The notes under the pieces are model-generated. The model had not been told where the DNA came from and did not search any database. It was given only the letters and a program-made list of their open reading frames with translations. DNA of 64,000 nucleotides, from NCBI GenBank assembly GCA_947561395.2, contig OX387192.1, forward strand, positions 37,841,520-37,905,519, in the 5' to 3' direction. Shown piece after piece: positions 1 to 64,000 of this stretch. Numbering within the stretch: the first letter of the stretch is position 1; every line of letters starts with the position of its first letter. Source of the stretch: Buxus sempervirens (lineage: Eukaryota > Streptophyta > Magnoliopsida > Buxales > Buxaceae). The position numbers and the translations under genes are program-made.

Positions 1-40
1 TGATAAAATAATGCAGACACAAGGGTTACGTGATAGCCCT

Positions 41-264
41 GCATCGTCTAGTGTGGCAAATGGATTTTTGAATGGGATGAATCAATACAACAGCTTCATA
101 TGAATGACCATAGGATTTTACTGTAGAACATTTCAGGTGATTGTGATTGATTGTTTCTTCTATTCTGTTAATAGATTGTTTCAGAAACCTGTAAACAGAA
201 ATAAATCTGCATTGTATAGTGTGGCAAATGGATTTTTGAACTGGATGGATCAATACAACAGCTT
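41..264. repeat. Two direct copies of a 56 bp segment in an importin-alpha intron
   Basis: Positions 41-96 and 209-264 are about 90% alike and share the core TAGTGTGGCAAATGGATTTT, at a spacing of 168 bp. They lie in the intron upstream of the last importin-alpha exon. This looks like a local duplication. I see no terminal inverted repeats and no coding content. Confidence 0.75.
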
Positions 265-413
265 ACTAAGTCACTGACTGTAGCAGTATTCTTTCATCTA
301 TAGAATGTCTGATGATTTAATAATTGGTGCAGAAGGTAGTCACTATGATGTGGTAAATAAGACACTACGTTGTCTTGGCAATTAATACGTGCAAGTTATA
401 TCCATCTGTGCAG

Positions 414-792
414 ATATTTGGTGAGCCAAGGTTGCATTAAACCACTTTGTGATCTTCTAGTCTGCCCAGACCCAAGGATTGTGACTGTGTGCCTTGAGGG
501 CCTTGAGAACATTCTAAAGGTTGGTGAGGCTGACAAAGAGGCAGGAAAGAATGGTGGGGTCAATGTCTATGCTCAGATGCTCGACGAATGTGAGGGGTTG
601 GATAAGATTGAAAATCTACAGAGCCATGACAACAATGAGATTTATGAGAAGGCTGTGAAGATATTGGAGAGATACTGGGTGGAGGATGAGGATGAAGAGA
701 ATCTCCAAGACAGTGCAGAGGGCACTCATCAGGGTTTTGATTTTGGAACTAGCCAGCCAACTCTTCCTTCTGGTGGCTTCAAATTTGGCTGA
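414..792 (+). CDS. IMPA4: Importin subunit alpha, last exon only (gene continues left of the window)
   Basis: C-terminal 126 codons of an importin alpha, the adaptor that binds nuclear localisation signals and couples cargo to importin beta. The exon opens after an AG acceptor at 412-413 with one base left over from the previous codon, then reads YLVSQGCIKPLCDLLVCPD, the last armadillo repeats. It continues through LEGLENILKVGEADK, an ENLQSHDNNEIYEKAVKIL helix, an acidic stretch (WVEDEDEE) and a glycine-rich tail ending GGFKFG. The C-terminal helix and acidic patch belong to the region that CAS/CSE1 binds during recycling in this family. An in-frame TTG at 370 lies in the intron and is not the start. 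The isoform name is an inference: the gene sits next to an STR6 gene, as I recall IMPA4 does in Arabidopsis (At1g09270/At1g09280), and the GGFKFG ending fits. Family assignment is very secure; isoform is moderate. Confidence 0.93.
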
Positions 793-1760
793 ACCCCGCT
801 ACCTGGAATGGATCTAAATGCCATCTGTTTCAATGTCAATCCGGTTAACTAAATCTTTGGGTTTGGTTTTATTTTCCATTTGACAGGGTCAGGGTTTTTT
901 GTCCGGCTCGTGGGTTATATCATCCAGAAGTGTAAGCCACTTAAGTTGTGGTTTTCATTTCCATATGCAGTTTTTCTTTCCTTTTTGCACGGAAAAAGTT
1001 GACTTCTCGCTGTGCCTGCAGAAGTTTCCACTGGATTTTCATATAAAAATTTTGATTTACACGGAGCCTTTACTGATTAGAGATGGTTAGTCCTGCGGGT
1101 GATTCCACTTTGGGATATACACAGACTTGTCAATGCCCTCAACCTAGTCTATTAGTAAATGCGGCAACGGGCTAGGTCTGGCTGAATTAATCTCTGTTTC
1201 AATAGGTTCGTAGACAGTTCAAACCCCCAACTGATTGAGATGGCCAACCAAACCTAACCCTTCTGGATATAGAACCTCAACAGGAACCAGAACCAAATAC
1301 CAGATGTGCCGTCAAGTGGCTTGACTAAATTCTCACACAATTCATCGGCTTTGACAGTCATGTATGACTTAATACTAATTCTATCCTTGTCATTGTTGGG
1401 TCTGCAAATTTCACACCCACTTCAGCATTCTGGGTTAGGTAAGGTCACTTTCGGAAACCTGGGTCACATAATAATCACTATCATGCTATTGCTATATCTC
1501 AAACTCCACATACGCTCTCAATAGAGGCAGCTGCTTGAACTGTTCCAAACGCACCCAACAATGAAGTCCCTATTCTTACAAAATAATTCTGTCCTTCCTA
1601 AACTGAATTTGACCAGTTGAAATACCAGTATTGGCTTGATTTACATCAGCACAAAGTACTGGGGATGTTTGATTGTTTATAATTTAATGCTCACTTGAAA
1701 GCTTCTTATGCTTGAGTAGAGATTCACAAGCTCGTAAAAAAATAAAGTGCAAACCACATG
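793..1760. other. Convergent intergenic region with the 3' UTRs of importin alpha and STR6
   Basis: The gap between two convergent genes presumably holds both 3' UTRs and polyadenylation sites; an AATAAA-like AAATAAAG lies near 1740 on the plus strand. The short reading frames at 899-1090 and 1306-1524 have no recognisable family and look like chance openings. No repeat or RNA gene seen. Confidence 0.6.
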
Positions 1761-10606
<8,846 letters not shown>

Positions 10607-10627
10607 TTGCGAATTACCGCCAATTCA

Positions 10628-10636
10628 AAACCCTAG
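10628..10636 (-). promoter_or_regulatory. Telo-box (AAACCCTAG) upstream of STR6
   Basis: AAACCCTAG on the plus strand lies 22 bp upstream of the STR6 start codon. Telo-boxes are common in leaders and promoters of plant housekeeping and translation genes. Confidence 0.45.
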
Positions 10637-10754
10637 AAGATGCTTCAGCGCTCGTACTTGCTTTTTACGGCCTGGGATGGCCTACCTGGTGGGCCACGTT
10701 TAACGGAAAGAACCCTACTTATCGGAACGAAATTGTCGGTTTACTGCTGTTTTA

Positions 10755-10783
10755 GTGGGATGCTTCCACGTGGAGCATCCCAC
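10755..10783. promoter_or_regulatory. 29 bp near-perfect palindrome centred on a G-box (CACGTG)
   Basis: Arms GTGGGATGC and GCATCCCAC flank TTCCACGTGGA, itself palindromic around CACGTG. G-boxes bind bZIP and bHLH factors in plants. The position roughly a third of the way from STR6 to RFC3 makes it a candidate shared element. Confidence 0.6.
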
Positions 10784-11064
10784 GGTCGATATTTTTTATT
10801 TTTTGTAAATGCTTTACATGGGCCCACTTAGAAAAACGCGACCGTAGGATGCCTCACGGTCGAACACATTGGAAAGACAGAAACGCCAACCGTGGGATCC
10901 GCGCGTCAGGGTCTTTTAACGTGTGAATAGATTGAGCCGATGGTCGAACCAGCAAGAATGACCCAGTCTCTTTTCTGGTTCTCAGACTGGTCTGGTTATG
11001 AAGGCACTGCTTAAAGGCATCACAATATCCATGTAATCTCAATGACCTTTCCTTGTAGAGTTTC

Positions 11065-14000
11065 ATGGGTGTACTCATGCAAGCCTCCTCTGCAATCTAT
11101 TTTCCTTCAAAGAGCTCCAAATGGATTCGTAATGTGTGGGCTTGTCAGAATCAGATTTCTTGCTCGTATTTTTCGAATGGAACCTCTTCTCCGTATCCAT
11201 TTCCTTCTCGGGAGCTATGTCTCAACGATAGGAGAAGAAAATCAGTGGTTGCAGAAGCAAAGAAGAAGAAGAAGGAGTTTGATTCTCATAGTTTCGCGCC
11301 AAAGCCAGATGAAATTACGGGTCCCTTCCCTGAAGCCGTGCTTCTTAAACAGGTGATTTGGGAAAACCCCCGTTCCATGTTTGTTGTTCTACCTGTAATT
11401 TTGAGCCATGGCAGTTCAGTTTGATTTGAATTTATTCGTTTGTGGGTCTTGGTTGGTATTCAGGATGTGGAAATTTTCATGTACTTCAGATAATTCTTAT
11501 TTAGATAAACGGCTAAAACATATTTCTTCTTCAGCTGCTGCGCGAAAAATTATCGTCTTAATCATTTTTTCCTGAAAGATTTGTCTTATTGTTTTTGTTT
11601 TAATTCTGTTCTTCGAAGTAGAAGTAACTCCACCAAATTTTGTTTGGTATTGCTATGTCTTTCGTGATTGCCCATCTCAAATACAGTCTAGGAGGGTTTA
11701 TCACGTTGGCATACTGAATAAAACTTTATCTAAATTCTTATGTGCTTTTTTTCTTTTTGGGACTGGGTTAGTAACATACAAAGACTACAAAGTCATGCCA
11801 AGAGAAGGTTAAGCTTCGTGATACATGTCAACGGTGATGGATAGGTGTAGTAGGAGATGGAAGAAATAGTGGGGAGTAGCCTATGGGCGTGCTAGAATTA
11901 GGTAGAAGATAATAAGGTATCTAAGTTAAGTTCAATAAGAGCAAAGATTTGAGAGTCTTAGTAAAGGATGAGGAGATTAAAGAACAATATTTTCTGAAAA
12001 TGAAGAGAGATAAAAGCTTTGTGGGATCAGAGTTACTAAAAGTAAAGGAGCATTCCCTAAGATGAAAGTAAGAAATGATATTGGATTAGATGGTGTTACA
12101 ATTGAATTGTGAAAATTCACGGGAGAGATTGATGTGTTCCAATTGACCAAATTATATGAAAGAATTTTGAGAATTAGGAAAATGCGAAATGCATGGAGGA
12201 TGAACATTTTAGCATATGTACAGAAGAACAAAGCTTATGTCTAAGATTTTACTATTTCTCATGGGATTAATCTTATCTTGAAACAAGAAATTGTGTGAAA
12301 GATTGTTTGAGAAGAATAAGCATGTATGTACAAGGGTGAAGGTAAAGTTTTTTTTGTTGCTTGGATAAATAACATTAATATATTATATGTAAAATAGAAG
12401 CATGTATGTACAAGGGTGATGGTTGGGGGCCCTATATAAACAAAGTATATAAAGAGACAAGCCAAAAACAAGAGAAATTTAATCCCATCAAGAAACAATT
12501 AAGTCACCAACAGTGCTCTACCATCATCTGCAAAATCTGAAATCAAAATACCCTTGAAATCAGGTATGCTGGAAGCTCGCTGGTATAGAAATGAAATTAA
12601 TCTCTTCAAAATCATATCGCCCTACTTTATTTGCTATTTCATTTTCCGTAAATTTCCTGCGCAATCGTGGGTGGGAACTATATCGAAGCAATGACCATTG
12701 TTCCTCCTTGAACCCCAATAAGAAAGATTATTTTTGCTCTTCTTCTTGTATTTTTGCATGCAGAATTAGATTTATCTACTATAATGCTAAATCTTTACGA
12801 TTCAATCTATTTGTGAATTTGAAGAATTTGAGCTAGGTTTTTAAACTGTTTTGATTTAAATCCATTTTGATTCTTGGATGGACTGCTATTTTGGATTTCA
12901 GAAGAAGGCTCAGGAAGATGGTAGGCTTCTACCTGAATTTGCAGATGCTGAAGAAGGTCAGTGATTAGAACTAGAAATTTGTTTTGTAATTTGCTTCCTT
13001 CTTGGAGAAGGCATTTTAACCATAAAAGATGTTACTGATAACTGAACTGGTTCCTGATTTGCAGAGAAACTTTTTGACTTTTTGAGTCTTCAATTGGAAA
13101 GTGATCTGAAGGTGGAAAGAACTAGAAGTAAGCATGTTTCATTTTCATTACCTTTGAGCGGTTGGTTGAAAATTGAACTTGAGGGATATGAAACAGTGTC
13201 TTTAGCTACTCATAAGAAATTTCTTTTAATTCATATGGTTGGCTCTCAACTTATCATTTAGCAGCTAGATCATGTGGTTGTGAATCCATTTGGTTGCCAA
13301 TCATCTTAACAAAATTTAAGTAGACACATTATTAGATTAGAACTTATTCCCTTGACTGCACAAATATAGAGGCATTTTAAGGTATCAGATGATGTGGAAT
13401 CAACTCCTAGTAAAAATGAGTTTAATATTTGCATTACCACTGATAATAAATTAGTAGTGTAGTGTGACTAATTCATCAATTGTTTCCTTTCTTTGTGCAG
13501 TGCGCCACTATGAAGTTGTCTATTTAATTCATGAAGATCATGTGGAAGAAGTTGGAAGTGTAAAATCTAAAATTGAAGGTGTGACTTCTGTGCCATCTGT
13601 TTTCTTTAGAAGTTAAGAAGAGTAACATAGAATCTAAAAAGAGTTAAGAAGGTTGGCAGTCTGAGAACTCAACTTCCAAACTCATGAAAATTTGACATAA
13701 ATTAATTAGGATCTCAAATTCTGCTACTCATATAAATACATCTAACCTATTTGATGAAAATAGAAATTTGGTGCATGTCAAAACCGATGTACAATCTGTC
13801 TGCCGTTCTGTGCTCATATAGCATTTCCTATTGATTAACATTATGACATAATTTCATATTGAATGCCACTTTTAGATGGCTCTAGCATTTTCCCTTCCCC
13901 CCACCCACCCCCAACCCTTCCCTCCCTCCGTCCCTCCCCTCATCCTCCTCTCCTCCTGGATTGGGTTGCTCAAGTTTTTTATGTAACAATTATGAAACAT

Positions 14001-14498
14001 GTTGCAGAATTTTTCAGGGAGAAAAAAGGCAAGATATGGAGGCTGAATGATTGGGGTCTTCGAAGACTGGCTTACAAGATAAAGAAAGCAAAAAATGCTT
14101 ATTATGTCTTGATGAACTTTGAGCTGCAAGCTAAATGGATCAATGATTTTAAGAGCATGTTGGACAAGGATGAAAGAGTAATTAGGCATCTTGTGATAAA
14201 GAGAGAGGAAGCAATAACAGAGGATTGCCCTCCCCCACCTGAGTTCCAAACCTTGCATGCAGGAATGGACAATGACGGAGACCATATAGATTTTGGCGAT
14301 GCATCTGATAATGAAGATGGCATGGAGGATTGGGATGATGAGGGTGAGCTAAACTTGGTTGGCTATAATGATGATGTTGAAGATGACATTATTCTTGTTG
14401 ACGATGACAATGATGACTGGAATGATACAAACAGTAGACCAACTAATGGGAGTGAAGGAAGAAAAAGAGCTTTGAGGGCTGAGAAAGTAGGCAGGTAG
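11065..14498 (+). CDS. RFC3: Plastid ribosomal protein S6-family protein, RFC3-like
   Basis: Five exons: 11065-11352, 12902-12956, 13065-13127, 13501-13578, 14008-14498; the total is divisible by three and gives 324 aa. The first 70 or so residues are rich in Ser and basic residues with few acidic ones, and look like a plastid transit peptide. Residues 136 to about 225 form a bS6 domain: MRHYEVVYLIHEDHVEEVG, then GKIWRLNDWGLRRLAYKIKK and YYVLMNFELQAKWINDF, ending VIRHLVIK. A long, very acidic tail of about 100 residues follows, unlike bacterial S6. Arabidopsis RFC3 (about 314 aa) is a plastid S6-like protein needed for plastid rRNA handling, with effects on fatty-acid composition; orthology here is inferred from length, domain order and the nearby TAS3 gene. 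The stop at 14496-14498 overlaps a splice donor (CAG|GTAGGA at 14494), so an alternative terminal exon is possible. Confidence 0.88.
11880..12317 (+). mobile_element. Decayed RTE-type LINE reverse-transcriptase fragment in RFC3 intron 1
   Basis: Conceptual plus-strand translation gives VKDEEIKEQYF, NDIGLDGVTIEL, LTKLYERILRIRKMRNAWR and a YVQKNK block. These line up with the plant RTE-type order (GPDGIPIEVWK, LTKLFNRIL, MPDEWRKS, PIYKNKGD). Stops and shifts are present, so it is a relic in the same orientation as RFC3. Only an internal palm-region piece is recognisable and the ends are not clear. Confidence 0.65.
12318..12419. repeat. 22 bp direct repeat with 80 bp period
   Basis: The 22-mer containing GCATGTATGTACAAGGGTGA occurs at 12318-12339 and 12398-12419, with an AT-rich insert between, directly at the end of the LINE relic. 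It may be a long target-site duplication or a small tandem duplication. Confidence 0.6.
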
Positions 14499-16308
14499 GA
14501 ATTTTTTTCTTCCTCTTTATTTCTTTCTTCTTGCATTCTCTGTGGCAAAAGCATGGTGCTCTAGCCTTTGTTTTTATATATATTTGAGTCAAATGAACGT
14601 CATGATAACACTGTGTTATAGAGTTTCTGTGGTCATTAGAAGCTTCATCCAGTGAAAGCAAAGAGGAGAATAGAAATGCCCCAAAAAATCACTTATTTGG
14701 AGTTGAATCCCCCACGTTCATTTTACCCGGTATGCAAAAATTCCTCTTCTGACAACCTTTAAAAAGGTGTTATGGATGTCTGTATGAATGTTGAAAATTT
14801 TTGAACAGGACTCTGAGGTCCTTCAGAGCCGGAGGCTCAAAATGTACATGATTTTCTTCTTTTTGGACATCTTTTCAATATATTGCCTCTCGTTTCTTGT
14901 ATGATCAAGAAAAGTGAAGATTTGGGCATTTCTTTTCCCAAAACACATGGCATGAGACTAGTGTGGATAGAAGAATCATCCAGGGTCCAGAAGGCTTCAC
15001 GTGGACACACAAGAATAGAGTAACCGAGACCCCTTCATATTGTGAAGATCTCCATTATGCGCATAAGACAAACCAATTGCATTGCAATGGAGTGTTTTGG
15101 CTGGTATAATCTACTAAGAAGCCGCTAATCATTGAATGAAGAAAGGTATCTGAAACTGGAAATAAAAGGAGAGTGATATAATGATCGTTAAGATCCCATG
15201 TGCGGTCAAGTAGAATTACCATGTTACTTGTAGCATCCTCCTGAGATCAATAAGCTTGCTAGGCTCTGGGTATGCTTTAATCTGTTTTCTAAATATGATT
15301 GTAGTAAAAAGATTTTCCAGTGGATCTGTCCATGCGGGCTCAAATTATATTACAAACATATGGGTTAAGAGGCTTCAAATGTTCCCATCTTCGATGTGTC
15401 AAAATCAACCTAAAGTTACACAAGGCATTGACCCTCGTTTTGCACCTTGAAAATTTAGTCATGCATGTCTCGAGACAACTCCACGCTAAATCTCCAGGAT
15501 TTGAAATTTGTTGTTGACGTGGGGTTAATGGTCTGGAATACAAAAATACTATTTGAAACAGGAGCCATGTCTTTCCATCCAAAGTTTAACTTTCCTTCAA
15601 TGCTGCTTCCTCCTTTCAAATATCCACCCTATGCATAGCATATGATTGAAAATTATGGATTAGATTATGAAATAAGGTAGATTGCCCATTTAGATTTCTT
15701 CAAATATCATGCCTTCAAAATTCCTGTCACTTAATATGAATTCACCAAGCCAAACCAATTCACTTATTCTCAGTTGAAAAATCCAAATCATGACTTATGC
15801 CACTGCTTTATGCTTGTTAGAAGTTTAAATATTGAAATAGAACTTACATTTGGTGACTTGACAGAAACCTACAACCTCTTCTTGGACAAAAATACAGTGA
15901 TGAGATTAATGTTTATGCAAAGTCATAACTGCTCTCAAACATTTATACTTAAGTAGCATATATTATAGAACTCTATAATACCAAGCATATTTGAATTGCA
16001 CACTTTCTGCTTCATTTCTCATGAAAAGCTGTAGTTATGAAGAAGCAGAGGAGAAATAAAACGGTTGAAAGAGTTGTTCTAATCACTATTGTAATCCAAA
16101 GACAGATTAAACCTAAAACAAGCACATTTACAAACAAATCTTCCTCATTATTGTCTCAGTTCAGAATGACTACATTGTACATAAGAAGTATGTGTCAAAT
16201 ATGCTCAGTGGTGTTGTTGAGGAGCCAAAACATCCAAAAGATCTCCTTCAATTTACAGGGCACAAAACAATACATTCACATTCCCTCTCTTAACAAAAAA
16301 AAGAAAAG
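14499..16308. other. Intergenic region downstream of RFC3
   Basis: AT-rich non-coding sequence between RFC3 (+) and the Agenet gene (-). The first few hundred bases are probably RFC3 3' UTR. Short openings near 15256-15580, 15774-15956 and 16037-16330 have no recognisable domain and no splice structure. No RNA gene or structured repeat found. Confidence 0.55.
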
Positions 16309-16587
16309 AAAGAAAAACGACCTTGATTAACAGCAATTGGTAATTAATCTCAGGCAGAAGAATGCACCTCATACACAGTTATCTTGCAGCAGTCATAGCA
16401 AACTTGTTACGCTTCATTCAATAATCACAACTTCAACGCCTGACAAAGAAAAACAACCTTGATTAACAGCAATTGGTAATTAATCTCAGGTAGAAGAATG
16501 CACCTCATACACAGTTATCTTGCAGCAGTCATAGCAAACTTTGTTACGCTTCATTCAATAATCACAACTTCAACGCCTGACAAAGAT
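16309..16587 (-). repeat. Tandem duplication (136 bp period) at the 3' end of the Agenet gene
   Basis: Two near-identical units run from about 16309 and 16445; for example CCTTGATTAACAGCAATTGG begins at 16321 and again at 16457. Only a few bases differ. Read on the minus strand, each copy contains TTTGTCAG followed by GCGTTGAAGTTGTGA, which is a possible splice acceptor plus a four-codon coding tail (ALKL, stop) that is in phase with a donor at 17056/17055 of the Agenet gene. Confidence 0.85.
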
Positions 16588-17043
16588 GCCCAGTTAGCTA
16601 TTGCTAGAAATACATAGTAAATGCACAGTAAAATTTAGAATAAAAATGGGTTTCCTAATTTTTTATAATTTATTTTCAGAACAAATAAGAGAAGAGAGGA
16701 GGTGAATTTAATGCTATAATACATCATAAAGTTTTGCACTTCCTCAACCATTTATCAGCCATATGGAACACACAAGTGTGGAACACTTATTATCACCTCT
16801 TTTTACTGGATTTTTCATAGCCCAGATGACAAAAATTCCAACTGGATGATACTACTCACATAAAATAAATTTTAAACCTTTTTCTTAATAATCAATGGGT
16901 AGCTGACATCTCTCAGTCGGCCTTTTACAAGTGCCACTGCTGGGGTAATTTTTGGATATTCAGGCATTTATAAAAGTAACAAAAGGAAGGAGAAGCCTCT
17001 GTGCTGCACTATAAAATCAAATCCATGAGAAGAAAAACTGAAA

Positions 17044-19965
17044 TTAAGCATAGCACACCTGAGAAGCCCTGACCCATTTGCCGTCAATCCAATCTTGATG
17101 AATTCTTAACTGAGAATGTCCAAACTCTAACTCCTCTTTGCTGTTCCTGAAATAGACTATGTATGTTGAGGCGCTAAGAACTTTGGAAATTACACCCACC
17201 CACCAACCATCATTGTACAGAGCATCAACTTCTTCAAGCAGATGGAAACTATCAACATGAATTTCAGGAGGAGAAGGCCTGATGTGCTGTGAATCTGCTT
17301 CTTCTCTCAGAAGCTTTGTCCCATCTTCTGTTTCCAAGGTCTGGTACTCCACCAAGAATTTGTCGTTTGCTATTGCTTCGATAATGATTGCAGTGAACCA
17401 AGCACCCTGGAAACCTTCTTCATCACTACTCACCTCTACCAGAGTCCCATTGCTAAACCTCACCTCTGATGTTTGCTTTATCTTCAATGTCCTTTTGTTA
17501 GACTTCAATTCTGCCATAGATGACTCACTCTGAGATTCAAGCTGGCCGGTATTGAGCATGCACATAAACCAGGATAATGAATGAGAGATATTATCAAAAT
17601 CATCTGAGATAAAGACATTATCTAGGAATCGCATTTATGGTTTGGAATTCTAATGAAATTTTGAACTTCTGGGAAGAACTAACTGGAAACTTTCAATTAT
17701 TAGTAAGAATAAATGGAAATCCTGAATTTGATCAACTTCTAATCTTGCTCAAACATTCAGTACATTCATAAAACTTTTATAATATTTCAGAGAAATATCA
17801 GAAATTCAAATCCTCAAAATACACAAAAAATAGAAGTGCAAAATGTCTTTAATATTCATTTAGATCCCATAGTACAAATTTTGAAAACCTTGCTGTGATT
17901 GGGCAAATTAATCTCCAGAAAATCAAGACTTTGCATGAAGTAGAAACTGAATAAAGGCATGTTAAACATGCCTTAATGTGCTTATTTCACATGATTTTGC
18001 GGATGCCCCCAGTTCTATCAGCTTCTGAGGGTTTATCTGTTCTATACTGGGAAATACAATGTCCCACCAAGTATGGTGCAATGCATTTGCATAAACAAAC
18101 ATTTCTTACTGCCATGGTAAAAACCTTGGGCTGCTCGCACAAAAATGTGGGTTCGAACCTCAGCATGCCAATTTACACATAAAAACGAAACAATAGGTTT
18201 GTTGTCAGTACACTCCTCGTATGACCTGCTTCATAGGATGTACATCAGGTTATAGTCCTTTTATTTGTATAAGCACATATATCAAAATCATCTTAGTTTT
18301 TCTTTAATGAAATTGTATATTCATTTAAGATGCAATAAACACCACAAAGAGAGGGCAGTATGCCATAAAAGAAGATGATAGAACATCGAAACCACCAACC
18401 AATGACATCAGCAGTGCAGCAAATACCATAGAGGCCAAAACAAGGACATGATAGGTTACCAATCATGACAAGAATACAATGCCAAAGTTAAGGAACCTAA
18501 GTCCAGAACTTAATGACTTCGCTCATTTCCATGTTTCATGCCCTTGGTGAGAGAATCTAGAAGAAAAATATCTGAAGTTATCCCTTAGTGAAGGTCTATT
18601 AGAAGAGTTAGCAAGATGTAGTGGAGCTGTGGAAATCGTTATCCAATAATTCCTCTGCAGTGGAATGCCCCAAGATTCTTTGAAAGACTGGCAAAACTTT
18701 GGTTCACATTAACTTGGTTAACATACATGATGAACTTAACTGGTTTCAAATCATGCCTTAGAAAAGACCAGGAATTAAAGTCCTGCACACTGTTTCTTAC
18801 ATCCAGTGTCTTTCTTTGAAGAGGAACATAACTACTCAATCATCCAACATTTTCTCTATATAACAAAAAATTTCTCACTGTTTATATCTGTTGGAAATTA
18901 GAGCATCTTTTTTCATCCCAAATCCTCTACTTTTCTCCATTAATTTCTATGTGCAGCATATGTATGGCTATCGCTGTACTAAAATACTTGTGGTAGTATG
19001 GGCTATCAGACATGGTATGGAAGGCTATCAATCCAAATCACTCAGCCTGTGACTTCCTTTTATTATGGGTGGCACACGAAACTGCACATAGACAATTGGA
19101 AAAAATGACTCAGTTGGGCTAGGTTTGAAAACAATGGTTTTACTCTCTAACCTTCTTTCCAGAATCTTTCAAATAGAGTAGTATGGTTTTTGGTCATTGA
19201 TATCCCATCACAACCATAAAATTGAATTTACCTCCCTTTTATTGGGATGTAACTGTTTCTCAGTGATTTTTTTTGGTTCAATGTTATTGGATAGTTGTCT
19301 AATTGGGTTCGATAGTTAAATGAATTGTGCTCATTATTTTCAAGTGAATTTTATTAAAAGGAATATAAAAATATATATATGACAGCACAATGGTAAATAA
19401 ATAAATCTATAAGTCACCACAGAGCAAGCGAGCGAGTGAGCGACTAAAGAGATAAATTTCATGATTTGACAAAAAAGAAATTAAAAAGAGATAAAGAGAG
19501 GTGAAGGCAATCAAGAAAAATAACTTCAGATATATACTCCTGCACCTGTTCTTCTAGTGGGGGAACCCAAGTCCCGTCCATCCACTCGCGATGAAGGCGC
19601 AGTTCGGATTGACTGAATTCAATTTGCTCCTTCGAAACTCTGAAGAACACCGAATATCTGGAATTTTCAAGAACCTCGGTGAGCACTCCTTCCCACCACC
19701 CATCATTGTGAAATGCGTCGACCTCTTCACTGAGTTTGAAGGTCCGGTTGATCTCTCGAGGCGGCCTGGGCCTAATATGGATCGCATCGATTGTCTCTCT
19801 CAATGGTTTTGAGCTACTTTCGTCCGCCACTAAGCTACTGTATTCGATGATTATCTTGTTCTTCTTCGACACCGGTCGGACGACTGTCGCTTCGTACCAC
19901 GCGCCCCTGAAGCCCTCATCCTCAGTGCTAACTTCAACATCGGCTCCTTTGCTGAAATGCGCCAT
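17044..19965 (-). CDS. Agenet (Tudor-like) domain protein, DUF724-related
   Basis: Two exons: 19965-19546 and 17541-17044, 305 aa. Exon 1 carries one Agenet pair (FSKGADVEVSTEDEGFRGAW, then FKLSEEVDAFHNDGWWEGVL and LRLHREWMDGTWV). Exon 2 carries a second, diverged pair (FSNGTLVEVSSDEEGFQGAW, LLEEVDALYNDGWWVGVI, LRIHQDWIDGKWV). Agenet domains belong to the Tudor/Royal superfamily; plant members bind modified histones or RNA-binding partners, and DUF724 proteins are implicated in nuclear, chromatin or transport roles. No DUF724 C-terminal domain is present, so this is a short form. ATG at 19965 is preferred over an upstream in-frame TTG. The acceptor for exon 2 could also lie 12 bases downstream at CTCAG|AGT without changing frame. 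CAG|GTGTGC just before the stop may be a real donor to a tiny terminal exon in the duplicated 3' flank (16309-16587). The single intron (2.0 kb) holds nothing recognisable. Confidence 0.85.
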
Positions 19966-19996
19966 TGTTCCTACTGCCCCAGACAAGATATTCGCA

Positions 19997-20005
19997 AAAC
20001 CCTAA
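19997..20005 (-). promoter_or_regulatory. Telo-box (AAACCCTAA) upstream of the Agenet gene
   Basis: AAACCCTAA on the plus strand lies about 31 bp upstream of the start codon, the same arrangement as at STR6. Confidence 0.4.
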
Positions 20006-21853
20006 TGGCGTGGGAGACGCGTCGGGTTTGTAACTTTGTATGACCGTTTGGGTTCTATTTGTTGGCGGGAGAATCCGGGGAGTGCAGAAAACTGCGATGA
20101 GCACTTAAATTAGATTCGGGCAATTGATTCGAGCACCTATCGTCCACATACTTGGGTTGGGTCACCCACCATTCGATGGGCTCTGAAGAGATCAGATGTG
20201 TCCATTGATCATACTTTGATTTCACTAAAAACTTAAAGGTGGACCTAAGGTGCTGCGCTCAACAGATTTCTTTCAACGGACTATTTTGATTTAACGGTTG
20301 AAATTAAGATGATTTTTAAGGGACAATGGAAGAAGAGTCTTAGTAGAATATGGTTGAAAGTTATAATTAGGGTCTTGATGCCTCTTTAACAGAGGTTTCT
20401 ACTTGCTTTCAAAAGGGAAAAAGAGGAGAGTAAAAGTTCACTTGATTCATTTTAATTACTTTCTAGTATAGATTGCAATGTCAGAATGTTGCAAAGATTT
20501 GCTTTGTATGGTATTATCATTAAGGTAATTGTTTTTAGTCATAAATTGCATCTAGCTCTTTCAAGAATGATTAGAAGTAAAATAGATGCATACTTTACTT
20601 TCTATCATTTTTTACTTAATTTGATGGTAAAACCATTGGGTATTAGACTATAAAAAAAAAGTCCTTGCAAAGTACTTTTCTTCATGCCGTGTTTGGAAGT
20701 TGGGATTTCAAGAGAAAAAGAAAAGAAAACACTAAAATTCTCTTTTCCTTGGTTCCGTTGGTAACAAACAAAAAGATTTTATAAAGAAAATTTGCTAAAA
20801 AAATTCTCTGCTTTTCTGTTACTAAAATATATTTTTCTTTTGGAACTTATAACACATTACATATGAAACAAGAGAGGTTCCCCACAGAGGAAAAACGGAG
20901 ATAGAACCAAAAAATACAAAAGTAAAAAAGAAAAAGGAAAGCCTCAACTCCAATCCACAAAGAGAAAGGGACGAACCAAGTCCCATCGGCATCGCCGGTA
21001 AGAGACGACACTAAAACTAGCCGATTGCCAACTTCAACTTTATCTTCACAAGTACAACATTTGAAACGATTAATGGACTCCCCAACAAGAATTTTTGAAA
21101 CAGACGTTTTGGAGACCATGCTTATTTTACGCAAAAAGGGGGCAAAAATATAAAAAACGTGAGAGCATGCTTAAATAAGTTACATGATCAATACAGCCTC
21201 CCATCTCCTCTGTTCCTTTCATCAAGACCATAAAATTGACATACGAGAGGGGAAAACATTTTACATTCACAATCACATACAAATCCAAGATTCTTACGGC
21301 CCCAATCATTGAACTGCTTAGGCTTACAGACAACTTGCAGAGGCTGAGAGATGTCCAAGGCGAAACTGTCTTCCTCTTTCACATATAAGCATGATGTAAA
21401 TCAGGTGCACATACAATCAACTAGAAAATGCATTCCCCAGTTCCCATGTCCACTTAAAATCCCCTCGGAATTTCGCTGGATGAAGCAAGAAACTCACCAA
21501 TTGTGAAGAGTCCTCAAAAATATGTAGCTTTCACCACTTTTTCGGATAATACCTTGAAGCTACTACTAGCCTTTTAGCAGCCATCAGCACTGGTGATGAC
21601 TGAACAGGATTATACATCCTCCTAATGCAATGTAAACGAAGAAATTAATCATGTATTAGCACACAGAAATCGATAGGTAAACCAGAATGAGTTAGATTCC
21701 TAAAATTTAGTTTCCAACACTGGCCAAGAGAACAAATTAACCATATATTAGATTATTCTGAATTTTACATTCCTAAAATGCAGAATAAGGTCATTTGCCT
21801 GATCAAGGACTACTAACAGTTTCAATATCTAGATTTAATATTCACCTCTAAAA
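20006..21853. other. Intergenic region between the Agenet gene and SWC4
   Basis: Holds the Agenet promoter on the left and the SWC4 3' UTR on the right (roughly 21400-21853). Overlapping minus-strand openings at 20847-21382 are rich in Cys and Phe but match no family I know, and I do not call them genes. No terminal repeats or RNA genes seen. Confidence 0.5.
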
Positions 21854-24800
21854 TCATCCATCGGAAGCCTTTAACTTTCGAGCTCTCTTTGACTGAGGTG
21901 GTGATGGTGGTGTATCCGAAAATCTTCCAGGTGCCTTAAAAATCAGACAACATGCTATTAAGACCAGAAAAACAGATCTAGGAAACGACAAAAAAATGTT
22001 AGGGGCAGATTAGTAATTCACCTTCCTTTTGTGATCTCGTTTGCCAACTCTTTCCCCTGAAGTTACCAATTGGCTCAAACGTGAGAATTGTTACATTAAT
22101 TACAAAAAATTATACAAAGACCAGATGAAAAAGGACCATAATCAGTATCTGTGTTACCTCCAAAAGTAACAGTGTCAGGATTGAATGTCCGATCCTGATC
22201 CCCACCACGGTGAAAACGCTGAATATAATTTTAGAATAAACCATCAGTCATATAATATTTTGTACAAAGACAAAAGATATTGATGGCAGCCATTTATGAA
22301 TTAGAAGATTAAAAAAAAGGAGGGGGGAGTTCATTCTTGCTGACCTTGGGAGTGCCCAGTGTTTCTGTGTATGAACCATCACGGTGAGATGAGCCTTCTG
22401 CCTCCTTATATTGCAGCTGATCATAAAAAACAAGGATGAATAAATAATGGAAAAAGCAGTAACATTGAGAGCAATAGTTTAGATATGTTCTATCAGATTA
22501 TCAGTTATGCAGTAACATTGAGAGCAATAGATTAGATATGTTCTATCAGATTCTCAGTTATTTCAGCAAGAAATTGAGTGAATGGCCACCAGTCACCCAT
22601 ATCCAACCAATATTAATTGATGTTCCAAAACCCAGAAAATAAAAGCGTCACATTGACTTGCAAAGAAGCCAAGGCTGTCAGTGTACAAAAGACGTACTTG
22701 TTTTTAAAATGTTAAATATTACATCAAATATGTAAACCTATAAAATAACCGACCACAAGAGGGAAACCTTAACACATGTAAATTAAGATGCCAACTAAAT
22801 TATATTAGGCTTCAAAAGTAATGCGTTAGGGAGTTTAATACCAACAACCACACCAATGCCTTGTCCAACTAATGCATTAGGAGAATCTATATGAAATGGT
22901 ACAACATGAACATTATGTTTCACCTATAGAACAGCACATACTTCTGACAAGCTTAACAGGAAAAAGAAATATTCCATTAATGTATGACAAAATGCAAGGA
23001 ATAACAAAGAATACAGTGTAGCATATTTGCCAACATGGAAAAATATAAGAGTCACATAAAAGATAAAACAAAAGTAGTTATGAATACTAGAAAAGGATAC
23101 CTGCTTCTGGAGATTCAGTAGAGTTAGTATTTCTTTACGTAATTCAAGATGCTCTGCACAAACAGCTTTTGTCGGGACCCTTGGTTTTAAATTAACCTGT
23201 AAATTGAAAAGAAAGTCATTCATGGAGACCACTTGAAACATGTATCACCGGGAGAAGTTTTTGCTTACAAAAGAAAATTAACTTTTTTGCAACTTCTTAT
23301 ACATCTCGTTATAGAAGTATATGCATAATAAATAACTGGAAGATCAATTAACTTTCTGCCAAACATAAAGGACAAGGAATCTAATTGTGAACAATCTCTT
23401 CCCAAGAGAACATCAAAAGCCTATAATCTGGTTAAAATTATAATAGAGATAACCAGATGGGTAAGGAATATACAAGCTTAGGACATGCTTCTACCACCCA
23501 ATTTCAGAAAGAACATTCTTCAATAAAAAGATAGGGGAGAAGAGGCTAGCATCCTGATATTATCATCTGGAAAATACTTCTTTTCAACAGAAATGTACAA
23601 AATAAAACATGCAACAGGTCTAAGGACCCATAGATTTATCACTGTTTTAAGTAGCAATGAAAAAACAAACCTCAAGATCTTGTAAAGTCTGTTCGACCCG
23701 CTTGATAGTCCGAAGCCCGGCAGATGAGCTTGCAGCTTGCACCATTTGATCAAGCACATTTGTTCTCAAATATACTCGGAGCTGAAAATATTTACAAGCA
23801 ATCAGGCATATTCTCAAGTTTAAAAATCTGGAATGTTTAACCATCAGTCAGTTATTTAGGAAAACCTCCCAACTTAGCTATATGAAACAAACCTAATAAA
23901 AGCAAAAAAATTTCTCAAAGCGAACTTAACTGGGAACCACCTCAAAATTTTGTTTTACTTTATTATTTTACCGTTCAAGGAGGAGGGGTTTAAGGAGGGA
24001 GAGGGGGTGGGGGTTGGTTGGTTGGGAGAGCACAATATAAAATCTGGCAACAAGGTGCCAATTTGAAAAATTCAATCAACACTCTTACCATACGAAGTGC
24101 TGCAGGGATAGAGGAAATATCTGCCATCAATGATGGGGGTGAAACTGTAGTAACTTGGCTGGAAGGCACTACTGATTCAACAGCAATGGTAGGCTTCTCA
24201 GTACTTTCTGGATCAGCACTGGATGTCACAGGTAACTCCACCTCTTCAGCACCCTAAAACATAAAAAAATTGACACAAATTAATTAAGTCTACTAGTCAG
24301 ACAAGCTGCAGAAACAATACGATATCTATATTAATTTTGGGGGGAAAAAAGGAAGCAAATTGTCTTCCTTGCAGTAGTATTTATTGAATTTCAAGTAAAC
24401 CACAGCAATTAACACATTAGGTGGCATTCCAACAAATAAGTAATAAAAGACTAGTATAACAAAAATATGAATCAAACTAAATTTTAGTTCTAAACTAGAA
24501 GTTTAGAAGAGGAGAGATGAGCAGACTAAATTTTTTGTTTGTCTCCGTTTAGAATTTTATCTATTCAACAATTTCCTGATCGACTGTCACATGCAGCTTA
24601 TATTTTAGAACTTTTTCCTTTCCTAGTTTTAAAGGTCCAGCTACATAGGAAAATTAGGAGAGATAAAAGGATGCAATAAAGAAGAAACAAATAAAGGCTC
24701 AAGAAATGGAGCTTGAAATAAATGCAAGCAGAAGAGGAACAAAACCAATTTTAACACTAAGGAAATTGTTATGACCAAAGCTGAAACATGGTGGCATTTC

Positions 24801-27800
24801 AGGTACCATTATAGCAATACAGAAACACAGCATTGCTGCTGAGTATGTCATACGGATGTCACTTCAAACAGATCACCCAAATAATGTGTCAGATTAACCA
24901 GAAAACACAAGTCTCCAACTGGATAGCCACACACTCCAACTGGTGAACCTATTGGTCATTAGCCATAAACTTATAAAGAAGAGAGAGAGGGAGAGCATCT
25001 GGCACCAAAATTTCAGTTCTCATTCAATTATAAAAGCAGCCCACTAATCACAGTCAAAATAAAGATTTGTGGTAACGGGCAAAGATGAGAATCTTTTCTA
25101 GTAATATAAGTTTTTTTTTTTTTGGGGGAAAGTTAATGAAGAGAGAGGAAAGTAAAATATGATATTGAATGAAAAGCTACGTCATATATAGCCTATACTA
25201 ACATGCATTTCCTCTTATCACTTAATAAATATAAAAGCTACCACTTAATCAAAAGAGGACAAGTGAACATCAAATTCAACACTTACTTTTGCAAGCATGC
25301 GTGACTCCGTTATTCGCTTGGCTTCAGCAAGAACCTGAGAGAAAGAAGCAAGTGATACAAATATACTCCAGTGCAAATTTGAGTTATAGCTAAGAAATAA
25401 TTACAATAAGAAATTTGGATATTGTAATGTCCAAAAAAAGATTTTATACCTCAGCATCCTTGCGCTCTTGCTGCTTCGTTTGAGAAAGAACCATGGACAA
25501 TGCACGCTTGCGTTCAATCTCTTGTGCAATATTGTAGGGTTCCTGCATAAAGGAAAAATATAAGAATTAAATAGCAATATTTGACCTCTGATTCATGTAA
25601 TTGACATGATATGGTCAAACAGAAGGCAGATAATATAGAAGAGATTTGAAACAACCAAGAGATGCCCTACCTTAACCAGAGGGTGCTCAGAAACGTCAAC
25701 CGGGGACATAGATCTTGCAATCACAATAGCTCGAGATACTGTAAACAAATACAATAATTATTTTTAAAAAAAAAGGATCCAGCTGGTAAGCTGGAGCTTT
25801 TACCATAGAAAATCATTGGGTGAATAAAAGAAAATTTCGGACCATAATATTCAGTTTTCTTACTGACTGATTGATCTTGGAGCGTGAGTTTGAATGTCTT
25901 GTTCAATTCATGGTCCATTTTCAATCAACTACGAGTGGCATTTTTGTTTGGGTATTGAGGGTATGCAAGATGGCTAGGGATTATTTTTGTATATTAGTTC
26001 TTAGCTGCTCCACTGTACCAATTACACTTGCTTTACATTATATATATATACTTCATTACTGATAAAAAAAATATATTGTTTAGTTACCAAGGAAGTTGTG
26101 TAGGACAAAAATAAATATGTGAAAGAAAAGAAAGTAAAGAAAAAGGGAAGCGACTGTGTAGTCTAATGGTTCATTAATAAGAAATCTTTCCTGAACTGAT
26201 GCAAAGAAGGATAATATAGTCTCAAAAAGAATATAAATGTGATGACTTTCCATTATGTTCCCCAATTTTGCAGTATTTTTTTGGGGGGGGGAATATGATG
26301 GATCGTATGGAAAAAGGCTTCTTTTTTTCGTGCACAATCAAATAGGCTGCACCACTCTCTAATAGTTAAAAGTTTGAAAACCCAAAAACATGCAGGAAAG
26401 TTTAGTTTTCTTCATTTTCACAGAAATTCTAAGTTTCCAACATCCTCCTGCTAACCAAGCCAAAAGCCCAGAAGATCAAAAACTTAGAAATATCACCATC
26501 ACACTAAGTATACAACGAAGGACTGAAACATAAAATCCATATTGTATTATTTACCTACAAACAATAGCAAAGGAGAGAACTCCATGATGAAGAACATCAG
26601 AGACAATCAAGCATGAAATGGAAGTACCTGTATAATAACGATTTTTCAATTCCTCCACAGTCCGAGATGATGGAAACCTATCAGCTATTACAATGAACCG
26701 GAGATCAAACTGTTCACATAATTCGAACAATTGATCCGTCTCTTCTTTTGTCCACATCTGAATAAAGACAATTTAAAACTGTATAAAATCAAGTCCATCA
26801 AGAGCATATGGAGTGCAACTTTAACACAAAAGACACTATTAGGTAAAGAAACAATAGCATTGAGAATCAATAGATTCTTAAAAGCAATTAAATCCGTCAT
26901 CTTGGATCAATTATCCATAAAGAGAGGGATATTGACAAAGATGTTACATAGAAAAGTATCCCACTCAAACTAATAGAAAAATATTACGATACAGCCATTA
27001 TTAGAATGTTTCGTATTAATGAAGCAACATACGGATAATATGAACGTTGTTAAGATGGAGATGTTGAGACAGATGTGTGTAAAGACTAGGAAAAATGGGG
27101 TAAGGAATTAACTTAACCAACAGCATCTAGCTGTTAGTAAAGAGGAGATTATAGGATAATAGGTTAAGAAATTTTGAACCTATAGAGTGAAAAACTATGG
27201 AGGCAGCTGTGAGAAGGTATTGACCGTGTGGAAGATCTAATTGGGTAAGAGAAAGACCAAAGAGAACTTGGTAAGAATCAATTTAAAAGGATTTCATGTT
27301 CATAAGTATAGATATGTTTCTTGAAAGAGTGGGATGGAGGAACATGATTGGTGTTGTTGACCCATTTAGTGGAGGGACAGCATTTTGTTATCATTATACT
27401 TGAGTCTGTAGTAGCAAGCCACCACAAGATATATGATTGAACTGATGTTACTGAAAGTGAAGTCCTACACAACATTTTTTTTTGGATTGGTAATGAGATC
27501 ATATATTAGAAGAGAAGTCCTACACAACATTCAATAATCTTTATAATTATTTTGCCATTCACAAATTTGAATAGTGAAAACTAAAATGAAGATGCATGCT
27601 TCAGCAATGGTAACAAGAAGGATAGATGGTTTTGCAAGGGTAAATTTACAGCATAGAAAGAGTAAAAATTTTAAAATGTCTAAATTGTCTTTAACAGAGT
27701 AATCAATATCAAGCAATCAATTAGGTTCAAAACTAAATGAAACAACATTCACTTGGTAAAACCCAGTAAAATAAATTTTTACAAATGTTTATGATGCCAA

Positions 27801-30800
27801 GAACACCAAAGTCTTACTTTGGAAAATGATCCCCTCTGACATCAGGATTGTGAGGATAATCACATTATAATAAAGTTCAAGATTGTTGCCAATAATTGGG
27901 CTATACATTGAAGTGGATATTTCAAAGTATAAACAGAAATTTCAAAGGTTGAAGTTGAAACATTGAAGGGGGTATTTTGAAGTAAGCATTAAAAAAATTG
28001 AAATTTCAAAGCATGAATTTCAAGATCATCTTCTTTGATCAAAGTCATCATTTTTTGTCAACAGTAGCAATCAAAATCACAATCCTCAAAACTCATCATC
28101 ATCAGTACTTTCTTTTTGGTTGTCGTCCTGTTTGACCCTCACATTTTCATCAAAGTCATCATTTACTTCATCAATGTACTCTTCTTCACAGTGTCCACTT
28201 GCATCAATCAGCAAGAAATAACAGACAGCTTTTAAGGCACTGATAAACGCGGTCAAAGCAACACCACTTGCTTCTACATCATTTTAGACAAATTGCTTAC
28301 TCTGGCTTAAAACACTGTCCCAATATTCAATTAAATTTTTTGTTTTTCTCTTTATTCCGCATAAAAAAAGGACCAATTCTCTAGAAAGCTCCCATTCCTC
28401 TTACCTGAATCTACATGCCTTATTTCCATTTGAACATTTCTCTCACTCTCACAGAATTCAAAGCGACAATACATGCAATAATTATCGAATCACCAAAAGA
28501 AGAAGAAGAAGAAGATGATGATGATGATTATGAAATTCGGAAACATTTTCACAAAATTAATTAATAAAACTCTAATATATGCACTTTTCCTTCTTGACGT
28601 GTTAAAAAAATGAATAAAAATCTTAAGTATTCATTATCATGACTAGTACTTAGCAAAATACAGGAAAAATGAAAATCTGAACATTAAAAATTGATATTAG
28701 TACCTACAGGGTCAGTCAAATGCTTTTCGTACTCCTCATCTGAATACTTAACAATGTCGATGGACTGCACCAAAGTAATTAAGATATTAAAGTTTACTGT
28801 CTGAGACAGAATGGGAAAGGCAACTGGGAAAAAAAATTACATATCATGTCATACAAATTGAATAAGGAACAGAACAGCTGCACCTTGTTATACTTGGCAA
28901 AAGAATAATCTCCTGTCGGCGGAACACCATTTGCAACTCTGACCTGCAAAATGAAACAATGGATAGAGCAACAATACAAGGGTACCATTTTGGCAACAAA
29001 ACACACCATCAATAACTGTTCCTTTTGTCTTTTATTTTGATCAATCAATATTAGTGTGTCTCACTGGCATTGAAATTGCATAAAGTAAGAGAACATACCC
29101 AGTGGTAAAGTTGCAAATTATCTGTTCGAGCTGAATTTGTAAATGGGAGCCATTGCCAGGTGATCTGCAAGCATTGTCGCAATCACTTTTGTAAAAGAAA
29201 TTTACAAATACAGAAAAGATATAGATAGGAGTCTAGAACAGATCATTTAACCAATTTAGGGCAGAAATATTACAACAAGAAGAAAAATATTAAGTAAGAG
29301 AAAAATTAAATGCGAAAGGCTCAACTCAAGCCATTATATTTCAGGGACATGAGGATGTCCAAGTGGAAGACGGGATAGCACCACAAACTATGCACACTTT
29401 TTTTTTCAGTGAAGCCTACATGCTTAGCAATCTATTACCAAAAAGTAAGAAGAAAAATACAAGAAAAACCCATAGGTGAAGAGAAAAACATGACCGAAAT
29501 AAAGCCCAAAAAAAAGGAAAAAGAAATTCATAGTATGGACTGGCAGTCAATCGGTTGAATGAAGATTGGATCTCCTCTGATACACATTCAAATTAAACTT
29601 TAGTTAGACTTACCAATTTTTGATTGGGTAGTCAATCGAAATTTGGGTACGCATGTTCATATTTGAGATTTAACAGACTTTTGGCATCGTAATCCATACT
29701 TGAATTCAATCACCGCTTGAGTATTGAAAACAATTAATAATCAATTCTGTTCTTATGATGAATCAAACCAGCTAATGAAAGGCCTTAAACAGCTAAAACC
29801 AGTAGAGCTGTAACAAAGCAAGCTAATGAACGAGAGCTCAACGTAAAGCTCAATTAGGAAGAGATTTGTCTGTCTAACATAGCTCCATATAAGAGCCCAC
29901 AACCATCCACCACCACCACACCCCCCCGGCGCGAAGTTATTTTCTGACGTTGAAAAAAAAGAAGAAAAAAGGCCATCACCTCTCAAAATAAATACATATT
30001 CAAACCCTCTATTTAAAATCTCTTCAAAGTTCGAACTTCATGATACAATTTCTTTTCAAAGGATCTGACATTTCTTTTAACCAAAAGAAGGAGCCTTACA
30101 GATTCGTAATTGAGGGGAATATTCTCTGGTTAACAGTAATAGTTTGTGCCATCTTAATCAAATCAACCGTAAAAGTCCACTTGCCACCATGCTTATTAAC
30201 TGCTGGCAAGAACTTCAGCAGAACCACCTACATTTTCTAGGAGATGCAAAATTTTATGTACTTAGAGAAACGGACAATTGGAGAACCACATCGTAACATC
30301 AGTTACACAGTGATAAAACTCATTTAAAATTTGAAGTTTCAACAGTAGAGTTTACACAAAATCCAATCGAGTTTTGTATATTTCCAAGAATGAGAGTAAA
30401 CAAAATGTTAAAGTCATTCTGTTACGAATCCTAATTTCTGCTTAAGTTTCTTCAAACACATAATTTCAGTGAGGAATTGATAAAACCAGAGTTCTATCAA
30501 TGAAAAATAAAGGAAAAAAAAACAAGTAGAGAAGAAGAAGATGGTTTCATCACTTTGATGGGATCAGTCCCCCATCAGTAACTTAAACAATGAAAATAAA
30601 CCAATTTATAGGGCCTATTGAAAGCAATTAAAGAAAGCTACTAGCAAAAAGGAAAATGTTGTCAAAATAAATAAGCTAACAATCAGCTCAGTATCAAGAG
30701 AATGGAATTAGGTTCTAACGGGCATAAACCCTAATTTTCCCAATTCAAGCAGAAAGTTGAAGTTTCAGCTTTAAAACCCTAACGACACATGGAAAAATAT

Positions 30801-31113
30801 GAAAATATGTCACCTTTTCCTTGTCTAGTTGAGATCGCCGTTTCAAGTGAGCGACGTCAATCGATGGCATGAGGGGCGCCAAACCACCTGTAAGCGCGTA
30901 AACCTAGAATTCCAAAAGCAAAATAAGACACAATCGACAACATTAAACGAAAACAATAAGCGAATGACGAGGAGAAAAAAATTGCGTAATTATTCATACC
31001 TCCCGAGATATGCCATCTGGTTTTCTTTGAGAATCCTTCTGGGGTCGAGGTTTCTTGTCCTGCGTTGCACAGAAGGAGGCTTTGGGCAAGCCAAGAATGT
31101 CCTTCGCATCCAT
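21854..31113 (-). CDS. SWC4: SWC4 / DMAP1 homologue, subunit of SWR1 and NuA4 chromatin complexes
   Basis: Sixteen exons with consistent phase, 448 aa: 31113-31000, 30903-30814, 29164-29099, 28943-28884, 28764-28708, 26757-26628, 25738-25671, 25542-25450, 25334-25287, 24253-24089, 23781-23671, 23196-23101, 22416-22345, 22218-22158, 22056-22022, 21934-21854. The N terminus [11 protein letters not shown] and a Pro/Lys-rich segment lead into [20 protein letters not shown] and a SANT/Myb-like domain at about residues 130-175 ([20 protein letters not shown], then [18 protein letters not shown]). A helical [20 protein letters not shown] stretch and a C-terminal DMAP1-type region follow ([37 protein letters not shown]), ending in a basic tail ([12 protein letters not shown]). 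In yeast and plants this subunit is shared by the SWR1 complex, which deposits H2A.Z, and the NuA4 acetyltransferase. Arabidopsis SWC4 is about 440 aa. All conserved blocks are present and no disruption is seen. Confidence 0.95.
22456..22561. repeat. Tandem duplication of 53 bp in an SWC4 intron
   Basis: GCAGTAACATTGAGAGCAAT begins at 22456 and again at 22509; the two 53 bp units differ at about two positions. It lies in the intron between exons 12 and 13. Confidence 0.85.
26990..27290 (+). mobile_element. Decayed RTE-type LINE, 3' part, in an SWC4 intron
   Basis: Plus-strand translation gives [20 protein letters not shown], then after decay EAAVRRY and RERPKRTW. This follows the C-terminal RTE pattern (KMSVAEMRMLRWMCGKTRKD, PVRRSD, GRGRPKLTW). 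Stops are present and it is antisense to SWC4. It is the third RTE relic in an intron of this window. Confidence 0.6.
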
Positions 31114-33467
31114 GGCAGTGTTAAATCAGGGCTTGGTTTTCTCTGCTTCTTCAACACAGAGCATAAAATCGCAGGTTAAGATACGAGTTACCAACTTACC
31201 AAGACTCTCGACGGATTCGCTAACACCTTTGCCCTTTTAATAACCGACGGATTCGCGAACCCGCAGATCCATAATATCTAACTTGTTTAGTAACTTCAGT
31301 TGTTTTAAATGGCCCTTGAAGGAAACAATTTCATTGGACCAAAAGGAGCGGGCAGACCGGCTTAGGCGCCAATCTTTCTTATTGAACCATGTACTTTGGG
31401 ATGGACCACGGATCCGACTGAATGTTTTCATCTTCTTTTCACCGTGAAAGACCGCCAAAAGAAAATTCTGTTCACCGTAGAAACAGTAGTACATGTCCAG
31501 TAGACTCGATTGAGATCCTGTGGAGCTCCATTCACAGGATCATGCCATTTGAATTAAAAACCAAGGATGTGAATCCGAGTGGTTTAATTGAAAATGTTTT
31601 TTACTACTGAGACATAATTCTATGAAGGCTTCAAATAAAAATGCAGATAATAGCTACATACGATGTAAACCCTTTGTAGTTCCACCCTAGAAGGTGATTT
31701 CGAAGGCTAAAACCTAGAAGGTGATTTTGAAGCCTGAAACCCTCACTGGAGGGTGATTTCGAGGCTATTCTTTTGTGGGATCTAGGTGGGTTTATTTTGT
31801 AGTTTCAGTGGTTTGCCATTGGTTTTAAGGTTTGGCTGTCATCTCTCCTAGGCTTCTCACTTTCGTCTAGTGGTTTTGGTCTAGCAGTTTGTCTTTTCTC
31901 CCTCCATTTCCCGGTCGCTGTCACTTGAATCCTTCAGGCTCTCCTCCCCGGGTTTTGAGAACTAGAGAAGAAGAAGGGCTTTCTGTTCGTATAGATTTTG
32001 TGGTCACGGATTGCACCCTTACGAATGGCTGCGATGACAGAGGATAAAGCGGATGACCATGATGGGGACAATGGGGGGGGGGGGGGGGGGGGGGGGGGTG
32101 GCGGGCGCGTGGGTGGGTGGGTGGGTGTGTTGTTGCAGATGGTTAAGCTTTAGTGGTTTGTTAGGCACTGTAACCCTTGTGTTTATCTACTCCATTGGTT
32201 TGTTTTGTTGTATGATAGATGCTTAAGTCGTATTGGGGTTTTTAGTCGAAGGTTTTTTGTGCTTTTTGACGGTGTGGATAGTTTTGCAGCAGCACCTTGC
32301 ACGTGGGATCAGGTTTACTGTGTTGTGTTTTTATCTCTGTATTTAGTCGATCTAGTAGGAAGGTTTTGTTGAGTAGAGATGCTGAATGCCATGGTATCGT
32401 CCATACCCTCTACTTGTTAGTTTTTTTCACCCGCATGAGTATCGGTTCGCTAATTACTTTTCCACTTTTCATCACATCTTTGACGATGGTGATTTTAGCC
32501 CCTTTGATGGGATCTTCAATCTGTTTGTATACGGACCCTTTGTCAGATTCTACCCCTATTTTTTAGGTGGTTTTTGTTGCTTTGACAACAGGTCTGACAT
32601 TTGATTTAGAATTGCAACAACTTTGTTAGGATTTATGGATGTCCTATTACCTTGAAACTTCTCTATTTCTGTGGTTTCTATATGGTTTTTGTGTTATTCC
32701 TGGCTAATGGCTAATGCTTTTGTACTGTTGATATTCGTTAATGAAAGCACATAGTCTGGCTTGGTCATAAAAGAAAAAGGATGGTTAACTTTGCTCTCAA
32801 AGCAAAGAACTCATAGTAATTGAATATGTAACCTGTTCCATTATAATAGATTTATTGCCAATGAGCCCTTATCCTTTTTCTAATATAACTTCTATGTCCT
32901 AATTAATAACTTATATCCTCATCTTATATAAATGAGAGACGATAGATTCTAACTTGCTATTTTTTTCTTAGAAAAATAACCCACTATTTTGCAAAGATTT
33001 TTATATATCAAAGATTTACTAATGTTTGTTGTCATATGGATATATATGTCTAGTGGACTCACTAGTCACTCCTAGAGGTTAAAATTCAAAAAAAAAAAAA
33101 ATAATTGGTAAACTTATTTTTTCAATCAAAATTTCAATCGAAATGGTAATTGATAACAACTATCAATTGTTGCTTTTGATAAGTTGATCAGGTTTTGTTG
33201 GAGCTAAGCGTAGCGACTAAATTCTTGTTGGGAGATTTTTTTTTTTCCTTGTTGGGAGATCTTATGATTTCAATTTGATAGGAATATATCGATTACAACT
33301 TTTTGGGTAATTTTGATGGTTGCTGTTATGATCTAATTAAAATTCGATGTTTTGCATTAAAGTTGGTTGATTGTAAAATCCCTTGTCATGGTTTGATAAT
33401 ATATATATATAATTTTTATTTTTTAAAAAGGGAGGAAGGAGGCTACCAGTGTGGCCAACTCCCCTGA
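31114..33467. other. SWC4 promoter and adjoining non-coding region
   Basis: The left end is the SWC4 promoter. At 31690-31765 the phrase AAGGTGATTTCGAAG and close variants occur three times. From 31900 to 32800 the sequence is T/G-rich with short openings (32297-32604) of no recognisable family; the end near 32700-32780 resembles a polyadenylated transposon or gene tail. I see no intact gene. Confidence 0.45.
32073..32130 (+). repeat. 26-base poly-G run followed by a (GTGG)n stretch
   Basis: Positions 32073-32098 are all G, followed by GGCGGGCGCG and four GTGG-type units to about 32130. G-quadruplex formation is likely in vitro. The exact length is uncertain, since long G runs are prone to sequencing error. 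Confidence 0.9.
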
Positions 33468-34334
33468 GTGTGACCATGGTGGCATCCTCCCCCGCTATTG
33501 AATGTTCTATTTTAGCTATAGCTACCACGCATCCCCGCCTTAGTTGGGGCAAATGGACCGTCACCACAGCACCATGAATATGCAATGATCTTGCAGGGAC
33601 TTTGTTTGAGACCATTAGAGTGTGTGACCATGGTGGCATCCTCCCCCGCTATTGAATGTTCTAATTTAGCTATAGCTACTAGGGCTGGCAACGGGTCGAA
33701 TACGGTACGGATCTGTCATGATCCGAATCCGAACCGAAAATAAAAATCCGATATCCGAATTCGATCCGAAATCCGACGGATCTTTTATATGTGAATCCGA
33801 ATTCGAAACCGAATTTATATAATGTATCCGAATTCGAAATTCGACCGAATAAATAACCGAAATCCGAATTCGATCCGAATTAGATCCGATTTGAACTTAA
33901 AATTCAAAAGTTAAGTTTAACTATTAAAGCAAATTTTAATTATCAAAACTAATGAGCCATATAAATATTAAAGCAAGATATGAATAAGGATAGTTCAACC
34001 ATGGTTTATACAAAGTTTACCAATGATTTAATGAAAAGTATATGTTAATTTCGGTTCGGATCTTTTTCGGATCGGATATGGACAGATTCGGATTCGGATC
34101 CGAATTCGGTCGGATCCGAAATCCGATATCCGTATTCGAACCGCGGATCTATATTTTCGGATCGGATTCGGGATTTTCGGATCGGATTCGGGTCGGATTC
34201 GGATATATATCCGACCCATTGCCAGCCCTAATAGCTACCACGCATCCCCGCCTTAGTTGGGGCAAATGGACCGTCACCACAGCACCATGAATATGCAATG
34301 ATCTTGCAGGGACTTTGTTTGAGACCATTAGAGT
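33468..34334 (+). repeat. 154 bp tandem duplication, second copy split by a transposon
   Basis: Unit 1 is 33468-33621. Unit 2 begins at 33622, is interrupted at 33680-34230, and resumes after the insertion to end at 34334. Counting the 8 bp target duplication once, unit 2 is also 154 bp (58 + 96). The units are nearly identical, so both the duplication and the later insertion look fairly recent. Confidence 0.9.
33680..34230. mobile_element. hAT-type MITE, 551 bp, with exact 8 bp target-site duplication
   Basis: The element begins TAGGGCTGGCAACGGGTC and ends GACCCATTGCCAGCCCTA, imperfect terminal inverted repeats with an identical outer 12 bases. It is flanked on both sides by ATAGCTAC (33672-33679 and 34231-34238), an 8 bp duplication typical of hAT elements. 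The interior has no coding capacity but is packed with CCGAAT/ATTCGG-type motifs, mostly CCGAATTCGA on the left and TTCGGATCGG on the right, so the element can fold back. In hAT elements such subterminal repeats are transposase binding sites. The uninterrupted neighbouring repeat unit supplies the empty-site sequence, which makes the boundaries secure. Confidence 0.93.
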
Positions 34335-34566
34335 AACCCTGCATGCAAGGGATTTGATCAAATGACCTCAACCTCCTAACTACCCACCAGACCATTGGGC
34401 CACCACACCCGCGGTATGGTTTGACAATTAGATGAACATACCGGAAGATTTGAATTATCTCAATTTGGTTAGATGGTTCAGAGTCGGATCTCAATTTGAA
34501 CCAACTCAAAGGTCTACTTGGGTTTTCGAGTCCGACCATTGTTTGCGTGGGTTTGAGATGATTGGG

Positions 34567-34668
34567 TAACTACGGTCCATGGGTTACATTGGGCCGGGCC
34601 TGAAATAATCTCCTGTCTATGAGAAAGCCCAGATCTTGAATTAACTACGGTCCATGGGTTACATTGGA
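34567..34668 (+). repeat. 26 bp direct repeat, 75 bp period
   Basis: TAACTACGGTCCATGGGTTA starts at 34567 and at 34642, each followed by CATTGG. A small local duplication with no obvious function. Confidence 0.75.
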
Positions 34669-34964
34669 GCTTGGGCCGATACCATCATCCTTTGTTCTAT
34701 TTAAAATTTTTTTTTTCTGTTGGGCGCTATTTTGACATTAAAAACGGCAAATGAATAGGTCTGAACGATATTTCAAAATTTATGCTTACAAAAGCTAAAT
34801 TTTATCATGTCTAGCTTATTAAACATAAAAAAAATAATATGCAGTTTTTGTTAAAAAAACAAAGGAAAAATTATGGGCAAAAGCTATTCTATTTCCATCA
34901 AAGCAGTACTATAAGACAAAACCATTTTTGCCATGTGGAAGAATGATCATGGCAATCTTATATA

Positions 34965-35162
34965 TCTATACTTATATATAACGCAAGGCTCCTTGGGAAG
35001 CGTGCCAAACTAATTAAAATTTTTTTCCTTCAAATAGTCATTTAATCTTATATACTTACACGGGTAATTTTGTCTTTCTCCTTTCCAAAAGAGACCCTTT
35101 AATAATTCCTTTTTCTTTACATGTCTTAAAAGTTTAATCTACTTACGTGCATCCCGGCTAGT
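34965..35162 (+). mobile_element. Possible short Helitron-type element
   Basis: The stretch starts TCTATACTTATATATAACGC and ends CCCGGCTAGT, with host A before and T after. This fits the Helitron rule (5' TC, 3' CTAGT-type end, insertion between A and T). The usual 3' hairpin just before CTAGT is not evident and no Rep/helicase is present, so this is a suggestion only. Confidence 0.3.
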
Positions 35163-38100
35163 TTATTTTTAAAAGGATCTTCTTGATTAGCCATTTGCAC
35201 AGTATTTTAATTTGTATAAGCCATAAAAAACATTTATATTAGGTTTTTTCGTGAGTACAATAACGGTTTAATTAATGTTTCTCAAGTTTGTAAAAAAAGA
35301 GAGCGAAAAAAAATAATTTTTAACAAGAGCCGTTCATGCCAAGTAAAAAGTTTTTTTTTTTGTTTATATATATAACATAGCTTGGGGAATAAGATTCTAT
35401 GCGTCAATTAATTATCTCAACAGGTAAAATAAAATGCTCATATAGCATTTTATTGGAACAATTGTGCCCCAGAATCTTAATTTATGTATATGAAATTATC
35501 ATATTCAGAAGTAAAAGTACATGAACATATAAACCCAAGCGGAGGTTAAGCTGTGCAGCTGGGCTTCACCTACCTGCCCAATCTATTTTGCAATTTGACC
35601 GGGTTAAGCCGTGAAGACAAGTACGTTAGGCCCACTGTCACACGTACAAGTAATTCATGCCGAAACTACCACAGAACTAGAGTCGTGGGTTGGTTTGGAG
35701 CGTACGGATGCCACTTTTTTTAAACCAAAGTCGTGGGTTGGTTTGGGGGTATGTGGTTTGGTTTTGGGTTAATGTTTTGATTCAGTTCGAAATGGAACAA
35801 ACCAAACCGAAACCGAGTAAAAAATATGCTTTACTAAACTGAACCGACCTGAACTGAGCTAAACGGTTTGGTAATGGGTTGGTGTGAGCCCGGACCACAC
35901 TGAACAGGGTGTCACCCCGACTGGAGCGTTACTTCCAGGCAACCGTACCTCCAACATTATTGCCCCTTGTTTTATGCATTCAGAAGAATATCAGTGTACC
36001 ATGAGAAAGAAGCAGCGTTGTTAGTCTTGAAGATGATAACGATAGAGACTGTTCAATGGGTGGACCACTTATACTGATAACGATTTCCCTTTTTTCCCAA
36101 CAATCAGACGGTCATGACAACTAGCTCTTTTAATTTTCCGTTCCTTTAATTTCTCAGGCACAGAGTCTCATCAGAATCAGAGAAGTGGCCCCGGCTCACT
36201 GATTTGTCTCGAATAAGGCCGAGGTATTCCACTATCCCAGAGATTGGTTGAAACAAGCTGTTCATGACTGTAGTCTGTAGTGCAGTAGAGTGAATGGAGG
36301 AGATGAAGCCTTTTATTCTTTTGCCCAGGAATAAGCAAGTCTGATGTATATTGACGGAACAATGGGTCACAACAGTACGACCCCGGCGACGAGCCCACTT
36401 CCTGTTCTGAGAATCTTGAGTTTGACTCATCTATGAGCTGTGAATCTTCTTATTGGGACACAGATGACAATTACCGATCGGGTTTGGACTTGGGAAGTAC
36501 CCGTGTTAACGAACACAAATGCAAGTCAATTGAGCAATTTTGCGCCTTTAGTCACACTGCTAGTCTAGAGTAATATTGTCCTTAACATATTCATGTATTT
36601 TTAATTTGTAATAGTGTTCTCTTTCCATATAAGTATTCCTTCACCTTACGTCTCTTATAAAATGTTTGGAACATTTGATTGAGGGAAGAAAACATGTACA
36701 GAAGACATAAAATTTAGGTTATATATGTCAACAAGAGTTGAGATGGAATGTGAGTTAAAATCTCTACCCAGCTCTTGGAAGAAAAAGGTTTTGATCTCCT
36801 TACCTCCAACCTGAAAATTAAGAAGAGCTAGAGAGTTCTCTCTCTAACCTTCAACTGGTCTTAGATATATCTAAGAGAAATAGATCTCACAATGCATGGG
36901 ACCGGACAGCATTAAGATTGGCTCAATATCATCCTACGAGGACTAATTCTCTCGCTGGTGAGTCGTACGTGGTTGGATGGGTTTCCAAATCCGAGAGGAC
37001 TTCTGATTTATGACGTGAGCTGCAGATCCAACAACTTTGAAAAGGTAGGTAAATCAAAGAGGGTTGGACTATTTACCCAGGAAACTGGCAAAATCTGGAG
37101 AGAATCTTTGGGAAGAGATCGACACAGGGAAATATTATGACGACGACAAAATGAACACCAGGTTTGAAGTAGTATAATGTGAGAGAGGACCACTTTCAAA
37201 TTCTTCTTTTCTTTCTCTGCAAGAATCTTTGAGGGCTTTTTATTTTATAATTTCTTCATTCACCTCCTGTAATTTCCTGATTTGGTTACGCACCCGGTCG
37301 AGCGATGGATATGTGTTGGGGCATTAAACACCGTTTCATAAAAGTGGGTAGATATATTCATTTTACTCACTTCCCCTCCTTATGTCCACCTAGCGAATTT
37401 TGGTGTAAAAAACTCCTTTTCCTGTACTTGGATCCAGCGTCCTCCCCAATCTTTAGGACACCGTCTTTTAATGTATTTCAGACTTTCAGTAGGGAAGCCA
37501 TGGGTCGTTAGGTCTCTATCATATTTTCTCACACAATATAAAAGAAAAAATTTTAGACCATAAAGTTTCCCATTTTTTACGTTGTCTCTTACATATATGA
37601 CATAACTACGTACGCTATGGGGTCGGCGAGGGGCCGGTTGGCTCGGACGGCAATGTCGGCAGAAAAGGACGGCGGAAGAGGAGATGGTCAACCAATCCAC
37701 TGGCCTTCGGCGCGTGTTACATGTTAAATTTTTATATTAAAAGTTTTAATAAATTAATAATATAATAGTAATAATTAGAAAACGCAGGCCAAGACATCTC
37801 ATTTGACCGTCTCTTGGGAGACGGTGAGCTAGCTAATGCCCTCTCCCTCCTCGCGTGCGCACCCACATGCCTCCATTTCCCATGCTCATAACTTAATATT
37901 TTCCTTCTTAAAAAATATGCATATGCAATCCCATGCTTGCACCATAAAAAGTCTTCCAAACGAAATCAGTAATATACAATTACATACATTATTATTATAC
38001 TTAATTATAAAGGGTGAGAAGCATCGCAAAACCTCTCATTTTTCCTTTTTATATAAGAAAAAAACTGAGATGCATGGGGAAGACATGAGTAGCACCTCAT

Positions 38101-38943
38101 TTTATATATAAGCTAGGAATTTTAATAATTTACTTGCAACACATCTCTGTTCTAGAGATCGATCCCCAAGATTAATTAGTCCTCTGCCAAGTTGAGATCT
38201 GATCTGTTCGCCTCAAAGACAACCCTTTTAATTGATTGCATGGAGTGGATGGAAAACGGGTACCCCCAAACAAGTATGCATGATAAAAAAATATGTAACA
38301 TATAAATAAAATAAAAACTCTATTGCCGAGCTAGCCCGGCCCCGATTATCTTATTGATCTTATTTATTTTAGCTTCGTGGGTCTTACCTCTGTTGTTTCG
38401 ATCTCTGGGTTTTTTCATATCTAAGTATTCTTATTATATTATATTAAGAGGAAAGAAGAACTTAAAAGAGAATAAAATAAAATAAGAAAAATAAAGTAAG
38501 CTGATGATGGAAGGGTTCATTGGCGCTCTTCAGTAGCTCTATTTAATTGGTTCTTCGGTCTTGCATAGGCTAATTGGTCGGTCACCGCCTATTCAAATTC
38601 AGAAAGTGCTCCAATAAGATTTATATGGGGTGCTCGTATCAGAGATGTTCTGCTCTGATGCTCTTTGCTCTGGTTCTTTGTCGTAAGAGTCTTCGTAGAA
38701 TCGTAGTTATTGTTTTGTGGTTTCCATATAAAAAAATAAATGGTCAGTCACCCGGCGGCTACCATGCCGGACTGTACCTGCTGACGTCAGTAGCTTTGTG
38801 ACATTCTTTCTGGGCCTCAATCTGTCGCTGTCAAGCCCACCCGGGCAGCCCACTGGCCGTCCCAACCTCCTCTTCATAAGCCCGGGCAATCCCCTTTCTT
38901 ATCTTCTCACGCAACTCTCTCTCTCCCCCACACTCTCACTCCC

Positions 38944-39516
38944 ATGGGAGAGAGAGAGAAAAGCTTCCAAGCAGGAACGCAAGACTGCAGGTAAGAGAGG
39001 AAGATTAAATTCCGCGATTTGGCCTTTTTTCTTTTTTGGGGTATATATCTTAAGTGTACGTGCTTGATTTGCTGAGTTTCGTTACTGTCTAATACTCACT
39101 TGCCTACGATTAGAGCAAGAGCTCTCGATCTATAATACTGGGGATTAATTTCTGTAGAGTCTACTATAAACCCGATCGAGCAGTGATTTTCTCTAGATCG
39201 AGTAGCTCAGTTCTTTCAGGTCATACTCGATAGAACTTGCATGGAAAGCAGTACTACCTGTTCTATTAAAGGAAAAAAAATTTCTAAATTTCAATTAATT
39301 TGTTAGCAGGTAATTATCAACGTTTTTTTAGCTTTTAATCTTTATTGTAGGTATGGATTCCTCAACAACACCGTCGTCTCTACCGCTTCAACAATCGGAG
39401 TTCCTCGACAGAACCATGCTGTTTCTTCGAGACTTGGAGTTTCTTGCAGAATTGGGAGCAGCCTACAATTTGAAGCTGAAAGATTTTCGACAATATTGAT
39501 GGCTTGTTTGCCTTAA
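38944..39516 (+). CDS. Short spliced ORF of TAS3, ending 6 nt before the 5' miR390 site
   Basis: Exon 38944-38990 plus exon 39351-39516 gives 70 codons and a TAA at 39514-39516. It starts MGEREKSFQAGTQDCR and ends FSTILMACLP. The ATG at 38944 is the first in the predicted leader. The stop lies only six bases upstream of the miR390/AGO7 site. From memory, Arabidopsis TAS3 also has a short ORF whose stop falls just before this site, and ribosomes stall there against the AGO7-SGS3 complex; translation is thought to aid siRNA production. No protein family is recognisable, so position rather than sequence probably matters. The splice is a prediction and the frame depends on it. Confidence 0.6.
39354..39499 (+). 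CDS. Alternative 47-codon ORF of TAS3 in another frame
   Basis: An ATG four bases into the second exon opens a frame (MDSSTTPSSLPLQQSEF to LKLKDFRQY) that stops at TGA 39497-39499, 23 nt before the 5' miR390 site. It overlaps the spliced ORF in a different frame. It would be used if the upstream ATG is skipped or absent from the transcript. No known domain. Confidence 0.35.
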
Positions 39517-39522
39517 TCTGCT

Positions 39523-39543
39523 GGTGCTATCCTACCTGAGCTT
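39523..39543 (+). promoter_or_regulatory. 5' miR390 target site of TAS3 (non-cleavable)
   Basis: Contains GTGCTATCCTACCTGAGC. Against perfect complementarity to miR390 the site differs at three positions, two of them central: a G:U pair opposite miRNA nt 11 and an A:A mismatch opposite nt 10. Central mispairing explains why AGO7-miR390 binds here without cutting, as in other long-type TAS3 genes. Confidence 0.95.
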
Positions 39544-39601
39544 ATTCTACTTGCACCCCCTTCTCATAATCTCTTTTCCCTTTTTCTTAGTTCCTATAGT
39601 C

Positions 39602-39622
39602 TTCTTGACCTTGTAAGACCTT
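39602..39622 (+). ncRNA. tasiR-ARF, first copy (5'D8(+) position)
   Basis: 21 nt with core CTTGACCTTGTAAGACC, ending TT. The core is identical to conserved tasiR-ARF, which guides cleavage of ARF2, ARF3 and ARF4 mRNAs. Confidence 0.95.
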
Positions 39623-39643
39623 TTCTTGACCTTGTAAGACCTC
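39623..39643 (+). ncRNA. tasiR-ARF, second copy (5'D7(+) position)
   Basis: 21 nt with the same core, ending TC, directly abutting the first copy with no spacer. The pair therefore falls in a common 21-nt phase. Confidence 0.95.
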
Positions 39644-39759
39644 ATTCCAAAGTTACTATCTTTGCTTTCAGTGCCATGATAGATTATCTATCATAAGCTA
39701 TAGATAGTATCGTTGGAGATTAGCTTTCCCCACTCCCACCCCACTCATCTTTTACATCC

Positions 39760-39780
39760 CCGTCTATCCCTCCTGAGCTA
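39760..39780 (+). promoter_or_regulatory. 3' miR390 target site of TAS3 (cleaved; sets the siRNA phase)
   Basis: Contains CTATCCCTCCTGAGCT, a perfect match to miR390 nt 2-17; mismatches are confined to the 3' end of the miRNA and nt 1. The expected cut is between 39770 and 39771. Counting back seven 21-nt steps reaches 39624, one base from the second tasiR-ARF start (39623). Confidence 0.95.
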
Positions 39781-40377
39781 TTTGATTATCAAAGCCTGTT
39801 TCTCCCACTTGCGTTTTACTAATTATAAGAGAACAGCGTAGAGATTCTCGAAATTTCATACAACAAATGCTGGTTTGAACTCGGTTGTTACATCTTGCAC
39901 ATTCCTTCAATCGTGAAATGTAAAATTCTGGGGAAGAAATAGTAAGCATCAAATATAAGGAAATGCTGTAAAGGACAGTGAAAGCGTTAGAAAGACTCGT
40001 TTGGTCATCATTGATTATTCTTGTTGTCTCTGTTTCAGTTTCTGGCTTGTAGTGACTTGGATTTTCACTATATTATGTATGCAGAAATATGCTTTTGCAG
40101 GCATGGGTTTCGTTGTTTTATATGCTGTTAGCTCATAAATATGCTCGCAGTTCTGAAGGGTCTTCTCGTGACTACTCCAACGTACAAAAAACAATATATA
40201 CAATTTACTATCGGAATTAAATTCTCTATCTCCCTCGTCTTTCTCCTTTCTTGCTTTTCCCGTGGCACCTAACCTAACGTATTTAAGAAATCTTTACACG
40301 AGATTGATCAGTTTCTAAAAGTAGTTCTCCTGGTCTATCAAGCATTTTTTTCTGTGTCTTGTTTTTTGCGCCTGGGT

Positions 40378-40401
40378 AGAGAGAGAGAGAGAGAGAGAGA
40401 G
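40378..40401 (+). repeat. (GA)n microsatellite
   Basis: About 12 GA units without interruption. Confidence 0.95.
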
Positions 40402-41231
40402 TTCTCAAACGGCTTTCCAAGTAGTATATAAGAATGCAATTGTGGTTTAATTAATAGCAGTGGTTACTAAAGACGATGATTTTCTTGGTGTTGTGAGCTC
40501 GCCAAAAACAATAATTTGAGTTTACTTGCGATTATCTTTCCCGCAGTAGTTCATTCATCTAAAACAAAGCGCTTTGAGATTCTGTAAGACTGTAACTTCG
40601 AACAAAGAGAACATTGAAAAAGATAGGCATAAAAAATTATATTCATTTCACGTAGAATGGACGTTTCAGTCGGTGAATGCCTGTTATTATGAGGCCATTA
40701 TCGAACTTTGAACTGGTATAAATCGACATTATTCTGGTAACATGGGCACTGTGGGCCTAAGTCGTCGTCGACATTATAGAGTTCTGCAAGCATTTTCCCT
40801 TTTTCTTGTTGCGATGGAGTTCTGGCTCACCTAATTGACCTCCATGGGAGCCCACCCTATCTCAAAGCTGTTCATAACCTGGTCCAGTCTCAGTTCGGGG
40901 TGATTAACATACTCTTTTTAAAAAAAAAAAATAAATATAAAATTTTGCATTATGCGCGTACAACGCCTATACAGTATGATGGAAAATACGTACGACAGTG
41001 GAATGGCAACGATTGAGCTAGCTAGGGCTCATTTCCTTGGTCAGAAGAATTTAAGATTGGGCTTGGAAGGTAGTGCAAATGCCTTTTTCCCCCTAAAATG
41101 TTTAAATATGTATTCAAAATGATTAGTTTGTTAGGAGGTAGTTATATATCATAAGGGCAGACTACTAATTAATTAGGAATTAAAGGTCATTTTGGGTAGC
41201 TCGTGACAAAATATTAGATAGTTATCAAGAC

Positions 41232-41233
<2 letters not shown>

Positions 41234-41280
<47 letters not shown>
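41234..41280 (+). repeat. (AT)n microsatellite
   Basis: About 47 bases of uninterrupted AT repeat. Such runs are highly polymorphic in plants. Confidence 0.95.
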
Positions 41281-41284
<4 letters not shown>

Positions 41285-42813
41285 CAAATAATTGAGAAAA
41301 AAGTAAATAGAAATAAAAGTGAAAGGCATTTTTGACAATAGATATCAATAAAGAACCTCCCCGATTCTCCTTGTATATATGTATACTAGTAGTGGTACAT
41401 GCAATGGTAGATGCCCCCAAACCATATACGGTTTAATTTAATGGGTGGCATATATGTATGTGATGCATATAGGGATGGTAACAAGGTGGGTTTGGAAACT
41501 GGCTCCTAATCCGTCGAGTTGGTAATGACTACTGACCTGGCTATATTATAAAATGCAAAAATGTAAATACACTAAAATTGAATATAAAAATTAATAATAT
41601 ATTTAGTCGAAAATTATATATATATAAAACTAATATTTTCATGGCTTAAGGTGGGGTTCAGGGCGGGATTAGATAAACCCTAACATGCATTCCTTTAACT
41701 ATGATTTATGCTATACTAAACTCGAACCCTAATTTATCCCTTTAACCTGCATCATTGCTTCCTTAACTGTATATACATAAAAATAAATTGTGGAATTAAC
41801 GTTGTGAACATTGAAATCTTCTAAACTTTCATGCGACAAAAAACAAATTTACGAATCTTTGGATTTTATTCTGTAGTGTGAAGATATCTATGTTGGAAGG
41901 ACAATATTAGCTTAATTACAAGGCCGGTGCTCCTCACGGTGAATAATAATATTGTAAAATCCATGGTACAGAGTCTGTAGTGTAATTACTACCGAGGACA
42001 AAAAAAAGACAGCGCTTTTCATGGTTTAATGCATCATGACAGCATTAACGAAAAACTAATGATGTCCTCGGAGAGCAAATGCAAAGCTGAAGATTTTCGG
42101 TCTGTGGCTAAAATCTCTTCCTTCTCTCTCTATCTCGGAAAGTGAAAACGAAAAACAAGGATGACTAAATTCAGGTATCCTCTCCCACGAATTATTATGT
42201 GCACTTGCGGTTTCATGGAACTGTTTCACTGCTGGATGAACTTTATGAGGTGTCACGCAAATTCAGCCTACCTTTCTCGAACTCATATGAGTCATTTTCT
42301 TCACTGGGGAACATGCTAACATGGCTGCAACTACGAACGCTTGTGAGGGCCGGTTTTGCTTCCACCGAGCTACAAAGTCTATAAACGTTTCTTCTGAGCA
42401 ATGCATATGCTGGTCAAATTTGTTCCGAAGCGAGGATACTCCAAATAATCCTTTCTAGGACCATCAATGACCACTGGATTATACAGCACGATTAATGTGT
42501 TATTGACCACAAAATTGGGTTTGGAAGAATTGTTGGAAACAGTGGCTCATATTCTAGGTCCAAGGGGGAGGGAGCCCAGCTGAGGTTTGACTTTGTATGA
42601 TATAGGGGTATTTTTGGGATTTCAAAGATATTGGGTTTAGGATTGGTATATGTATCACGTTGTAACCCCAGTTAAAGTCTTTTTAGTGGAAATTTTTTCC
42701 AAACCACTTGAAAATCTGTGTGTGTTCTTCTTCTTCTTGATTTTACTATTCACATTGCACGGTTCACAACAAGAACCCTAGTTTGAACTCTTTTTTGGGT
42801 TTATGATCGATGT

Positions 42814-42942
42814 GGCTTAAGTGGGGTCACTAAAATCCTCAGCTCGTTATGTTTAATATGATCTCTTGTGTTTAATCAAGGCTTAAGTGGGGGTCACTGA
42901 CATCCTCAGCTCATTATGTTTAATATCACTTGTGTTTAATCA
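42814..42942 (+). repeat. Tandem duplication, about 66 bp
   Basis: GGCTTAAGTGGGG begins at 42814 and 42880, and each copy continues through TCACT, ATCCTCAGCTC and TTATGTTTAATAT. The copies differ by a few substitutions and a short deletion. Confidence 0.85.
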
Positions 42943-43721
42943 GTGCAATAGAGAGGTTAGGACCTAGCAGTTAATTGGTTTGAATTAAATTAGTTTCCAC
43001 CGTACTCAGACAAATTGAAGCAGTTTACTTGAACCCTCGTTTTGTCTAGTTACACGATATGGGTTAACTAAAAATTCACCTTATTGAGCTTTCTCGTAGG
43101 TAAATTTCGGCTCTCATGTTCTAATTAACCATGCTCAATTCAAGCCGGTAAGAAATTGATGGGCTCAGGCTTGATCCACATAATCTTATGATCATCTTAT
43201 ATAAGACTTAAAAGGCCCACAAGTTGAAAGTCCAAAATCATGATTAAAAACAAGACTATTAATTAAATTGGTAAATAATTAAACTTTCTTTCTTCTCCAT
43301 TCAGACAATAGTCATACCATGGTCAACTTACAACATTATAATAAATAAAAAAAATTTAAACATGGAAAAGTCTTGTGATTGAAGGTTTGGAATCCCCCAT
43401 TCAATTAATTCAACATAGAGAGAGAGAGAGAGATGAAAAAGGTTCACATGCCCTATACGTCCGTTCAAACCCTTTAATTTGTTAATTTTCTATTTCCATT
43501 TGCACGCCCTCTTAAGGTTGGCTCCAAATTAAAGAGAGCATGACACCGAGCACACGAATGCAGGCGTCAACAACCGTGTGTCCCCTTCTGTGCCGTTTGA
43601 TAGCCGTTGTCAACATCTTAGTCGTATACTAGCTGTTGTTTCTTATCGTCTAGCGATGTGGCGTCTACCGTATTCTAATTCCCTGCCTACAAGTTTTCTA
43701 CCCCATTAATTTTCAGTTTAT

Positions 43722-43827
43722 AACATGCTGATTAAATTAAACCAAGTGCATGCCTACTAAGTAACAGAGACTGCAACATGCTGATTAAATTAAACCAAGT
43801 GCATGCCTAATAAGTAACAGAGACTGT
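43722..43827 (+). repeat. Tandem duplication of 53 bp
   Basis: AACATGCTGATTAAATTAAA begins at 43722 and 43775. The 53 bp units differ at only two bases, so the duplication is recent. Confidence 0.92.
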
Positions 43828-44074
43828 ATACATAGGTTCCTTTCCTTTTCTATTTTTTGGTAATCAAGCTCATTAATATGAGGTGCATCACATGGATTAT
43901 ACAGGACTAGTGATGGATGTGCACGTGTTGGGATGCTAATTAAAAGGCACATCTGGACTGAAAGGTCATACACTAAGCCAAATGGAGAACCTTCCTTGTG
44001 CAACATGACACACCTACATTCACCTCTTAATGTCACATGCAATGCTATAAGTAGTGTCGCAGAATTTTCCAAAA

Positions 44075-45110
44075 GGGAAAATTATGGAAAATGGTCAACT
44101 TTTTAAAAATATTTATAAAAACAGTCCACTAAGATGTCTAATTACATAAAATGTCACTATTAAAAAATATTTGATCTGAATGATCACTTCTAAAACATAA
44201 TTAAAAAATAGTGTCATTTTCTTATAAACAACTTGTGTCCACGTATGATGCGTTCGTATCCCACGTAAAATGCCCTCGTGTCCTATATCAAAAGCTTGCG
44301 TCCCATGTACAATGAACTTTTGTCCCAATTAAAGCGATCCTCAAATTTTATTATTTTTGAAAAGTGAACCTATAATTTAATTTCAGTGGATTTTTATAAT
44401 TATCTTTTTTTTTTTTATGAATAATAATAATAGATTCATATGTAACTTAGATAAAAGGATATACCCATGAGAAGTGGGCACAAGACATAAGGATCAATCC
44501 TTGACACAAGGACTGTTTGCCAATATAGTAGCAAAAAGGAAAACCAAAACCCCAGAACCAATTAACCAGCTGAACACCAACCCCTTTAAATTCCTTCCCT
44601 AGCTATCGTAGTCCACTCACTAATTATCTCACCAGCTGATACTCCCTGAAAAAGTTTGTGCAAGGTCAAATATCTACCAGCATTAGATAGCACTTCCTCA
44701 ATCACCGCTTGGCTTGGCTTGTGATCCTCAAAAATACATTTGTTTCTAGCTTTCCAAATGTTCCATCCCATTGCAAAAAATACAGCCCAGTACATTGTTC
44801 TGCCTTTCTTCCCTAGAGCTGAAAACCTCCATTGGTAAACAAGATTGTCAAATTTTTTTGGCATCACTCACGACATTTGTATTAAGTCTAAGAAGTGACT
44901 CCAAATTTTTGAAGCAAATTTGCAGTGGATAAAGAGATTATCAACACTTTCTTTGTCTTGAAAACACAATACACATACCAATGGAGACCTACACATGTTC
45001 TTCCATCTACACATGTTATCAACAAAAGTGGCCTTTTTCTGTAATTTGACATCTTAGTGGATTGTTTTTATAAATATTTTTAAAAAGTAACCATTTTTCA
45101 TAATTTTCCT
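44075..45110. mobile_element. TIR-bounded element (MULE/MITE-like) carrying a LINE fragment
   Basis: Positions 44075-44157 and 45028-45110 are inverted copies of about 83 bp, roughly 85-90% alike; both contain GGAAAATTATG and TTTAAAAATATTTATAAAAA. Long TIRs starting with GGAAAATTATG-type sequence are typical of Mutator-like elements. I find no clean 9 bp target duplication, so the class is uncertain. The interior has no transposase. Its right half is a broken LINE in minus orientation. Confidence 0.65.
44404..45028 (-). pseudogene. LINE reverse-transcriptase C-terminal fragment (zf-RVT), disrupted
   Basis: Read on the minus strand from about 45028, the sequence gives a zf-RVT zinc-binding pattern, CVLCFQDKESVDNLFIHC, then KIWSHFLDLIQMS. 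An in-frame TGA near 44873 follows, then MMPKKFDNLVYQWRF, a WNIWKARNKCIFED block and a frame that closes at 44586. This is the conserved end of plant LINE ORF2. The poly-T at 44404-44417 on the plus strand is probably its poly(A) tail, and the 5' end is truncated at the right inverted repeat, as expected for a 5'-truncated LINE insertion. Confidence 0.85.
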
Positions 45111-45137
45111 AAGATTCAATTAGGGATATATCAATAA

Positions 45138-45287
45138 TTATACCAACTCTAAACCTAGTAACTTTTGAAATCCCAAAAATACCTGTGCTGTATGCTCCAC
45201 CCATAGGATCCCTTAGGTCCCTTCTCCCTGGACACAGAATATAAACCATTGTTTCTAATATTGTGTTTGTTTAACATGGTATCAAAG
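45138..45287 (+). mobile_element. Copia-like LTR 3' end with primer-binding site remnant
   Basis: TGGTATCAAAG at 45277-45287 is one mismatch from the TGGTATCAGAG sequence complementary to initiator tRNA-Met that starts Copia interiors, and it directly follows TTTAACA, a plausible LTR end. The preceding 140 bp have a diverged inverted relative at 42532-42655. No gag or pol is visible, so only debris remains. Confidence 0.5.
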
Positions 45288-48200
45288 TAGGAGGTTTAAT
45301 GTTTATCTACTCTTACATATGCCTGAGTTTATCTTAACATTTATTTGTCTATTTATATCTAGAGTGTTTGTGGTTGAGATCTTGTACAACCTTTATCTAC
45401 AATCTTATTTGCAGCTTTTCACAGGATTGTTTAAAAATTTACAAATATGCCATTCACAATACACATGGCATGATCTAAATGCAGGTTTCACATATGGTTG
45501 TAGATAAAGGTTGTACAGGATCTCAATTGGAGTGTCTGTGCACTGTATTTATCTTCCGTATGTATGTGATATACATAGTTATACCTTAACCTATCAGCTT
45601 AAGCTTTTAATAGTTGTTTAATGGTTTCATCATCTTCTATGTACTCGATGAAACATGGAGCACTCCAAGTAATATATACACATACGTATATAGGCATCAA
45701 TGTGTCAAGAAGACGTATGAATTATTAGAACCGGTAATAAAGTACTGCTCCGAGACTCCTATTAAATTGCCTATCAACCTCTCGCTCTTTCCCGACAAGG
45801 TTGTGTGTGGGGTTCAAGTCCCACTCTCTTAAGTTTATTCAGTTAAGCAAGAGGAATTTAATTTAATTAATTATATCGTCTTTAATCTTTATTTATGACA
45901 ATTTGGTATTTTTATTTTTATTTTTTCTCTCCGGTGGTTGGCAGTTGCATCTCTCTCTATATTCTTGTCATTATCAGAGGGACAGACGGTGTTTTGGTAT
46001 GATTGTCATTGTCGTTAATTTAAGGAGACGAAGCAAAGCAACACGGACAAAAAGATTGGATTCTCCCTTTTGGAAGAATACTTGCCGAGCTTTCGGCTTA
46101 ATTGAATCTTTCTATTAAAAGATGTGTAAAAAGGAATAATAGCTAGTCGCATTTTCACACGTAAAATGGGTCCGACTGCTATTTCAATTTTAATAAAAAT
46201 GGTATTTGAGACATGGAGTCCTAATTAATAAAAATGGTTGCGGGGGCTTGCATGATCAGTGACGTACACAGCATTGTTGTTATTCGTATCCATAATTGCT
46301 GCACGTTGCGCTTACAAATGATGCCAACTGGCAAGTAATGAAGCATACTTGGCCAACCATATCATACCTGCTTCTTATACTTTAAATGAGATTTGTGTCC
46401 AAACAATTTGAAAGGAAGTTATTGGCGTATACACATTTTTCGACTCTGCATTGTCTTTCTTGTTTGGTTCCATGACCAAATCTATCTTCTCATTATTCCA
46501 TATCAGCCAATTGGCATCGTACAAACAATCTGAGTCATTTAACTCAGTCCGAATCATCAACTTCAACTAAGCAAGATAGTTTGAATTTTTTACATTAGGA
46601 GACTGCATGCGCTATGTGCTAAGGGTCCATTTAGATAAACAGCTCACTCTAATAGATATCATGTCATTCTAAATAAGTAATTACAACGTGTTTAAATTTG
46701 AACGTGAGAAGAGCAGTAGTGATATATCGTTGATTGTTTTGTTTTGGGAGGACAATATTTGAAAGAAAAAAAAAGGGGACAGAATCTGATGGGGAATATT
46801 TCCTCTCTTCTCTTTTCTAATAGTATGGATTGAGCGAAAACAAAGTCCATGAGGCAAGCATGCCTGGAGTTTTACCAATCTTAATTTGCTAAAGTTTTTA
46901 GAGTAATACAAACGATGAAATATTAATATTTAGCTGTCTATTTGGGTATGTGTGCATATAAAATGGTAAAGGGGAAGCTAAATTTATTAGTATTTCATGG
47001 TCAAAGTTCCTTTAGTGTTTACTGTCAGCTTTGATACTAAAATTGAAGGGTATGAAGTTTTTGTTTATTAAAAATTTTTTTTTTATATATATGGCATCAG
47101 TCTATGACTCTATGTCAGTTTAAACTTCAAGGGAACTGTTTCAATCCGGAGGATCTGAAAACGTGTCAATCTCGTACCGACAAAACATGAAACCGATTTG
47201 ATCAAGGATGATATAAAAAATAAATAAAGAAATCTTATCTTAAGAGTATATACGAGGAAAGGATGGCCTGAAATCAACAACCTATGATCTAGCTGCTAAT
47301 GAAAGCGACTAGAAGACTGGGAGTGAGGTTGGAATCTCTTTGCTTTCTCTTCTTTCTTTCCTTTTTTTAATTTGAGGGCCGGCCTTGATCATAGAACTAT
47401 AGAAGCAAGTGTGATCTGCATGGGAAAGCAAACACCAAAAGTTTAGGGTCAACAGCCAATCGAATTTATGTTGTAATGGCTTTTGTTGGAGATTTGGTGG
47501 GTGATGGCGTGGTTCTCCATCCGATTCTTTCCTTCTGCATTGGACCATTTTCTCTTTTTAACTCTAAGATGGACATACGTGCTACCATCTTTATCTAAAG
47601 TATCCAAATAATAATGGTAAAAATAACAAAAGAATTCCTTGTAAACTCCACAAGATCTGTTTGAGATTCATTTCAAATTTGGAAGTGCTTGATCAGTTTG
47701 TTCATTTGGCAACTCCTTTCTTGATATGATGGATAACTCTCAAATACTCTTTTGACTAACTACCCCGTACCCACAAATAAAATATCTTCTAGAATGTTAA
47801 ATGACCCATATATCCTATATAGATAATTGCATAAATACAACTCTTTTTTAAATGCTTTTAAAGACCCCATATCATCTAAAATAACTATCCAGCCGTATCT
47901 TATATAGCCATTTGTGAAAGGGTGAAATTTTCTTGTATTTAAGAATTTGTTGAGTTAATTTTTTTATTGGTCCATTTGTTATGGCATATAGCCGGTATAT
48001 ACTTGCACACCCCATTACACTTACCTCCCTAGGAAGAGCATTTCAAAGGGGACCCACGGGCCTGCCAAATGGTAAAATTAAATTATTATCTATATAGAAC
48101 GCAAATTCAATGCAAAGCTAGTAGATATAGTATTTATAGAAGTAGTCAAATTCATTATTTTAGATCGATTTAATAAAGATGTATGTAAAGATTAAGAGAC

Positions 48201-48597
48201 AAAATAATGAACAAATATCTCAACAAGGGTCTAAGTATTGCCTAAATAGGATATAAAATAGGAGTAAAACTTGCAGATGGTAAGGAACGGTTGGATTAAA
48301 TAAAAAAAAAAGGGAGAAGTCAACGTCATCTTTAGAACTAAAACATAACGGATGCTAGTTGTACTTGACTCGCAATTTCTAGAATCCGTAAGATTTAATA
48401 ATCCCCACCGTCGGAAGACTCCGTGTAGCGAGTCTCCCTGCCCACCTGTTAAATACACACACCTCCACGGTCCCTCTCCCCAAACTCGAATCACTGTCTC
48501 CTCTCTCTCTCTCTCTCTCGTTCTTCTTACTCTCTCTCTCTGTGCTTCTAAAACTTTCTTCTTCAATCTCAGTCTATACCCGTATCTTGAAAAGAAG
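45288..48597. other. Intergenic region and GA2ox promoter
   Basis: AT-rich, no supported gene. Openings at 45319-46118, 46375-46566, 46681-46911 and 47309-47548 have no recognisable domain. The last 200 bp hold the GA2ox leader, with a CT microsatellite at 48498-48540. An antisense opening at 48231-48809 is a shadow of the first GA2ox exon. Confidence 0.5.
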
Positions 48598-50321
48598 ATG
48601 GTAGTAGCCCCTCCTAACCACCCAATTGGAACTGAAAAGTCCCAGGTTATGGGGATTCCGGTAATCGATCTTTCACTCAGGAGGTCCCATGTGTCGGACC
48701 TCATCATAAGAGCATGCGAAGAGTACGGTTTCTTCATGGTGATTAACCATGGAGTCCCCGAAGATGTTATCTCACGCATGGAAGATGAAGGGCTTCGCTT
48801 TTTTGCCAAACCAGAGTGGGAGAAACAGCTAGCCGGCCCAGCTTACCCTTTTGGTTATGGAAGCAAGAACATCGGCTTCAATGGTGACGAGGGTGTACTG
48901 GAATATCTTCTTCTTCACACTAATCCTCACTCTCTGGCTCAAGCTTCGAAATCCTTCTCCAATAATCAACCCGAATTCAGGTAACTGATTCCTGACGGAA
49001 AGCTTAACTTCACCTCCATGTTATATATCCCTTTACGTTGGATTCTGTACATTGTTTGATGATGAATTCTGCGTTCCTTAAGCAACTACAGGTTGGTCTT
49101 TTGTTGGTCCTTGCACCTAGTCTCTGCTGCTCACACGAGTTGCCCTGTAACAGTTGTTTTGGCTTCTTATCTTATCCTAGTTCTTTAAACGAGAGGGACT
49201 CATCTTTAACATAAGTACATTATTATAAGCAACAAGAATCGAATCTTGTGTTCTACAACAGAGCTTAACTGTCCCCAAGAACGTATGTAGCTCAATCATG
49301 GTCATCCTCTGTATCTTACAAGCAGTTACAGAGAATATCATTGACTAATGTAGGGAGGGAACAAAGAGAAGAAAAGAAAATGATGGTGATCAAATGGGTT
49401 TAAATTAGCTGAATATAGCTAATTTTATACTAAATCAGCCGGAAATTAAAGATTACAGGATAACCCACAAAAGAAAAGGGTGAAGGAGAAGTGAAAAGGA
49501 TAAGGGAGAATGACGCGGATGATGGTATATATTCTTTCTTACACTTGAATTATTTCTGGTGTGTGTGTTGGCAGCTGTACTGTGAATGATTACATAGGAG
49601 CGGTTAGAGAGTTAGCTTGTGAGATTCTGGATTTGATGGCAGAGGGTCTGTGGGTATCTGACAAGACGGTGTTCAGTAGGCTGATCAGAGATGTGGAAAG
49701 TGACTCACTTCTCAGGCTCAATCATTATCCTCAACATCATCACTGTCACAATAACAATAGGATCGGATTTGGGGAGCATTCCGATCCTCAGATACTATCC
49801 ATCTTGCGATCCAATGAAGTGGGAGGCCTTCAGATATCCTTGAAAGATGGAGTCTGGGTCCCTGTTCCTCCCGACCCCACCTCCTTCTGCGTTAACGTTG
49901 GCGATGCTTTACAGGTGAGTCTGTGTAATCCTCCCTTTTGATTCTAAATCTTATATATAGGGCCATGGGCAAGGCTATATTCTTGTTGGATATATTTGTT
50001 TGTCAAATCAATTAAAGTAAAGTTGCTAACTGCAATGTTGGTATTGGTTTGGGGAATTTGAAGGCTTTAACCAATGGGAGGTTTGTGAGCGTGAGGCACA
50101 GGGCCTTGGCGGACCCATTCAAGTGTAGGCTGTCAATGGTGTACTTTGGGGCTCCACCACTGCATGCATGCATCTCTCCTCTTCAAGAAATGGTCACACC
50201 CCTGCAACCCTGTCTCTATAGGCCCTTCACTTGGGCCGAGTACAAGCGAACTGCGTATTCTCTACGTTTGGGAGACCGTCGTCTCGATCTCTTCAGTACA
50301 AATTTGTCCGATAAGAGTTAA
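48598..50321 (+). CDS. GA2ox: Gibberellin 2-oxidase (2-oxoglutarate/Fe(II) dioxygenase)
   Basis: Three exons (48598-48980, 49575-49914, 50064-50321), 326 aa, in frame. The enzyme 2-beta-hydroxylates bioactive gibberellins or their precursors, inactivating them in the cytosol. Visible features: the N-terminal dioxygenase core (IPVIDLSLRR, EEYGFFMVINHGVP); the Fe-binding H196 and D198 in GFGEHSDPQILSILRSN, a GA2ox hallmark; the third ligand H253 in NGRFVSVRHRAL; and the 2OG-binding R263 and S265 in RLSMVYFGAP. No catalytic residue is missing. The intron positions match the usual GA2ox pattern. ATG 48598 is preferred: an in-frame opening upstream runs through the leader, but homology starts at VMGIPVIDL. 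Similarity to the C19-type enzymes (GA2ox1/2 group) is my inference; paralogue number cannot be fixed by eye. Confidence 0.93.
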
Positions 50322-52524
50322 AAGAGGATAGAAGAGAAAAAAAAAAAAACCAAAAAAGAGGGGGAAATAAAGTCCTCGATCCCCGCTTGTGGAGAGAGCA
50401 CAAAAATCCAAGATGTTGTACATATTAAAGGTTGATCTTTCACGTCTGAGGATGGGGAGGTCTCTTCAGTAATTCTGCTTTTCGTCTAATTTCAGAAGGG
50501 TGCTTGATTGGATTGAGTGTAAGGGCAATGGCAAAACCATGTTAGGATGCCTTGCCTGTTTGCTTGTACTTTGTGCTAGTTAAGAAGAAGAAGAAGAAGA
50601 TAGTTGAGGTTCAATTTGGGATAGATGCATGTAAAATGTGTGTACAATATATTGTGGGGAGATTCTTTGTAACACTTGTCGTATTTGTAATCAACAATAG
50701 TAAAAAAAGGAAATTCTTTCTTTATGCTTGGCATATATATATGTATGTGGTTGAATGAAGTTAATTGAATCATGGTTGGCAAACCAATAGTTGTTCAATC
50801 GACCAGCCGATGCCTTGTCAATTCAGAAAACTTTTCAAAACGATGTTAGTTGGGAAACGCCAAACTCCTTGTATTCAGTGTGCTATTTGCCTGTTTAGAG
50901 ATTGCCAATATTTAACAACCAGATTACTTTTTTTATTCTTTGATTATTTTGCTGGTAATTTGGATAATACGCACAGTTGGGTTCAATCTAAAAGAATCAT
51001 CCAGGGCAGCCATAAAAAAATATTGAGTTTGTATGAATTGTTTCCTTAATTTGAGGTGTATTATAGGTCTTTCAAATATGGTTAGGAATAGAATTTCAAA
51101 TCTATTAGGTTCATATATGTTAAGAGTATCTTAATAGGTTTCTTTTAGTTGTAGGTTTTTAAGAGGTCAATATAATGGGTAGAGGAGATCACAACTCTGG
51201 TAAGGGAGTTAATATTATCAAGTTTTAGTTCTTCTTTAGCTTGTGACAAGGTTTCTTGTGCTGGAGAGCACCGTGACAGTTCGTGCGAAGATTGATCAGC
51301 CAAAATAGCACGAAAAAAGGAAAAGGCACACGAAAGGGTGGTTCAACGCTCATTGACTCAGATTGAAGGAGCTTAGATGGCCAACCCATCCAAAACTTAG
51401 AGGGCACGAATGTGATGAAAGAGGTCCATCTCTAAAAAATATTGCTCACAGGGGTAGTTGAGGATCAGTTTTCTGTTTACGTGCAGATATATATAGACGG
51501 AAGAAACGAGCTTCTTGGTATCCGAGTCTCAATCCAAGCAAGATGGCTTCATTAATGTTGTTCTTGGAAGCTATAATGAGAAGGCATCACTACGGTCGTC
51601 TGGTGATTGATGGATGTATGGAGAGCCAAAATGACGATTGCACTAATGCGAGAAAAGGAGAGGGAAATACAACGATCACGACAACCTTTGTCTCCGGCGA
51701 ACGCCAACATGGCTGCACTGGTGTCTCTGTTAGCAAAGGAGATGAACCCGAGACATGGAAAATAGCTGACTATTGCATGTGGCCATAGCTGCTGCCGACT
51801 CGACCTTCATCCTTTGTGGTATAGTAATAGAAGTTGCATTTTTCCCTTTTTAGGAACAAGATCACATCGAACAAATCACAAAATTTGGTGCAGGGATTTG
51901 TAACAGACTATTTCAAGCAGGTTACTGAAGGGATTCCCCATACTCGGTGGAGTCTCCGTTGGTAAACTTTTATGGTCTTTCACACTCTACACTTCTATCC
52001 AGATCAAATTAAAGCTAAATCATTGTTGGCCATTTATGTTTTAGTACATGTTTGCGACCTCATGAATTGGATCCAAGAGCAATTCGAATGGTCTGTCTGG
52101 TATGAGAAATTAGGACATTCAAGAAGTTTTGGATTTAGATTGAATTATACAAATTCAGTGAGCTTGTATTCTAACCCCTTTATTGTCCACATATGGGCTA
52201 TTAAGGTAAATGGTTGCGCTAGCAGTAGCCCCCAGTCGGTAATATTTCTGGCTTCCCAAAAACAACAGCATCAGCTATTAAAATTCATCAACTATTTTCA
52301 TTAATAATAATAACCTGTTGATGAAAAAATTAATAATATACAGACATGATGGGTTAGATACACACACCTCCCTGGACTTAGAAGGGTTACATCTCTCATT
52401 TTTTCAGGTCCAGCATGCTTTTCAATCTGTGCTATATATTCTTCACACGTTTGTGTCTGTACAGTATAGAAGGTATCGTTAGACCTTCAAATGAATGGAT
52501 ATCTTGTATAATATTACAGTCTTG
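50322..52524. other. Convergent region between GA2ox and invertase
   Basis: Holds the 3' UTRs of both genes: GA2ox to about 50760, including an AAG microsatellite near 50583, and invertase from about 52350. It also holds the doubtful small ORF at 51543. The rest shows no repeat or RNA gene. Confidence 0.5.
51543..51788 (+). CDS. Possible small protein of 81 aa, no family recognised
   Basis: ATG-initiated frame MASLMLFLEAIMRRHHYGRL ending KIADYCMWP. An ATATATATAG element at 51487-51495 lies about 48 bp upstream, a workable TATA-to-ATG distance for a short leader. The protein has four cysteines, no clear signal peptide and no domain that I recognise. It could equally be a chance opening. Confidence 0.25.
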   Translation: MASLMLFLEAIMRRHHYGRLVIDGCMESQNDDCTNARKGEGNTTITTTFVSGERQHGCTGVSVSKGDEPETWKIADYCMWP

Positions 52525-55500
52525 TTACACGAGGATCTGAGATTTGGCGGCACCACGAGAGCATTTTTTCCGCCCAGTTTTGCTTAGTGCACAAACACAG
52601 ATCTCAAGAAGTTCATAGTCCTCCTCCCAGAACAGCATTGATGCCTTCTCTGGATTCTCCAAAAGTATTTTTGATGTTAGGAACCCAGCAATTGTCCATG
52701 TCTGCAGAAGCCGCGCTTGCTTCCCAATGAATCTCCCACTTCGGGTATCATAATATTCGGGCCACCGTTCCGCAGGAAGCCTCTCCTCAGCTAAAGCAAC
52801 AGCCTTTCTAGCTAATTCTGGTCTACCCATTTTTATGCAAGCCAACGTGAACTGGAATATAATGAAGATCAGATAGAATATTAGAGAAGTCACTCTTAAG
52901 CTTCAGATGTAAAAGATAGGAATCTGACATGCATGGGTTTTTATGACTGCATGTTTGATGGGACTACCCATTTATATCCTATGCCAAAAAATGTTGAAGA
53001 AAGGGTTGTATATATCTCAAGACATGAAGATTATTTTTTTTGTAAATCCACCATATTCTTGTAAATCCACCATATTCTTCCACTTTGAATTCAGGGCAAC
53101 AGATGGAGTGGCAATGACTAATTGATTTCAAAGATTTGGCTTATGAGATTTGCTTCTACATCAAAAGGTGGTTCAGATCATGCTGCCTTGGGTAAGCTAG
53201 AATACTAAAAGCCAAATCAAAGCATACCTGCCATAAGAGAGTTGGCCAAGATCCGCCATTATGATATGACCAAGGGCTGCCATAGTCAAACACGTTAACA
53301 AAAATTTAGCTTCTACTATCTGACTAAGAAATTTCAAATCAAAATCTAGCCATAACATATTAAGGATAAGTCAAACCAAGATCATACACGTGAATGCAGC
53401 TTTAGCATGAATACAGTTCAGGGTGGCAATAACAAATTTTATTGTCCACGGTACTTCAAAAGCAACAAATACTAAATAATTTAATATTATTTAAAACGAT
53501 TGTTACACTTAACAAGTATTTACTTTCTTGATACTAGATTTTAAATGCTAGAAGAATTTTATATTACGACCTAAAGGTCGTGGGTTCAAGTCACAGGAAA
53601 CAACCTCTTTGCTTGTGGAGGAAAGACTGTGTACTTCAGATCCTCCCCAGACACCACAAAGTGGCTGGAGCCTCGAGTACTGGGCTAGCTCTTTTTAGTG
53701 GGTTTTGGAATTGAAATTATCTTGGCAAGTTTGTATGGGCATTTTAATGGAACTTTTATTGTGTCTTGGATAATAGTTTGGTCAAAATATTTTTGGTATG
53801 TTCATCATTTAGAAATCATGAGAGTTCTATCATGGAGTGAGCAGAGATAAATTTCGATGATCATCCTTTTCAGTTTCAACTAGAAAAGAAAAGGGATAGT
53901 TACAAAAAGTAGTATTTTTTATAATATAAATTCTCACTATTTTTCTTGGAAATGTTTTGTAATGACCAAACCCAGCGAGGTACTGTCCGTTTTAGGCCTC
54001 AGCCCGTACAGTTTTGTCCTTAAAAGGCTCCTCGCTTGGTTAAATGTTCTCCCTGACTCTTATACCATATCGGGTATTCATCCATTTCCAATGTGGGATC
54101 GGGATATCACATGTTCTATTGATTTAGAATCCTTGATGTGGAACATCAAATAAAAAGTGGATCCCACACTATTTTCTCCATTTTTTTCAAAAAATTTTCT
54201 AATCATTTAAAATATATCAAATATAATATCTAAATTAAACTCCATAAAAAAAGTTGATCCTAATCGTATGGTAATTATATAAAAATAAAAGGACCCTTTA
54301 ATAAGAAAATGACACATAAAAATTTTGACATAAAGATATATCTATAAAATGACAATACGAACTCCAGCTGATATAATATTATTTAAAAAACTAAGAATTG
54401 TTTTTTCTTTTTCTTTTTTTTTTTTAAATCTCATATTTTAGGTGGATAACGATGTAAAAGTAAATATCCAAAATGTAAAAGCATAAAAAGCTTAAAAGTT
54501 GCTAAGAAAACTCACGTATTCTTCGGGTCACTGCCGGTGATTATACGCCACTCTTCACCCTCTAAAGCAGGATAACATATCTTAAGAGGCATCTGCCCCA
54601 CAAGATCATCCCATTTGGCTTCAATTAAATCCAGAATACCCTTGCTGTGTTTTGGAGTACCCAAAGATGAAATGATAGCCCAAAGGTTTCCAAGCATAAA
54701 GAACCTGAAATCCATGTGAGCTGGCTGTAGATTGCCAATAAGGTAACCACCTTTCTCTGGAATCCAATCAACTAGCCATGCAGGAATTTGTTCGGGATAG
54801 ATATTGAACTTGTTAATAGCATCAGTTGAGTATTCCTCTGTTTTGTATCGATAAATCTCATTGATTTTCTTCATATCTACCCAGTAATACTCTCTGATGT
54901 GAAATGACAATGCACTAAGTCTGTTATTGATTGCCATCACCAAATTTTTGGATCCATCATTGATGGTGAGCATCTCACGAGAGCACCTTAGTGCTGAGTA
55001 AAATAATGCCTGCGAAATTGAGTTGGTTAGATGGCAAACCACAGATGAGGAATTGCAAAAAATGTAGAAACCAAGACAGAAAAACTATGCAAATGACAGA
55101 CCTTTGTCAATGTGCGAATTATTCTTTTATTTAAACCAAACATTTAAAATAAAAAGATACACAAAAATAGATTACCTTATCATCAATTCTGAAAAAAAAA
55201 ATTTTTTTTTCTTATTTTAATACATCAACATTATGCTGTTACCATAATTCTAATTTTGATACAGCTAGTCTAGTCCTAGCTCATAGACATTTAGATTACA
55301 AGTACATACATATTGGTGGATGAGCACTGTCCTCTGATCGGCATGTAGATGTATGTTGTCAACCTACAGCGGCACAATCTGACAAGGTGATTTTTTATCT
55401 CAAAATCTTCCTATTAAGGGGCTATGCCGATAGCAACCTTCCAACTAATCAGTTATTGATGCAATTATGAAATTAGACACATCAGGCTTAAATTTCAGAC

Positions 55501-58500
55501 AGATTTCCAGAGAGACCATATAGTCAATGTATAAATTCCTGCGAAAAGCTTCCCAGGTCCTTTCACAATTGTGATTTGCATAGGTGAAATCGTCAGAAGT
55601 GGGATCCATTTTGTATGCCATCTTTTTGAAATGGAAACACACATCGACAGATTCCTTTTCCACTTGTAGAAGTGAATTCATTTTCAACTCATAAATTTGA
55701 AATAAAGTACTCAAAAATTTTAATAAACATCAAAGAATTCTTGAGGTAGCCGGACACAAGTAGACAGATGCACACATGCATAAAAGAAATTAATAAATTT
55801 AGAAGAATGTGAAGGTAGACCGAGTCACAAATTTCCAATAAAAAATAAAGGACAATTACATGGATATAATATGCTAGGCATGGACACACTTAAAATTTAA
55901 AAGTTCAAGACTACAAAATAATTAATTTCAAAGTCTTGCTCTATGATTATGGGAAGCCGCCATTTAACATTCTTTACAGCCTACCAAATTTCACTATTTG
56001 TCTCTTCAATATACAAGCTTCCACAAGTTTAAAGTCTAACTTTGCAATACCCAATATGCAAATGAAATATCTAAAATCATGAAAGACCAGCCACCAACTA
56101 AGCTACAGAAAACAAGAAGCTAGATGTGTAGAACAGCTGAAAATGTGAAGTAATAACCAACAATAAAGGACAAACAATTCATCATCCAAAGAAAGAAAAA
56201 AATGCAAGACAATAATGAACCAAGTTCCAAGGGCAGTAATGCTGCCCCTAAATCTTCTCATCTAGAACTTGCATTACATGGACAAAACAGAACCACAGAA
56301 ATCAAATGAATTCAATATCTTATTGGTGAAATTCAACTTACTTGGATTTCAAGGGGGTGACCATGAATTCCCATTCGACGGTCAATCATACAGGAGCCAT
56401 CAGTGACTAAAAGAGACGGGAACATATCAAATCCATCAGTTAGACACAAATTCAGTATCAGTTTTATGCCTGTCTGTACGTCCACCCTTTCTTGCAATGC
56501 ATAGTCACCAGTGATTTTCCCATAAGCTCTCAACAAGATAATCCACCACAATCCTAAATACAAAGCAACATTTTTTTAGAGCTTGTTTGATTGATTAAAT
56601 CGAATAATGAAAGAAGTTGAAGAAAATCATCTCATCAATGATGACAGATGGGACAAGAGCTATAAATGAGCTGAGCCAACTCAGCCAAGCCAAAACGAGT
56701 TAAGCTTCCCAACAAGGCACAGGCTTGTAATCCTTGAGTGAGTTTCAGTTTCGGCTAGCACTCATTAAATTCTTTTGGGCTCAGGCTCAACATTAGATGA
56801 TTAATATTTTTTTGGGCTCAGGCTCTACTTTTCGAAGCTCAGCTAAGTCCCTAATGCGGTTGAACCACAAATGCAGTTAGAAATCTACAAAATCCATGAG
56901 TTGAGAATACATAAATTTAAAATCTATAAAAAAAACATTTATTATTTTTAAGAGCCAAAAATATTTTTAAATTTATACTTTTAATAAAGTAACCAGACCC
57001 TAATATTTTTTTTAGTTTTTCATGATATAAGATTTTTAATTTTGATAAATTAACCAAGCTGAGGTTTGAAAAACAGTTGAGCCCACCTAAGCTCAGTCAA
57101 GGTTTGATGCGAAAAAAAAACCTCAGAGCCAGTTCATTGGTGGCCCTAGATTTGATGTTAAAAAAAAAAAGTCCCGGCTGAGTAAATATCATAGAAATCT
57201 TCATTTCAAAGAAATAACTAATTAACAACTACTACCATATATAAAGTAATAATAAACATACCAGAATCAACAGGAGCAACACGTCCAATAGCCGACTCGC
57301 CAAAGTCTGGATCTAAAACTTCCTCAACTGCTCCACTACTGCCATCTAGAGGTACAGTCCGAACCTTGAAACTTGCTGGCATCAACCCTTGCCCTGGGCT
57401 GTAGCAATCAACTGTTTTCTCCCAACTCTAAGTAACAAATACGATAACTTTTAATAAAACTCTATATGTGTCAGCTATGAAAAAAGAAACACATTGTGCA
57501 AACACCATGATCAAATTGAATGTTTAGACACAATTTACTGAAATTAGCATAAGTGATTTACTCAAAATGGGAAAAAGAAATTCCTATTTTCCGTAAGAGG
57601 ACAACAAAATGACAAAATGATCATAATAAGATTCATGATCCATTTAACAGAAGTATATATCAAATTCAGTTTCAGAATAGCCAAAAAGATTTGTTAATTG
57701 GCACTGCAAAGGACATTCCCATTCACAGAAACTCCACAAATGATTTACGATGCAGAAAATAAAGAAAAAATAATAGCACGTTTTTTGGCAAAATATGCAG
57801 GCCAAAGGGAAAAATGATACTGATCTGGAAAATGAGTAAACACTAGGACAGTGGATCACCTGTAATTGCAACGTATGAAGGAGAAAATTCCTAACAATCT
57901 CCCCCTCTCCATTAAGTAAGAAGGCAAGTGCCGACGGCACAAAATCACGAATAAAGACCTGATCATAATTGAGTGGAAGCTTGTCTCCGGGGTCATTTGC
58001 CGCTACAGTCCCCACTGGACTCCCACAGTAATTCACCACTGCGCTTCTCAGCAGCCTCCATGCCTCCTTTTCAATCTCTGTCTCCTCTCTCTTTGGGATC
58101 GAAACCTCGGCCTCTGTCAAACCCTCCGAGTAATCTATTTTTACATTTGAACCAGTAACTTCCACTCTCGGCTGTTCTTCTTCTATCACTTTGTCCGAAC
58201 CTGAATCAATTCTCTCGATCACCAAAGGCTTCACGTTCATTCCACTCTGAACGTAAATCCTCTCGAAGCTATTCTCATTAACACGAGGCTCGACGGAGGT
58301 GGAATGATGCCGAACATCTGACGCGACATTTGTTACGACACAGGCATTCCTACCTCTACCAACATTACAGAAACTCGAGAAAACCCTAGATTGGCCCAAA
58401 TTTGAATCAGGAACTCCAAAATATCTCCGATTCGAATCACTTATGCTTCTAAACCCTAGGATTCGAGGAGGAGAGCGATGGAATTTACGGTCCTGGACGA

Positions 58501-58648
58501 ATCTAGACCGAGAATTCGACAAACCATCAATGACGGACTGGCGGCATTTCGGGGGTGGGAATCCAAAGAAAGCAGAGCTTCTGCAACCAATTAGGATTCT
58601 ACAACAGGGTTTCATGGTCGAAATTCCCAAGTAACTGCGCGTACTCAT
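52525..58648 (-). CDS. Alkaline/neutral invertase (GH100), organelle-targeted type
   Basis: Six exons in frame, 678 aa: 58648-57860, 57427-57262, 56553-56342, 55009-54516, 53276-53228, 52851-52525. It hydrolyses sucrose to glucose and fructose at neutral to alkaline pH. The first roughly 200 residues are Arg/Ser-rich ([20 protein letters not shown], many R and S, few acidic residues at the start), as in the mitochondrial or plastid A/N-Inv group (InvA/InvC); cytosolic forms lack this. The GH100 core follows: [120 protein letters not shown] and [19 protein letters not shown] typical Cys/Lys-rich tail ([19 protein letters not shown]) closes it. A second ATG 11 codons in (MKPCC) is an alternative start. 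The core is complete with no disruption. Confidence 0.95.
53042..53079 (+). repeat. Two 19 bp tandem units in an invertase intron
   Basis: GTAAATCCACCATATTCTT occurs twice in a row, in the last invertase intron. Confidence 0.9.
53567..53697 (+). mobile_element. Au-like SINE fragment in an invertase intron
   Basis: AAGGTCGTGGGTTCAAGTC contains a B-box. It is followed by AGGAAACAACCTCTTTGC, CTCCCCAGACACCACAAAG, GAGCCTCGAGTACTGGG and a T-rich end. That order matches the tRNA-derived Au SINE family found widely in plants. The 5' end with the A-box seems lost. Confidence 0.7.
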
Positions 58649-61600
58649 ACAGAAGAAGCGAAACTAGGACGAAAATTTTCAAATCTTGGTCGATTTTCCG
58701 AAATGGAATCTATCCCCGTATATACAGCTCTGTTTGTCTTAAAAAAAATTTGTAAAACAGAGATCTAATGAATTGAGAGTTGAGATCAATTGCAGAAAAA
58801 ATGAACAAGAATTGAAGTTTTCGTCTACCTGCAGCGAAATGGATCTGGTCGAAGGGTTTGAAAGAGACACGACGTCGTAAATAGTACTTTTAAGGGAGAG
58901 GGTTTTCGGATTACTTTATAGGCGGAGAGCGGCAGAAGTTTCATTCTTGATATTGGATGATGAGAGAAACGATGGCCGCGGAAATGCGAATTTTTCGTGA
59001 AATTACACAACTACCCTTGAACGTTAAGGATAATTCCCTTAAATGTAACGTCATTAGCGCTGCAATGTGTGGTCAAAAGCAAGCATTTGGTCTCAATTTT
59101 GATCCTTGCCAACTGATTCGAACCGACAAATTCCCTCCAACAAAGCGCAGCAGGGCACTGAATGATAATCTGTAACTGAGATGAGGGCATTATTGTCTGA
59201 TAGATTCCGCGTAACGACGGACGAGTCCAGCGGCCCGTTGCGAGAAATCGCAAATGTCGGTTGGTCAGTTGAAGAAAGGAAAACGTGCGGGAGAAGTCCT
59301 TTTTTATTTTTAGTTTTTAGTTTTTCCTGACAAATATCTATTTGCGATAAAATAAAAATAAAAAATCTGCTAAACGAGAGGCTATTTTTACTTTGTCGCG
59401 AGAAGTGTACGAATTCATTCAAGTTTCCACGTATTATGCAGCAACCGTTAGATGTTATCACGTATAACATCCAACGGCTCATTTCACATCTTTCAATGAG
59501 ATGCCCCATAATGGGAAGGAGGGAGAAAGCGATATCTGGCATGTGCGTGACGCGTGACGCAGAGAGAGAAAAGGAGATAGTGCCAACGACGTGGCATATG
59601 CTTTCTTATCCGCAATTTTATAAGTTGCAAGTACGGCTCCTGCAATCCCATCGTTGCTTCTAACGTTAAGCGACTGCCACGCGTCAACGCTAAGACAAAG
59701 TAGTTTGTCGTCGAATCTCTTCAGCACTTTTTCGTGTTAATCGGAACTAACATGTGAAATGTGCAGGAACGTTATGACACGTGGAAATACACCGTTGGTC
59801 GAGACAAGAGAAATTTCAGAAAGCGAGGAAATCATTTCGCATGTGAAAAGAAGAAGTCGTATCGTTTACGTTCGAAAAAACAAATACATGGAAAACGACG
59901 CCGCCGCGTTTAAGCAAAAGCGAGTCCATTCAAACTTCAATTGCAGTGTGCCCCACGAGACACGAGGTTGATGAGACAGGGGTGTACAACGGGCCGTGAC
60001 GTCCAGGGCCCAGACATGTACGGCCCGTTATAGAAATCCGCCGCACATCACATACATAGAAAGGATCGGGCCAGAAAGGTTCGGCCGAGAGCCGCTACTA
60101 TTCGGCTCGCCATGCCATGTTCGGCCTTTATTAGGTGGCCCATAAGTGGCCGGACATTCAAATGGTTGGAGTCTTGGAGAGGTGTGACTGGTCTAACTTT
60201 TAAACTGTAGGCCGTTGGAACAGCCGCTATACACAAGTTGAAGAGCACAAATCAACGACTTAGCCATGGTAGTACCAGTAAGGAAGAAATTAAAACGGGA
60301 GCTGCGTCTGAAGCAATGCTCAAGGACGCAAAATAAACAGCGGGCGGGAGAGTGTCAAAAGTCCACCTTGACGGAATGACGGTATAAAAAAATTATTCAA
60401 CAAAACTTCTGTTCGTAATTCTTAGGCGTTGATATAGATAGTGTTATGGTTCTTCAAGATCTGTATATCCCCCAAAATGCCCTCCAAAAAATTGTAAAAA
60501 AATAAAAGCTGGACAATACTTTAAACTGAAGGGGCTGTGGATTTTTCAAGACTAGTGTGAACTGTGTAGAGAAGAGGACAAGAAACTGGAAACCCGGAAA
60601 ACTTTTGACACAGGTTGCTCTTCCGTTCTTTGTTTTTAGATTTGTCTTTTAGGATAGCCGTTTTAATTGCGTCCTGAAGTAATGTGAGGGGGGGAAAGAA
60701 TAAGGAAAAGGAAACCATATATGAATCATTTGTATATGTGCATTATCTTCTATCGTCATTTCAGATTTGAGGCTTCTCAACCTTAAAACACAATCTTACA
60801 CCAAATGGAAATGTGAACAGTTAAAAATAGATATATATAGAGTGTCTTACGCAACTTGCACAGCTAGCAGTTAGGATAGATTGACTTATCATAAAGCAGA
60901 AGCTGCAGCCTCACGTTTGTCAAGAAATTAAGTATGCACTTTGTGAATTGTTTGAAAGCCGCAGTTATCTAAGCCGTGATACCAATGAGTCATTTACTTG
61001 CATCTTTGAAATCGTTGGGATTGTGTGGACTCTGGAGAGCACGGAAGCCGTAGTAAGTCCAAGATCTTTATTACGTACGAGCAGTCGAGCACTATCTAAT
61101 ACTGGATTCAGATTTCCACCACCGAGGGCGAGGAGACTAATGCAGTTATCTGAACTTGGCTAAGAAACAAGAATAGCCAATCATATCCAACATATGTCGT
61201 TTCCTCTAATGGAACGCTAACATGAGCACTAAGTAGCCTTATTTGTTGCGGGTGGGGAAGATACTCTGGACATATGTATATGGTTATTGGTTAGGCTTCA
61301 GAATTCAAGGGTCGACGATGACACATTGGGTGGCATTCACCGTCATCTCAACAACGTGTGGGCGAGCGGCTTCCAAGTCCCTGAGTGGCCCTCATCGTTA
61401 TATCTCTTGTCATACATTCGTTCAACCAACCCTTCACGCAAGCAATGTTTTTGGCTTTTGGCTTTTGGTACGAAACGGCAAGAAGAGAGAAGAGAAGGGC
61501 ACTGATTGGGACGATAACATGTACCCAATGAAGTCGTTATAAAATCAAAGACGATCGAATTAGGTCAGGTCCGTCCGTCGGCATTATGGACCCACCCAAG

Positions 61601-62733
61601 TACCCAACGCCATGGTCCCACCCGCGGCCGCCAACCTTGGTACCCCGCCACGGGGGTCCTTACTCCTTCGTCGGGTGCATAGCCCCGTCAGGTGGTCGTG
61701 GGTCCCGCTCTACTTTTAATGGGTTTTCCGTTTTTTTCGTATGGAGTCCAGCTGTAAACAGTAAGCACTTGTTTTTGCAGAGGTAAGGCAGTCCGTTTGG
61801 TGTACGCGGAAGTCGTGCGGTCGGTGCTTCAAGCGAGGAAGCCTTTTCAACAGCACTTTCACGACTGGACACGCGGAGCTTCCACAACACCTCCTCGTCT
61901 CAGGACCGCTTCGAAGGAGGACTATGCAGGGCTACACGCGTCCAACAGTACTCCGCCGCACCTTCTCTCCCATCTATGACAGCTACGCACGTTTCATGTG
62001 CGTGCCAATTTAATTTAAAAGTTAAAACACAAATCAGCTCGTGGACCTTCTGGAAATCAAAATTCAGTACGACAAAGACGGTGCAGCCGCGCAGCCTTCC
62101 GACCACCATTGGCACAATTCCGAAAGAAGCACTCGCGCTGTATATCGTATAGATTCCTTGTTTGATTTCAGTTCCCACGTCATTTAAGTTGTTTTGGAAA
62201 GTTTTATATTTTGATTGGCACAATTCCAAAAGAGGCAATTCGTTGTTTCGGTTCCTACATCAATAACCAGTTACAGCTATCATTTTCTTTTTCTCCCTTA
62301 AATCTAAGACCTTTTATATTTGGATATCTTTTATTTATCACATTTGAACACATGAACAACGACCTCATCATATGTATGTAGTCTCTACTTGTTAGCCCAT
62401 TTAGAAGTACATATAGAACCCGCAAGTGCGACATAACCATGCATCCACTAGTTAAGTTAAAAAAAAATAAAAAATAATTAATTCACAATTTTAGATTTAG
62501 AAATAAGCATATAAGTCTTGGCATGTAATGAGTCGTACAAAGTCAATCAAAAAGAATGAGACATGGGAAAAGAGAAAAAAGAAAAGAAAAAAAGAAAAGA
62601 AAAGCGAAAGGAGCTAGAGAATACACAATTAACCCCTTTATACCCTCTTGACAAACTCCCCTGTTGTACCCTTTTCTTCTTTTTCTTTTCTTTTTAATCC
62701 TATTTTCAGCTGCAGTTTATTTAATTTAATATT
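58649..62733. other. Intergenic region between the invertase promoter and MYB
   Basis: Holds the invertase promoter and leader on the left (58649-59000) and the MYB 3' UTR on the right. Many small openings occur on both strands (58957-59970, 61243-61979); none matches a known family or shows splice structure. No repeat with clear ends and no RNA gene seen. Confidence 0.45.
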
Positions 62734-64000
62734 CTAAACGCTGTTACAGAATTGCTGCTGTAAGAACCAAACGTCATCAACGTTCCACAAATTCTCCGAT
62801 AATTCCACATCGCTTAACCACGTGCTGTTTTGCCCCATAGATTCCAAGTCTACCTCATGATTGTAGTAACCATAGGGACTAGTTATATATTCCAAATTGG
62901 TAACCGGCCCGGCTTGAGCCAAATCGGTTCCCTGAAAGCTATAACGATGGGTCGGGTCTGAAGCACGACCGGACAGTTGGCCACCCAAAGATTCCGATGA
63001 AGCGGCGGTGCAGTTGTTCTCCGGAGTCGTCAAATTTGGGTTAACCTGCGCAACTTCCACGTCGTGGCTGCTTCCTATGTGGAGGACTTGGCCGGCACTA
63101 ATCTCCGGAGGGCTGAAGATACGTTGATTGGTCGCCGTACCGACGGCGCCGCCGCCGGAAGAAGCCGCAGATGCTGCCCGAATTCTCTCGACCAGCCTCG
63201 GCATCCATAGATAACGCATGGTGTCCTTGAATTGCTTGCTGTTCACGTCGCATTTGAGTTGCTTTGCGTGCTTCTGAACTCTAGTCCTCCAATAGTTTTT
63301 AATCTCGTTATCTGTTCTACCGGGCAAGTATTGGGCAATTTTGGACCATCTTGATTCATCGAAACCAGAAACACAACCAGATAAAGTTTATTACAATAAA
63401 ATTTTTTTTTTGGTGAGAAAGATAAAAATTTTATTACAATAAGCGAAGGCGCAACCCAGAAAGAGCAATTGATAACGAATACGGAAACAGAAAATCTGTT
63501 CGGTGTCCTTTTCTCTTACCGGTTTCCCCATCGTGAATGGAGCTCCAGAATCGTTAGTTGCTCTTCAGGGGTGATGTTCCCACGTCGAACGTCGGGACGT
63601 AAGTAGTTCAGCCATCTCAATCTGCAGCTTTTCCCGGTTCGTTTCAGACCTGCTTTGAAGAATTTAATTTCAAGTTAATTTCGACAATAAAGGAATCCGT
63701 ATGACAACAGAATAAAGACTGTTTTAGTCAGATTAGAAGGAGAAAAGGAAAAACAAAGACGAGAAGAAAAAGGATGGTGATTTCGTGCCTTCTATAGACA
63801 TATTCTCGTTTGGAAACTGATTATTGTACCTGAAAGAAGAGAGAGGTGATCAATTTGTTTGTATTAATTAATTACCTGCACATCGAGCAAGGGAGTTCCA
63901 GCGACCTTCACCATGAGTGGCGATGTAATTCATGAGCAAGAAGTCCTCCTCAACAGTCCATGGGCCTCTTCTGAGGTACATGTCTTCTTCGCTTTGAGTT
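62734..64000 (-). CDS. R2R3-MYB transcription factor, subgroup-20-like, 5' end outside the window
   Basis: Three exons are visible: 64000-63886 (partial), 63649-63520 and 63349-62734; phases agree. The R2 repeat starts [20 protein letters not shown] and continues [21 protein letters not shown]3 reads [20 protein letters not shown] then [20 protein letters not shown]. The regularly spaced Trp residues of the DNA-binding domain are present, including the two typical intron positions. Directly after R3 comes [15 protein letters not shown], the motif that I recall for subgroup 20 (MYB2, MYB62, MYB78, MYB108, MYB112, MYB116), linked to stress, jasmonate, senescence and stamen responses. The C terminus ends in an acidic, Trp-rich segment ([15 protein letters not shown]) that may activate transcription. 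Exact orthologue not determined. Confidence 0.93.

Follow-up and report, generated by a model that had tools for sequence, protein, structure and literature searches.

A probable long-type TAS3 gene in an intergenic region of the Buxus sempervirens genome

TAS3 genes make small RNAs that silence auxin-response genes. Can such a gene be recognised from its sequence where no protein gene is visible, and can its likely trigger and targets be found in the same genome? The locus that raises this question lies at 39523-39780 on the plus strand of the window, by which we mean the whole stretch of 64,000 nucleotides analysed here, part of contig C15 of the 676.5-Mb genome of Buxus sempervirens. An initial annotation had claimed the full TAS3 order for it: a 5' miR390 site with central mismatches, two abutting tasiR-ARFs of the long type and a 3' miR390 site matching nucleotides 2-17 of the miRNA. 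All of these elements are present where they were claimed to be (Table 1). We are highly confident that the locus is a functional long-type TAS3 gene, that is, one with two tasiR-ARFs. This reading is based on the order, the spacing, the pairing pattern, the matching MIR390 genes, the ARF targets that lie in frame and a syntenic but diverged copy on contig C22. The sequence-level TAS3 features that we looked for were found, with phasing near, not exactly in, register, and from them we infer expression, cutting and siRNA production. The locus is ordinary and real: it is one of four TAS3 loci in the genome, and the TAS3 family is already known.

Table 1. Features of the TAS3 locus and its surroundings, and the other TAS3 loci of the genome. 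Positions without a contig name are those of the window.
Feature	Position	Strand	Remarks
SANT/DMAP1 (SWC4-type) domain	~26.63-26.76 kb	minus	Pfam; ~13 kb upstream of TAS3
Promoter- or start-like block (CTTCATAAGCC...)	38872-38900	+	transcription probably starts nearby
Possible intron	38991-39309	+	GTAAGAG donor at 38991; acceptor AG at 39308-39309 or 39349-39350; placed by eye
Short frame, 48 codons + stop	39353-39499	+	stops 23 nt upstream of the 5' miR390 site
5' miR390 site	39523-39543	+	3 mismatches to the miR390 complement; centrally mismatched
tasiR-ARF copy 1	39602-39622	+	pairs with six sites in four ARF genes, scores 0.5-2.5
tasiR-ARF copy 2	39623-39643	+	same six ARF sites, scores 1.5-2.5
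3' miR390 site	39760-39780	+	nt 2-17 paired; predicted cut 39770/39771
Downstream block conserved in C15 and C22	39991-40185	+	143/195 positions; blastn match
zf-RVT match below curated cut-off	44901-45044	minus	likely retroelement remnant
2OG-Fe(II) dioxygenase domains	~48.65-49.92 kb	+	Pfam; named GA2-oxidase in the initial annotation
Alkaline/neutral invertase domain	~57.85-58.06 kb	minus	Pfam
Long-type TAS3	C22:29765085	+	two tasiR-ARFs
One-tasi TAS3 (L028)	C6, 5' site 50246084-50246104	minus	core AAGGCC
One-tasi TAS3 (L040)	C8:1449191-1449401	minus	core AAGTCC; site starts 190 nt apart

Layout and surroundings of the locus

Two sites complementary to miR390, on one strand and with starts 237 nt apart, flank the siRNA region. 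The miR390 sequence used here agrees with the Rfam MIR390 consensus. In the 5' site, miRNA nucleotides 1-9 are paired, nucleotide 10 is mismatched, nucleotides 11 and 19 form G:U pairs and the rest are paired. The central mismatch leads us to predict a site that is bound and not cut, as described for the 5' miR390 site of Arabidopsis TAS3 (PMC6572396). The 3' site is unpaired at nucleotides 1 and 18-21, which makes five mismatches in the whole, and its pairing spans the cleavage position. Between the sites, the two tasiR-ARF copies are identical at 20 of 21 letters and have the core AAGACC. The spacer that separates the tasiR-ARFs from the 3' site contains, at 39678-39707, a perfect palindrome of 15 bases, GATAGATTATCTATC and then CTATAGATAG, which is not kept in C22.

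The initial annotation expected a 21-nt ladder running from the 3' cut with peaks at 39602 and 39623. The tasiR-ARFs do start at these positions, which are 169 and 148 nt from the predicted cut, at distances identical to those in C22. These are 8x21+1 and 7x21+1, so that the positions expected of a strict ladder are 39603 and 39624. In other words, 39602 and 39623 are probably right as products, though not exactly in the strict ladder, and a one-base drift in dicing would be the simplest account of the 1-nt offset. At the one-tasi loci, the distance from start to 3' cut is 8x21+2 on C6 and 6x21-1 on C8.

Other parts of a transcript can be proposed with the help of the C22 copy. The promoter- or start-like block is kept at 21 of 29 positions, versus 43 of 110 upstream of it. 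Within the possible intron 107 of 319 positions are identical, and in the adjoining block at 39305-39320 13 of 16 are. The downstream block, which may belong to the transcript as its 3' part, is better kept than its flanks and has no Rfam gathering-level match; a DNA search of the genome with it reported no second copy, and even the C22 one was unlisted. Across the entire window, an Rfam scan gave zero gathering-level matches. A weak match to SNORA64 at 38914-39050 (21.2 bits against a threshold of 35, E 0.56) was taken as chance.

The locus had been placed between SWC4 and GA2ox, with no protein gene visible there. A six-frame Pfam search of 29.0-48.3 kb, of a kind that would miss very short exons and genes without a Pfam domain, found no domain save the sub-threshold zf-RVT near 45 kb. 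The SWC4-type domain is not directly adjacent to the locus. The expectation that a protein-based annotation would miss the locus holds for Pfam. Further away, at 19759-19947, the minus strand encodes an Agenet domain.

Related loci, trigger and targets in the same genome

Comparison with the C22 locus separates the TAS3 elements from the sequence around them. Between the two copies, 20/21 positions are kept in the 5' site, 40/42 in the tasi pair and 18/21 in the 3' site (16/16 over nucleotides 2-17), versus 28/58 and 62/116 in the spacers; in terms of identity, the sites and tasiR-ARFs stand at 86-95% and the spacers at 48-53%. The ORF has kept 65 of 147 positions, and the stretch from the ORF stop to the 5' site (17 of 23) is better kept than its surroundings. 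We interpret this pattern as pointing to selection on exactly the TAS3 elements, and the pair shows the parts of a TAS3 gene being held while the remainder drifted. The two regions are also collinear. After TAS3, seven blastn matches at window positions 49571-58677 follow in equal order and orientation in the stretches L024 and L025. Matches at 46732-46788 and, inverted, at 33678-34233 are out of order in C22, and those at ~45.4 kb belong to a repeat present in L032 and L040 too. On C6 no collinearity was found, as 50 kb of C6 stretches gave one 36-base blastn match to the window (L029). At the C8 locus, the 5' site (1449381-1449401) is paired in its centre, with nucleotide 17 alone unpaired, and both C8 sites, this one included, may be cut.

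The likely trigger is encoded in the same genome. The exact miR390 21-mer occurs at three loci, all of which pass the gathering score of Rfam RF00689 (107.5, 87.9 and 81.3 bits versus 77). Two of these MIR390 genes stand in tandem on C3, at 60619429 (L038) and 60624213 (L039), 4.8 kb apart. Thirteen places in the genome lie within three mismatches of miR390 (control 4+2), comprising the three MIR390 genes, three opposite hairpin arms, five TAS3 sites, C10:70098 and C14:32323359.

The targets can be identified in a similar way. Within three mismatches of the tasiR-ARF complement there are 76 places; a reversed-pattern control gave 36+36, so most of the three-mismatch places are attributable to chance. 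Thirteen places have at most two mismatches: four in the long TAS3 loci, one in the C6 locus, six in ARF genes, and L035 and L036. Among the six target candidates (L031-L036, 10-kb loci), four have an ARF ancillary domain (Pfam ARF_AD) above cut-off. In these four ARF genes the target site falls within a long frame reading VLQGQE; two of them carry two sites ~200 nt apart and two carry one, giving six sites in total, and nucleotides 1-12 of tasiR-ARF copy 1 are paired at each. The tasiR-ARFs are therefore complementary to the genome's own ARF genes, whose silencing we predict. The two-site and one-site genes resemble litchi ARF3/4 and ARF2, respectively, which are described as two-site and one-site genes (PMC6451834). 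The other two candidates were rejected as ARF targets. L035 (C1:2019506) reads KVLQGQE in a 37-codon frame and has no Pfam match in the three forward frames over ~1-5700, and is perhaps an ARF fragment; L036 does not encode VLQGQE. Of the 63 three-mismatch places C8:1449306 alone was examined, and others, for example C11:33902578, may be real targets.

Could the layout be a chance resemblance, or belong to some other miR390-related locus that makes no tasiR-ARFs? By its whole-site count of five mismatches, the 3' site merely equals the best of 200 Markov-1 random windows, and to that extent such a reading has something in its favour. What makes this site unlikely by chance is its 16 unbroken matches, not the mismatch count: by our own arithmetic, ~3e-5 such cases are expected per window on both strands. 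The other elements stand out more directly. In 100 dinucleotide shuffles of the window, matches to the tasi core averaged 0.01 versus two in the window itself, and miR390-site matches with at most three mismatches averaged 0.00 versus one. On the plus strand of the 200 random windows, no miR390 site had fewer than five mismatches, versus three in the real window, and the mismatches of a tandem tasi pair never summed to less than 13, versus zero. Counter to coincidence, the four elements in their combined order had no comparable case in shuffles or random windows, they are conserved in C22, and matching ARF targets and MIR390 genes are present in the genome. We consider this explanation hardly credible.

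Alternatively, the C15 locus may be a silent or decaying copy that inherited its layout and lost transcription or processing, with the C22, C6 and C8 loci doing the work. Arguing for this case, its 3' site has lost the pairing at nucleotide 1 that C22 retains, and its 5' site has an additional G:U pair at nucleotide 19. Counter to this, the C15 and C22 copies have since their separation diverged to 34-53% identity in the spacers, ORF and intron, whereas the sites and tasiR-ARFs have been preserved. Such selective conservation is not expected of a dead copy unless its death was recent, and we judge decay to be quite improbable, if less so than coincidence. We thus retain the reading of a functional long-type TAS3 gene, against which the 1-nt offset of the tasi starts and the unpaired ends of the 3' site can be set. 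It places a regulatory gene that is invisible to protein-domain searches in one genome with its likely trigger and targets, and a specialist would be unsurprised by any of these findings.

A short reading frame before the 5' site

TAS transcripts of Arabidopsis are reported to contain short ORFs that are covered by ribosomes and end at the miRNA site (eLife 2016, PMC5207768), and importance is ascribed there to the stalling of ribosomes close to the 5' miR390 site (PMC8860578). Deletion of the ribosome-bound regions is described as leaving fewer TAS3 siRNAs and transcripts and raising miR390 cutting per transcript, which suggests that ribosomes there restrain cutting (PMC12127299). The short frame of the C15 locus, which the initial annotation had left unmentioned, resembles these ORFs in ending just before the trigger site; unlike in Arabidopsis, where ribosome binding was shown (PMC5207768), in C15 the likeness is one of frame position.

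All four TAS3 loci have a frame whose stop falls inside the 5' site or close to it. In C22, an ATG that is homologous by alignment opens a 40-codon frame ending 24 nt before the site; a second, overlapping frame of 49 codons starts at an earlier ATG and stops 4 nt short of the site, which counts against a simple story. The frames of C6 and C8 (61 and 69 codons) stop at a TGA within the miR390 complement itself. When upstream sequence of the same composition was randomised, frames of at least 40 codons ending inside the site or at most 30 nt from it arose in 5% of 5000 trials for C15 and, with 2000 trials each, in 12% for C22, 16% for C6 and 11% for C8. Given that these thresholds were chosen after the loci had been seen, and that C15 and C22 are of common ancestry, the presence of the frame at four of four loci is suggestive only.

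The possibility of a conserved TAS3 peptide was rejected for now, because the C15 and C22 peptides align with an E value of 0.50, a protein search of the genome with the 48-codon peptide found its own copy alone, and this peptide has no Pfam match. Since the two peptides are identical at 14 of 47 positions, it would be the position rather than the peptide that is kept. Selection at these loci might then fix where the frame ends, at the 5' miR390 site or immediately upstream of it, and let the peptide drift; the miRNA site would have a second role as a stop codon, holding ribosomes at the position of AGO7-miR390. We put this forward tentatively, as an idea that may well prove wrong. The four frames nevertheless offer a simple test of ribosome positioning outside Arabidopsis.

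Proposed pathway and comparison with known TAS3 systems

If the locus works as its layout suggests, the plus-strand transcript would carry in turn the short ORF, the centrally mismatched 5' site, the tandem tasiR-ARFs and the 3' site with its pairing across the point of cleavage. AGO7-miR390 would bind both sites and cut only the 3' one, and ribosomes on the short ORF would finish just 5' of the 5' site, leaving the remaining transcript free. SGS3/RDR6 would turn the cleaved RNA into double strand, and DCL4 would dice it leftward from the cut in ~21-nt steps, of which the seventh and eighth would release the tasiR-ARFs. By silencing ARF2/3/4-type genes encoded in this genome, these would shape auxin responses. 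The AGO7/miR390, SGS3/RDR6 and DCL4 steps are taken over from the known pathway.

TAS3 conservation is reported to extend to all land plants, and sRNAanno, a resource on 143 plant species, to hold 232 TAS3 genes (PMC7917102). Within this family, the short type shares the dual miR390 sites, and the C6 and C8 loci, with one tasiR-ARF each, look short-type. Unlike them, the C15 locus has two tasiR-ARFs and a different core, in keeping with the report that one-tasi and two-tasi loci differ in core consensus (Krasnikova et al., PMC3835848).

The closest likeness is to Arabidopsis TAS3a and the olive TAS3 contigs, in which two adjacent, near-identical 21-nt tasiARFs likewise lie between dual miR390 sites and the ARF3/4-type targets have two sites each (PMC3225373). 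The olive tasiARFs are described as homologous to Arabidopsis 5'D7(+) and 5'D8(+), and TAS3 genes as sharing no sequence outside the tasiARF region (PMC3225373). Our cross-species comparison is made with these published descriptions, and on that basis the C15 locus shows no difference of kind from long-type TAS3 genes, its spacers being unshared just as the olive paper has it (PMC3225373).
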